Notes under the pieces: generated by a model
Database searches by the model: none
The model's input: the letters and a program-made list of their open reading frames with translations, nothing else
Told to the model about the DNA's origin: nothing
Part shown: piece after piece, positions 1 to 64,000 of the stretch
Position numbering within the stretch: the stretch's first letter is position 1
Layout: the number at the start of each line of letters is the position of its first letter
Assembly: GCA_019096065.1 (NCBI GenBank)
Contig: JAGUCH010000004.1
Span: forward strand, 4,526,001-4,590,000
Direction of reading: 5' to 3'
DNA length: 64,000 nucleotides
Origin: Paracyclopina nana
Lineage: Eukaryota; Arthropoda; Copepoda; Cyclopoida; Cyclopettidae
Position numbers and translations under genes: made by a program

Positions 1-818
1 GGTCGCACGAGTGGTGATGTTTGACTAGTAAGGCTGTAGTTATTGTTATTGGCAGGAGACTGATTGGCCTTTGCAGCCAAGTATTTCGCTTCGAGAAGTT
101 TCCCCTCTAGTAAAGCCATTTGTGCATCAAATTGACTTAGGGGACTGCTGTCATTATAGTCATTATTATCATGCTCCGCATCGCTGCCTCCGGCCTTTTT
201 GCGGCGTTCAACCTCCATTGCGACTGCATCAGCGAGGGCTGCAGTCGCAGTCTTTATGTATTGCTCGGACTTGGCAAGGTTTTCATCGAGAGCTTTAACG
301 CGCTGGCTCAAAGCTGCAACTTCTCCGTCGACCCTTTTCAATTGAGACCTCATTATGTTGTGCAGTTCATTCTTGATGATACTGAACCTAGAAGAACAAT
401 GGACAATTTTAGACGAGCAGTTAGTCGACAGGTGGCGCTAGTAGTTTGTCTGCCTTGCCCGTTCAGCCCACGGCCGTGCAGCCCAGCAGGGAAACACTAG
501 CGCCCACTTGCGCTAAAATAAAACAGCATACTTCATCATGGTCTCGCTGCCAAATCCAGTCGATCCAAAGGCCAATCCTGGATAGTCAGCGCATCTATTC
601 TGTCTTCGCTCCTTCTTCTGTTTTTCTTTTTCAGCAATTTCCTCAGTACGCAGTGATGTACATCTGAGTCTAGACAGTTCTGCTGTCTCCTCGTCGTCCT
701 CGGAGGCCAATTGCTGTTGGTTGGATGACAGGTCGTTTTCGAGGAGTTCTTCTTCATTTTCTCTTGGAGACATGTTGGCCTCATCAAGAGTGGTTGTTAT
801 AGGTGGTGAGTCGAGCAT
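1..818 (-). CDS. Coiled-coil protein, 5' part (runs off window)
   Basis: Minus-strand gene read from two exons, 818-532 and 387-1, with intron 531-388 (donor GTATGC, acceptor TTCTAG; the phase matches). A 5'-UTR exon appears to end at 912, with a 64-bp intron 911-848. I chose the ATG at 818 because no upstream frame joins correctly across that intron. The product starts acidic and Ser/Glu-rich, then has a basic Lys/Glu segment, a conserved-looking stretch (CADYPGLAFG, then IIKNELHNI), then heptad-like sequence typical of a coiled coil (residues about 110-150 and onward), and an Asn-rich linker near the window edge. The exons are seen directly; I do not recognise the family. The C-terminal part lies left of base 1. 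Confidence 0.7.
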
Positions 819-1407
819 CCAGTTAGTAGTATATCTTCGACGAGCTCCTGCAACGACAAGAGAAAACGGAATGAAGGAAGGTCAGCCGAGATAATTAGAA
901 TGTGACCATACCTTGTGTTTTCGCTCATGTTCACGAGCATCGACTGACTCAAAATTAGGCAGTAGCTCGGGGCAGAACAGAGAGCGTCAGCAAGGCCAAG
1001 TGCTGATGATGTCGATGTTATACATGTGTGCACATGACGTCGGCCGGGTTGGGTAGCACCACTCCACATGCAAGCTGCTTGCTCCAGCAACGAAAAGAAA
1101 TTCGGCTAGAAATCATAGGCTGTGCGCACTTGGGCTATCAGAGCAGAGCAGGCGCGGTTGCGCTAGCTAACGTCCTGCTACTGATTGACATTGGCTAAAA
1201 GTTCCGACGCAACAATGTCAGCGAAATAATCATGCAACCTTTCTTCAAATTATGATGCCATCGGAACAAATGGTTGTTGATTTTAATTTATTTTTTATTC
1301 CAGGTAAGGATCAACTGAATTTTTGATTTTCTCGCCAAATTAATTCAAGTTAGGGAATATTAGCATTTTAATTTCTATACTATTATTCCACAATTTCTCG
1401 ACATCTC
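819..1407. other. Upstream region of the coiled-coil gene
   Basis: Holds the probable 5'-UTR exon(s) of the minus-strand gene (exon boundary at 912 with a GTATGG donor). The remainder to 1407 is AT-rich and shows no convincing coding potential. Confidence 0.5.
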
Positions 1408-1480
1408 GCCCTCGTGGCCTAATGGATAAGGCATCGGTCTCCTAAACCGGGGATTGGGGGTTCGAGTCCCCCCGAGGGTA
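1408..1480 (+). tRNA. tRNA-Arg (CCU anticodon)
   Basis: Complete 73-nt cloverleaf. Acceptor stem GCCCTCG pairs with CGAGGGT (one G-T at the end), followed by discriminator A. The anticodon stem CGGT/ACCG closes loop CTCCTAA, giving anticodon CCT. The T arm is GGGGG-TTCGAGT-CCCCC. No intron is present. A T5 tract five bases downstream is a plausible Pol III terminator. CCA is not encoded, as usual in eukaryotes. Confidence 0.95.
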
Positions 1481-1543
1481 AACTTTTTGGGAGTTTTTAT
1501 AAAACGTCCAATTACTAAGAGTTGCATTAGGGTCAACATCATG

Positions 1544-2195
1544 GGTGACATTACCTGGGATTATTACGGATCATGCCTGGTACCACCAGAACAATCCGTC
1601 GTACTTGGTACTACAAAACGCATCTTCCCTGGTGCAACAAAACACATTGTGCCTGGAACTACTGCTAGACCAAACAAAAGGGAGCAGTCTTGTATTTGAC
1701 TACCAAGTCCAGTTTTACTTGGATAGCTAAGTCTTGCATTGTCAGGCAGGTCTTGCTTGAACTGCCAAGCCTTGTTTGATCAGCCAAGTCCTGTTTGGTA
1801 GGTTTTCTTTGTGACCCAAGCTTGGTATATTATTGTTTGCAAAATCATGCATAGTAAGTGTTGCTTGAAAAGTTTTGCTTTGTAAATCTTGCTTGGTAAG
1901 TTTTACTTGGCAAGTCTTCCTTTGTAAGCCTTGCTTGGTCAATCACCCAAGTGTTGTGCAAGGAATTCTCACTTTATTATATTTTGCACAAGAAAAAAAT
2001 CGATAACTTTAGTAGTACCAGGGAAGATCCATTTTATGAATCAGTTGCACCAAGTACAATGTGTTTTGGCATTAGTACCAGGTATGATGCGTTTTGTAGC
2101 ACCAAGCACAATCCATTATGACTGTACTTCCAGGGACAATGTGTCGCAGTAGTTCCAGGGACGATCCGTTCTAATTGGACCAGGTAAGGTTCCCC
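1544..2195. mobile_element. Foldback-type element with 9-bp target duplication
   Basis: Flanked by identical AACATCATG at 1535-1543 and 2196-2204. The ends are inverted: GGTGACATTACCTGG on the left and the complement of CCAGGTAAGGTTCCCC on the right. The outer 150-180 bp of each end is built from degenerate iterations (units with CTGGTACTACAAAACGCATC and CTGGTGCAACAAAACACATT) in opposite orientation. The middle (about 1690-1960) is an array of short units around AAGTCTTGCTTGGT. It has no ORF. A 9-bp duplication with iterated inverted ends fits FoldBack or Mutator-like non-autonomous elements; the class is inference. Confidence 0.7.
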
Positions 2196-2204
2196 AACAT
2201 CATG

Positions 2205-2489
2205 CAGTTACAAAAAACGATACTTTTGTCAATATGATCTAGACTATATGGTGACCCACTATCACAATTGTACTCTTGCACTTCAGCTGACTGATACAAA
2301 GATGCTTCTGACGAAAAAAGTAGGGAGCTGTGTTTGTTATAATTTTTTATAATAAAAAATAGTCACAATTATATTAGAAAAAGCCACTTGGACAAACTTG
2401 GACAATATTTAACTTAAATCATAACTCAGAACAAGTTCACCTCCAGATTTGGACAGTTTGGCTGGATCCAAAGTCAGTTAAAGTTGAAG
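2205..2489. other. AT-rich gene-free stretch
   Basis: No coding potential or repeat structure that I can support. Confidence 0.4.
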
Positions 2490-2900
2490 AGACGGATTCT
2501 TGGCTAACCTTCACTTTCATTAATATATAAAGATGAAAGTGGCACCTTGGTCATCCTGAAGAAGCCATGGTAGAAAAGATAGGGGTCTGGAGACTCTATC
2601 CTTGGATTCTGTGCATACACCTGAAACACGAAAAGATATTTTGCTGATAATGGATTCCTAAACAAAATTCACATTTATTACTTAATAAAGATGGAAGTTC
2701 CTACTCTGGTATTGGTGAACAAGCCAGGGTAGGACTCAATCTCTGGATTTTATCAAGACACTAAAATAAGAGTCAGTTGAATATGGATTCTTGACTAAAA
2801 TCCACATTAATTGCCTTTATACTATGGTCTTCTTGAACAAGCCATGGTGGGAAAGAAGTGGTCTGGAGACTCAATCTTTCGATTCTGACAAAAGACCTAA
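2490..2900. repeat. Degenerate tandem repeat, about 140-150 bp unit, three copies
   Basis: Three diverged copies share, in order: GGATTCTTGGCTAA-like, a TTCAC/CACATT..ATT block, TAAAGATG.AAGT, GAACAAGCCATGGTAGG-like, and GTCTGGAGACTCAATC..TGGATT. The unit length is estimated by eye. Confidence 0.6.
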
Positions 2901-2929
2901 AAGGAAAAATTCTTGACCCTTTGCTACGC

Positions 2930-3329
2930 TCTACTGATAATTTGAGACAACTGTGTCAAGAGTTAGGGGTTTGAACCTTAAGTTTGTGTGACAAGGTTGG
3001 CAGGCTAGGGTTTATGAGAATAGGGTTTGTTAGACTTGAGCTTGTTAGAAAAGAGTTTGTCAGAAAAGGTTTGGGTACTTTTTAGGAGACTAGGCTTTAA
3101 GAGACTGTTGCTTTGGATACTAGTGTTTATGAGAGTTAAGCTACTGAGAATTGATTTGTGAGACTAGGGTTAATTTCACTAGGGTTTTTGAGCCTTTTTT
3201 ATGTGTGATTAGAGTTTGTGAAAGTAGGGATTGTTTGACTAGGTTAGTGAGAATATAGATGTGAGAATATAATTAGTGTGACCAAGATTTGTTAGTTGGG
3301 GATGGGGACTAAAGGGTTTTTCTAAGGGT
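2930..3329. repeat. Minisatellite of GAGACTAGGGTTTGT-like units, left of the retrotransposon
   Basis: Irregular iterations of GTGAGACTAGGGTTTGT-type units. The same repeat continues at 13749-13980 and 17829-17900, so the mobile elements sit inside one minisatellite. GGGGACTAAAGGGTTTTTCTA occurs on both sides of the BEL element. Confidence 0.7.
3325..3329. repeat. 5-bp target site duplication, left copy
   Basis: AGGGT directly before the 5' LTR and again at 13749-13753 directly after the 3' LTR. Confidence 0.9.
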
Positions 3330-3534
3330 TGTTTGCCTCCCGGCGAGGTTGTGTGTGGACTCACTTTTCGATCTGTCATTCGTTTGTTTATTTTAGTACT
3401 TTATCGGATTTTATGCATGGCGGTCGTCAAAATAAACGATCTGACCCAAAGATCCCTTTAGAGTGCTCTTTTATTCGTGCGACGTTTATTTTTATCAGTT
3501 CATCGAAGTCGAGATTACAGTGATCAGATTTACA
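3330..3534 (+). repeat. 5' LTR (205 bp)
   Basis: Begins TGTTTGCC and ends GATTTACA. It matches the 3' LTR base for base except that it lacks a 12-bp segment after position 3355 and has one extra A near 3505. An AATAAA at 3431-3436 may serve 3'-end formation in the other LTR copy. Confidence 0.95.
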
Positions 3535-3542
3535 TGGCGACC
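3535..3542 (+). promoter_or_regulatory. Primer binding site (tRNA-Arg type)
   Basis: TGGCGACC immediately after the LTR. The same octamer is the tRNA-Arg PBS of Drosophila 412/mdg1 elements, so a tRNA-Arg primer is likely. It does not match the 3' end of the tRNA-Arg(CCU) in this window. Confidence 0.75.
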
Positions 3543-3696
3543 AACGTTATCAGTTCCACACCGTGAGTGATCAGGAGTCAAGCTTATCGAGGAGCCGGCG
3601 GCCATCGGAGTCAGCTGTTGCTGACGAGCTGAAGGAGCTTGCGAACGGGGGGACAATATTGTCCCACGAAGCGCAAACGAGGGGACAGAGGAGCGA

Positions 3697-4622
3697 ATGT
3701 CCAAGGAGACCACCAAAAAGTACGGTCTCAGACACAACCCGATCAGAAATGTAAGGCTGACGTCGGGAGATTACGAACACGAAATAAAAGAAGCAAGAGC
3801 ACATCGACTCTGGCAGAACGAGCTAGCGACATCGAGAGCGCAAGGCAGAATGAGGTCAGCAAGCGAATAGCTGACTTCAAAGCCAGGATTTCGAGTGATC
3901 AGTCAGTCTGCATAGCGGGACACCCGGACATAGTGGAAAATGCAAGTACCAGTGTCCTGGACACGGCAACAAAGGAGCTAGATCTCAGATATAGTGACTC
4001 GACGATGCTTGGTGATGAGACAAACAGTGTGCACATGATGACAGCTGTAGATCCAGCACATGCAGGCATGGCTCCATGGAAGGAAGCCTGGGCTTCAGCA
4101 AAAGCGAGCCTCGAAAGTGACATTACGAGGCTTGAGGACAGTCTCAAAGCAGCGACAAAAACTGGAGCGGTCGAGTGCGTCCGCAACGGATTCAGCAACC
4201 TCATTGAAACCCTGAAAAGTGACGCAATTGTGCTAGACTCTCTAGTGACTCAAGGAGACAGAGAGGAATTCGGGGTAGAAATGAGAGCCATGAATCAAAA
4301 GCTTGTGGGGCTAGTGATGAAAGCCAGCGCAAAAGCCAGAAGCATCATGGTCCTAGGAGTCTCATCGGAGGCGGAGGCTTTAGTTGCCGCTGCCTCCAAC
4401 AAACCAGAAGAAAAAGTGCAGACACAACAGTCGACTCAGCCAGCTCAGCAAGAGAATGACACCGAGGAATCAGGAGTGGACCGAGCCATCGCGTTAAACG
4501 GTGAGTTTTTTTCGCTAGTTGCCCAATTAAAGAGTGCTGACAGGGAGCTTAGAAAGCTCAGAGCGGGGTCTATGGCAAGTCAACATGATGAAGACTGTCA
4601 ACAAGAGAAGAGTGGAGGTTAG
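3697..4622 (+). pseudogene. gag N-terminal region, frame-disrupted
   Basis: Coding sequence starts at ATG 3697 in the same frame as pol but meets a TAG at 3868-3870. From about 3850 the coding-like sequence continues one frame over, open to the TAG at 4620-4622, then returns to the pol frame in the overlap 4534-4622. The middle segment is rich in Ala, Glu and Lys and looks helical, like a Gag N-terminal coiled coil. BEL/Pao elements normally use one gag-pol frame, so two compensating indels in this copy are the simplest reading. Programmed frameshifting would be the alternative for the second shift. Confidence 0.7.
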
Positions 4623-7600
4623 TGAGCAACTTATGGCAATGCCAGATAGTGAAGACTTCCCCATCAACAGGCAGTGCATAGTGATAGGAAACAAGGAAGC
4701 TGAGAATATTGTGTCAACATTCCCCACCGGAACAAGAGGGCAAGTAGAGCCACCCCCGCCAACCATGGACGGGGGGACTCAAGAAAACAACTACGCTCCG
4801 AGGATGGAAGAAGACATGAAGATGCTGCAGCTTGGAGTCCCAGCAGTTCATCTGACAGAAGAAAAGTATAGGGAGAAACTGACCAAAGAGGAGGAATTTC
4901 TGGATCAGCACACAGTTATCGAGCAAGTCAGAAGAAGGAAGACTGCGGATGTGTGCTGGGCGGACATTATGCAAAGAAGAAACCTCCACAGATATTATGA
5001 TCCAAGTCTGCCGAAAGACACCAACTCGAGAGACGACGTGAAACCGATGTTCTTTGATGGGGCGAATACAGGAGCATACAGAGATTTCAAGGAATACGTG
5101 CACGCAGCCATCATCAAGAAAAAGAACATGAGTTGGTTTGAGAAGATTTCCAAGCTCAAATACCTGTGCACAGGAGGAGCTAAGTTTGCAGTTAGGCGGT
5201 GTACTTTGGACTTCGAAGGTTTGGTCAGCGCACTGGAAAATCTAGATGCGACATACCTTGGGCACCCAGGCAAAGCTGACGAAATGGTGCATGACTTGTC
5301 TGCGCAGCTCACGAAAATGATACCAATAAATATGAGAAATCTCCCGACATTGGAAACCACGCTAGCCTTAGTGGAAGAAATTATCGATTGCAATGGGCGA
5401 GGAGGAAGAGATGCCCTGGACGGCGAACAGTCAATACTGAGCAACATTCAGTTCGAAGTCAATGCCAGAAGGGACTACGAGAGGTTCAAGGAACAGAAAA
5501 TGCAATCACGCAACTCGCTGAGGTTGTTCATAACATGGGCCAGGACTCGAATCAGAGAGATTCAGAGAAGCAGAAAAGTCTGCACAGTGGTCGAAGATAT
5601 CAACAAGATGCATGACAGGAACTACCACAGAGGAGGAGGTCAGAACTACGGCCTCGTGCCACCCCCACAAGCGGCCGAGCCAAGCCAGCCAACCAGAGGC
5701 TACAGAGGCGGAGGCTACAGAGGCAGAGCAAGGAGGCCATTCTTTGGAGGAAGAAGGGAGCAATCTTACTATGTGTGGCAAGATGAGTACCCCACCAGAT
5801 ACGAAGATCCTTATGGTGATGAAGAAGTTTACTGGTGGGACCACAATCAGCCAAGTGCAACACCTGGAGAACCTCAGTGCCAAGGCTATGAGCAAGAAGT
5901 AGTGGCCCACTGCGACAACCAAGGCCGCGGTGGGTGGTATGACTTTGGATATCAAGACCAAGACGAAGAATGTGTCAACCTAGTCAGTGGAAAGACCATC
6001 TGCCTGTTGTGCAAAAAATCTGGACACAGATGCTGCGAGTGCCCAGAATGGAGTTTGTTCAAGCTTCAAGACATCATTAAGGTGATTGAGGATGCCAAGA
6101 TCTGCCCGAGATGTCTCCAAGGAAAGCACACGTTAGCTGACTGCAAGAGACAGTCGCATTGCGATGTCTGTGGATCAACAAGCCACCACACGAAAATCCA
6201 CAGATCGAAGCCCAAAGAAGAAGAATCCAAGAAGACCGGCAAAGAAGACATGAAGGAGCTTTTGGCATCAATGACGAAATTAATGACAAAGCTGTCTGAG
6301 ACAACACTTCTGAGTCAGGACCTTGGTTGTCCTGACAACGGAGATGGAAAGGAAGATGTGATCCTTTTGGCAGCAAATGCAACGAGATCCTGGCTCACGG
6401 TACCAGTAGAGATCTCAGTGGACGCAATGTTCGAAAAAACAGTCTCAACAAATGCACTGATTGACGCCGGATCGAGTGCAACACTGCTGAAGCCTTCGCT
6501 AGCAAAAAACCTCGGCTTTAAGGGTAAAAGAAAGCCTCTCACCGTAAAAGTGGTCGGAGACAAATCGATCACGCAACCATCCCAAGAGGGCGTCATCTAC
6601 ATCAGAGCCAAGAACGACAAGAACCAGGTGTATGAACTAAAGTTCAGCACGTTCGACTTACCAGTCTCCATTAAGCCGATCAACCCAAATGAGTTCAAAG
6701 CCAAGCACTCGGAACTGGAAAAGATTGACTTCCCAGTTCCAGAAGCAGGGGGGGTTGGCCTCCTGATTGGCTTCAACAACACGATCTTGATGAGTAGCGA
6801 ACAGGATGTGGTGGTCAAGAATGGACCACTAGCAAGAAAGACACCATTGGGATGGTCAATTTTGAACTACCCAGGATCGACAGGAGAAGAGAGTACTCTC
6901 CTCGTGGACGACTGGAAAACGTTCAACCAATCAGCAATGACCGAGTCAGAATTCAGATACATGCTTGACAGGCAGTACGGACTTGAGTCCATCGGCATCG
7001 ACAAAAAAGAGGAGCCAATCAAGAGACTGAATTTGGCAGAAGAGATGGCACTGATCAAGATGAAGTCATCGATGAGGCTGTTGCCCTCAGGTCATGTGGA
7101 GGTGGCCATCCCCTTTGTGAAAGACATCCCAGATCTACCGGACAATTTCACCCAGTGCGCAGCCATACAACGCAGCCTCGACAAGAAACATGCTGCAGAC
7201 CCAGGAGTCATGGCAGCGATCGGATCCACGTTTGAAGAATATCTTGCATTGGGCATTATCGAACCAGTGCCAAAGCATGAGCTGGGAAAAGGCTATTTTC
7301 TGCCAGTATTCTGCGTAGCAAGACACACGAGCGAAACCACCAAGTACAGGTTCGTGTACAACGCGAAGCAGAAGTTTGATGGCACCTCGATAAACGAGCA
7401 GATGTACACAGGACCCAATTACCTGGAGGACATATTTGACACGATGCTCAAGTTCAGAGTGGGAGACATTGCAGTTGTGGCCGACATAGAGAAAATGTAT
7501 CTCATGATAGCCTTGCCGGAAAAGGACAGAAAGTACGTGAGGATCATCATCAACGGCAAACAATACCAGTTCTGTAGGTGGCCTTTTGGCCTAAGAGCCG

Positions 7601-10371
7601 CACCATCAGTGGCAAATTTCGTGGTGAAGTCCCATATAAAGGCCAAAGGCTCCAAGCTCCTTCAGGACACTGTTAACATCTACATGGACGACGTGATCGT
7701 GGCCTTCAAGGCCAAGGACACTGCAAAGAAGGTCATCGAGGAACTTATACCACTAATGAGCGAAATTGGAATGGAGTTAAGAAAGTTTGTCTCAAATGAC
7801 AAGGAAGTTCTGGAAAAAGTTCCGGCAGAAAGAAGAGGAAAAGCGATGGTGGTTGAAGAAGAAATGGAGACACGAATTCACTCGACACTGGGACTTAAGT
7901 GGGACCCAGTCACTGATCAAATCGGGTACCAATTGTCAAAACACAACCAGGATGTAGTGACGAAGCGAATTATGGCAAGTCAAATACCATCAGTCTTTGA
8001 CCCATTGGGGGCGCTGGCTCCATGCCTACTGAAAGCAAGGAAAGCGCTGCAGCTCGCACATAAGGCTGACAAAGAGAAAAAAATCTCGTGGGATGAAGAT
8101 TTGTCGAAGGTCGATAGCAAGGATGCCAAAGAAGCAGTCAAGTTGTGGAAACAGTGGCAAAAGGAGTTCAACCAGATGACGAGTGTGAGCTATCCCAGGA
8201 AAGTAGCAGCAGAGATCAACGAGGATACAATCCTACACATGTGTAGTGACGGATCTGATCTAGCCTTCGCAACAGTCGCTTACATTAGTCAAAGAGGAAG
8301 CCAGCCACAACCAAGGTGGCTGACCACAAAAGCGAGGATCCAAGGCGTTCGACAGAGATCGATTCCGGAAGTGGAGTTGGCAGGCACGTTGCTGAGTGCC
8401 AGACTGTCCAACAGACTCATCAGACTCTTTGGCATCAAACGAGAAAACGTCTGGTACTGGGTAGACAACAAACCCGTCATTTACTGGATAAGAAAGCCAG
8501 GAGTAGAAAGATGTGTCTTTGTACGCAACAGAGTCATTGAGATTGCGGACACGACCTTGATGGAACACTGGAATCATATAGCTACAGCTGAGAACTCAGC
8601 CGACCTTCCAACGAGAGGCTGCACTGGAGACCAGCTGAAGGATCACAAGAATTACTGGGAGGGACCAGAATTCTTCAAAGAAGCGCAAGACCAATGGAAG
8701 CTCACGGACATAAAAGTCCTAGAAGAAGAACTGCTAGGGTCAGGTGAGATCACACTGCTTGGCGAGGACCTTGGTTGTCCCCGCAAAATAGCGGTGAATC
8801 AGTTGGCCATGATCCAACCTCATGAAGTTGTTGAAGGCGGCATGAATGCTGTCCAGGGGAGCCATGTAGTGTTCCAACAAATGAAGAAAATTATGAGCCT
8901 CCGGATGGCAAGCAGGTGGTCAACAATGATTAGAGCCATGGCAAGGATTGTCGCGAAGAGCAGAAAATTGGAAGTGGAATTTGTGATTCCGGAGGAGATT
9001 CTGTCAGAAGTTGTGAGAAGAGTGCTAATATACGCACAGTGGCTCAAGTGGGAGAAAGAAATCCTACACTTCGAAAAAACAGGAAAATGGAAGATGACAT
9101 TGCAAGACAAGCACACGCTGATGATGGACAGTGATGGCCTGCTGAGGATTTGCACGAGATTGTACAAGCAGGACTTGGCAGGATCAAGAATCAATCCAGT
9201 ACTGATGGCAGACACCTGGCCATTCACACTATATGTGTGGAGTGTGCATCTGCTGGAAAATCACATAAGGTATGACAATCTTTGGCACAGAGTGTCGAAG
9301 GAGATTGCAGGTCCTGGAGTGAAGAAGGCAGCATACAAGGTGTCAAGGGAGTGCAGCAGGTGTGCAAGGAATCATGCGAAAATGCCGAAGCAGTTGATGG
9401 GCGGAATCTCGAAAGTAGATCTGACCAACCTGAGACCATGCGCGAAAATAGCGCTGGATTATACGGGTGCACAGTGGGTCAAGTTCAGACGAAAAAGAAT
9501 CCCAGTGTACGTGCTAGTGGCTGTGTGCCTGAGCACAAAGGTGGTAACCTTGGAAATCACGATGGGCATGAATACAGAGGACCTAATTTTAGCATTGACG
9601 AGGATTGCGGCAAGAAGAGGTCCAATTGAGGAGGCATTCTCAGACAATGGAGGCAGCTTCAAAATGGCAAAGAGGTTGCTCGAAAAAGAAGTCAAGCCAC
9701 AAGACTTGAAGCACGAAGTGGAGCAGATTGACTGGGAAAAGCTCCAGATGCAAACAGCAAAATATGTGCGAAAGTGGACTCTGTCGCCCCCAAGAGACCA
9801 CGAAGCAAATGGACAAATTGAGTCGTTTGTAAAATTGGCAAAGAATGCAATTCAAGATAATGTGGACAGAGGTGAAGTGGACCTCGAAGTGTACAGAACC
9901 TGGGTCGCGCAAGCAGAGAATGTCGTTAACTCAAGACCGATAGCCGTGATCAAACAAGACAATGACGAAAAGCTGGTTTTAACACCCAACCACCTTTTAG
10001 TTGGGAGGTTGGGTGACGCGGGAATTTTCTCCCAAGATCATGAACTTGGATTTAGTGTACACGAATTGGCCGAAAGAATGGCCAAATTCGAGAAGAGCTG
10101 GTGTGATTACTTTTTACAGAGCATGCACGATAGGTGCAAATTCAAGACAAAGTACAACGCAAAGATTAAAGAGGGCGATTTGGTTGTGGTGGCTGAAGAA
10201 AACCTCAACGTCAAAAGACATCAGTGGAAACTAGCAAAGGTGCTAAAAGTGCAAAGAAGTGCTGATGGATTGGTGAGACGAGTAATTGTGCAACAGAAGA
10301 AGAGTGTGTTCGAGCGAGGAATCAGAGACGTGATTCCAGTAGCGGAATTTCCGCACATTGATTTAGCCTAA
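4534..10371 (+). CDS. pol: BEL/Pao Gag-Pol polyprotein (Gag C-terminus, PR, RT, RNase H, IN)
   Basis: 1945 codons, uninterrupted. In order: a DUF1759-like Gag domain (about residues 160-330); a Gly/Arg/Tyr-rich linker; three zinc knuckles (about 485-555: CLLCKKSGHRCCEC, CPRCLQGKHTLADC, CDVCGSTSHH); an aspartic protease with DAGSSATLL at D644; reverse transcriptase with YMDD at 1050-1053; and RNase H with acidic positions in CSDGSD, EVELAG and WVDNKP. The integrase has an HHCC zinc region (CSRCARNH) and catalytic D1642, D1704 and E1763 (PPRDHEANGQIESF). All key residues are present, so Pol may be functional although gag upstream is shifted. The first codons overlap the gag frame and are probably not a true start. 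Confidence 0.93.
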   Translation: MLTGSLESSERGLWQVNMMKTVNKRRVEVSEQLMAMPDSEDFPINRQCIVIGNKEAENIVSTFPTGTRGQVEPPPPTMDGGTQENNYAPRMEEDMKMLQLGVPAVHLTEEKYREKLTKEEEFLDQHTVIEQVRRRKTADVCWADIMQRRNLHRYYDPSLPKDTNSRDDVKPMFFDGANTGAYRDFKEYVHAAIIKKKNMSWFEKISKLKYLCTGGAKFAVRRCTLDFEGLVSALENLDATYLGHPGKADEMVHDLSAQLTKMIPINMRNLPTLETTLALVEEIIDCNGRGGRDALDGEQSILSNIQFEVNARRDYERFKEQKMQSRNSLRLFITWARTRIREIQRSRKVCTVVEDINKMHDRNYHRGGGQNYGLVPPPQAAEPSQPTRGYRGGGYRGRARRPFFGGRREQSYYVWQDEYPTRYEDPYGDEEVYWWDHNQPSATPGEPQCQGYEQEVVAHCDNQGRGGWYDFGYQDQDEECVNLVSGKTICLLCKKSGHRCCECPEWSLFKLQDIIKVIEDAKICPRCLQGKHTLADCKRQSHCDVCGSTSHHTKIHRSKPKEEESKKTGKEDMKELLASMTKLMTKLSETTLLSQDLGCPDNGDGKEDVILLAANATRSWLTVPVEISVDAMFEKTVSTNALIDAGSSATLLKPSLAKNLGFKGKRKPLTVKVVGDKSITQPSQEGVIYIRAKNDKNQVYELKFSTFDLPVSIKPINPNEFKAKHSELEKIDFPVPEAGGVGLLIGFNNTILMSSEQDVVVKNGPLARKTPLGWSILNYPGSTGEESTLLVDDWKTFNQSAMTESEFRYMLDRQYGLESIGIDKKEEPIKRLNLAEEMALIKMKSSMRLLPSGHVEVAIPFVKDIPDLPDNFTQCAAIQRSLDKKHAADPGVMAAIGSTFEEYLALGIIEPVPKHELGKGYFLPVFCVARHTSETTKYRFVYNAKQKFDGTSINEQMYTGPNYLEDIFDTMLKFRVGDIAVVADIEKMYLMIALPEKDRKYVRIIINGKQYQFCRWPFGLRAAPSVANFVVKSHIKAKGSKLLQDTVNIYMDDVIVAFKAKDTAKKVIEELIPLMSEIGMELRKFVSNDKEVLEKVPAERRGKAMVVEEEMETRIHSTLGLKWDPVTDQIGYQLSKHNQDVVTKRIMASQIPSVFDPLGALAPCLLKARKALQLAHKADKEKKISWDEDLSKVDSKDAKEAVKLWKQWQKEFNQMTSVSYPRKVAAEINEDTILHMCSDGSDLAFATVAYISQRGSQPQPRWLTTKARIQGVRQRSIPEVELAGTLLSARLSNRLIRLFGIKRENVWYWVDNKPVIYWIRKPGVERCVFVRNRVIEIADTTLMEHWNHIATAENSADLPTRGCTGDQLKDHKNYWEGPEFFKEAQDQWKLTDIKVLEEELLGSGEITLLGEDLGCPRKIAVNQLAMIQPHEVVEGGMNAVQGSHVVFQQMKKIMSLRMASRWSTMIRAMARIVAKSRKLEVEFVIPEEILSEVVRRVLIYAQWLKWEKEILHFEKTGKWKMTLQDKHTLMMDSDGLLRICTRLYKQDLAGSRINPVLMADTWPFTLYVWSVHLLENHIRYDNLWHRVSKEIAGPGVKKAAYKVSRECSRCARNHAKMPKQLMGGISKVDLTNLRPCAKIALDYTGAQWVKFRRKRIPVYVLVAVCLSTKVVTLEITMGMNTEDLILALTRIAARRGPIEEAFSDNGGSFKMAKRLLEKEVKPQDLKHEVEQIDWEKLQMQTAKYVRKWTLSPPRDHEANGQIESFVKLAKNAIQDNVDRGEVDLEVYRTWVAQAENVVNSRPIAVIKQDNDEKLVLTPNHLLVGRLGDAGIFSQDHELGFSVHELAERMAKFEKSWCDYFLQSMHDRCKFKTKYNAKIKEGDLVVVAEENLNVKRHQWKLAKVLKVQRSADGLVRRVIVQQKKSVFERGIRDVIPVAEFPHIDLA
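5906..5934. other. Hairpin H1, loop AACCAAG
   Basis: An 11-position stem 5906-5916 / 5924-5934 with one mismatch (A-C) and one T-G, closing loop AACCAAG. Lies inside gag coding sequence. The loop is the complement of the CTTGGTT loop of H2, H4, H5, H6 and H7. Confidence 0.7.
6314..6336. other. Hairpin H2, loop CTTGGTT
   Basis: A perfect 8-bp stem GTCAGGAC/GTCCTGAC around loop CTTGGTT, between the zinc knuckles and the protease. Confidence 0.85.
8302..8322. other. Hairpin H3, loop AACCAAG
   Basis: A perfect 7-bp stem CAGCCAC/GTGGCTG around AACCAAG, in the RNase H region. Confidence 0.8.
8762..8784. other. Hairpin H4, loop CTTGGTT
   Basis: Stem GCGAGGAC/GTCCCCGC (4 bp, one A-C mismatch, 3 bp) around CTTGGTT, between RNase H and integrase. 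Confidence 0.75.
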
Positions 10372-10488
10372 AAAAAAAAAAAAAAAAGTGATAGCACAAC
10401 TCGTCGACACCAAGAAAAAGACTTTACACCACAAAGAAGAAAGTGAAACAGAAAAAGACTGAAAAACATCTGGTAGCGCTGTCATAAC
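10372..10488 (+). other. pol-ORF3 junction with A17 tract
   Basis: The pol stop TAA runs directly into a homopolymeric A tract (10370-10387 including the stop). About 100 bp of A-rich sequence follows before ORF3. The phrase TCTGGTAGCGCTG occurs twice around the first ORF3 ATG (about 10469 and 10496). Confidence 0.85.
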
Positions 10489-13400
10489 ATGAAGTGTCTG
10501 GTAGCGCTGACCATCAGTGAAGCTGAGCGGCGGCTCAGCAAGAACCGCGCCAATAATAATAAAAGTGCGCCGAATTTTCTCGTCAAAACACAACAGTGCA
10601 AAAAAGTGAAGATGGCGGACAAGAAAAGATCCGGCAGCAGTGGCAAAGATGACGAAAGGAAGAAGAGGAGAGTCTCCACGAACCCTGGTTGTTCGAGGGG
10701 CTCTTCAGAGGACTTGAGGATCACCATAGCAAATACCGGAGAGGAACCCAGCGAGACGAAGCCGAAACATGGAATGGCCGCTTTTACGTCGGAGCGGCAA
10801 ATTGATCACGCGGCGGAAATCATGCGAGCTACGGGATTTCGACGGCTTCATTGGTATACCAACAACGACGTCAGCAGAAGAGACGCCTTTTTTGAGGTCT
10901 TTAAGGACCCGGAAATTCTGCTCATCGGCGACCAGTACAACTGGGGCGAGAAGTTGCCAGACGATTCGAGGCCGGCCGAGAGAAGGAGGAAAATGCGACG
11001 CATGGACGAGTGGAGAGCTTATAGAGCGCTTATCTGTCGCTCCAGAGGTATGTCGCTCATGGAAACGTACATGTTCTCTTACGGCAATCAGTTCGTGGAC
11101 ATCATGCGGATGTACAAGGAGCAGCCCGACCCAGAGCTGGAGGAGCTGCCCGACAAGGCGACGATGACCAGGTGTTGGATGGCGGCGAGAGCTCTCGGCC
11201 AGTACATCAAAGACTCGATGTCGGATCCAGCATGGGAAAAAGGAGTCCTCCAGGCAATGGAGGCTGGAATGGGCATGCACGTTGTACCGAAAATGTACAA
11301 GTTGTACAAGGAGGGCGATGTGGCGGACGTCATCATGATCGACCAAATGAGAACGAGTCTGTCAATTGACGAAATGGAGCAACTCTCCGTCTTCAAAAAG
11401 CTGCCAATAGTCACAAGAGAACACAACGACCAATTTGTGAAGGCCTTGAAGGACACGCTGGAAGCGATCAATGCACCGGCGCTGGAAGTTCGAATGAAAG
11501 TTGTCCATCATAAGCGATGTCAAACCGAGGCCGACCCTGAAATGAGCGGGATTGCACCCCATCAAGGCCAGGACCTTGGTTGTCCTGGCCCCAGTGGAGT
11601 TCAACCCGGAATGGACAGAAATAGACGAGTTGTCCTGGAAGATGTCGATGTGGACATGGAGGCAGCCCCAACGAAGGCGGAGCTAATCTCAGTTGCTTGT
11701 CAAGCAGCAGAGGTGGCAGAGCTCATCACAATTGCTTGTCAGACAGAAGAAAGGACGGAGGCCGCGCCCAGACCAACGACATCCACGCCAGTGGTCATCC
11801 CGGCTGGAATGGAAGATGAAATCATGGCTGACTTTCGAGGCTCCCAGCTGAAGGACGTCTCCAAGCTGAGTACATCAGTCACGCCCATGGATGAGGACGA
11901 GAAATATCTGCGCAAGTATACGAAGACTTATGAATGCCCGGAGCTGGAGGCCGGCAAAGTTTATGATATGACGAGTGAGCAAGAGCGGAAGTGTCATCAC
12001 TTGGGTTGTGCCATCCGGAGGGAGTTTGACCTGGTGGAAACCACGGACAAGTCCATGACGGTGGCCTTGGTTGTCACCGTCAAAGAGGCTCGTCGATTGG
12101 CATCCATGGCAAAAGGCACACCATATGACTTGGAATCACCTAAGATTCGATCAGTGTATATTTATGGTCTAACTAAAAAAGACAATATGTACTCTTCTAA
12201 TAGTTTTCCAGAGATAGAGCATGCCCTGGAGCTGGAAGAATTTTTCGAGTGCATTGAGAAGGCAAGAATGATGACGGTCGACTGTGAAGGCTTCCATCAA
12301 TCGCACAAGGTTGCGTACGCCAAGAAGTTTCCCCCCACAGTAGACGAGTTCAACAACATGACGTCGTATGTGCACATGGGAGCCCCAAATGGCATCGCAT
12401 TTGGCACGCGAGTGGGCTTCGTGGGTCCAACTTTTGTCGGCCGAAAGCTGCCTCAGCGCATTGTCGACCTGCTTGAGTCCAGAAGCGTGTTCAAGCTGGG
12501 CTTTGGAGTGGATGGAGACTTGAAGAGATTTCAGCTGATGGGAATCAACGTTCGATCTTGGGTCGATGTCGGTCACATCATCAAGCTGTTGAGGCCGTCC
12601 GCCAACGTTGGCAAAGAGGAGATGCTCAGGTTACTCGGGGTTCAACACTCAGTGCGCTTCCCAAAATGGGCGGGCGAAAACCCATATGGCGGATTCGTGG
12701 ATGAATACTCTGACTCAACAATCTACTACGATAGAATTGATCAGTTTGCCCCGATGGCGGGAGTGTTCAAAGCTGCCTGCCGCATCGCTGAGTGCGAGGG
12801 GCTGCAAGATGGCGACAACTTGTACCCGTACGTGTTGGCATTGCTTGCCCTCTACGAAAATGTGCCCCTGAAGTTTGGCACACAGCCTCGCGTGGAGTTT
12901 CGAGGCCTGTTGGACGAGCCCGAAGTGCCCCTAGACGTGCTGAGAGTCGAATCGAGACTGTTCAACTCGCGGGAGCATGTGATGAAGAAGTTTAGGAGTC
13001 TGGAGCTCCTTTGGCCGATCTCGAGAAGTTTTTTTCCTCACTTGTCCAATTCGGCAGTTCAGTCCTTGGAAAGCGACCTTGAAGCGTCCTTGGTTGACCT
13101 TCATAGGGCCGCTGTCATGGATGGGGCTGTTGGACGAGTGACTACGACGGCCAAGAAGAACCGCAAGATCGTCAAGTACCCTCACGCGTGCCTCATTTGT
13201 GGCGAGTTTGAGCACGACGCCTTCGACTGCTTGGAGCTACCTACGTGCACGCTCCCATACTGTGGCCGGGATGGCCACGCGTCAAAAGTGTGCCCACAAG
13301 TGTTAGAGAGGTGCATGAGCTGTGGGGGGCGCGGCCACAATGCTGGCCACCACCAGGACCATGATCTGGTCCAGCTCTTCGCGGGCGAGCGCGTCGCCCC

Positions 13401-13500
13401 ATTCGTGCATGTGATGGCTGTCCGGCAGATGGACAGGAATGGCAAAATTCTGGTGATTCAACGATATGGCGCGATCAAGCCTCTGAGAAGGTTCGAGTAG
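10489..13500 (+). CDS. Retrotransposon ORF3: DEDDy 3'-5' exonuclease with zinc knuckles
   Basis: 1003 codons between integrase and 3' LTR, the slot where env sits in some retroelements. No signal peptide or membrane segment is evident, so it is not an envelope. The N-terminal 60 residues are basic; ATG 10612 (GAAGATGG) has better start context than 10489. A helical, charged region follows. A 3'-5' exonuclease domain spans about 580-780: motif I D598-x-E600 (TVDCEGF), motif II with D675/D677 (GFGVDGDLKRF), motif III Y747-x3-D751 (YDRID), the DEDDy pattern of the RNase D/WRN/EXD2 group. The C-terminus (about 900-960) has a CCHC knuckle (CLICGEFEHDAFDC) and two more Cys/His clusters. The assignment rests on motif order; its role in the element is unknown. 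Confidence 0.85.
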   Translation: MKCLVALTISEAERRLSKNRANNNKSAPNFLVKTQQCKKVKMADKKRSGSSGKDDERKKRRVSTNPGCSRGSSEDLRITIANTGEEPSETKPKHGMAAFTSERQIDHAAEIMRATGFRRLHWYTNNDVSRRDAFFEVFKDPEILLIGDQYNWGEKLPDDSRPAERRRKMRRMDEWRAYRALICRSRGMSLMETYMFSYGNQFVDIMRMYKEQPDPELEELPDKATMTRCWMAARALGQYIKDSMSDPAWEKGVLQAMEAGMGMHVVPKMYKLYKEGDVADVIMIDQMRTSLSIDEMEQLSVFKKLPIVTREHNDQFVKALKDTLEAINAPALEVRMKVVHHKRCQTEADPEMSGIAPHQGQDLGCPGPSGVQPGMDRNRRVVLEDVDVDMEAAPTKAELISVACQAAEVAELITIACQTEERTEAAPRPTTSTPVVIPAGMEDEIMADFRGSQLKDVSKLSTSVTPMDEDEKYLRKYTKTYECPELEAGKVYDMTSEQERKCHHLGCAIRREFDLVETTDKSMTVALVVTVKEARRLASMAKGTPYDLESPKIRSVYIYGLTKKDNMYSSNSFPEIEHALELEEFFECIEKARMMTVDCEGFHQSHKVAYAKKFPPTVDEFNNMTSYVHMGAPNGIAFGTRVGFVGPTFVGRKLPQRIVDLLESRSVFKLGFGVDGDLKRFQLMGINVRSWVDVGHIIKLLRPSANVGKEEMLRLLGVQHSVRFPKWAGENPYGGFVDEYSDSTIYYDRIDQFAPMAGVFKAACRIAECEGLQDGDNLYPYVLALLALYENVPLKFGTQPRVEFRGLLDEPEVPLDVLRVESRLFNSREHVMKKFRSLELLWPISRSFFPHLSNSAVQSLESDLEASLVDLHRAAVMDGAVGRVTTTAKKNRKIVKYPHACLICGEFEHDAFDCLELPTCTLPYCGRDGHASKVCPQVLERCMSCGGRGHNAGHHQDHDLVQLFAGERVAPFVHVMAVRQMDRNGKILVIQRYGAIKPLRRFE
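11566..11590. other. Hairpin H5, loop CTTGGTT
   Basis: A perfect 9-bp stem GGCCAGGAC/GTCCTGGCC around CTTGGTT, inside ORF3. Confidence 0.9.
12057..12081. other. Hairpin H6, loop CTTGGTT
   Basis: A 9-bp stem GACGGTGGC/GTCACCGTC (one G-T wobble) around CTTGGTT, in ORF3. The loop is read in a different codon frame from H2, H4 and H5. Confidence 0.85.
13081..13102. other. Hairpin H7, loop CTTGGTT
   Basis: Stem GAAG-c-GTC/GAC-CTTC (7 bp with one bulged C) around CTTGGTT, in ORF3. Confidence 0.7.
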
Positions 13501-13521
13501 TCTGGTCCACCTGATAGACTC

Positions 13522-13532
13522 CCAGAGGGGAC
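13522..13532 (+). promoter_or_regulatory. Polypurine tract
   Basis: CAGAGGGGAC immediately before the 3' LTR; a short purine run in the place expected for plus-strand priming. Confidence 0.65.
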
Positions 13533-13748
13533 TGTTTGCCTCCCGGCGAGGTTGTGTGATTCTATCTGGCTGGACTCACTTTTCGATCTGTCATTCGTTT
13601 GTTTATTTTAGTACTTTATCGGATTTTATGCATGGCGGTCGTCAAAATAAACGATCTGACCCAAAGATCCCTTTAGAGTGCTCTTTTATTCGTGCGACGT
13701 TTATTTTTATCAGTTCATCGAGTCGAGATTACAGTGATCAGATTTACA
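13533..13748 (+). repeat. 3' LTR (216 bp)
   Basis: TGTTTGCC...GATTTACA. It contains the 12-bp segment ATTCTATCTGGC absent from the 5' LTR and is otherwise identical apart from 1 bp. It is followed by the right copy of the AGGGT duplication. Confidence 0.95.
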
Positions 13749-13980
13749 AGGGTTATCAGACGAGGGTTTGACAGACAAATGGTTTGTCAGGGTTTGTAAA
13801 AGATGAATTTGTGAGCCTTTGATTTTTGTGACTAGGGTTTGTGAGACTAGGGCTTGTGAGAGTAGAGATTGTGAGAATAAAGTTGGTTTGGCTAAGGGTT
13901 GTTGGTTGGGGACTAAAGGGTTTTTCTACGGGTTTGTCAGGCAAGGGTTTGTCAGATAAATTGTTAATCAGGGTTTTGGA
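13749..13980. repeat. Minisatellite between the two mobile elements
   Basis: Continuation of the TGAGACTAGGGTTTGT-type minisatellite seen left of the BEL element. Confidence 0.7.
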
Positions 13981-14006
13981 GGGATGTACTGTAAAAAGTC
14001 CTCAAT

Positions 14007-17000
14007 GTGAAATGTCCAGATAAAAAAAGTCCGGTTGCAAAAAGTCGAGATACTCAAAGTCCGCTCAAACCTCGCTATGCTACAGCAAAAGAGGAATCTC
14101 TTGAGGATGATGACATCGATGTGGAGCTAAAAGACAACATCACTGATGCCGATCATGTCAACTTTATGGCCTGCTTTCCTTTAGAGCAATATGATCGCCT
14201 CTGCCCTTGGATTGAAGGTTGCACCAGTTTCATGATGGAAAAGATGATTGTTGGTCGCCATTTTTTGTCAGGTGAGCCCATTGATGACAATATTGTTTGC
14301 CCCTTAGCTGCTTGCGCCACTGCTTGGCCCAAAGCTGCTCAGCCTGGAGATGAGCTCCTTCATGGACTCTCAATTGAAAGCTTCGACTTCACCCATCCTA
14401 AATTTGTTGCGGAGCAAGAGTCCCTTGCTCTGGAAGGACCGTTTGACCTTCGATTTATGGATGGACTGCGCAATGTTGTCTCTTTTGATGCTGACCATGA
14501 ATGGTCTACTGTTCTTCCAATGCTGGAGAACGATGAGTTCTTTGTCCAAATTCAACAAAGACGCGTCATGGCAATTGCCACCATTCCATGGACTGTTGGA
14601 GCCTATTCCAGGATGGGATTTACGAAGACAAGCCCTCCAAGTGAAGCCTTCACTACATTGGGAGTACTCGCTCCCAATGGCATCGCTCTATTTATAGTTG
14701 TTAACTATGGGGGGTTATCGCAGCCGATCAAGGGTAGGCAAGTACCTGATGAAATCAGGCTACGCGCATGTGTCCAGCTCCACGAAAAAAGTCAAAAATT
14801 CTACCAAGATATTCCTCTAAATTGTCACATATTATGATGTCCCATAATATATGGCCGCATGAATAATTATAAAGTAACATTCTGTGCTACATCAGGCTGC
14901 ATGGGCCCACACATAATGTCCCATAGCATTCTGTCCCATAGCATTTTGTCTCATAGCATAATGTCCCATAACAAATTGTCACAAAGCAAATTGTCGCATA
15001 GCATATTGTCACATAGGCATTTGTCCCATAGCATATTGGCTCATAGCAAATTGTCACATAGGCATTTGTCTCATAGCATATTGTCTCATAGCATATTGTC
15101 CCATAGCATAATGTCCCATTGCATAATGTCTCATAGCATAATGTCTCATAGCATAATGTCACATAGCACAATGTCTCATACCGTATTGTCACGTAGCAAA
15201 TTGTCACATAGTATTTTGGCTCATAGCATAATGTCTCATAGCATATTGGCACATAGGCAATTGTCTCATAGCAAATTGTCTCATAGCATATTGTCACATA
15301 GCACAATGTCACATAGCATATTGGCTCATAGCAATTTGTCTCATAGCAAATTGTCTCATAGCAAATTGTCTCAGAAGATAGAAAGCTATGTGACATTATG
15401 CTATGAGACAATATGCATCTTAGCATGTTTAGTTAAATTGGCTTTTTTCTAATTTGCTATGTGACAATATGCTATGAGACATTATGCTATGAGCCAAAAT
15501 GCTATGTGACAATTTGCTATGTGCCAATATGCTATGAGACATTATGCTATGTGACAATTTGCTATGTGCTAATATGCTATGAGACATTATGCTATGTGAC
15601 AATTGCCTATGAGACAATTTGCCATGAGACAATTTGCTATGAGACAATTTGCTATGAGACAATTTGCTTTGAGACAATTTGCTATGAGACAATTTGCTAT
15701 GGGACTATATCCTATGAGACAATTTGCTATGAGACAATTTGCTATGAGTCAATTTTCTATGAGCTATTTTGCTATGATACATTATGTTATGTGACAATTT
15801 ACTATGAGACATTGTGCTAGGAGATAATTTGTTATGAGACAATTTGCTATGAGACAATTTGCTATGAGACAATTTGCTATGAGCCAATATGCTATGGGAC
15901 TATATCCTATGAGACAATATGCTATGAGACAATCTGCTATGTACCCTGGTTTGAGAAAATCTGCTATGTGCCAACTTGCTATGAGCCAATATGCTATGGG
16001 ACATTATGGTATGTGATAATATACTATGAGACAAGGTCCTTTTTTCAAATCAGTAAATATAATATAACCTTGTAGCCTTAATGGCTATGGAACATTTTGC
16101 TAAGTTCCAAGAATATAAAACAATTAATTTGCAATTTTTTGTAAAGCTGGACACATGCACGTAGCCTGAAATCATCTCTCTGCTTGTTGATGGGAAGATT
16201 CGTAAAGGACAATTTAACGTCCATGATGACAAGTCTTGCTTAGCAGCAATCGGGATTGAGGTCCAGGGTGAGGTTGACATGACCAACCTCACGAAGTTTG
16301 CTTTTCCCCCTGATGCTGCAAATCCTGCACTGACAGTGCACAAAGGATTGACGTTTGCTGCTCAACAATTGAACCTGCCATCCCATTTGGAGATTAATCA
16401 TCCCAACCCTCGTGATAAAGGCTTGGATGCTGAAAAGAAGGCCAAAGATGTCGTTGTTTATGAGGGCGACACCGTCAAGAACAACTGGGCTTTGGCTAAT
16501 TGTTCAAGAAGCTTCAAGGATTGGGAAGATGGCCTTGTCTTCTATGCTTTCTATCGGCTGGCTGTGCCAATGATACTGGTGCAGCGAATGGCTTGCACCA
16601 TTTTGGGTTTTCTGCATGCTGAGCCTGAGGCTAACTCCTCCAGGATGGTACATTACCTCTTGTCCTTGTCTTATGGCAAGCCAGCCTTTAACTATTCGTC
16701 TAGCAAGAGATCCTTGCATGTTTGGGCTTTTGGGCGAGGCTGGTTCATGGGCAATCCCAATGCTCGTCCTAGACCAGGATTTCTCCACATGCAAGAAGAC
16801 AATCCTGTCCTTCGGTCTGCCAAAGAAGTCTGCCTCGCTATGAAGGAACTTGTCCTTGCTCCAGATCCTGGAGCCACTTTGCCTGTTCTCAGGGCTGATC
16901 TCAAGTCATATTTGAAGGGTAAATCTTACCATGAGATCAAAATCAAGGATGTCTTGGACAGAGCTTTCTATCCTGGACAAAGCTTTCCTCATCGTTGCAA

Positions 17001-17566
17001 GCATTGTGGTTCGACTGCCCACGTTGATAGGGAGCAAAACATCATTGCCAATCTGGATGATGCTCGCCTGAAGATCGAAGATGACCTTCCTTGTTGCTCT
17101 ATTGCCAAAAGATGCATCTACCCTCGTTGTTGCAGCACTGACCATGTCCTGGAAGTCTGCCCCAAAATGGGTGAGCGTTGTTCTGAGTGCAATGGTCTTG
17201 GACACTCAGCCTTTGATCATATGTCAGTTTCGTTTGTCACTTTGAAAATGACTATGCCTTGCTCACCCCCTTCAATGTTAATTCTGTTGGATACATCCGT
17301 GATCTCCAATGATCTTATGTCACTGGTGCCTTTTATCAGTTTCAACTCTCCATCACAGTTGGCAACACGGAGCAAGCTACACTTGCTTGCGTCCCAACTC
17401 GCTTTAATGCTCCCTTGAATTGATGATGATGCTACCGATCCCCTTGAAGATCTAGACTTCATCCTAGATGAAGTCTGGGCGGAGAATGTCGATGCTGTTG
17501 CATTTGAATCTGCGCGCCGAGTCTCCGCTGAGTACATTTTCAGTACTACTAAGAATTAGGATCATT
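14007..17566 (+). pseudogene. Decayed homologue of the BEL ORF3 exonuclease/zinc-knuckle protein
   Basis: Two long segments, 14007-14755 and about 16170-17240, belong to one coding region split by the foldback element 14756-16168. The matches to BEL ORF3 run in the same order: EEFF..I-like sequence before motif I; APNGIA shared exactly; a motif II-like segment (FNVHDD then GIEVQGEVD); and a C-terminal Cys/His cluster with VCP..ERC..C.G.GH spacing shared. Motif I has lost D-x-E (ATI in its place) and the motif III Tyr is not evident, so catalysis is unlikely. After about 17225 the coding-like sequence changes frame and meets stops (around 17310 and 17416). An AATAAA lies at 17583. The apparent start lies in the TIR repeats and may be too early. 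Confidence 0.75.
14756..16168. mobile_element. 1.4-kb foldback element of 15-bp repeats, nested in the exonuclease gene
   Basis: Terminal inverted repeat CAGGCTACGCGCATGTGTCC with one mismatch at the other end, flanked by AAAT (14752-14755 and 16169-16172). The inside is an array of 15-bp units of the type CATAGCATAATGTCT. The array runs forward from about 14905 to 15380, then flips to the complement (GCTATGAGACAATTT) until about 16035, giving a hairpin with arms near 500-600 bp. Translations of the array are artefacts. Removing the 1413 bp plus one AAAT (1417 bp) brings the two host coding segments into the same frame, confirming the boundaries. Confidence 0.85.
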
Positions 17567-17828
17567 TAGAACCCAACCGCTGAATAAAGTATTTGATTTG
17601 TATATTTGATTTTAATGTCTTATATTTCAAGGTCACCTTGGAAGACTTCATTTTATGTATCATTGGATTCTTTATTATCAAGCTTGGGCTGAACATCGAG
17701 CCACCGTAGACAAGAGTGTACTTTTTACATCAGGACTTTTTACATTAGGAATTCATATATTAGGACTTTTTTCATGAGGATTTTATATATCAGGACTTGT
17801 GACATTGCGGACTTTTTACAGTATTCCC

Positions 17829-18884
17829 TTTTTGAGACTAGGGCTGATAGGGTAGGATTTCAGAGAGTAGAGTTTATGACAAAAATATTTGTGAGGCTTT
17901 TGTTTAAGAAGCAAGCATTTGCAATACTAGCGCAGTTAATTTTAGTTTGTTTTTAGTGAATTGAGTGAATGAATTAACTTGCAGATGGTCTCATTCTTTT
18001 TTGTATACCGGATTTCTCACTCTCTCTCTGTTCCTGGCAATTGGGCTTTGCTCACGGTTTAGTTACATTTTTCCGAATAAGGTAAAAAAGATGGCATTAG
18101 GAGTAACCTCCGATTCTATTTCGGCGTCCTTTCAACTAGTTCGTCGCATAATCGTTATCATTTGGCTTTTTGACTTTTCAAAACAAAATATTTGGCGTTC
18201 TGGTCTAAAAACAAGATATTTTCTGTCTTTTCCAGAAAGCTCCTCTGTGCTTTAAGCTTGCTTTTCTTGGGCAAATTGTCCTGCAAAGCACACAATTATT
18301 ACTCAATGTGCCCATAAAATGGCAACAAAACTGGATTAAATCTTACTTTTAAAAAATTAGAAGACTGAAATATTAGTGAATTAGTTGAAATATACCATAT
18401 CTGTTGACTTTAAAAATTGATCGGAGGTTCAATTTTTTTAGATCGGGGCTAGCAGCAGAGCAGGTGCAAACAGAAACAGATCGAAATTCAATTTTCAGCC
18501 CGCTTAGCCTACGCTGCCATTAGCTGTGCTATCATTAGCTCCTCCTAGCGGCAAAAATTATTACTACCAGAGCCTCCGTAAGCAAAGCCCAATTCAATCG
18601 TTGACATTTCTTCTACCTCAACTACTGTGTCAATTTCTGGAATGAAATTAATTTCCAAATCACTACAACTCATCCATGACAAGGATAATAGAACAATCTC
18701 TCTAATATGGTGAAAAACAGGAACCTATTACTACAAATACTTGCTATGTCATTGGATGTATGTCCTAGTTCTGGCCATGAACATTTATGTTGCAAACTTG
18801 GACCTCAATAGAAACTTTCACAAACTGGGTCTTGATTTTTCAACTCGGGTGAAAAGAAATACCTAAGCTACCTAAGATCACCTC
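17829..18884. other. Gene-free stretch with minisatellite remnant and a possible small inverted-repeat element
   Basis: Starts with minisatellite remnants. CAATTGGGCTTTGCTCACGG at about 18036 recurs inverted, with 2 mismatches, at about 18580-18600, possibly the ends of a 560-bp MITE. No gene seen. Confidence 0.4.
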
Positions 18885-19955
18885 AGTGGGTGCCAAAGAG
18901 AATTTAGAAGGTGTAAAATTTCAGGTGTTATGCACCTATCGCGATTTTACATATGCTAAACTTTTTTCTTCAGCCATTCATATAGAGGGCCAAAATAATA
19001 GTATATATGCCGAAGAAGTGGGCTCTCGCTCAAAAAGTCCGCAATAAAATGCGAATTTTTTGCCCCAGCTCAGCTCAGTGGGTACCAAAGAGAATTTAGA
19101 AGGTGTATAATTCCAGGTGTTGTGCACCTTTCATGGTTCTGGATGCGCAAAACTTTCCTGGCACTGCTGCTCCTATAAAAAACTCGACTTTTTTGGCCTG
19201 GATCACCTCAGTGGGTGCCAAAGAGAATTTAGAAGGTGTAAAATTTCAGGTGTTATGCACCTATCGCGATTTTACATGTGCTAAACTATTATTTTGGCCC
19301 TCTATATAAATGGCTGAAGAAAAAAGTTTAGCATATGTAAAATCGCGATAGGTGCATAACACCTGAAATTTTACACCTTCTAAATTCTCTTTGGCACCCA
19401 CTGAGGTGATCCAGGCCAAAAAAGTCGAGTTCCATCCGTGAATTTTTGAGCGCAAGGCATTTTCCGTTTGCGAGTAGCAGTTGCTACTATAGGAGCAGCA
19501 GTGCCAGGAAAGTTTTGCGCATCCAGAACCATGAAAGGTGCACAACACCTGGAATTATACACCTTCTAAATTCTCTTTGGCACCCACTGAGCTGAGCTGG
19601 GGCAAAAAATTCGCATTTAAATTGCGGACTTTTTGAGCGAGAGCCCACTTCTTCAGCATATATATATTGTGGCCCTATAAATATGGCTGAAGAAAAACGT
19701 TTAGCATATATAAAATCGCTATAGGTGCATAACACCTGAAATTTTACACCTTCTAAATTCTCTTTGGCACCCACTGAGGTGATCCAGGCCAAAAAAGTCG
19801 AGTTCCATCCGTGAATTTTTGAGCATCCAGAACCATGAAAGGTGCACAACACCTGGAATTATACACCTTCTAAATTCTCTTTGGTACCCACTGAGCTGAG
19901 CTGGGGCAAAAAATTCGCATTTTATTGCGGACTTTTTGAGCGAGAGCCCACTTCC
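18885..19955. repeat. Composite inverted/tandem repeat cluster
   Basis: Two alternating modules. Module A has CAGGTGTTATGCACCTATCG then TTTAGCATATGT-type sequence; module B has CAGGTGTTGTGCACC then TTTCATGGTTCTGGATG. A spacer contains GTGGGCTCTCGCTCAAAAAG. The order is A-spacer-B-A, a centre near 19300, then the complements A-B-spacer-A-B-spacer. Arms are nearly identical over more than 100 bp and each module core is itself a near-palindrome. No transposase ORF. Confidence 0.8.
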
Positions 19956-20097
19956 AATGTGGAAGTCATTATGTAACTTTAACTGCCTCGGCACAGCATT
20001 GGTAAAATCGAAAACACCAATTTTTATTATACGTGTCGTCTTGCGCCAAATTTTCCGCGCACAAACATGAAACAGCACTGCTTTCCAGGGGTATACT

Positions 20098-20205
20098 GGT
20101 TAAAGGCTAATCAGTAAAAGGCAATTTGGTGTAAGGCTAATTGGTTAAGACTAATTGGTACAAGGCCAATTGGCCAAAGGCTACATTGGTAAAAGGCGAT
20201 AAGAA
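20098..20205. repeat. Short minisatellite, about 15-bp unit
   Basis: About six copies of AAAGGCTAATTGGT-like units. Confidence 0.7.
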
Positions 20206-21347
20206 AAAAAGTTCAATAGCAGATATTTTTTGAGTGATTGGTTCACAAGTGACTGCAGTACTGCTGTACTTTTGTCAAAAATGGCCGGGATCGGCATGGT
20301 GTAGAAATTTGCCAAAAATATAGCAGGGTTTGGCAAATTTGCTCAAGAAACGTCGCTGGCTTTGCCATGGACTTGTCATGAAGCTGAAAAAACGCAGCAA
20401 ACTCGTAAAAATGGCCGAATTTTGGCTTTTTCCGGGCACACTGAAAAATACCTTTTCACAGTGGGTCAAAAAGCCATTTCCACGCGCACGAGAAAATCCG
20501 CCAAATCGCCCGAATTCTCATTTAACCACCAATTTTCAAATTCTAATTGGGTTGACTTCTAGGCAATGAAAAGAGCCAAAAATGGTTTGAATTGACAGAT
20601 ACATATTCAAATTTGACCTCGAAATCAAACTTTGCTTGAAAAAGTGTTCAGCAAGAAAAATGGTAGAATAGCCATTTTTGGCCATTTTGGGCATCCATAA
20701 CTTTTGATTGGAATCGAATTGAATTGTTCTTTTATGACTGAGAGGTCAATCAGACCCCATTTAATGATTATTCATCAAAATTGGCTGCGGAAATTTGCGG
20801 ACTTGGGAGCCCAGAATGTTAGCTTTTAGCTTACGGCCCTATGAAAATTGACTCCTACGATTTCGCGAGTTTTTTTCCCGTGCGCGTCCAGAAGGCATTT
20901 TGAGCCACTGTGCTTTTGCAGCGTATAATTTCCGCATCTGACAGCACTGACTTCTTCTAGCCTACGCGGCGTTTCTTATCTTCTCCACCCACCCCTCTTA
21001 TCTTTAGGAAATCCAGTTCTGTGCTACAGGTGGTGAGGCAATGCTGCCAGATGCGGCTTTTTTATGCCCCATTGTCTACTTATTTGGCGACATCAGCGAC
21101 ATCGCCACAGCCTATTTTTAAGAATGCCCAAAAATAGCAACAAATGGGCCATTTTTCCATGAATTTCCCGCGTTTATTCACGGAAATACGCTAAAACCGG
21201 CTCTTTTTACGCAATGTGTTCTCTACCCCTTCCCGGCTATTTTTGACCGAAATGCTGCGTGATTTCATCAAACAATCTGGCAACTCTGCAGAAAAAGCTC
21301 TAACTGTTCGAAGGGACGAAATTCGCGTAAAGTAGAAATCGTGAGTC
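20206..21347. other. Region upstream of piwi
   Basis: AT-rich, with repeated AAAATGGCC/GGCCATTTT words. No coding exon that I can support. The piwi promoter and 5' UTR must lie in its right part. Confidence 0.4.
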
Positions 21348-24231
21348 ATGGAGCGAGGTAGAGGCCGTGGATTCCGCGGCGGCCAAGGAAGAGGTCGAGG
21401 AGGCTACGAAAATGCTGGAGGTCGTGGACCAGGCAGAGATGCTGCGAGCATGGCGGATTTGGCCAAAGCTGCTCAACAAATGAGCCTTGGCGATGGCCCC
21501 AGCCGAGGTGGAGCGCGTGGAAGGGCCAGAGGAGCACGTGGAAGAGCCCAAGAATCTGGAAGTAGATATGACTGCGTTCCAACTCGACCAGCCAATTTGG
21601 GAAGCAAGATGGGAACTGCTGGCCAGCAAATTCAGCTGGTCACCAATTATTTAGGTTTTAAGAAGAAACCTGCCAACAATCTCTTCAAGTACCGAGTTGA
21701 CTTCTTGCAAGACGTTCAGGAAGAGTTGGCCACTTTTGCCAAGAAGAAAATTTTTGCCCGCCTGACATCCGTTTTGCCTCCCTATTTGTTTGATGGCACG
21801 ATCGCCTACTTCCCTGCCAAGCTCCAGACCTTGGAATTCACTTCTGGACTCGAAATTCAGCCTGGTGTTGAAAAGCCTGTTCGAGTTGTCCTTAAAATGG
21901 TGGGAGAAGTGGTCAGCACGGACAACGATTACGTTCACGTAATTATACCAAAGGATTTAATGAAGCTTTGATTTTTTATAGCTTTTTGTTCCAGTTCTAC
22001 AATTTGATAAAGCAACGAGCCATTGAGAAACTTGGACTCAAGTTCATGAAAGGGGATTTCTTCGACCCGGAGGCCCAAATCCAAAAGCCAGAGTGGCAAG
22101 TCACGATTTGGCCAGGATATCGCACCACCATCCGCCAACATGAGCATGAGCTGCTGCTTGGATTTGAAGTTGTTCACAAGCTCCTTCGAACGGACTCTGC
22201 ATTTGGAACCATCCAGCAGATAGCCTATCGATACGGGGCGGGCGAAGAAGCAATTAGAGCCATCAAAAGGGCTTTGATTGGCTCCGTGGTCATCAGCGCC
22301 TACAACAATAAAACTTACAGGATTGATGACGTTGACTTCACAAGCAATCCCATGTGTAGGTTTTTGGGCCCTTTAACAAAATACCCAAAATTGCTTTTTC
22401 TGCTCTGAAAGCTAGATTTTCGCAACTGCTTTCAAAAGAATAGTCTATAAAAGCATTCTTGGCGTCTTGCAATAGTAGTTTTTTTTTTTAATCTTGATTT
22501 TGGTGCAATTTCAGCCACTTTTCAACTCAAGGATGGCTCCACGACAACTTTCAAGGACTACTTCGAAAAGAGGTACGGGTTGCAGGTTAAAGACCTGAAG
22601 CAGCCTTTACTTATCAGCATGCCTAAAGACAAAGATCGTCGACGAGGGGAAGCAACTGCCGTAAAGATCATTCCAGAGTTCACTCAAATGACTGGTTTGA
22701 CAGATGAGCAAAGGGCCAACTACAAAATGACTCAAGTAAGCATGGAATCATTTTAATGCGCTCGATTTGTGTCTAATTTCTGCTCTAGGCTTTGTCCGAG
22801 TGGACCAGAATGGTTCCAAGCAAAAGGATTGAGGCGTTGCAGAAGTTTGGGAAGCGAATGACAACCGTTCCAGCTGTCAAAGCTGAGTGGGAAAAGTGGG
22901 GTATGGAGCTTGACCCCGCACCTAAGCAGCTGAAAGGAAGGCTGTTGGACCCTGAAGTTATCTACATGAGGAAAGAATTCCGATACAAATCGCAGAATGC
23001 TGATTGGGCCAATGGTAAGAATCATGGCATCTGCATTTTGTCACTTTTAAAACGCATATTTTCTGTTGTAGGATTGAAGGATGGCATGATGGAACAAAAA
23101 CTCATCAGTAAAGTTGCTATTGTGGTTGCTCGCAACATCAAAGAGCAAGGAATAAAGTTTTGGGAAGCCTGCACAGGCATTGCCAGGACGATGAATATCA
23201 CGCTGTCGAGTTCGCCCCTCTGGGTTGAAGTTCCCGATGCTCGAGCTACTTCCTATGTTAGTGCGATCACTAATCAGGTCTATCCCAAGAGGCCTGATAT
23301 TACTGTGGTCATGGTGCCAAAAGTGGACGAGGAGTTGTATGCCACGTTGAAGAAGCTCATGTGCATCAAATGCCCGATGATTTCTCAAGTCCTCACTGCT
23401 CAGAAAGTAATGAGCAAGCCTGACAAGTACAAGTCCTTTGCCACTAAGGTTCTTGTCCAAATGGCTGTCAAGCTAGGTGCGAAGCCGTGGGCGCTGAAAA
23501 TACCTCCGAAGAATGTCATGGTGGTTGGATTTGACACCTACCACAAAAAGGAAGGGGATCAAAGGGGCATGTCGTATGGTGCACTCACAGCCTCACTGGA
23601 TCCACTCTTCGGTCGCTACTATTCGCAGTCACTGGCCCACGCTGCGGGAGAAGAGGTTTCCCACAACATTTCCACAATGTTTGCATCTGCTTTGAGGGCC
23701 TACCACAATGCAAATGGTGCTTACCCGGGTAAGGTCTTCTTCTATCGCGATGGGGTAGGAGAGGGAATGCTTCTCGAGGTCAAAGAGACGGAAATCAAGG
23801 CTATCAAAACGGTGTTGGAAACCACTGGAGCTGACATCAAGTTGACCTTCATCGTCGTGAGCAAGAGAATCAACACGAGATTTTTCGCTCCTGCTGGCCC
23901 AAATGTGCAAAATCCGATGAGTGGCACGATTGTTGATGATGTTGCTACCTTGCCCGAACGGTACGATTTCTTCCTCATCAGTCAAAGCGTGAACCAGGGG
24001 ACTGTGAATCCCACAAGTTACAACGTCATTCTGGACGAGTCCGGATGGAAGCCAGACAATATCCAGGCTCTCACGTACAAGCTGACTCACTTGTACTTTA
24101 ACTGGGCCGGAACCGTGAGGGTCCCCGCGCCTTGCTTGTACGCCCATAAGTTGGCTGATCTTATGGGCTCTAAGCTCAAGGAAGACGTCCATCAAGAGCT
24201 TACCAATCAAAATGTCTTGTACTACTTATAA
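21348..24231 (+). CDS. piwi: PIWI-clade Argonaute
   Basis: Five exons: 21348-21938, 21995-22355, 22515-22735, 22789-23014, 23072-24231; introns are 53-159 bp, GT-AG, phases consistent; 852 aa, a normal Piwi size. The N-terminus is rich in RG/GRG dipeptides, the usual arginine-methylation platform for Tudor proteins. The PAZ region lies in exons 2-3. The PIWI domain contains GFDTYH (first Asp), YRDGVGEG (second Asp) and PCLYAHKLA (His), so the DDH slicer triad is present; the glutamate-finger region precedes YRDG. It would load piRNAs and silence transposons in the germ line. The repeat-rich block to its left is an obvious class of target, but no piRNA cluster can be shown from sequence alone. 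Confidence 0.95.
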
Positions 24232-24774
24232 AAGTATTACAGGAGCTGGCTTTCTGCCAACGTGAAAAGTTAACTTAAGAGTGTGTACAATCAAAATGTG
24301 AACGTATTTAAGTGGCGCTATTTTCATAGTAAATGCCATAAAGTGCCAATGCAATGTCGAAATATAGTATGTAAAAAAAATCAGGGCTTCTACTCCCTAA
24401 ATGATGAAATCTCCCCAGAGTTCTCGTTAAGTGATTAGCTATTGCATCTGGAGATAGCTTTGTAATTTGTAGCTGACTTCTCCTACTGATTGATAGGGGA
24501 AGCAAATCAGTGGCTGTATTTCATTCAACTAGTATTTACCAGCTATAGGTCCAGATGAAAATACTCCTCCTAAACCATCTGTTACCTACCGCAAAGAGGA
24601 ACTGGGAATTTGCAAGAAGCAAGTCTGCGAGGCAAGCCTTTTCAGTGCATCATTGTGGCTGCACTTGCCTTATGACTATATAGACAGATGCCTTTAAAAA
24701 GCCGCACTGTTGTGATAGGCAGATTTCAAAAGAAAGAGGCGTAGAAACAAGCATTTTTTATTTAGCCGCAAAGT
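24232..24774. other. Gap between convergent piwi and ACBP genes
   Basis: 3' UTRs of two convergent genes; nothing else recognised. Confidence 0.4.
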
Positions 24775-25044
24775 TTATGAAGACAGGCCATGCTTCTCTG
24801 CCAATTGGGCGGCCAATTCCATGTACTTCTGCTTGGCCTCGTCCTGGGTCATGCCCTTCTTGGAGTCCCAAGAGTCCCACTTGGCCTTCCCCTTGAAGTC
24901 CAGCATGCCTGGCCTCTCAATGTTGACATCTCCCACGGTGGCTTGTTTGTATAGTGCATAGATCTCCTTGAGCTCGTCATTGGAGAGCGTCTTGTTGATC
25001 TTGTTGCTCACGAGGTCCACAGCTTCTTCGAAAGTAGTAGCCAT
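24775..25044 (-). CDS. Acyl-CoA-binding protein
   Basis: 89 aa, the standard ACBP length. Hallmarks include YALYKQATVGD near residue 30 and KWDSWDSKKGMTQDEAKQKY near residues 55-75, with the acyl-CoA contacts Tyr, Lys and Trp. I start at ATG 25044 (MATTFEEAV), not the in-frame ATG at 25077, because family members begin there; upstream sequence has a splice-like CACAG/GTACT pattern. It binds medium and long-chain acyl-CoA esters in the cytosol as a carrier and buffer. Confidence 0.93.
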   Translation of the reverse strand: MATTFEEAVDLVSNKINKTLSNDELKEIYALYKQATVGDVNIERPGMLDFKGKAKWDSWDSKKGMTQDEAKQKYMELAAQLAEKHGLSS

Positions 25045-25077
25045 CTTGCAATTCTTAGTACCTGTGAGGCTTTTCAA

Positions 25078-26013
25078 TTTTTGCTGACCCGACCTTTGAT
25101 ACCAAGGCTAATGTAGCGTCACTACTTGAGGATTGCTTCAATGCTGCACCACCGGCAATAGCTGATTTCAGCAGCAGAAACGTCCATACACGCCTTGCCA
25201 TGCATGCATGTGTGCATGTATGTGTACTATCCATGGTGAACACAGCTTGCTAGAATTTAGCACCACCTCTTTCCAGCTATAGGCTTTTGTCATGTATACC
25301 TGAACTCACTAATGCACATTTGGGACTTTTTCAGCAATGAATTCGTGGCATATATAATGAATTATGTCTATTTTTGTGAGCTGTCCCAAGAACAATTTCA
25401 TTTTACCTGACTTAAAATTTTCTTTACGTGTAAGTCATGCTATTCAGCACAAGCAAGTTGTGATATCTGCCTTTCTGCCATGAATTGATTGGATTTTTCC
25501 ACTACTTTGTGCCCCCCTCAAAAAAAAAATTGGCGTGATCTGAAATGGCAATCTGAAGGATGACAGGCGCAAAGGGAACAGAAAACAATTACTGCACCCA
25601 ATATCGTAATTAATGTTTTTGCAGTTTTGGTGGCAAGAAGAAGAGGAAAAACTTGCTCACGTTGGAGCTAGTCTTTTGCTTTCATTTTCTCTTTCCGGTT
25701 GAAAGTGGTTTTTTGAAAACATAGTAGTGTAGCGCTACGCAAGAGCGTGATTAGCTCATAAAAAGGTCAACTCTAGCCAATTTCAAACACTTTTGAAAGC
25801 TCCCATCAAAAAGCTTCACAATAATGAAGCATCATCACGCTCGCACATGTGCTGAGTTAGGCACTTCTGTCATAAACTAGATATCTTCAGTTTGACGCAA
25901 AAAATATTGTTTTCTAGCAAGACTACTTTAGAAAGAAATATGATGTCATTTCTATATTTATTAATGCTAGACTAGCAAGACTGCTTTGAGCGGTGGCATA
26001 TTTGCGTTGGTGA
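25078..26013. other. Gene-free region between ACBP and tafazzin
   Basis: AT-rich; includes the ACBP promoter and the tafazzin 3' UTR. No ORF of interest. Confidence 0.4.
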
Positions 26014-29000
26014 TTATGGAGCAGATCCACACAAATGCTTGGCATGGAAGATTTCAGCGTTGATGCGGAGCTTATAGAGCTGCTTTTGGATCAGATTGGT
26101 AACCACTATTCGCATATCTTCAGCGCTGGCATTGCTCTTTCGTAACTCTTCCAGCGTGTCCTTGAGATCAATTGGCTGGCCAACTAGTACTGTGACGCGT
26201 TGTCCCACTCGTGGAATATAGGGAGTCTTGTTGGGCAAAATGCTGTCCATGCCCAAGTGGTAGATTGGGATGACAATAGGGGGGATTCGACACTCTGATA
26301 TCAGCCTCCCCACTCCCCATTTGAGTCGAATGTCTTCTTTGGTTTCCACAACTCGGCCCTCGGGATACAAATGAAGCCAATGGCCCTCTTGCAGCCGCGC
26401 CAGAGCAAAGTTCATTCCAGGCTGCCAAAAGAAAACCCTCACATAACTGACATATTCTCATCGTGCATTTAAAGGATTGCTTCATGATATAACAGAGTGT
26501 ACTAGTTCATACCGCAGCTAGCAGCTAAAAATGTGCTGCTCAAGCTTAATTTGAAGTCACTTAGCAGGCAAAAAGGCAGGGACACGTGATCGTTCAGCTA
26601 GGCATTTTTACCTGCATCACTCCATCGCCTCGAATTGTAGGTATTGATTTTCCATAGGAGAAAAAGCTCGAGTGCAGCCGATTGGTGAAGCAGATGTCAT
26701 GCGCTGCAAGGACCCATCGCATCAACAGGTTGTTGGTCAAGTGCCGAGTCCTCAGGATCCCCCACAAAAGTGGCTCATCCATGCAACTGTGGTGATTCGC
26801 GACGGTGATGAGCGGCGTGTCGGGCGGCCTTTGTTCCAGCGTCTTGTAAAGCGTGTCAAGGCTGCCATAGACCCTGGCCGAGTTGGCGCCTGCAAAATGC
26901 CATGACATGAACTCAGCAGGAGCGGCGGCGGTGATCAACGTGTTAACAATATAGTATATTTAGCTATCGATATATAGAGCAGTTTACATTTGTGTATGAC
27001 GATCGTTTTTGCTTTGCTGTAAAGTGCGCGGTGTCAGTGAAGAAGATTTCTTTTTTATCTATAGAGTTTACCATATAGCAGTAGTACTTTATGGGCAAGT
27101 GAGAAAATAGCATTCGACAGGTTGGCTCTGATGGTCAAACGCTGCTGCAGCATAGCATCACGACAACATGACATCAAGTTCAGTCAACAGACGCGAAAAC
27201 ACGGACTTAATTCAATCACACAAAAACCTGCTCGCAGCAACCCAGAGAATTCGCATAATTGATAGATTTGTACATCGAAGTAGTAAGGGTAGGAATTGTT
27301 GCAGTGCTTCTTTGCTCAACGCATACACAAGGGACACACCAATGAGCATTTTTCGTCAGCCGAAGAAACGCTCATTGCAGAAAACAAATGGAAAAGGGGC
27401 GAGCTCAATTGGAGCAACTGGCCGGGCTCTGGTGCATCGTCTCGTTGCTCACACATTGCACCGTGGTGACCTCCTCGAAGACAACGTCGAAGCCACCGGT
27501 GGCCTCGTGCTGCGACGTGGAGCGGAGCGAGAACTGAAACACGGACTCGGGCTTGGTCAGTCTGACTACATTGTCTGAGAGGCGCACGAAGATGCCCTTG
27601 GGGCCGATGATGAACGCGCGCGAAAAGAGGTTCTCGTCGATGCCGAAGGCTTCCGCCAACTTCTTGAGCAACTCAGCCGCGGTCAGCTCCACGAGGTAGA
27701 GCGCGCTGAAGTCATTGTCGCCATCCTTGGCCCCCACGTAGAAGGTGGCTCTCGGCGGGATGGGGACCATGTGCAGGTCGTTGTAGAGCCTGATCCCATC
27801 GCTGGGGCCGCACAAAGAGACGGCCTCCTCGCGAACGAGACGCATCATGTCGCGGCCGTTGAAGTTGCGGAAAGACGACAAGTAGCTCGAGTAGCGGTTG
27901 GCCATCAGCCACGCCGTCACCTGGCTCACCGAGGAGCTGGCGTCCAGATACGACCCCTCCAGGTGAGTGAAGATGGCAGAGTCCTGGACAGACATGTTGT
28001 TCTCCGAGTCGACGCGGCTCAGGCCCACGGGGGTGTTGTTGTGGCTTGAGCTGTCACCTCCGCCGCCATTGGGTGGCGTGTCGGAGGAGATGATGGGGGA
28101 GCCCGCTCGCGACGTGTTCACTGGCACGTAGATATGTTCGAGGGGAAGGTCGGCGAGCACGGTACACTCAAAGGACGGCGAATATTTCTCCTGTTCAGCG
28201 ACCGGGCGCTTGCTGATCTTGTCCCGGTCCTGCTTGTGCTTGCGGTCAGCGCCCTTGAGCTTGAAGACCTGGAGGATGCATCCGGCGGCGTGAATCCGCG
28301 AGTCATTGTCGTAGGTCTCCACTTGCAGACGGAATGGAACACCTTTCTCTCCCCCATGCTTCTTGGGCGTGAACTCGGTGCTGATGCAGTTCACCTTGAT
28401 GAAGATGCCCGTGTCCCGGGTGGGGTCCCACTTGAAGGAGAGCGAGTTGATATTCTTCGAGTCGCGAATAGGCTCAACGACTCCGTAGCTAAGGGGCAAA
28501 TCGACGTCGATGATCCTCTCTCCAGGGTGCTTGGAGCTCCATTCCAGAATCTGCTCAGCCTCCATGTATTGCAGCCTCCGCTCGTGGAAGCAGATGCGCA
28601 GCACACACTTGAGCAGGCGCTTGCGGTAGGGCGACAAGTCGCCTAACTTCTTCATGCGCAGCTCGTACGCCTGGCCCTGGTTGAGGTATGTTATCGAGGG
28701 CTCGTTCAGCTTAGTTGCGATTGAGGTGGAGGCCGCCAATATGTATTGGAAGTTGGACCCACCCGAGCCTCCAGCTGCAGCAACGGCAGCCTCCATATCC
28801 CCCACTGCGATCGTTTCGTACGACGACCTCTTCTCCAGTTTCATATTGTCCATGCTGGTCATGTACAGCGCGGAATTCGAGCCGCTCCCAGCCGACGCAT
28901 TGTGAGCTTGAAGGGGCAAAATAACCTTGTGGCTCTTGATCGAGTCCCCGCCGCCTGAGTTGGACAGGTTCGGGTTCGAGGCGCTCAAATTCACTGCACT

Positions 29001-30714
29001 GCCGCCACCATGTTGCGGCTTCAGATCTTGCTGCTGCTGGTGGTGGTGCTGGTGATGGTGGTGCTGTTGTTGCTGGCCCAGTTTGCTAAACTGCTGCGAA
29101 AAGTTGAGCGAGGGAGTGCTCTCTCGAGACACCGACCCCGTGAACGTAGTCATCGGACCGCTGTCGTCTCCGTGACGGTTGTTCTCGCCAGACTCGGGCA
29201 AGTAGGCCTCATCGTTGGACAGGTCGAGGGCCCCAAAGTTTTTCTTATCTTTCTCTATGCTGCTGTTACTCAGGTTGGACACTGGCTCGTTCTTGAGCGC
29301 ATCATAGTCTTTGCCACTGTGATGAGTGGGGCTCGGAACCTCCTGCTTAAATATCTGGCTAGAGCTGATGCTCAAATTGGGCAGCGCGTTCAGGGCCTCG
29401 CTCATGCTGAAGGAAGCGGCGTGAATGTCCACCCCGAGGCCGGAGAGGCTGCCATCAAAGTCAGCTGCCAGGTTGTCATCGACAATGTCGTGAATCTCTG
29501 GCGACATGAAGCCCCCTCGTTTTTGCTTGAGATGAGCCGCTGCGGCTGCGGCAATGGCAGCGGCATGAGACTCGTGCTCTGCAGCATGGCGGTCCTCTTC
29601 ATCAGCGTAGCCTGCAAGAAGGGAGAAGGGTAGGGGGACATAAGCATATTTTTTAAAGAAGGCACTATTACCCGATTGACTGCACTGCGGGGTTTGCAGG
29701 GGAGCTTCATCATCGGCATCGGAGTGCCTTCGGTGCGGGGGCTGTCTCATCCCGTTGTTCATCTTGCCCGAGCCTCCGCCGGAGCCTCCAGGCCCGTGGG
29801 AGCCTGCGTCAAGAATTTTTCGCTTGCGACTAGCCACTAGAACGGGGTGTGGCATATTCAGCCCACCACCACCGGATGAGTTTGCAGAGGAGTTGATCTG
29901 ATTGGTCAAATGCATTGAGCTGAGAATGGAGAAGAGGTCGGGCTCGCTGGGTCCCCCTCCGTTGTGTGAGGGATCCGAGCCACCACCTGTAGGATCACTG
30001 AGATGTCGGTGGCCTCCGCCTGGTCTTTTCCCGTTTGATGATGCCACAATCTGATCATGTTGCTCTTTGTTCTTGTCGCTCGATACACTCATTCTCATAA
30101 TCGAGTCCTTCTAGCACTGATCATCTACAGAAGAACAACGAATATCTCGAATATCTTCTTCACAAGCAGTTATAGCATAGCGGCGAGGTGGACTCCCCCC
30201 AAAAAGAAGTACGCTGCACACTCTGTGAATAAACAGCTAATATGCGAAGACAATTTCATGGCAGTAGTAGCAGCAGCAGCAGCACAAACCCGTGTGACGG
30301 GTTTGCCGACGACGGAGAGCAATGGAACAGCAAACTTTCCATGATTCAGTATCGATAACGCGAGTGGCTAAGGCGCGACCGACCACAACGTTCTCCTAAG
30401 CTGCACTGTAGGGCTAGAGACGCTGTCAAGCAACTCTTTACATGCTTGCTACGGCGGCGCCCGCTGCGGCGGCGGTACTGGGACAGGTTTCCCGACGAGT
30501 TGTTGATCATCAGGGATAAACAGTACTCACATGTCAGCCAGAATTTGGCGATCAGGCCTACGGCGGCTGTTGTCAGGGCGCTCTTGGACAGCCAACGCTT
30601 CGTTTCTTCGGGCACGCTCGGGCTGCTTCCACTGCGATGACAAGTGCCCACTTGCGGGGGAAACAAACTGAAAACGTCGTAAAGTTCCTTCGGGATGCCT
30701 TTGTCACCAATCAT
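26014..30714 (-). CDS. TAZ: Tafazzin (cardiolipin transacylase), host of a nested gene
   Basis: Three exons: 30714-30531, 26889-26612, 26421-26014; 289 aa. Exon joins are in phase (184+278 nt is exactly 154 codons). Exon 1 ends in a hydrophobic segment ([14 protein letters not shown]), matching the N-terminal membrane region of the family. Exon 2 has the acyltransferase HX4D motif in NHHSCMDEP. Exon 3 has the second conserved block (LHLYPEGRV, then [12 protein letters not shown]). The enzyme remodels mitochondrial cardiolipin by CoA-independent acyl transfer. Intron 1 (30530-26890, 3.6 kb) contains the complete CP2-like gene on the same strand. An ATG at 26908 could start a shorter product if exon 1 were skipped, but exon 1 matches the family well. 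Confidence 0.88.
27405..30098 (-). CDS. CP2-family transcription factor (TFCP2/LBP/gemini type)
   Basis: Exons 30098-29672 and 29611-27405; 877 aa if the 60-nt intron 29671-29612 is removed. The N-terminal half is low complexity (Gly, Ser, His/Gln runs). The CP2 DNA-binding domain begins near residue 440 ([23 protein letters not shown]) and includes CISTEF and [11 protein letters not shown], which place it in the TFCP2 branch rather than Grainyhead. A SAM-like domain near 705-755 ([25 protein letters not shown]) and a C-terminal ubiquitin-like oligomerisation segment follow. The SAM domain is a feature of the TFCP2 branch. It would be a nuclear factor. It lies wholly in tafazzin intron 1, same orientation, with its own promoter presumably in 30099-30530. 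Confidence 0.92.
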   Translation of the reverse strand: MRMSVSSDKNKEQHDQIVASSNGKRPGGGHRHLSDPTGGGSDPSHNGGGPSEPDLFSILSSMHLTNQINSSANSSGGGGLNMPHPVLVASRKRKILDAGSHGPGGSGGGSGKMNNGMRQPPHRRHSDADDEAPLQTPQCSQSGNSAFFKKYAYVPLPFSLLAGYADEEDRHAAEHESHAAAIAAAAAAHLKQKRGGFMSPEIHDIVDDNLAADFDGSLSGLGVDIHAASFSMSEALNALPNLSISSSQIFKQEVPSPTHHSGKDYDALKNEPVSNLSNSSIEKDKKNFGALDLSNDEAYLPESGENNRHGDDSGPMTTFTGSVSRESTPSLNFSQQFSKLGQQQQHHHHQHHHQQQQDLKPQHGGGSAVNLSASNPNLSNSGGGDSIKSHKVILPLQAHNASAGSGSNSALYMTSMDNMKLEKRSSYETIAVGDMEAAVAAAGGSGGSNFQYILAASTSIATKLNEPSITYLNQGQAYELRMKKLGDLSPYRKRLLKCVLRICFHERRLQYMEAEQILEWSSKHPGERIIDVDLPLSYGVVEPIRDSKNINSLSFKWDPTRDTGIFIKVNCISTEFTPKKHGGEKGVPFRLQVETYDNDSRIHAAGCILQVFKLKGADRKHKQDRDKISKRPVAEQEKYSPSFECTVLADLPLEHIYVPVNTSRAGSPIISSDTPPNGGGGDSSSHNNTPVGLSRVDSENNMSVQDSAIFTHLEGSYLDASSSVSQVTAWLMANRYSSYLSSFRNFNGRDMMRLVREEAVSLCGPSDGIRLYNDLHMVPIPPRATFYVGAKDGDNDFSALYLVELTAAELLKKLAEAFGIDENLFSRAFIIGPKGIFVRLSDNVVRLTKPESVFQFSLRSTSQHEATGGFDVVFEEVTTVQCVSNETMHQSPASCSN
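30099..30530. promoter_or_regulatory. Presumed CP2-like gene promoter/5' UTR inside tafazzin intron 1
   Basis: A 432-bp space between the CP2 start codon and the tafazzin exon 1 donor (GTGAGTACTG at 30530-30521). GC-rich near 30450-30480. No ORF is retained. The promoter role is inferred from position. Confidence 0.45.
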
Positions 30715-31400
30715 CGGGCAAACAATGCGAAAATTTGCTGTACTTAATATCCGCCCTGGACTCGCGACCAAACTATACTACTACGTTGTGCCTGTGTCTT
30801 GTTACATGGCGACGTATTTGCGACGGACCGAGAGCGAGTACAAGCCTCCACTCTTGTGGCCTCATTTGCTTTTTGCGCCCTCCTTTTTCGGCTTTCAACG
30901 GTCAATTTCTTTTTGTTTTTTAGAAACGCTACCAATTGATGAGCTACTACTCATTTGACGGAAAAAATGTTAGCCGAATGTTTCATTGGCCAATAGATTT
31001 ACTACTTCAATTTGCCATAAAAAACAATGCCGAGTTTTCGTTACGCATGCTCCTTGAATTGTTGCTAACCGACTCGAGCAACGTTTTCTAAGGTAATGCT
31101 CTCACGCTGTACCTCCTCACAGCAATTTAACTTTCTAAATAATGGCTATTTTGAGCTAGTACCAGCCTAGTCCACATTTGGGTGGCCTCGACTCTTTCAG
31201 AATTTTTATTGGAAACAATTGAATGTTTTCCCTGTTTTTATCGCGAAATGAGCGAGTTTTCGAAGTGTCGTTGCTCCCCAAAAAACAAGAGTACACTGGT
31301 AGATGTCATTCCGAGATGTTGCCTGCGTTTGCCCTGATCAACCTCTAAACTTTCTAAAAGTTCATTGTCAGTCGCTTTCTTGTCGTTGTCGTCAGGGACG
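30715..31400. other. Divergent upstream region, tafazzin / MFS carrier
   Basis: Separates head-to-head tafazzin(-) and the MFS gene(+). Contains their 5' UTRs and promoters; no coding exon recognised. Confidence 0.4.
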
Positions 31401-33679
31401 ATGTCCAGGCTGCTATTTTCACCCTCCTCGTGCCTCAAGGGGAGCCAACAGCTTACTCTGCTCAAGTCGACCTTGAGAAGCCTGAGCTCGACTCCTTGCT
31501 TAAGATCATCTGTGGAAAGCAACAAAGATCATGACAGTTCCAAAGGAGGACTGGTGTCCCGCCTTCTTGGGCCCGAGTCATCAATTGCCAGCAAAGGTTT
31601 CACCAACCGTTGGTCCATGTTTGTGCCAGCTTTCACCACGCATATTTGCTTGGGTGCTCCCTATGGTATTAATAATCCATTTAAGCGCGACCTATATGAC
31701 AATTCAAGTCTTTCTCAACGCAGGCTGGTCCGCCATTTCCGCCACCCTCGCCAAAGAGTATGGCTTTGTCGTGTCCTCTGCCAGCGACTGGTCCCTTGAG
31801 CTGTGTACCTACCCAATGTCGATCATGGTACGTGAGAGCCATTTCAGCCATGTATATGATTTCACTGTTAATTTAAATGTTATTTCTGAAAGATTGCTTG
31901 CGGTGGTATCAGCGCAGCCCTGCTTGGCAAATGGACTATGAAAGTCGGTACTCGAATGTCCATGGTGGTTGGTGGCAGCTTATTCGGGACGGCCTTTGCA
32001 GTATCAGCAGCAGGAGTAGCCATGCACTCTTTGCCTTTGCTGTACGCAGGCAACCGTGAGTCATACATACAATATGTTGTTGACTTATTAAAGAACTTTC
32101 TACGGTTTAGTTCTGGCTGGAATCGGTTATGGCTGTACTTATACCCCTCCGATACAAGCATTGATCGAGTGGTTCCCCGATAAGAGAGGACTGGCTAGTG
32201 GCATTGTCATTGCAGGCTTCGGCTCGGGAGCCCTCTTTTTCACGCCAATGATGAACATGCTCTGCGCAAAGTATGCCACCATGCCCACATTTTTAGGGAA
32301 AAGTGTCGAAACTGTCACCGAGGGTGGCAAGCTCTTTGCACAAATGGGCGACTCGTTGAAGGAAGTGGTCTATGCCACCTCAACAGATTTGGCCAAGCTG
32401 CCATACTCTGATCTCAGCGAGGGCTTCTACCTTGTGGGCTCGGGCAACACCGGAGTATCAGGGGCCCTAGCCACAATTGCTGCGGTATATGGAGGCCTCG
32501 TAGTCACCTCAGCTTTCCTGATGAAAAAGCCCAGTCCTGGCTACATTCCCCAAGGGTGGACCCCTCCCGCCTCTTCCACGAGCTCTACACAAAATGTCAA
32601 TGCATCCACCCTACTGAAAACGCCTCAATTTTGGCTTTTGTTCACGACCTCTACGCTCTTGGCAACTGGAGGCATGGGCCTTATGTCAGTTGCTAAGCCA
32701 ATGATTGGTGAGTTGGCATAAACTTTTCCACGTGCATACTTCGGGTAATTGCGTTTTTCTCTCTTTCTCAGGTGACGTTTTCACGAGCTCAATGCCTTCG
32801 GTTGTGACGGCCTCTTTTGCTTCCTCCTATTTGCTGGTAAAGTGTTTTTCGTTGCTGCGTACCCTTCCTAAATTATTCATAAGCTCCTCTGTTAATTTAA
32901 TAGGCCATGGCAGGAGGCAATTTAGCAGGGCGACTCGGTTGGGCTGCCATTTCCGACAAAATCGGTCGCAGGGCAACTTTCAATTGCTTCACATTTGGGG
33001 CTGTCCCCATCTTTGCTTGCTTGCCTTATTGCATAAACGAGGTGCGTATTTTTCCTTTTCGATTTCATTTTGAGAAGTACCTGTTTTTGTTGCAGGTTGT
33101 GACAAATCCTTCGGGTCCCCTGGCACCTTTGTTTCTTGGTGTTTTTTGTGCGTCTACGGTTGCAGCGATATCCATTTTGGGAGGCACTTTTGCTGTCCTA
33201 CCAGCCTACGAAGCTGATCTCTATGGACCTAAATACGTGCAAGCCATTCATGGCAGGTTTCTATTGGCTGCTACCTGCTCCACGATAGCTGGGCCTTCAC
33301 TGCTCCTCAACCTACGTAAGATGGCAGAGAGCTCTGCGATTCAAGGTAATATCGTGTTTTACTCGTGGGGTTTCATTTATTTGACCTGACCTTTGTTTGC
33401 CCAAATATAGAGCTTTTGTCAAAGGTTGATCCCACAAAGTTCACCGAGACATTTGGCACTGACATTGCGCAAGCTCAGACTTTGATCGAAGCAAAGACTC
33501 TGACGATTTCGAAACTGATGACAATTATGCCCCAGGGAACGATTGATCCCTCCCCCTTTATTTACAACAACACCATGTACACCATGGCATCCTTGGTCAG
33601 TGTAGGCGCTGCTCTCCACTTGATGGTCAAGCCGGTCAATCCAAAGTACTTCGAAAAAGCCGAGGACGCCAAACAATAA
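31401..33679 (+). CDS. MFS carrier of the oxalate:formate antiporter type
   Basis: Eight exons: 31401-31665, 31724-31827, 31893-32055, 32111-32707, 32772-32836, 32904-33041, 33096-33345, 33411-33679; all junctions are GT-AG and the sum is exactly 617 codons (616 aa). The N-terminus is Ser/Leu/Arg-rich without acids for about 35 residues, resembling a mitochondrial presequence. The body shows about 12 hydrophobic segments with MFS landmarks: SSASDWS after TM1, LLGKWTMKVGTR between TM2 and TM3, a long hydrophilic centre, and GRLGWAAISDKIGRR between TM8 and TM9, the place of the second MFS signature. Related animal proteins are often labelled monocarboxylate or pyruvate-type carriers; the substrate here is unknown. 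Confidence 0.88.
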
Positions 33680-33838
33680 TCGAAGGTTGTCGTGAATGAT
33701 ATTGCTATAATCATTATTGCATGCAATTGTAATGGGAAGGAGAGCGCCTTAGATAATGCGCAGCATTGATCATGGCTCATACTTATGACAAATAAAAACA
33801 GCAACTTGATATGTCAGAATATCTTGACAATGTGTAGT

Positions 33839-36800
33839 TTATTCGCTAATCTCTTGCAATTCTGGGGACGCCACGTGTGGCCTGTGCTGCATCAACTTGT
33901 ACAGGGGCACATTAGTGAATCCCGAACAGTTCCACCAGCTCCAAAATTCTGGCTCCCGGAACCAGTCTTTGAAAGCGAGCCAGCCGAAAGTTTCAATCAC
34001 TAGCTTTCTCTGACGAAAGTCATTGGTTTGGTGCACGCATGGCAAATGCCCAGGTAGATTGCAATTGTTGCAAAAAATCTAGGGAGAGAAAAATATTTTT
34101 TCCCCACTGAATATTATTATTGAATCAGATGTTGACCTCTTGTTCATTGACCCAGCAATTGTCTTCCCAGTGGGATGATTCCAGACATCTCGGACACCAA
34201 TTTGCTGGCTGCAGCTCTGCAGAGCAGTCAAACGACTCGTGTCCAGTTTGATGACATCTCCAGCAAAACTTGATTTTCGCAAGACCTCGTTCTCTCGATG
34301 CGCTGCGAGATTTCCTCGAACGAAAACTACCTTTTTCGGGCTGATTTAAATTGTCGGCACTTTTGCGACCATTTTTGACCGAATCTGCAACGCAAAGAAT
34401 TAAAAACTGCCTATCTGTCCTTGTTACACAAAGACGTGCATTTCGCCCTTGAGAGAGCTGTGACCCAAATGGGCCAGTAGACAACACTATGCAAATATGT
34501 AGTATCATATGGAAATAAGTATAATGAGCATCCTTCTTTAAATGGACAATGTTTATGCCAGTCCAGTATAAAATATTATGAGATCTAGGGGATATGAATT
34601 GACTAATAGCCAATTAATTTGTATTTTTCGTCAAATATTTTGAAGCTAAAAACAATTTTTTAGTTGCTTTGTGAACACTAACTATGCCGATATACGCCTT
34701 ATCAGTTGAAGTCATTATCCGTAATTTAAAGTAATATATGTCCTCTGATTGATGCTTCGAAAATAATTTTTTTTTTCTTTTGATATCCAATGAATAAATC
34801 ATAATTTAGTTTTTTTTAATGCTTTTCGGCTATCTCAAACACCGTCTTTGCTGAAAATGTCAAGTTGAAACTTTTATTGACTTTCACTGGCTAAAAATGC
34901 TGATTTCACCCTCATTTCTATGCAGCTCTAAATAGGAAAACCGGCCATGATTTAGTCAGTTGATTTAGAGGCAAATATGCTGTGCCTTAGAAACTCAGGA
35001 GAACAGGCCTGGAATTAATCAACAGGAAAAAAGACTCCAGTCCAGGTATAACTAGCCATTTAAGAAGATTGAGTGAGCTGAGCGCGCGCGTTCAAAATTC
35101 ACAACAAAATGGCGGTGGCTGCTGCGCGAAGTAAACAAAATAAATTCTCGCTAAAACAGGGTCGAATGAAAAAATGTGATGTTTCTAAAGGGTTGTGTAC
35201 TTTCTAAAAGGCCTCAAGATTGCTTTGGTACCCCTGACTGGGCCTCTCGGATCGAGCTCAACCCCTCAAAAATGCATTTGAAAAGTTACCTTTGAAATCA
35301 GACAAGCTCGGCTCCTCGTCAATCTCTGACCGTTCGGACACCGTGTCAAGCTCAGCATTCAAATCGATGGGATCTCTTTTGGAGGCTTCAGAGCGGCCGC
35401 TGCCGTGGCGATGTCGTTCATACTGTGCCAAAAGCTCTTCCTCTTGCATGATCTTCTTTGCCAACTCTTCAATGCGACTCTGCCTACCGCTGCTGATATC
35501 TTCTTCTTCTTCTTCAATTTCGTCGTCTGCATCGCCTAGTTCGGACATGGTTGTGATGCTCATAATATCCACATTTCCATGGACGAACTTTTTCTTCAAC
35601 TTCGCTTTGTCCTCGTCAATGCACGGAGTGGGAATCGGCGATGAGACGAGCACATTTTCGCCGTCTTCTGCATCGACCATCAGCAGCTCGGTGGTGTGTG
35701 AAACGTCAGTCGTAGCTGATTGGACATCCGAGTTGTCTTTGAGAGTGTCATCATCGTCGTCAATGTCTTGAACCAAGTCCGCTGCCTTTTCCTCGTGTGT
35801 AGTCGTTGTGACAGCCAGTGGAATGCATTCCACTTCGTCTTCTGGCAGGAGGAAAACTGGCGAATCTGGCTCAAGCGCCAATTTATTGCTGCCCGTATAA
35901 TCGAGCGTCTTCAGCTCGTCCAATTTCGTCTCAATGCTCTTCAGTTTGTCGATGATTAAGCACAGTCCTGGTTTGCGTCCTGACAACCCAGAATTGGGCG
36001 TTTCTGGCTCGGATTCGGTGTCAGTCTTGCTGCTGTCAAATGATATTGTGGGCTGCTCGTCATAATTCCTTTTGGGCGGCTCTTGGAAGGTTTTCGCGGT
36101 GCAAGTGGCCGTCACATTGTACCAAGAAGCTTGATTGGGCAACGAGCTGTAGTCTATGGTTTTGTTGCGATTCCTCTTATTTCGCCTTGCCCACAGCTTG
36201 TCTTGTCCCAAATCCGTTTTTTCAGCAATCATTTCACTCACTTCCACCGCCGTGGCTTCATTGGCGTCGCACTCGGATTTCAGTAGCCACTTTTCAATAG
36301 AGTCAAATGAATGGCTTCTCTCGGTTTTCGCAAGCTTCACCGACTCCTCAGCTACGAGCTTGTCAAACAGCTCCTCCATAGCTTTGGTCTCCCTGTTGTC
36401 CACCACAAAAAGCGCATCTGCCTCGGATGCTCCGCTGAGACGTTCTTTCATAATAATGGATGACTTTGCTTCTTGAACTTGGACCGTCGTGACTACAGCT
36501 GTTTCTTCAGCACAATTGACTTTCTCGTTGACAGATTCCATTATTTGTGCGCTGAACATGGCAACGGGAGTTTTCTCACGGTCTTCTTCCTCGACAACTG
36601 CCGAAGCTTCAACGACGACCTCCTCTTCTTTATGTCTCCGACTCTCGATGAAATCGGAGATGATGGCTAAATGAGGGGAAGGTGATTTGCTCGCGGACGT
36701 TTTCGCTGGAGGTGGAACAATAAGCCCCATTTGCTTTTGGATCGCGTCGTGATAATGAACATCTCCAGGGCTGACTTCCACGAGCTCAATATCGCCTTCG

Positions 36801-37846
36801 TCGTCGTTGTCCTCAGCCTCAGACATGACATCGAATGCCTTGCTAGGATCCACTCGATTCGGATGTGGAGTCTGGCCAGAGTGGTACTTGACCATATCCG
36901 GCTCAATCTCAATGACGTCATCCAACTCAGTATCTGCATCATTGGGCAAAGATGACGACGGCTTGATCACAATGGTCTGCTCGACTGATATCGACTTCTC
37001 CTCAATGGGAGCGAGGTTGGGTAGTTCGTCTTCAAAGCTATCTCCTGTTTGCTGATGATTTTCCTCGGCTCTTGTGAATTTGGGGGAAGTTGCAGAAGTA
37101 GTAGAGGTGCTTTCACTTATTATGGAAGAAGACGTCTCTTCATGTGTGCTGCAGTTGTTGTAGTAGTTTTTGGAACTGGAACGACTTGAAGTAGTGCATA
37201 ATTTCGATCTGCTTTCGCTTGAATGGCCATTGACATTTGCCAGCTTGGAAGAGGCTGCTGAAGTAATTAACGAAGAGTCTTCCGCGAGGCTATGTGCGTT
37301 ATTGGTCATGGCTGATATTTCGCATTGCATGCTCGTCAGGAACTCCTTGACATCACAGATGTCCAAGTTGTCAACGACTTTGGCAGCTATGCCCGCATTA
37401 TTGCCATTCCTGCCTTTGTTGCCATAGTCCCTTGATAGGCTACCAGTGTCATAGTCGAAATTGTGCCCGTTTGCAAACATGCGTTGACCCCACATGCCAA
37501 TGCTGGAGTTCCTCTTCTGGTGCATTCCAGGATGATACGAGCTGCGTTTATTGCCCCCGAAGGGAGCTGAAGCCGAGGAGTCGGACTCATCAGCACTCTC
37601 CCCGTCGCCCATGACAATGCCACCAATCTTGACCGGAGTGGCTGATCTGCGTCGTCTTCGCCGATTCGCAAACACTGATGCCAACTCATCATTGACAGGG
37701 TTGTCTTGGCTGCCCATCATGATGCCGGCTACCTTGATGGGCTGACGAGACCTTCTGAGTCCGTTGAGTTCGTTGTGATGACTGTCAGGTGGCTCCGAGC
37801 CACTCCTCAGCGGTGAATCAGAGCTGCTTTTATCCTCCAGATGCAT
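33839..37846 (-). CDS. Large acidic protein with C-terminal CCHC zinc knuckles
   Basis: Three exons: 37846-35290, 34384-34137, 34078-33839; 1014 aa; phases match (2557 nt leaves one base, then 249 and 240). The first 850 residues are mostly disordered, Ser/Glu/Asp-rich. Two similar short motifs lie near the N-terminus (IKVAGIMMG and VKIGGIVMG), each beside an Arg-rich stretch. An acidic run (about residue 810) precedes a helical segment. The last 140 residues hold an SR/KSRS patch and three zinc knuckles (CWRCHQTGHESFDC, CPRCLESSHWEDNC, CNNCNLPGHLPC), then a Trp-rich tail (FGWLAFKDWF, EFWSWW). RNA binding is plausible from the knuckles and SR patch, but I do not recognise the family. Confidence 0.75.
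34385..35289. other. 905-bp intron of the CCHC-protein gene
   Basis: Bounded by the donor GTAACTTTT (35289-35281) and an acceptor ending at 34385. It contains a GC-rich island near 35080-35130 with a well-placed ATG (35109) opening a 32-codon frame on the plus strand, which I do not call a gene. Confidence 0.6.
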
Positions 37847-39213
37847 GTTGCGCTAGCTATCAATGAATGATCGTGTGTTCCAATATTATCTTCGTCTCGT
37901 ATGAATCGGTGCAAACTACTGCTCAAGCTTTCCTTTTTGCACTCAAAATCTACCGCCGCATTAAGAAAGCTTGATACTTCTTCTTCTTCGCTGCCGAGGC
38001 GTTCTTCCCCCTCTCTCATCCGGACTGTGAATAGCTTCAAGTGTGACCTCAGCAGCAGATTCTGTGAAAGCATCCGAGTTATCAAGAGACAACTTGGCCG
38101 GGCCAGCTTGAGCGAGAGCATGACATAGTTTCTCAAGCATCTATAGAGAGCTCTGAATTTGTTCCCGAACACAGTAAGGGGTGCGTACACGTATATCGTA
38201 ATTGATGGACGAGCGGCATGAAAGGTAAATGCCACAACAAACTCGTCAGGATCTAATCGATGGCTATTTTAACGCTCATAAATATGGAGTTAGCAGCATA
38301 TCCCAAGGGACTTGCAAAAATCCATACAGGCAATGTAACCTTGTCCTCGAGCTAGTGTGCAGCTTCCGTGCTATAAATCCCGGCTTGTTGGCAGGACAAA
38401 TGGGGACAGCACGTCGCTCATAGCTTTTCGGTGTTTTTTTTGCATCGTAGTATGTTTATTGTTATCATCATATCAGTTTAAATAGAAAAAGAAAAGGAAA
38501 AGTAGTACTGCGACGCCGACGACTGGCGGCGATTTGATCCATCTTTTTGATGGTGGTTGTTGTTGGAGTAATGGTGTGGTAATAAAGAGATATAATAAAA
38601 TAAGATCAAAGACTGCTTCTTCCACCTTCTGACACACATCAATAATAATAATAATTTCGCACGTGTAGCTCAAAAAGTGGAAGACCCAAGCACAAATTTT
38701 CTCTGTCCGTCTCACTGCCTTGCATATTATATAAGAAGGTATTTACACTCACTATATCGCCGTCCAATGAGGAATCGAGTCCAGTTTTGAATGAGCTCGC
38801 TGGGGGGCAGGGCAGGACAGCAGCAGCAGTTTATCTCAGAATTCCGAAACTTTATCACTTGAGAGCGATGACGACGACAATGGTGGCAAAGTTGATGCAC
38901 TTTAATGGGATTTTCATGATCATCATCATCGTAATCTTCTCGTTCGCATTGTTCCTCAGCTTCTTGGAATGCGTTGAAAAAAAAGTAGTCGTCATAAATT
39001 TGTCATCTTCTTCTGCGAGGGAAAGACAAGTCCTAATAGTAATTATAATTTGAGTCCTAAGCACCATGTTGTCAAACTTGGCTTGGGTGATGGTCTACTT
39101 CTATTGCATTTATAGCTGTTGTTATTGATTGGGTGGATCGCACACTTTCTCACTCCTTTGATTGAACAATAGTCCGCTGAATGGAAATTTTAACAAGCAC
39201 TAAATCAAGCTGT
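37847..39213. other. Upstream region of the CCHC-protein gene and 3' flank of ARF6
   Basis: Low-complexity and AT-rich, with many ATT/AAT and ACGACG trinucleotide runs (38500-39060). Likely holds the 5' UTR of the gene to its left and the ARF6 3' UTR. No coding exon supported. Confidence 0.4.
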
Positions 39214-40808
<1,595 letters not shown>

Positions 40809-42308
40809 ATGAACCTCAAATGCCCTCAACCGGACTCCACTCCGGCCTCGTCGTCCGACGAGGAAGAGGAAAAATCTAGCCGCCAAAGATCTGGGCAGGG
40901 CAATGGAATATGGGCTCAACACATCAACTTGTTCATACTAGTATTCCTCTCAGGCGTTGCAACGGCCTCAATCCTATCCTTGCTAGCCTCCGCTTACTTC
41001 GGTGACAATCGCACCAAATCGACACCTTTATTTGATCGTGGAGGTCTTCTACCTGATCCGGAACATCTAAGGGTGGTCGACGAGAGTCAATATTTCACCA
41101 CCCAGCTGCAAAGGTTCACTTTAGTGAATGATGACAAAGAGGAGTCAAAGGAGGCGAATGATGCAGAGGCTTTGAAAAACGTGCAGGCAGCCTTGATTTT
41201 CAAGAAGAAAGGCAGCACTGAGAAAGCCATGAAACTCTTCAAGCACGCGTTGTCCTTGAGCCCAAAACATCCGGCTGTGCTCAATCATTATGGCGAATTT
41301 CTCATAGAAATCGATGAAGACCTCATTGAGGCTGACCACATGTTTGTCAAGGCCATCATTTTCTCTGACTCGGGCAGCAACGAAAACGACAGGGCTCTGC
41401 AGAATCGGCAAAAGACTGCCGTTCTCGTGGAGGAGCTGGACACTCGCATGCTCAAATCGATCGATGAAAAGAAAAAGTCTTTCCTACGCATCAGCCACAA
41501 CAGTGCCTCCTTGCGTCGGGCAAAAAAAGAGGCATATTTCCAGCACATTTACCATACCGTGGGCATTGAGGGGAACACGCTCAATCTGGCACAAACGAGA
41601 ACTCTCCTAGAAACCAAGCTTGCCATTGGTGGCAAAAGCATACAGGAGCACAACGAAGTCCTTGGCCTGGACTCTGCGCTCAAATACATCAATCAGACCC
41701 TGGTTGATCGCCTACCCGGTAACATCAACATGCAGGACATTTTGGAAATCCACAAGAGAGTGATTGGATATGTGGACCCTATTGAAGCAGGGTACTTCAG
41801 ACGGACCCAAGTGTTTGTGGGTGACTACGTGCCCCCACATCCCAGTCACATTGACTTGCTCATGGAGCGTTTCCTCGCTTGGCTCAATGATCCTGACACT
41901 TTGATGATGCACCCTGTCAGATTAGCCGCTTTGGCTCACTACAAATTGGTCTTTATTCATCCCTTCACCGATGGCAACGGTCGCACGTCCAGGCTTCTGA
42001 TGAACTGGATCCTCATGCAAAACGGGTTCCCTCCGGTGATCATCAGGAAGCAAGATCGCTTGCTTTATTATCAGCATTTAGTGACGGCCAACGATGGTGA
42101 CATTCGGCCCTTCGTCAGATTCATTGGAAAGTGTACAGCCCGAACCCTGGACGCGTACATTTGGTCAACGAAAGAGAACTCACTGGCTCCTTTTGGGGAC
42201 GATTCGGAAACAATAATTTCACCAAGGGAAGCCATGGATCATTTGGCCTACCACGATGCAGTGATATCTGGAGGCAGCCTGGGGCCAAATATCACAGTGG
42301 AGCCATGA
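40809..42308 (+). CDS. FICD: FICD/HYPE protein adenylyltransferase
   Basis: Single exon, 499 aa. Acidic cytosolic N-terminus, one transmembrane segment (about residues 38-62), two TPR-like repeats (about 120-190), the inhibitory helix with TVGIEGN (Glu254), and the Fic motif HPFTDGNGRTSR starting at His384. All residues for catalysis and auto-inhibition are present. Known FICD proteins sit in the ER membrane facing the lumen and AMPylate or de-AMPylate BiP. The lack of introns contrasts with most neighbours, though HS6ST and COG1 here are also intronless. Confidence 0.96.
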   Translation: MNLKCPQPDSTPASSSDEEEEKSSRQRSGQGNGIWAQHINLFILVFLSGVATASILSLLASAYFGDNRTKSTPLFDRGGLLPDPEHLRVVDESQYFTTQLQRFTLVNDDKEESKEANDAEALKNVQAALIFKKKGSTEKAMKLFKHALSLSPKHPAVLNHYGEFLIEIDEDLIEADHMFVKAIIFSDSGSNENDRALQNRQKTAVLVEELDTRMLKSIDEKKKSFLRISHNSASLRRAKKEAYFQHIYHTVGIEGNTLNLAQTRTLLETKLAIGGKSIQEHNEVLGLDSALKYINQTLVDRLPGNINMQDILEIHKRVIGYVDPIEAGYFRRTQVFVGDYVPPHPSHIDLLMERFLAWLNDPDTLMMHPVRLAALAHYKLVFIHPFTDGNGRTSRLLMNWILMQNGFPPVIIRKQDRLLYYQHLVTANDGDIRPFVRFIGKCTARTLDAYIWSTKENSLAPFGDDSETIISPREAMDHLAYHDAVISGGSLGPNITVEP

Positions 42309-42393
42309 ATTCGCGCTGTGTCATCGAAAAATACCTTATAGTACCAATTTTAATTCTAAAGTTTATAGAATGAAGTTAGAGAGATACAATATA

Positions 42394-43707
42394 TCAAAGG
42401 GAGGGCGAGGTCTCCTCTTGCACAGCAGCCTCTGCGTATCGTTTTTCTAGCAATGTCTTGGCAAAGTCGTACAGCTCTAGGTCTAAATGGTTGATCTCTT
42501 TGATCCTATCTAAGACGTTCGGATCTAAGTCTCCCTCAAAATTCTTGGACACAGTATCATTGTTCTGAGTGAAGGGATTCTTGAAGTGGAGATCGAAGGT
42601 GTGTTGAAACAGGATTTGACTGTCGTGCTGTTTTTCTGTCAGCCCAAAAAAGGCCATTTTCTCAAGATTTGTCTTGGCACTGTTGAGCATAATTATGTCT
42701 CTAGCCTTTGCACTCATCCTCGAGGTGTCGTAGCAATTGACCAGCTTCAAATCTGCCAACATACGAGTTTGGCGGTTGGCTGCCAAATTGTAAGGACAAC
42801 TCATAAACTCTTCAAGTTCTACGCCTGACCAATCCTCCTCGAGGAGATCGTTGTAGCACTTGGGCAATTCATCTTTTGTGGCAGGAATTCCATTGCATTT
42901 GTGCAAGGAGCCTTTCCACGTGGCTCCCCTTTGCACGTGCTTGAACTCAGAGAGGTATCGTTGAATTGGCTCACGCAGGAAAGTGATGTAGAAATAGCGA
43001 CGGCTCGCCTCTCCCTCCACCCTAGTCAAGTAGTCGTCGACACATTCAGTCAATTCTGTCCAATCGGGATGGAGGCCGCATTTCCATCCCGTGCTGTACC
43101 TGGAGAAAAGCCACACAGAAGACTTGCCATTCGGCCTGAAGCAGTCACATTTGAGCTTCCTTTTGGGACGTTCTTCTTGCGGCTCGTCAAAATGAAAGCT
43201 GTCATAGTCGTACACATCTCGCTTTGGCTTTTTCTTGCGGTGGACTTTCGACCTTCTTTTGCACAAACACGGTGATTCCAGATCAATGTCTTGTACTAGG
43301 TGCTTGCCAAACGTGGATCCACCTGTTTTCTGAATGTGCAGGAAAACCATCACGTCACTGCCATTGATGTTGAACTCAAAGTTGTCACGTTGAATGGTGT
43401 CATAGTTGACAAAGTTAATATCGATTTGCAGAGGAGCTGGCGGAGGAGCCAAATTGAACATGGGCTTACGAGCGAAGCAATAGAACTCGGGGCAGTTGTA
43501 GATGACACCGATGCCCATGAGAATGATGATGCCGATGAGGCAGAGCATCAAGCATCTGTAACGGCGCATACTTGCTAAACTGCTCCCACTGCCCCGTCGC
43601 AGCAAAGGTTTGTGTAAATGGCGGTTTTGAAGTCTCAGACTTCGAACGGAATCCTCATGGCCGGAGGAAGAGGGTAAAAGGGGCTCGCGGTCGAGACTTC
43701 TATCCAT
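42394..43707 (-). CDS. HS6ST: Heparan-sulfate 6-O-sulfotransferase
   Basis: Single exon, 437 aa, start at ATG 43707. Type II membrane topology: short basic cytosolic tail, hydrophobic segment at about 49-71, then a luminal domain. The PAPS 5'-phosphosulfate loop is HIQKTGGSTFGKHLV (about 123-137), and LREPIQRYLSEFKHVQRG fits the 3'-phosphate binding region. Golgi enzyme adding sulfate to glucosamine O6 of heparan sulfate. It ends 85 bp from the end of convergent FICD. Upstream, the FAM32A stop codon is only 7 nt before this start, so no separate promoter can fit between them. Confidence 0.95.
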   Translation of the reverse strand: MDRSLDREPLLPSSSGHEDSVRSLRLQNRHLHKPLLRRGSGSSLASMRRYRCLMLCLIGIIILMGIGVIYNCPEFYCFARKPMFNLAPPPAPLQIDINFVNYDTIQRDNFEFNINGSDVMVFLHIQKTGGSTFGKHLVQDIDLESPCLCKRRSKVHRKKKPKRDVYDYDSFHFDEPQEERPKRKLKCDCFRPNGKSSVWLFSRYSTGWKCGLHPDWTELTECVDDYLTRVEGEASRRYFYITFLREPIQRYLSEFKHVQRGATWKGSLHKCNGIPATKDELPKCYNDLLEEDWSGVELEEFMSCPYNLAANRQTRMLADLKLVNCYDTSRMSAKARDIIMLNSAKTNLEKMAFFGLTEKQHDSQILFQHTFDLHFKNPFTQNNDTVSKNFEGDLDPNVLDRIKEINHLDLELYDFAKTLLEKRYAEAAVQEETSPSL

Positions 43708-43714
43708 GACAAAA

Positions 43715-44150
43715 TTACTTCGTCCAGGAAACTTTGGCTGGCTCGTAATGCTCGGAAAGGCTGTTCAAGTACTCGTTGAACTTTTCAACACGCTCCTTGT
43801 GGGACACACTGGCTTTTTCTTTGATTCTTTTGACGTCACGCTCCTCTTTTTTCTTCAAGAAAGCAATTTCAGCTTTGGTCTTTTTGGCGTAGTATTCCGT
43901 GGCCTCACGGCTATGCCCAGCGGGCACACTGGGGCCTGGGGCCTCGTCAGTCAAGGAGCCCACACTGCTGGAAATGGCCTCTTCCAATTCCTTATTTTTG
44001 CTTTTGGACTTTTTCTTCTTCCTAAAAAGAGAAAATGTTTTCGTCTGGCTGCTTGACGAGAAAATAAATTGCTTACTTTTTAATTCCGCCGTCAGCCGCA
44101 ACTCCCTTCAGTTTCAGGGCTCCAGCAGCAACAAAGTCGTACTCGGACAT
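43715..44150 (-). CDS. FAM32A: FAM32A-like nuclear protein
   Basis: Exons 44150-44077 and 44021-43715, 126 aa. It begins MSEYDFVAAGALKLKGVA, followed by a poly-Lys stretch split by the intron, and ends SLSEHYEPAKVSWTK, both ends matching the family signature (LKLKGV near the start, EHYDIPKVSWTK at the end). FAM32A is associated with the spliceosome in other animals. Its stop codon is 7 nt upstream of the HS6ST ATG on the same strand. Confidence 0.93.
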
Positions 44151-44902
44151 AGCTAAACCTTACGACTATGATTGAAGGCTAGCCACACTAAGCATTTGGA
44201 TCTTCCTTTAGGGGCTTTCCATGTGGTGCTTTTTTGACACTAAGTTACCAAAACTCGACACTACAATCAGTGCTAAATTTTCCAAGTAACCGAAATTTGT
44301 CACATCACAGCACAGCACAACACAACACAAGCCAGATGAACAAAAGCATAAAAGTTTGTTTTTCATGAAGAGTTACCAGACTAAGCAGAAATTCGTATAG
44401 CTGAAATTGGTGTTTTTTGTAAGAAAAAGGGGATAAATGAATTGAGGTATGAAATAAAGTGTGTTTTGGTTGCTTGTTACATGTCCATCTGCCAGTCACT
44501 CCTTGACACTGTCACTATTGCGCATTGCATAGCACACAGTTACCATTTTTTGACACGATCACTCATTTACTATTTGTTGACACACCACATGGAAAGGCCC
44601 TTAGCTTCAGAGAAACGTAAAATATTACTAAACGCTTTTCCTCACTTTCTTGTTGACAAAGCTCTCGAGTCGAAGCTGCAGCGCAGCGTAACCAGATATT
44701 TGGCGGAATTTGGAGCCAGATTTTTGCAAGCAGAGCCACTTTTGGGTATTTCGTTGTAAAATTCCCCAATTATATTATTGCAAATATAATACTGCAGAAA
44801 TGGCCAAATTTACGCTCATCTTCACGCTGAAGCTCTGGGTGTGAAAACGGTGAAGCATTACTAACCCGCTCATCATGTTGCTCTGATTGCTCAGTGGTTG
44901 GA
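44151..44902. other. Gene-free region upstream of FAM32A
   Basis: Promoter side of FAM32A; a run of CACAGCACAGCACAACACAA near 44306-44330; otherwise nothing recognised. Confidence 0.4.
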
Positions 44903-44910
44903 GCAATGCA

Positions 44911-45503
44911 CAGAAGGGTCACTCCTAACAAAAAAGTCGCATCGTTTTCACTGAAACTTAAGCGAAAAAGTCCATCACTAAATCGGCTCTAGATTGATGC
45001 TAACACTTCAAAATTGACTTCCATGATGTTTTTGGGCTACTAAAATGTTATCTTTGGAGATTTTATTTTATCAAACTCAGATTTTGTCTATGAAAATCTG
45101 TCTCAAAAGGCTGCACGAAAATCAGAAAAAAATTATATGTGCCTAGATCCCTTGGACCTCAGCATTCCTCAAAGATGCTTTCCAAAAAACTTCAGAAGGA
45201 CACCTTGGAATAATTTAGTACCCATGTTGTGTTCATATATCCACATTCTTATGAGATATGGCGGAGTTTTTGCAAACCAAACTTGTGGCTATTTTTATTA
45301 AAATTGGTATGTTTTTGATCAATTTAGGCAATTGGCTGCCTAAAAACCTAATTTATTTAAATTTTTCTGGCTTTAAAATGACTTTCATATGATTTAGAAG
45401 GGAATTTATCAAGAAAATGCCAATTTTTGGATTTCTTAAAGTTATGGTGCATTTTTACGTACTTTTCAATGATGCGACTTTTTTATTAGGAGTGACCCTA
45501 CTG
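44911..45503 (+). mobile_element. hAT-like MITE, copy 1
   Basis: 593 bp. Terminal inverted repeats start CAGAAGGGTCACTCCTAA (left) and CAGTAGGGTCACTCCTAA (right, complement), extending about 35 bp to GTCGCATC. GCAATGCA flanks both sides (44903-44910 and 45505-45512). A CAG start and 8-bp duplication fit hAT. No ORF. Confidence 0.85.
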
Positions 45504-45512
45504 GGCAATGCA

Positions 45513-46104
45513 CAGTAGGGTCACTCCTAATAAAAAAGTCGCATCATTGAAAAGTACGTAAAAATGCACCATAACTTTAAGAATGCCAAAAATTGGCATT
45601 TTCTTGATAAATCCCCTTCTAAATCATATGAAAGTCATTTTAAAGCCAGAAAAATTTAAATAAATTAGGTTTTTAGGCAGCCAATTGCCTAAATTGATCA
45701 AAAACATACCAATTTTAATAAAAATAGCCACAAGTTTGGTTTGCAAAAACTCCGCCATATCTCATAAGAATGTGGATATATGAACACAACATGGGTACTA
45801 AATTATTCCAAGGTGTCCTTCTGAAGTTTTTGGAAAGCATCTTTGAGGAATGCTGAGGTCCAAGGGATCTAGGCACATATAATTTTTTTCTGATTTTCGT
45901 GCAGCCTTTTGAGACAGATTTTCATAGACAAAATCTGAGTTTGATAAAATAAAATCTCCAAATATAACATTTTAGTAGCCCAAAAACATCATGGAAGTCA
46001 ATTTTGAAGTGTTAGCATCAATCTAGAGCCGATTTAGTGATGGACTTTTTCGCTTAAGTTTCAGTGAAAACGATGCGACTTTTTTGTTAGGAGTGACCCT
46101 TCTG
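45513..46104 (-). mobile_element. hAT-like MITE, copy 2, inverted
   Basis: 592 bp, nearly the exact reverse complement of 44911-45503. Only the 9-bp spacer GGCAATGCA separates the two, so together they form a 1.2-kb near-perfect palindrome. The right flank reads TGCAATGTG, sharing GCAATG with the spacer and left flank. Confidence 0.85.
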
Positions 46105-47013
46105 TGCAATGTGGTAAAAATAGGATGGTTAGAGGCTTGAATCCCAATTCATTTATCTATAAGACCAAGTTAGAAGAGGAATCGGGCTAGTAAAGCTTTA
46201 CTCAGGTTTTTTTTTTTAAATCCTTTCTCTACTTTTAAACGGTCCAATTAATTTACACCGCTAGTCTTAATTAATAAAAGTCTTTAAAAGTTTTGACACA
46301 TACACTGATTTTAATTGTTAGAACAGGGCAATAGTTATATTTTTTCATCATTTTTAAAAGTGGATATACATATTATGAAGAGTTAAATCACTGCGTTTTC
46401 TAAAATTATTAATCACTTGCGGGATTTAGTATGTACCATCTTGGTATGTACAAACTATATACACAATCAATCCATGCATACGTACACAAGCTCCAATTAT
46501 CATATTTTGGCAAATTTTAAAAAAACCTCTCTTCCTTTAATTCTTATTTTTATTAAGTAGTTATTCGTATTCAAAAGTTAAGTCATTGTCAGCAATTTTT
46601 TTTTGAATTCAGAGCGCTAGCAAGTCTGTAACATGCACTCACATAGGAATATTTTCTACCTAGACTTAGATAGGCCAAGGTTTTAATATTTCTACCAAAT
46701 GAACCAATGGTACGAACTCACGCTTTTTTCGGAAAAAATATATTTTTTTGTTGTTTTAAAAAAGCTTGGGTTACGGCTTTTACCAAGCCAATGTGTACTC
46801 GCAGTTGTACCAAACGTGCATAGTTTTTTAGCTCGATATCGTAGCATTTTGCTAACCTCATATTTTTAGTTTTCTTGAATGACATGCATGGTGTGAGAGA
46901 GTTAGCGAGGCCTTTTATTAGCGATTCAGTAATCAATTTAACCGAATGCAACTGTGCTGAAGAATTTTATTGAAATGTGAAGGCAGCATTGAAAAATGTA
47001 GCTCCATAATGGT
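46105..47013. other. AT-rich gene-free region
   Basis: No coding exon, RNA gene or repeat that I can support; the right end is the 3' flank of a glutaredoxin gene. Confidence 0.4.
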
Positions 47014-47448
47014 TCACGCAATGGCACCTGCAGCAGCCAGCTTTGTACCCAATTGTCCATTGGAATGGAGCTTTGCTACGTCATCGCACCCTCCTACGAA
47101 TTGTCCACCGATAAACACTCGTGGGACCTACGTACAAATATCAAAAAATGTCCAATGATTCAGTCTGATTATTTTATTTACCGTAGTGCCTTTTGTGACT
47201 TGCCCCATGTAAGCCTGAATCTCGTCCATGTCGGAGTCATTTTCGATCTCAAACACCTTTATTTTTCCTGCTTCAATGTTGTAAGAGTCCAGTATGCCCT
47301 GCAAATCGATTGATTGATTTATGCCATGTTGAAATTAAACTAAGGGAAAACTCACTTTTGCTCTCCTGCAAAAAGGGCAATAGGACTTGGACACGACCAC
47401 TACTGGAACAGTAGGAATGGCACTTTTGATTTCCTCGAGTCTTGGCAT
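47014..47448 (-). CDS. Glutaredoxin (dithiol, CPFC), copy A
   Basis: Exons 47448-47356, 47298-47182, 47127-47014, all phase 0; 107 aa. Active site SYCPFC near residue 23, TVPRV-type cis-Pro segment (TT|VPRVFIGG) and a C-terminal GGCDD turn for glutathione binding. It reduces protein or glutathione-mixed disulfides using glutathione. A second glutaredoxin lies 0.8 kb upstream in the same orientation, sharing the junction before VPRVF but lacking the middle intron: a tandem, well-diverged pair. Confidence 0.9.
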
Positions 47449-48228
47449 TCTGACTGCAGTTTGGCAAATGGCAGTACGTTCCTACGTTACGAGAATGAGC
47501 GTGAGTATGGTGCTCGTATAGAGCTATTAGTCGAAAGCCAGGTATAGGAAGAATCAGCGCCCGTAAGCGCGTACTCTTCAACCTTTCGACAACTATGATG
47601 ATTTCAGCAATGTAAAGAAGGAAACGCGGTGATGCAATGCATATCGCATGCAAGCTATTGCAGATGCTTCTCGAAAAATCCGCATGATTTTTACACGAAT
47701 TTTTGGTGAAAAATTATAGGAAGTCGCGTGAGAATCGTTTCGATAACGAAGTAAAATGCGATTTCTTTGTAATGCGATCAAATGGAAAAAGGAGAAAAAT
47801 TAAAGGCCCTAACCATCACAAAAAACATAATTAGTGCCAAAAAATCGCAATATACTAAACTATATTTTTGCCTTAGAATGTCCTATCAAATTTCTTTGGA
47901 GTATATCCGCATATTTTGCTGATCTCACGTTAATCATTGCACCGCAAGCGCAAATCTGCGGTTCTTAGAGTAAAAATGCCATCATGAATCCGAGCTGATG
48001 ACAGAAAATGTTTATTGCATGACTCACACGCTTATGATAGCTATGAGAAGAGTTTGGAACACGGGGATCATGGTGATGTTGGTGATGGCTTTTTTGCTTA
48101 GAGTAAGCTAAAGCTGCAGTTGTTGAACGTATTATTTGTAGCACTAGAATTGACGACTACATATGATGAGTTGAACACTACGACATTGACTTTGAAAAGC
48201 TTGGATAAATGCCAGTTCAGCTTGGGAG
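47449..48228. other. Spacer between the glutaredoxin genes
   Basis: Promoter of copy A and 3' UTR of copy B; nothing else recognised. Confidence 0.4.
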
Positions 48229-48618
48229 TCAGACAATTGCTCCCGCCTCACGGAGCATCCTTTTCAGCTCGCCTGACCTATGCAACATTGAAGTCTCATT
48301 GCCTCCCCCAATGCAGTTTCCGTTGATGAAAACTCTTGGGACCTTGAGGAGTAATTTATAGAGTCATAGAAAGTGAAAATGCATCCATAATAGAAATGTA
48401 CGCACTGTTCTTGCTCCGGTGAGTTGGTGCATGTAGTCCTGGATAGCGCTGCATTCCTTGTCGCCCTCAATCTCAATAACCTTATACTTTTCCGGTGGAA
48501 TGTCGTAATCATGCAAGACTTTCTTTGCAGTGTGGCAAAAGGGACAGGAAGACTTGGAGACGACAAACACGGTGTACTCCTTGATGAGCTTGTCGATACG
48601 TCCACGTGCAGATGCCAT
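48229..48618 (-). CDS. Glutaredoxin (dithiol, CPFC), copy B
   Basis: Exons 48618-48406 and 48342-48229, phase 0; 108 aa. VVSKSSCPFCHTAKK active site, IEIEGDKECSAIQDYM helix, then T|VPRVFINGNCIGGG with the cis-Pro and glutathione-binding Gly-Gly, typical of cytosolic glutaredoxin 1/2. The last intron sits at the same codon as in copy A. An upstream in-frame extension exists but the ATG at 48618 gives the usual family length. Confidence 0.93.
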
Positions 48619-48780
48619 GCTTATGCGAGTCCTGAAAATTGAATATAACAAATAATTAGCACTATTGGCATCCAGGGAGACAAACAAATCAGGAGAAAAC
48701 CAATTTAATGATTAAATATAATATTTCGGTGCAGTTCATTTAAATCACAGGCATGTTTTTTCCTAACACACGTACGACAA

Positions 48781-51618
48781 TTATTTCCCTCCAAACCAGC
48801 TCGTTGACATGGCCTCAAAAAAGCTATTGGCAGCCTTCGCAACCGGAGATTTACTCCTTTTACGAGCAGTGGAAGACGACTTGGCGGTGGAGGAGGCCCC
48901 AGAGTCTAAATTGGATGCTGTCAACATGTTAGAGCCTCTGATTGCGTTATCACGTCCACCTCGCCCACGTGCGGAAAGGCTACTTATTGGCAACAGGGCG
49001 AATCTGGCACAGCTCGTGGACAACAGCATGACATTATGTTCATTGTGCTCAAATCCATTTTGCATAGGAAGTCGAGTGGGCATGGTCACCGGGATCGAGG
49101 ACTTCATTGAGGCCAAGAGAGCGTAGCGGTCGGACGGAATGATGACAGAGAAAATTGACTGGTGTCTCAAAAGTGCCTTTTTCACGTTGGCACTCACGTA
49201 AGGGGTGAATACGCTCAGGTCAAATGGGTCAATATGACTTTCTAAGCAGGTAAGCGTTTCGCTGCAGATTGCCTCGATATCTTTCCTGTCTCGACTTATC
49301 ATGCCCAGTGAGACGAATTGGAGGTCGAAATGCAGCTGCAAGGCCAGATTTTGGGTGATTCTTGATGCTTTGCCACAATGCTCTTGATACATTTGGCATA
49401 CTACCAGGGCAGCATTTTGCGAAAGGCACTGCTGAATTGTCAAGGGAAGCGAATGGGGACAAATCGCGTAGACTTTCTTGCAGTAGGCTGCAATGGCTTG
49501 ATACGTTGAAATCGACAAGTGCTGGGGGACTCTTATTGTCGACTTCATGGCCGTGCCATCTTCGGACTCTTCGGAAATTTCAATGCCATCCCAAGTTGGC
49601 ATGATGGCCAATGTGTTTTCTGCGTTGTTTAGCAAGGTTGATTTCAGATGGCTGCTCAATTCAGATACTTGAATGGCAACCCATTGAGCAAACAGGTCAT
49701 TGGCCTGCTCCTCTAGCTTTGATTTCACCTCTTGCCACTCAGGGTCAGCCTTTGAGGCAGCTACCTTTTTGGTCTGATGATTGTACTGCATGTAATCGAA
49801 ATCTGAATGATGCTGATTCATTAGAAGTCTGGGTGCAAGCGTACTCGTTTTCAGAGCAGGGCACAACTCGGGAAGGGCTTGCAGGAGCCTGCCGACTGAA
49901 ATTTTGGACAATTCTTTGCTGTGCTTAGAAATGTAGCCTACGAAATCTTGAATGTTGCGCACCACGCACTGCTGAAGGCATTTCAAAATAAACTCATTGT
50001 CAGAGTCTAATGCAAAAGGCTCCTGATTCGTTTGAATGCCACTGTCTTCACCTTGAGACAAGTAGGCTTGGAACAGGTTAATGGAGTTTTTATTGGCTTC
50101 CTCATCTTGGCCCTCCTTGATGAACTCATCGAGGTCTTTCAGTGCGGCCTCCAACATCTCGTTGAAATGGGCACAAGTCGTTTGAATAGAAGGAGAAAAG
50201 GCTCTAGCTTTCAATGTTAGCATGCTCACGTTGGATTCATGGTCACCAGACCTAGCGATGCTAGCATTTTCATTCAAGCCCACCTCTGACATCATGAAGT
50301 CAACCACTGACTCGTCATCCTTTTGGGGGAGGTTACTCAGCGATGACTGCAAGTAGTAAAAACTGCCCGCGACCTGGGTGCTCACAATGCACTCAACTCT
50401 GTCCCTGAAAAGGTGGCGGAAAAACTCTTCCCATAGATTTAACTTGTGGCCAAGCATAGCTTCGCACATGGTGTTCCATTGGGAAACGGACATTGACTGC
50501 TCTTCCTTCATTTGGCTATGGACACTTTTCCGGATGTAGGACAGCCCAGTGATGTTGTGGACATGCGACAAAATAGTGCTCGTTTCTTTGGTTAAAATTT
50601 CATGAATGTTATCCAGCCATTTGGTGCACTCCTCCGCAATATATGACTGGCTTAGAGGAGATGGACCTTTCTCACTGCTTGGCGCTGCAGGCTTAAAATC
50701 ACGAATAATAGAGGGCAAAAAGTCCATCACTGGCGACTCTGCTATAGAGCTCAGGAGGGAAATCGTTCTTTCTTCAGTTGCACTCTTGATTTTTACACCT
50801 AAGTGGCCTTCCATAAAAGATGAGTAAACAGTTGACAAAAACGATGTAATGGAGGCGAGGGAATTATTGATGTGAGCCTTGGCAGAAACATCTTGGCGTT
50901 TCAGCTTCAGCGACAGCTCCGTTTTTCTATTTTTAAGCAGGTCATCAAAAATTGCCTTTTGGTTGAAGCCATTCAGTAGAATCAAGGCTGTCATGGCCTC
51001 CACAGCCGAATCTGTGGTTGAATTAAGGTTGACCAGAACAGCTTCGCAGCCGCCACAAATGGTTTCATGAAAGTGCGAAATAGCCGCCCATTGTCTATCG
51101 ATCACAGGATAAGACGCCATAATCTCGTCATTTAGGCTAAGATTCGTGTGCACGTGTCTAGCAAATAAATACAGCTTGGCTGCAGTCAAAAAGTCGAGGC
51201 TTTCAACCGAGCTCCAAACTCGTTCGGGGACATCCATTAGTAGCTTGATTTGAGCTGCCAACGAGTACTGGCCGTCACACTCGGAGTCCACTCCAAGTTT
51301 CGGCCGCAAATTCGCCCCTAATTTTACGTTCAGGCTGGACAGCGTTGACGTTGCGGATTGAACGCTCCTCAGCTTGTCCACAGCCTCAGCTGACGTATCA
51401 CGCATTCCAATGATGGTCTCGGCAGCCTCCATGAGGTCTCGATACCTTTCACCCACCAGGGATCGCAATTCTTCTCTTTTTCGGTCGGTTTCATTCTGCA
51501 TAGTGCGGATGAGCTCTTTGATTTCAGTGATGTTCTTGGACACGAAAATCTGATCGGGATCCATGCTTAAAAATGAGTCGTCGACATTTGCCCGGCCAGC
51601 CACTTTGTTGGCACTCAT
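48781..51618 (-). CDS. COG1: Conserved oligomeric Golgi complex subunit 1
   Basis: Single exon, 945 aa, near the usual COG1 size. The N-terminal 100 residues form the heptad-rich helix of the COG/exocyst fold (SKNITEIKELIRTMQNETD..KREELRSLVGERYRDLMEAAETI). The rest is helical rod sequence; the C-terminus has a Ser/Lys-rich patch and ends SFFEAMSTSWFGGK. It acts in the COG lobe A tether for retrograde intra-Golgi vesicles. Confidence 0.93.
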   Translation of the reverse strand: MSANKVAGRANVDDSFLSMDPDQIFVSKNITEIKELIRTMQNETDRKREELRSLVGERYRDLMEAAETIIGMRDTSAEAVDKLRSVQSATSTLSSLNVKLGANLRPKLGVDSECDGQYSLAAQIKLLMDVPERVWSSVESLDFLTAAKLYLFARHVHTNLSLNDEIMASYPVIDRQWAAISHFHETICGGCEAVLVNLNSTTDSAVEAMTALILLNGFNQKAIFDDLLKNRKTELSLKLKRQDVSAKAHINNSLASITSFLSTVYSSFMEGHLGVKIKSATEERTISLLSSIAESPVMDFLPSIIRDFKPAAPSSEKGPSPLSQSYIAEECTKWLDNIHEILTKETSTILSHVHNITGLSYIRKSVHSQMKEEQSMSVSQWNTMCEAMLGHKLNLWEEFFRHLFRDRVECIVSTQVAGSFYYLQSSLSNLPQKDDESVVDFMMSEVGLNENASIARSGDHESNVSMLTLKARAFSPSIQTTCAHFNEMLEAALKDLDEFIKEGQDEEANKNSINLFQAYLSQGEDSGIQTNQEPFALDSDNEFILKCLQQCVVRNIQDFVGYISKHSKELSKISVGRLLQALPELCPALKTSTLAPRLLMNQHHSDFDYMQYNHQTKKVAASKADPEWQEVKSKLEEQANDLFAQWVAIQVSELSSHLKSTLLNNAENTLAIMPTWDGIEISEESEDGTAMKSTIRVPQHLSISTYQAIAAYCKKVYAICPHSLPLTIQQCLSQNAALVVCQMYQEHCGKASRITQNLALQLHFDLQFVSLGMISRDRKDIEAICSETLTCLESHIDPFDLSVFTPYVSANVKKALLRHQSIFSVIIPSDRYALLASMKSSIPVTMPTRLPMQNGFEHNEHNVMLLSTSCARFALLPISSLSARGRGGRDNAIRGSNMLTASNLDSGASSTAKSSSTARKRSKSPVAKAANSFFEAMSTSWFGGK

Positions 51619-51950
51619 TTTGGACTCTTGCTATGTGGGATAAGTCCAGTTCAAAGACTTGTGGATGTCTGTCAAAAATTAACGCAAGTGGGCAAAATTG
51701 TAAACACGTCAGCGCTCCGATTAGACATCTGTGGATTTCACGCTTTCTACAATGCGAATCGAAGTAACGCAACCTCGCTCGTTTAACGAGAAAAAAAATG
51801 CAATTTGTAGAAGTGGAAATATGTTGCATAGGCAGCTATCTTTATTATTCAAAATATCGCAAAATAAGTTAAAATTCAAAAAACGCACATTGAAAAGTCG
51901 AAAACTACGCTAGATGAGAGGTTCTTTATAACAGTACTGTTCCGGTATTG

Positions 51951-53244
51951 TTAAGCGCTTGACAGTTGTTTCCTTCCATGCATAGGAGCATTGAGGCCTC
52001 GATGCTGATAAAATACAAGTCCCAGCCTTGAGGGTGAAAATCTGTTGGGATGGGCAAGAGGTGTTGAGCAATGTACTTCATGTCTGGCAGCTTCGAGCAG
52101 AATTGATCCATGCCCTAGATCAAGAGCAAGTCCTCCATAATGAGGGAGAACATGATACTGAATTTGCCTATCATAAGCATTCACAACTTTGTTCAAGCTC
52201 AATATCACTGTCACTCCAGATGCCAAGTCATTCATATCCTTGTGGGGATGAGCACAAAAGTCCGAGACAACAGTCACGCCTGAAAAAGCCCTGGATCTCC
52301 CAACAGATCCAATACGACAATCTGAGGAAGAAGCTGTCATATTCAAGAAGGCTTCTGGTGCAAATTTAGCTAGCAAGGGGGTCAAGCAATCAGCAAGGTC
52401 GTGAATAATTAGCTCAAATTCGATTTCTTTGTCAAGAGGAGCATAATTGCTGAGCTTGAATTGACGAACTCTCTTCATTGTACGCCCAAATTTACACCCA
52501 CCCTGATAACTAAGCCATGAGCAACCATAACTAAAAGTGGAACCTTTGTAACCTCGCACTCCCTGACAAGTACAGCTTTTGGCGTTATTATAGCTGCACT
52601 TCCTCTCAATTGGGCAGCCATACTTGCCCAAAATATCCGTGATCCTAGAGTAGGACAGTCGACAAAGTTCGTCCGGAACAGCATCCCACACCACGATTGC
52701 AATCACTATCCACGAATAATGACAGCTGTGACCATTTCTGAAAAAAAGTGACAATATAACTCTTCCACAACTGACGACACATTGTTCAGGACCTTTTTTT
52801 GACAATCACAAGCACTTTCTCTGCAGGACAGCTCCTTTGCTGAATCAAGTTAGCCACTGGACATCCAGCTTCAGAGAGCTTTGGTTCTTTAGTGTAGAAA
52901 GCCTCCACAAATCTTATCTCGTCGAGTTTGTGTGCGTTGAACTGAATGGACATTTTTAGTCTAAGAGCGTTCAGCGATGGGGCAAAGCCAAGTTGAGTGT
53001 AAAACGGTCCATTTACGACAAAGTCCAATTTTTGGTGGCACCCGTCACATTTAGATTTGGAATAGTATTGATAAAACAGATGCTGGAGTTTTATGCCCCT
53101 CAGGCTGACAAGAGCACATGCTTTCGTATCCTCCAGTTTTGACGCCAATTCGTGCAGTTTCGACTCCCTCAAATAATTGACAACCAGTGAGGCTACTATT
53201 CCATCAATAGTTTCTCTCTTCAATGTTGCCAGGGCTTCGTCCAT
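51951..53244 (-). CDS. TET: Compact TET methylcytosine dioxygenase
   Basis: Exons 53244-52793 and 52737-51951 (56-bp intron, phase 2); 412 aa. Exon 1 holds the start of the Cys-rich domain (CDGCHQKLD, GPFYTQLGFAP, GCPVANLIQQRS). Exon 2 continues it (IVVWDAVPDELC, CTCQG, STFSYGCSWLSY, GGCKFGR) and then the double-stranded beta-helix: FSGVTVVSDFCAHPHKDM (Fe ligands His-x-Asp, about residue 316), EVHCSTPLAHPNR (third Fe ligand His) and RLGLVFYQH (Arg for 2-oxoglutarate). All cofactor residues are present. The long low-complexity insert of vertebrate TETs is nearly absent and no CXXC domain is visible. It would oxidise 5-methylcytosine, so it implies a substrate in this genome or in RNA. Confidence 0.92.
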
Positions 53245-53485
53245 GTCAAAATACTAATAAAAAGCCCATTTTAAAAAGTTCGCCAAATCGTCAATTTTCA
53301 AAACATCAACTGTCTTGTGCTTACTGAGAAGAAGTTTGCAAGTTATGTAGCCGAGCTGAGTTTCGCGCGCATCGTTTGGAAACATTAGACATCAGTGGAT
53401 TTTCACCGGTCATAGAAGCAGACAAAGTTTGTTTACTTTTCAATTCGCCGAGTCACTACAGACAAATATTTCGAAAAAGATCATC
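53245..53485. promoter_or_regulatory. Bidirectional promoter region, TET / PSMA5
   Basis: Only 241 bp separate the two divergent start codons, so both promoters must lie here or overlap it. No TATA motif stands out. Confidence 0.55.
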
Positions 53486-54217
53486 ATGTTTCTTACAAGA
53501 AGCGAATACGACAGAAGCGTCAACACTTTTTCACCTGAGGGCAGACTGTTTCAGGTGGAATATGCAATTGAAGCCATCAAGCTGGGATCCACGGCCATCG
53601 GCATCCAAACTGAAGGCGGGGTAGTTTTGGCTGTGGAGAAGAGGATCACCTCAACCTTGATGGTGCCTAGCTCCATAGAGAAGATTGTGGAGATTGACAG
53701 CCATTTGGGTTGTGCTTTCTCTGGCCTCACCGCCGACTCAAAGATGCTCATTGAGAGGGCTCGAGTTGAGGCCCAGAATCACTGGTTCACACACAACCGC
53801 CAAATGCCCGTTGAATCCATTGTCCAGAGCGTGTCCAATCTGGCCATCCAATTTGGAGACTCTGATTCTGACGGATCAGCCTTGTCCCGACCTTTTGGAG
53901 TGGCTCTGTTGTTTGCTGGATGTGATCCTGACCATGGCCCACAATTATTCCATATGGATCCTTCTGGTACCTACGTGCGGTTCGATGCTAAAGCTATTGG
54001 ATCTGGTAGCGAAGGAGCTCAGCAAAACCTGCAGGAAGTTTTTCACAAGGGGATGACGATGAATGAAGCTATCAAGCATTCCTTGTCCATCTTGAAACAA
54101 GTTATGGAGGAGAAGCTGAGCGAGACTAATGTTGAAGTGGCTACTGTGACTAAAGAAAATGGTTTCCAACTGGTCAACGGAGCGGACCTCCAATCTTACA
54201 TCCAAAATTTGTCTTAA
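53486..54217 (+). CDS. PSMA5: 20S proteasome subunit alpha type-5
   Basis: Single exon, 243 aa. ATG 53486 gives the conserved N-terminus [20 protein letters not shown]; an in-frame upstream ATG at 53429 would add 19 residues and is rejected. The alpha-subunit signature [20 protein letters not shown] and [11 protein letters not shown] are intact, as are RPFGVALL and HMDPSGTY. Part of the outer ring of the 20S core. It shares its 5' region with TET. Confidence 0.97.
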
Positions 54218-54716
54218 AATAAAGATTGATGTGTATTCGGCTCTTAAAGGCCTAATATACATTTTCCACATGATTAAACAATTACTGTAATTTTAATCTG
54301 ACTGTCATTAATGCTTCATTGTGACAACGTTTTTAAAAAAAGCAATAATTTCATTTGATGCTCTTTAATTGCTAATCAAGCTCATTTCCTACCAAAAACA
54401 AACCTGATGAGGACACTTTAAAAGATTGGCATAGCTAATGAGGAAAAGACGGCTCGTCGCGTAATTGTTAAGTGTTGTAGGAGTTTGCATCAACCTTAGG
54501 GCTATTGCAACCCAGAAAAAATTCCCCACCCAAAATATACATATATTCCGAATGCTTATGCTATGGGGATTTGTTAGGTAGTAATTTTAAAATCCTGGCC
54601 TAGCGCTTCCCATAAAATCAAATTTTAAAAAACTTCTTGTGCCGAAAGAATGGGCATTGTCGGATTTTGTATCTTTAAGTACCCCCACTAAAGTTGCGAG
54701 ATTTCCAAAAATAGAC
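54218..54716. other. Gene-free region after PSMA5
   Basis: PSMA5 3' UTR with AATAAA just after the stop (54219), then AT-rich DNA without features. Confidence 0.4.
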
Positions 54717-55071
54717 TACCCAACTAGGATTTTTTCGGGCGGCTGGGCCAAAAACATGTACAAGTTTTCTATACTCAAACAACAACATGATCTTAACAAA
54801 GTGAAACTCCTATGCGCACTCCATGTCAGCCTAGCGTGTAGATCGATCAACATGAGAGCTCTTATTTCAGAAACAAGTTGTTGCAATATCATGTTGCTGA
54901 CAAGCTAGCCAATCTGTTGAAATCAGGTTGATGTCGTTTTGAAGCCAGGGAAGCAGCCTGGTTGCTGTGCAATTGTCAACATGATATGTTGACAAAATGT
55001 TAACCACATGTTTATAATCATGTTTTAGGTAAGCCTGCTCATCGAAACCGTGCTGCTGGTGTGCTGATCGC

Positions 55072-55124
55072 GATGGGCCTTGGATGGGCCTTGGATGGGC
55101 CTTGGATGGGCCTCGGATGGGCCC
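55072..55124. repeat. 11-bp tandem repeat, about 5 copies
   Basis: GATGGGCCTTG repeated, the last copies with one or two changes. Confidence 0.9.
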
Positions 55125-55295
55125 CATTTAGGCCTAGTTATGGCCAAAAGAGCATGCATTCATTTTTAGCTGTGACTGCTGTATTTTTCTTAATACATTC
55201 ATAAATTTGCACTCAATTATGTACAATCGAAAGGTATCGGCAGCTAGTCATTAAATAATAAATATCTCGCCAGAAAATGCATTCAGTTTCTCATC

Positions 55296-57314
55296 TCATT
55301 GCTTATTGCTCTTGTCCGTGTCAGAACTTGAGTCGGTCATAATTTCGGCGGGGACAGTTGACTGGGACGATGCAGGAAGGAGCACTTTGAGTCCAGATGC
55401 AGTCTTTGTTGCTGTTCCCTGTAAAGGTTTAAGGTTATGTATAAATGTACATAGAATGAAGTAAGCTGAGGTAAAAGTGATTCATTGCTTTCAAGGATTA
55501 TAAGGTTTAAGGCAGGAAATGTTGTGATAATGTGATTGATCAGGACTTACAGGAGGCCTTCGAGCAGCCTTGGCGGCAATGTCGCTATCGGAGCTGCTCT
55601 CATCATCATCGGTAAGCAGGGTCTCACCAATCCTTGCCTGGAATTGTTTTTGCATGTTGTTAAGTGATCATTGTGAAGTAATGCAAGTAAAATTTGTACC
55701 TTCTTAGCTTCAGTGCTGGACCCTGGTTGGTCAAAGTCCAAAGCTCTCGCAGCTGCTCTCTTAGCAACATTTGCTTCACCAGCATTGACCTTGATTGGCC
55801 TGCCCATGGTGACCTCAGGTAGTTGCACGCTTGCATCAGCGGAGTATTTGGCCACCAGCTCGTTGATGTTGCCAATGGAGGCTACAACACGTTCATACAT
55901 CTCGGGTAACTGAAAGAAAGATCGTGCAGTTTTCAACTTGAACACAACAGAAAATGGCAGCTTATTACATCAGGAACACATTGAATCTTGTCAAATGTCA
56001 ATGACGTGTAATCTTGGCCGAACAGGTAGGCAGCGACCATTATTTGCCTCAGCATTTCCTCGGGATCGTCAACCTCGACAGCAGTTTGCTTAGTAAGCTC
56101 TTCAAAGATCTTGTCAGGGTCGACCTCCTCATGCAGCGGCTTGCTTTTAAACTTAGAAAACTCGCTCCTGTTCAAGGTCTTCTCTATGTGCTGAGCCTCA
56201 GTGGGAACCTTAGCGCTCCTGCTCTTGATGTGTTCATTTCTTGCCATGAACTCAAAATCACACTTGACGACAGCTCTTGCCGCATCCAAATGAGTGTGTG
56301 TGTTCACAATTGCTGCTTGAATCATGGCACTTCGATCGGTGTTGAACGTTGTGGCGCAAGCTCGGCGTAAGTTCTTCAAGTGGCTTGCCTCAGAACCAGG
56401 TGTGACCTTGAGGTGATCTTCCAATGCTGGGATCAAGAAATTGTCAATCATAGTGTGGACACCGTCAGGTATCGGCCTCTTATTGAAGTTCTGATTCTTA
56501 GTCGAGCTGAAAAAAGAAGAGTCATTAAAATGAGTGCCTGCAACTATTATGAAAGCAAGTGTGATTAGAACATGTGCATGACAATATCTTTCCTTAAAAC
56601 TTACTTCTTGTTTTTCCCAAAAATCAGATGCGCGCGTGCAAGCGGCGTAAAGAACGTCATCATACAGGTTTTGGCAATGGCGTGGTTCATATTGGCCAAC
56701 GAGATCCTTCTAAGGTATGCCAAGATGTAGGAGCCAATTTGTTCTTGAACAAAGTTGCACGCAAAGAAAACATCGCATGAGACGCCCATGTAATTGAATT
56801 TCAGATGGCGAAAGAGAAGCAGTCTTGCCTTTACCCGCATATCAACTTTTCCGGACAAGCTCTTTGCAGGCGATGCTGCTGCCATGTGCTGCTTGAAATT
56901 GGCCAAGCGACCATCCATTTTGCCGACGCTTTTCTTTATTTCCTGTTGAAGAGACATGAGTGAACAGTTGATGAACAACTTGTGTTAAGAAATGGTAGCT
57001 GATAATGTGCTATGAACTCAAACTTACCAATACGTGCACGAACTTATTGTCCATTTTCTTCTTTAGCGCGAAGCTCTGCTCCTCGATGCTTTCACGCAAT
57101 CGTGCTTCCATGTTCTTAGCATCAGCCTGCAACTTCTTGTAGAGATCGGCCAAAGCATCTTGCAAGTCTTTCTTGGTGATAAGCTCACCTCCCTCAGGTA
57201 TTGGCACCTCCTATAAAGTAATTGCCATGAGAGCATACGGTTGGAACGGTATTGCCAAAGATTCGGAATTACGTATGACAAGTTTTTTAGTGTAATTGAA
57301 ACTTTGAATGACAT
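55296..57314 (-). CDS. 506-aa protein of the transposon-like unit, unknown function
   Basis: Seven exons: 57314-57273, 57210-57028, 56942-56605, 56506-55969, 55909-55700, 55637-55551, 55418-55296; every junction is GT-AG with matching phase and the total is 507 codons. The N-terminal part is a coiled coil (EGGELITKKDLQDAL, then Lys/Glu heptads). The middle (exons 3-4) is a globular helical region with RVKARLLLFRHLKFNYMG and DGVHTMIDNFLIPALEDHL. The C-terminus is acidic, ending in Ser/Asp-rich sequence. I do not recognise it. It is divergent from, and overlaps the 5' end of, the transposase on the other strand, as expected for a second transposon gene (DNA-binding or regulatory partner). The intact frame contrasts with the broken transposase. 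Confidence 0.7.
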
Positions 57315-57334
57315 GTAGCTTCTTCATTTACAGC

Positions 57335-59938
57335 ATCAATGAAAATGATGACACGGCGCCGTGCCTCCACAGTCAGGAGGAGGCTATAAAAGATGCACAA
57401 GCTCAAATTCGACATGTTCTGGACTCAGACCTCATCACTGCTTCCAATAGCGACTCTGATGGCTCCAATGTCAGCATCGCACCTGTTGGTTTGGTACGTT
57501 CAACGATCTTGGACACCTCAGGGGAAAATACTACTACGATTGATGAAAGTGCACAAGTTGTGAAGGCAATCTGCTCAGATATGGATAAGTTGGCTGAAAG
57601 TCGGAAGAAGAACGATGTCCCCCAACCTTCAACCAGTCGCGCAATGGCTGGCAATGACAGCCGAATCCAGCGAGCACCCATTGCAGAATCTAATGGAAGT
57701 GGGCAGAACTTGCCACCTGCTCAATTCAACAAAAGGAGAGAGAATGAATCGTTCGTACCTAGGAGAGACAATGGATCTTTCGTACCTGATACAGAGGGGC
57801 ACAAGGTCGACGGCAATCTATTGATAGATCATGACTTTGTCAAGCTGTCAATTCAAGATTATGACTCCAAATCCTCTGAGGAGCAAACTGACTTTGAAAC
57901 GAATGACTACCTTAACTATAAGGAAACTCTGCTTGGCGACGATGAACCAGACATTGAGAATGATCCAGGCATCAAAGAGGCTAAGCAGTATCTCCATTTT
58001 CTTAGCAGTGAGCGTTGTGACCGTGAGTTGAAGGAACTGAGACGTGCCAGCGGAATGGAAGAGGAGGAGCAGGAAGTTCCATGTGAGCAGGATCCTCATG
58101 AAGATTTTTTGCGAACTTTTGTGTAAGTTCCAACATTTTCTGAGCATTTCATGTCATATCAGTGTCTTACATAATTTGTCATTGTTATAGGTACGATGAA
58201 GAAGAGGAAGATATGGCGACTCAAGGAGAAGCTACAGCTGGCACGCAAGGAGAAGCTACAGCTGGCACGCAAGGAGAAGCTACAGCTGGCACGCAAGGAG
58301 AAGCTACTGCTGGCACCCTCAATGACGAGGCATGTCCACAACTTGCTGACTTACAAGAACAGCCAGATCAGAGTGACGACGATATTCAACTTTTGAACAC
58401 ATCCGACGAGGAGTTTCAGATCAACGAGCCAGAAGACAACATTGATGTGGACCAAGTTTTCTCCATGGGCAGAGGACTTCCTTTGAATTACTCTACCCTA
58501 AAGATGCTGAAGAAAGAAGAGGAGAAGCTGGCCACACAAGAAGAGCGCAACGAATTCTTCTACCAAGTTTTTGACAGAGTCGGAAGAGAAACTTACATGA
58601 ACGTGCCCCAGATGGATTTGATGTTTGACCTCATTAGAGCAGAGAGCAACACACGAGGATTGAAAGGCAATCGGTCAATGAGGAAAAAGTTCATCAAAGA
58701 AAATGCTGAGGTCCGCATGCGCTACGAGTTCACCCACAAAAGCATCGGTAACGTGGTTTGTGTGGACAGCGCAACCTATCCAAGAGGTATTTTTCCGGCT
58801 GATGAATGGCAAAAGACGTCCTAATATGCTGCAACGAAGCTTGCCAAGATCTATGAAGAGTTTTTGGCAGAACATGCTGACAAGAAAGATTTTGTTTGCA
58901 GCAAGAACTTCGTTCTTTTCATGGACGGTCTGCCGTTGTCCAAAAGCAGCCACGATCAGATGAACAACATCTCAATCAGGTTCATGCCATGTAAATGCAA
59001 TTATGTCCTAGGCCTTCATGTCTACCAAAAACAGTCAAGGCTAAATGCCAATATGCTCATGGCAGCAATAATTGAAGAAGCAGCACGTTCCGGATTCACC
59101 TTGCGTAGAGTAATTGGCGATGCACCTGTCAGGGCCAAACTTAAAGGTTTGAAACAATTTAACGGCACATATAGCTGCGAAGTGTGTGAGGCAAAAGGTG
59201 TTGTTGTGGGACGTCGCGTCGTCTTTCCTGCCCACACTATGGATGCGCCACTGCATTCAAGAATGCAATGGCTGGAGCTTGCAGGCCAGCTCAAAACATT
59301 TGGAGCTTCCTATTTCTCTGCAGAAGAGCTCAAGGGAATCAAAGCAGCCACCCCTCTTTCATTGCTCGACTCGTTCAACATTCTTGAGGATTTATATACG
59401 AGCCCATGCACAATCTGTCTGGAAACGTCAAGAAGTTGTTGCAATTGACATTTGGCTTCACAGACTCCACCGCCAACATTTCTTTGGCTGCCAAGCTCAA
59501 GATCAAGAAGTTTGACCAATCTTCGAATCCGATCTAGGTGTTGTGAAGAAGGTGATGAAAAACAACACTACTTCGTTCCCAAAACAGATCATCCAAAGGT
59601 TGTTCACAAAAAATCGAAAAAACCACTCATGTGACAATACCGTGAGCTTCAACAACTTTGCTGGATCTAGATATGGAGACAACATTTTGTTCACTGATGC
59701 GTTCGAGTTTTTTGAGATTGTGGAGGGCCACAAAGACTCCTACACTGCCAGGAAGTACGTGACCGATGTGGCCCACTTCGATGCCACGCCTCGTATATCT
59801 TGGGACACTGTGGGAGTCTTCAAGTGGGTGCGACTTGAACAAGAACAACAAAATGTCCCCAAATCATGTGTGATCGGGAAAGGAATACTTGAGCACTGGT
59901 ACCTCATCGGATTACCCTTTGACTGCTTTTTCACTTAG
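57335..59938 (+). pseudogene. Tnp2/CACTA-type transposase, broken
   Basis: First exon ending at 58122 (acidic, Ser-rich), intron 58123-58190, then a long second exon. Four copies of a 24-bp repeat (58222-58317) encode QGEATAGT. Transposase-like sequence spans about 58680-59530: MDGLPLSKSSHDQ, VLGLHVYQKQS, RVIGDAPVRAKLKG, then CEVCEAKG, and MHNLSGNVKKLL in a shifted frame; this order matches animal Tnp2-like transposases. Damage: an in-frame TAA at 58822-58824, a frameshift near 59390-59400, a stop near 59533 and a further frame change into the tail (59543-59938). The 5' start is uncertain: an acceptor-like CATTTACAG ends at 57334. Inactive in this copy. Confidence 0.75.
58222..58317. repeat. 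24-bp coding minisatellite, 4 copies
   Basis: CAAGGAGAAGCTACAGCTGG plus CACG, four times, in frame. Confidence 0.95.
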
Positions 59939-61831
59939 ACATGGAAATGACAACGACAACATGATCTGGACAAGATATATGCTAATACTGTATGTTACAT
60001 TGAAGTATTTGTGATTCAAAGAATTTGATTTTTTCGTAATGGCACTAAGCCAAAAATCAGGCACAATCATTATCGTTTCCATGTTAAAGCGAAAAGAAAT
60101 AAAAAACATGGTTTATCAACAAATTGCTCTAATTTACATGCTTTTCCAATTAAAATGTAGTGGTCATGCATCATCATTGCGTAATTGCACCATAATACCA
60201 TAATTGCTACGCTTCGTTAATAAGGTAATTGCTTTTATTTAAGTGAATGAGTTCAAGCATCGATAGCCTAAAAAAGATACATGATATCCTCACAACTTGT
60301 TCCAGCCAAAATGCTGAAAATCGACTTTTGGGGTAAGGACATGGGAATGTCGATAAATGCAGAAATCCAAGAGACATCTTGTTTCAGATTTCATGTTGAT
60401 AACATGCACCTGCAAAAATAAGAAAAATGTTGTAAACATGTATATGGCAAGTACAAGTTCAAAGCAGATTTCTAAAACTGTCCCCTCACAGATTCAGGTC
60501 CACAACAGTTACATTTTTTCTTTCTTAAATCTTAATTTTTAATGTCTTATCGAGAACTTGTTTCTAGATCAAGAAAACTTGTTTTAGCATTCCAAAAATT
60601 TGCCTGGTTGGGTAAATACAAGATAAATTGATTTCTAGCCAAAAATAGCTCTTCTACCATTTCTCCAAAAATTAAACTGATTTCTTTGGCACATACTAAA
60701 TACCGCACACAAACGCAACGCAACGCACACTACTAAATATCGCACACTTCTAAATACCGCACACAACTTTTTTTAATAAAGGAACGATGGCGTCAGTCAT
60801 GTAGTACAGTCAGCGCACCCTAGCGTGAAAAGCCGTGTAGTATGTTCACTACAGAGGCAGCTAAATAGCAATTCGAAATTTGCCAAAAAATTGGCCTTCC
60901 CATATGATTTCTCAAAAATTCGATAAATAATATTTGACCCATATTACATTTCATGCTACTTAGTTAAAAAAATCAAGCTAATCAGGAGAAAAAAGCGGGA
61001 AAATGCTAAAGTTCTTCAATGCGAAAAGCTTGTCTTGAGCTTAAATTAATGCTACTAAGTCGGTTCAGATGGCGCAAGTTGCATTCTGAAATAACTCTCT
61101 TTGTGAGATTTTTTTGGAATCAAACGGCCCATAGACTCCTCACTCATAACAATAACAATCAACTAGCGAGGCAGCTATCGGACGTTCGTCATCAAAATAG
61201 TAGGTGAAAATCTTGCCATTGAGGGATCGAGATATTACTACTTTTTAATTTTGCCTTAAAAAAGGTACATCGCCTTTATTCAATTTTCGCCTAAATTACG
61301 GCCCGAATTTTTCCGCTAGGCGTCGCTCGAATGTTTATGATTTGGCATTAATCAAAGCTTGAGGCAAGCTTTTCCCAATTGCAATGTAATTTGAAATTTT
61401 CCGCCTTTTTTTAGACCAATCAGAGCAGTGTTAAATAATGTTGGCTTTTATGGCGCTACCAGATAAAAACTTTTTTCATCTCGTAATTTGTGATTTGGGC
61501 TGTTTTATGAAAATACAGGCAACTTTAAGCAGCTTTTGAGTGCGTAACCTTAAAAAATTCTTTTTCACATTTTTCCGTCAAAGCGTCATGCGTAAACAGC
61601 TGTACTACCTTACAGTGGCGCCATCTAGCATGATAAATTTCAAATTCAGCTCTTATTACAGGAGGAAAACACAAATTATATTTTAGTAACTAGAAACACG
61701 AGTAAACATAGAACTCGTATACAAACGAAAATGTTCAGAGGTGAGTCTACTGAACACCAAAGGAAACCTTTAAGCCATGCCTTAATTTTTGGAAAAAATA
61801 TATTAAAAAATCCTAAAACCGAGATTTTTTA

Positions 61832-61997
61832 AAATGTAACAATACTGTCCTGATGACGAGTCCATATAGGGTTTTTCGCTCATGAGTAGTCAAATGAAAG
61901 ATCACCGAGTGGCGAAGCCACGAGTGATCTGGAATTTTACTACGAATGAGCGAAAAACCCTATATGGACGAGTCATCAGGACAGTATTGACATTTTT
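61832..61997. repeat. 166-bp near-perfect hairpin
   Basis: Arms of about 65-75 bp: AATACTGTCCTGATGAC..GTCC ATATAGGGTTTTTCGCTCAT on one side and its complement on the other, with a centre GTGGCGAAGCCAC. Likely a small palindromic MITE or the core of the surrounding element. Confidence 0.8.
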
Positions 61998-62355
61998 GTC
62001 AGCTTCGTGAGGGTTAAAAGTCCCAGAAGTACTGTTAAATGCTAAAAAATTATTAATTTACCAATTAAATTGGCCTTAAAAACGATAGCTCGTTTGCAGG
62101 TAAAACTTTGCGGTCAATCGCGCGCGCGCATCTCCAGTAAGAGCTCAGCACTTGCAGGGTAACCAGATATTTGGAGGGATTTTTACTATTTAGCCAGAAT
62201 TTTTCCTAAAAGCACCCAATTAACGAGTTTGACTCAAAACTGATTGAGAATGTTTCAGATATTTAATGTTCTTCATTAGGATTGATTTGCAAGATTATCT
62301 TTGAACGCAATGTAATCTTTTTTAAATATGCCATCATAATTATTAAACTCAATGA

Positions 62356-62425
62356 GTTCTGATAGTACATTGGTAGAGTGCTGACCTTCCACTCAGCCGA
62401 CCCAGGTTCGAATCCCAGTAAGACC
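62356..62425 (+). other. tRNA-like sequence with Pol III terminator
   Basis: A-box-like TAGTACATTGGTAGAGTG, anticodon arm GCTGA..TCAGC with an 8-nt loop CCTTCCAC, exact B box GGTTCGAATCC, then T8 directly after the 3' end. It resembles tRNA-Gly(UCC), but acceptor and T stems are poorly paired, so it is a pseudo-tRNA or tRNA-derived promoter rather than a working tRNA. Confidence 0.55.
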
Positions 62426-63049
62426 TTTTTTTTAATTGAAGAAGAACTCTCAAGTTGCCAACCGAACAATAATGGATATTATTTCTTCACATGTGATGAA
62501 AAAAAGGTCATTATTGTACGGTAGATGCGAGCGCACGCCAAATCTCAGCAAAATACAAGGATTTTCGCTTCACTGCCGTATGTAGTGAACCCACCGCCAA
62601 GTTGACAAAAATGGCTTTTTTGAGACTGATATTATTGTAGCTGAAGAATAAATTTGGTTCACAATTGGCATTTTGAAAACTCGCAAATCAAAGTAGTAAG
62701 TGGACAAAATAAATATACTCTTATTTGCAAAAGCCATTTTCACAAGCATGAGAAACTATGCCTAGTTGCCAAATTCTCATATTGCCACCAAAAAAAAAAA
62801 AAAAAACCTGCAATACCCGGTTCCATTACTGAAAATTTGAGTATATGCCAAAACTAATGATTTCACCAGCAGTGTAAAGCACTAAGTGAAAGCAATTTAT
62901 TTGAATTATGAGTGTATTAGAATAATTGCTGTCACTTCCATTTTTTGCTGTGTGCGGTATTTAGTAGTGTGCGATATTTAGTAGTGTGCGGTATTAAGTA
63001 GTGTGCGTTGCGTTGCGTTTGTGTGCGGTATTAAGTATATACGGTTTAT

Positions 63050-63128
63050 ACATACTAAATACCGGCCACAAACGCAACGTAACGCAACGCACTCTGCTAA
63101 ATACCGCACAATGCTAAATACCGCACAC
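63050..63128. repeat. Additional copy of the ACTAAATACCGCACAC end repeat
   Basis: Same orientation as 60691-60767, starting CATACTAAATACCGG with AAACGCAACG following. Isolated further copies of the unit occur at about 63383-63410. Confidence 0.75.
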
Positions 63129-64000
63129 AGCTGAAAAATGCAAAGGCAACTGAGAAAATTAAACAAGCAATTATTTTGATGCACACATAATGAAGAAAAA
63201 TTGTTTTCACTCAAGGCTTACCATTTATGCCACTTAATTCTATAGTTTTGGCATATAAACTGATTATCATTACTGGAGCCAGGCTATAGAAATATTTTTT
63301 CATCTTTTTCAAATATCTTCTAAGAATTATTTCACTGTCTTATTTTCAAACAAGTATTCACTTTGCTTGCTGTATTTAGTAATTACATACTAAATACTGC
63401 ACACACTTAAAAAAATCACTTGATAAAAACAAAAACAGATTCGGGCACAAACACACTCTTTGAGCTATATGGATTTACACATTTGAAATATTGCTACAAA
63501 ATACTTGAAAGTGAGCAGTTACTTGTATTCAAAAGCATTGGATTTCTGAGTACACTTCTGATGTTTCTTGACTCTTAAAGAATATTTTGTCTTATCTTGC
63601 AGCCAGTTCCATCAGTTCCTCAATATAAGCCTAGTTCCAATTTGCAACAAAATAACCAATATAGTATATTTAATTTCTTCATCTGAGATAGTAGTGAATA
63701 AATGCATAGCTTTTTAACTTTTTTTCAGCAAATAAGAAGGCTTCGTTTGACTTAAAAATTTGATCCATTTCATTTTTCCAAAAGAAAACAAAACAATTAA
63801 TCAGGGTTGAGTGAATATTCCTATAATAAAATTGCGTTTTGCCCTTTGCAATCGGCCCAGTAGCGTGCGTGCAAACCTTCCACTATCTTATAGACAAAAG
63901 TATCATAACAATCATACGCCATCAAGTGACATTACTGAAGAAATACTTGGGATTTCAGGGTTCACGGTTTACACAACCGTGCTACTTTTTTGAGGCTGAA
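63129..64000. other. AT-rich gene-free right end
   Basis: Apart from one more ACTAAATACTGCACACAC unit near 63390, I see nothing. Confidence 0.4.

Follow-up and report, generated by a model that had tools for sequence, protein, structure and literature searches.

The 64-kb stretch of DNA analysed here (the window) contains a young BEL/Pao LTR retrotransposon, with all of its oriented features on the + strand. The element is bounded by a 5 bp target-site duplication, AGGGT, at 3325–3329 on the left and 13749–13753 on the right. Inside these lie a 5′ LTR of 205 nt (3330–3534) and a 3′ LTR of 216 nt (13533–13748), which differ by indels of 12 nt and 1 nt and by no substitutions, the 12 nt being present in the 3′ copy only. 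A putative primer-binding site that starts with TGG abuts the 5′ LTR (3535–3548), and a putative purine-rich polypurine tract lies immediately 5′ of the 3′ LTR (13524–13531), both assigned from sequence. The element had been predicted to be complete and young. A single tRNA gene was found within the window.

Three open reading frames were identified between the LTRs. ORF1 (3639–4622, 327 aa) has a TTG start, overlaps ORF2 out of frame and gave no matches to Pfam. ORF2 (4534–10371, 1945 aa) contains a BEL/Pao protease, reverse transcriptase (RT), Peptidase_A17, a weakly matching integrase and DUF5641. The Pfam scores were 94.4 bits for Peptidase_A17 (cut-off 22.3, E 9e-27), 50 bits for DUF5641 (cut-off 23.1, E 4e-13) and 43 bits for RVT_1 at residues 965–1083 (cut-off 29.6, E 6e-11), with the integrase core downstream of the RT at residues 1649–1712 giving 17.9 bits, below the cut-off of 32.6 (E 0.004). 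The Pao-type peptidase and DUF5641 in pol, together with LTRs flanked by a short target-site duplication, place the element in BEL/Pao. ORF3 (10489–13500, 1003 aa) starts with ATG and is open for 1003 codons at exactly the coordinates originally predicted. It follows pol and consists of a helical N-terminal region, a predicted DEDDy exonuclease domain and zinc knuckles.

The conservation of ORF3 was examined in 28 long ORF3s from the same 92-Mb genome, which are 27 to 99% identical to the window ORF3 and are not independent of one another, L001–L003 being 99% alike and L027 and L032 forming a near-identical pair. Of the 1003 positions, 938 are variable or gapped somewhere in the 28-row alignment. 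The portion matching solved exonucleases covers approximately residues 542–794 (12112–12870), and within it the D-x-E, D and Y-x3-D motifs of the original prediction are invariant in all 28 sequences. These comprise motif I, D598-x-E600 (12280–12288), the motif II aspartate, D677 (12517–12519), and motif III, Y747-x3-D751, with the sequence YDRxD (12727–12741). Motif II had been assigned to either D675 or D677; the invariant D677 is the catalytic aspartate, while D675 varies. The zinc knuckles described after the exonuclease motifs are three in number, two CCHC and one CCHH (13189–13353), and their twelve ligands (C901/C904/H909/C914, C920/C925/H930/C935 and C942/C945/H950/H955) are likewise invariant in 28/28, with weak matches to the Pfam knuckle models.

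The window ORF3 alone gave no significant exonuclease match in Pfam, no match in the protein databases and no relatives among 7997 candidates scored in an alignment search, and IMG/VR scans with ORF3 and an RT piece gave no confirmed relatives. The exonuclease assignment therefore rests on the ORF3 family, in which the proposed HMM comparison with exonuclease families did return PF01612. This model matched 19 of the 28 long ORF3s at E ≤ 1, with a best value of 1.9e-5, and was found in 22/36 family members at E ≤ 0.1 and in 13/27 at E ≤ 0.01. Two other domains gave weak matches, HEPN_Swt1 (4/36 members, best 0.08) and JmjN (4/28 long ORF3s, best 0.14), both falling far under their cut-offs.

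A fold model of ORF3 built from the family alignment contained a confident domain, for which the top Foldseek matches were EXD2 and the WRN exonucleases; a single-sequence model with a pLDDT of 31.6 was discarded. The WRN alignments (TM-score 0.58–0.64, rmsd approximately 5 Å) outperformed those of EXD2, which had target TM-scores of about 0.5 and an rmsd of 17–21 Å across the whole alignment. Most alignments span model residues 443–733, so that the N-terminal region is barely informed, and identity is at most 19% among the 50 matches listed. Searching by sequence, solved structures were matched weakly (E 0.025–0.05). Nibbler, EXD1 and Egalitarian also appeared among the structural matches, with Nibbler and EXD1 matching no better than enzymes directed at DNA or oligonucleotides; the fold consequently gives no pointer towards a role in small RNA pathways. 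The RNase H-like exonuclease fold, whose absence was to count against the original prediction, is thus present in the predicted model. Taken together these data support a DEDDy-type 3′-5′ exonuclease domain in the window ORF3, similar to those of EXD2, WRN and RNase D, that looks intact.

BEL pol was found upstream of ORF3 in 32 of 38 loci, the remaining six having too little sequence to judge. ORF3 divergence tracks integrase divergence (r = 0.97, 25 loci), and in the two pairs where it was measurable dN/dS was 0.06. ORF3 is an old and regular part of its BEL/Pao lineage that diverges together with integrase under purifying selection. The dozens of relatives carrying ORF3 in the same genome show that it is old in the lineage, and not the one-off passenger that would have spoken against the original prediction.

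A second ORF3 branch occurs in other BEL elements, at 85 of 150 scored Peptidase_A17 loci, compared to 2 of the same 150 for the catalytic branch. The D-x-E motif was missing in 4/4 sampled elements of this sister branch, although their frames are open for 1102–1335 aa; BEL elements can evidently make use of an ORF3 protein that lacks motif I. When the exonuclease profile of the window branch was compared with four sister-branch pieces, L042 was not clearly above shuffled sequences (E 0.11). The original prediction that a DEDDy ORF3 is not a standard BEL/Pao feature needs correcting in that ORF3s of the superfamily are common in the BEL/Pao elements of this genome, mostly in the branch without motif I. 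A broken ORF3 of this branch, from another BEL family, lies outside the element, 0.3 kb downstream, at 14007–14837 and 16279–17418 on the + strand (14007–17418 overall). It lacks motif I, is interrupted by an insertion bearing a 15-nt minisatellite, and is 85–91% identical to pieces of C2:5507036–5509100, which itself lies 3′ of a Peptidase_A17 match. Alignment of ORF3 residues 691–900 with the second part of this neighbour scored 43, below the 56 obtained with shuffled sequences.

DEDDy ORF3s have been published for the Juno and Vesta LTR elements of bdelloid rotifers, and a DEDDy ORF is also carried by the Athena/Terminon Penelope-like elements (Rodriguez, Kenefick and Arkhipova 2017, PMC5408684). 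As described there, the rotifer ORF3 is RNase D-like and its invariant residues are intact, DEDD having become DEED; Vesta2 and Vesta5 have a Cys-His-Cys motif, and the domain was gained at least twice, in younger branches, with exchange between elements being probable (PMC5408684). The window element resembles Juno and Vesta in having a third ORF after pol with an RNase D-like DEDDy domain and no envelope features, but these are described as retrovirus-like clades, and BEL and Pao are not mentioned in that text (PMC5408684). Compared by description, the copepod ORF3 differs in its span of divergent BEL/Pao elements, its tracking of integrase, its three knuckles and its motif-I-less branch. 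Among open-licence PMC papers, covered by searches that were partly specific to BEL/Pao, no BEL/Pao element was reported to carry a 3′-5′ exonuclease ORF, DEDDy or otherwise. The domain is known from other LTR clades in bdelloid rotifers (PMC5408684). As far as could be searched, what is new is the BEL/Pao setting, together with the vertical inheritance of ORF3 and the existence of a sister branch lacking the motif.

Comparison with cellular proteins shows that EXD2, WRN exonuclease, RNase D and NrnC (DnaQ-like DEDDy, PF01612) have the fold predicted here along with the D-x-E, D and Y-x3-D motifs; the window domain, by contrast, is one segment of an element protein of 1000 aa that also has zinc knuckles and an N-terminal region of its own. 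EXD1, Egalitarian and Nibbler are host RNA-pathway proteins, whereas ORF3 is an element gene that keeps all five catalytic residues in the window's branch. An env-like ORF3 between integrase and the 3′ LTR is known in the BEL/Pao elements Tas, Cer7 and roo; the position is the same here, but the product is nuclease-like in fold and lacks a conserved transmembrane segment.

We lean slightly towards the explanation that the DEDDy ORF3 is a regular gene of its lineage that binds nucleic acid and trims 3′ ends within the particle. The knuckles and exonuclease fold would hold RNA or single-stranded cDNA inside the element's own particle, where in the catalytic branch the domain may trim the 3′ ends of element RNA, of unfinished cDNA or of the primer tRNA. 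On this view both branches would share the binding, and only the catalytic branch would trim. Enzymatic activity is conjectural, as are the substrate and when and where the protein would act. A broader and distinctly more doubtful proposal is that an exonuclease-fold ORF3 was ancestral in a large BEL/Pao radiation, was kept like integrase, and split into 3′-5′ exonucleases and constrained pseudo-exonuclease RNA binders, the catalytic form providing an essential 3′-end processing step in BEL replication that is unknown in other LTR elements.

Recent capture of a host gene, possibly the exonuclease-like neighbour, would make ORF3 a one-off passenger, and the position of a related gene 0.3 kb downstream is suggestive. 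The neighbour is however an ORF3 of a different BEL family without motif I, and with dozens of elements carrying an ORF3 that tracks integrase this origin was rejected and has practically no chance of being correct; an old capture may have predated the branch split. The fold could alternatively serve mainly to bind, localise or package RNA, with the catalytic residues being structural. Egalitarian uses an exonuclease fold as an RNA-binding adaptor, and its appearance with EXD1 among the structural matches, the zinc knuckles and the open frames of the motif-I-less branch all favour this reading. EXD1 and Maelstrom are also said to bind RNA through this fold (PMC5408684). A protein that did nothing but bind should have shed some catalytic residues, as the sister branch did, but all five positions are invariant in 28/28 within an otherwise variable protein, and the adaptor reading is considered rather unlikely.

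Nibbler and EXD1 act in the piRNA/siRNA pathway and accessory genes of mobile elements often oppose host defence, raising the alternative that ORF3 shields the element by degrading or trimming host small RNAs or their precursors. Both proteins are among the structural matches and the host has a Piwi-domain protein (PF02171). The lack of any preference for these two over other enzymes in the fold search argues against it, as does the pol-like divergence under strong purifying selection, which is unlike rapid arms-race evolution; the Piwi gene close to this one ORF3 copy is no sign of a link, and counter-defence is considered improbable. An envelope-like role in cell exit or entry, despite an enzymatic origin, would agree with ORF3 lying where env is found in retroviruses and some LTR elements. 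Judged by hydropathy alone, a conserved transmembrane or signal segment is absent from the 28 rows: the top 19-residue value per ORF3 ranged from 0.87 to 1.82 at differing positions, with L001–L003 and L016 above the customary 1.6. The zinc knuckles and nuclease fold also indicate nucleic acid, and this role appears very improbable. For the rotifer ORFs an envelope role was granted as a formal possibility but disfavoured, coiled-coil and transmembrane parts being missing (PMC5408684).

The preferred reading, binding and trimming in the particle, concerns a class of element in which a third gene downstream of integrase is generally taken for an envelope gene and the reverse transcriptase is not known to have a proofreading nuclease. 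An exonuclease gene passed down alongside integrase in a divergent BEL/Pao lineage represents a stable alternative to an envelope, and the motif-I-less relatives in the same genome make the role of nuclease-fold accessory genes directly testable. Since the window sequence alone yields no family match, BEL/Pao ORF3s annotated as 'env' may conceal further nucleases.

ORF3 would be made as a separate protein, as its frame relative to pol varies. Pol and ORF3 share one frame in the window copy, but read-through of the pol stop codon into ORF3 was rejected as a general rule because the frame is shared in just 7 of 26 copies scored, among which the stop of L006 lies within a decayed pol. A CTAG stretch, a candidate splice acceptor, recurs upstream of the ORF3 start in 5 of the 8 copies examined.

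ORF3 was located at 10489–13500 on the + strand, as originally predicted, with 1003 codons and as the third of the three ORFs of an LTR element. Comparison of the 5′ LTR (3330–3534) and the 3′ LTR (13533–13748) revealed zero substitutions, one 12-nt indel and one 1-nt indel, and AGGGT is present at both ends of the element, outside the LTRs. The 12 nt at 13559–13570 of the 3′ LTR are missing from the otherwise substitution-free 5′ LTR (3355–3356) and are contained in the 3′ LTRs of L002 and L003, two relatives at 99%. ORF2 is a BEL/Pao pol, with matches to Peptidase_A17, DUF5641 and RVT_1. ORF1 (3639–4622; 327 aa) gave no Pfam match; it lies ahead of ORF2 and overlaps the ORF2 start in a different frame, consistent with either an extra product or a frameshift.

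The predicted DEDDy residues D598, E600, D677, Y747 and D751 were invariant in 28 of 28 long ORF3s, although these rows are partly redundant, L001–L003 being 99% alike and L027/L032 forming a near-identical pair. Zinc knuckles had also been predicted; there are three, and all twelve of their Cys/His were invariant over the 28 rows. Invariant positions made up 65 of the 1003 in ORF3. Identity to the window ORF3 in the 20 more distant rows was 34–52% for the exonuclease part, compared to 18–39% for the N-terminal part. Three invariant Cys at aa 483, 502 and 507 (window 11935–12009), upstream of the exonuclease domain, possibly form a further metal site.

ORF3 is a part of the element and not a one-off passenger: a search with the window pol placed a BEL pol ahead of ORF3, on the same strand, in 32 of the 38 distinct loci (L015 being the second half of L009), and the upstream sequence of the remaining six (L010, L016–L020) was too short to judge. 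At the ten loci examined (L001–L010) the 3′ LTR directly follows ORF3 and is succeeded by ten different sequences, indicating that these are separate insertions. The distances of integrase and exonuclease were correlated with r = 0.97 across 25 of the 28 loci (0 of 2000 permutations as high), with L003, L016 and L020 left out because the integrase piece was too short; when restricted to the 243 pairs that differ by more than 30%, the correlation was 0.85. Mean identity over the 25 loci was similar, at 0.53 for integrase and 0.50 for exonuclease. The dN/dS of ORF3 was 0.06 over aa 100–1000 for L001 against L002 and against L003, the only pairs whose synonymous sites are not saturated; synonymous change was near or past saturation in 15 further pairs tried, for nine of which a whole-gene value was not computable.

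A diverged, broken ORF3 of another BEL family (14007–14837 and 16279–17418), here termed the neighbour, lies 0.3 kb downstream of the window element on the same strand. Smith-Waterman comparison with the window ORF3 gave scores of 69 for its first part (shuffle maximum 54) and 111 for its knuckles (shuffle maximum 61; tblastn 1e-6), while the stretch between them scored under its shuffles. The exonuclease profile of the window's branch matched the neighbour at 1.8e-5, above 3000 shuffles. Pieces of the neighbour match, at 85–91% identity, a 1102-aa frame that is intact on C2 (5507036–5509100) and located downstream of a Peptidase_A17 match. The ~1.4 kb that splits the neighbour includes a 15-nt minisatellite (~14852–16005) and a short repeat present at many places in the genome.

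Motif I (D-x-E) is replaced in the neighbour and in four chosen elements of this second branch, L040–L043, which have frames of 1102–1335 aa, each with a Peptidase_A17 match upstream. In its place stand A-x-I (the neighbour and L040), A-x-N (L041), H-x-Y (L042) and H-x-A (L043). In a by-eye reading of the alignment, the motif II Asp of the neighbour is perhaps kept and the position of the motif III Asp is Arg. The window-branch profile matched L040, L041 and L043 with E values of 6e-5, 9e-4 and 4e-5, above all shuffles; the match to L042 was marginal (E 0.11; best shuffle 0.3), and this element had been selected because it matches the neighbour (3.5e-11). Over 169 codons the neighbour and L040 differ by 63 synonymous and 15 nonsynonymous codon differences (dN 0.055, dS 1.13), an excess indicating that motif I changed in a constrained gene and not merely in a relic.

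From two match lists of 101 and 106 rows, 101 places were kept once additional fragments of a single frame, a short repeat (residues 247–276), the window itself and knuckle hits on the window's branch had been removed. These and the 39 places of another search were compared with 150 Peptidase_A17 matches, those scored among 243 candidates. In 87 of the 150, an ORF3-family match followed on the same strand at a distance of no more than 8 kb (median 4.4 kb); a match lay on the opposite strand in none, and upstream in two. The 87 divide into 85 from the neighbour's branch and 2 from the window's, which is under-represented in this sample because the window's own element (94 bits) scores below all 150. 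The 63 Peptidase_A17 matches without an ORF3 match may lack ORF3 or carry one too diverged; 13 of the 101 places had no Peptidase_A17 match in the list of 150. Elements of the branch lacking motif I account for most of the wide spread of ORF3. Searching with the most distant window-branch member recovered the window's branch again and two further places (C6:3460841 and C3:2855885).

DEDDy ORF3s are known from the bdelloid rotifer LTR elements Juno and Vesta and from Athena elements (PMC5408684; also PMC6431247, PMC5718144). The window element shares with Juno and Vesta a DEDDy ORF3 in an LTR element but is itself BEL/Pao, and the words BEL and Pao are absent from PMC5408684. The literature search found no report of a DEDDy-type ORF3 in BEL/Pao. 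A DEDDy ORF3 in retroelements is therefore known, and its presence in the BEL/Pao superfamily, its depth and its two-branch history are, as far as searched, new.

DEDDy enzymes are two-metal-ion nucleases that shorten nucleic acids from the 3′ end, and zinc knuckles are binding modules for single-stranded nucleic acid. The target of ORF3 would be the element's own RNA or cDNA, inside the element particle. Binding is likely the function common to both branches, since the sister branch manages without motif I, and trimming would have been retained in the window's branch. A counter-defence role, in which ORF3 acts against small RNAs, is possible but not favoured, as the divergence of ORF3 is slow and pol-like.

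Relative to the pol stop, ORF3 was in frame in 7 and out of frame in 19 of the 26 copies with both ends seen, the call for L006 using a stop inside a decayed pol; in seven copies ORF3 overlaps pol. As the frame varies, ORF3 probably has its own translation start, reached by splicing of the message or by re-initiation. The stretch ATCTAGTC, a candidate splice acceptor, recurs ahead of this start in five (L004, L005, L008, L012 and L014) of eight copies inspected. A run of ~14–21 A lies at or soon after the pol stop, ahead of ORF3, in the window (10369–10400) and in L004, L005, L007 and L008.

Genes for a Grainyhead-type CP2 factor, Fic, a sulfotransferase and Piwi suggest that the host is an animal. 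The Argonaute/PIWI-type gene (21348–24231) lies ~8 kb downstream of the element, with a Piwi domain (2.6e-85) in 22792–24228. Long uninterrupted host frames were observed at 48781–51618, 42394–43707 and 53429–54217, the genes including COG1-like, sulfotransferase and proteasome alpha, so that the host genome appears intron-poor here. A small ORF on the minus strand (34125–34613) contains two CCHC-like knuckles with a weak likeness to those of the window ORF2 (E 0.054).
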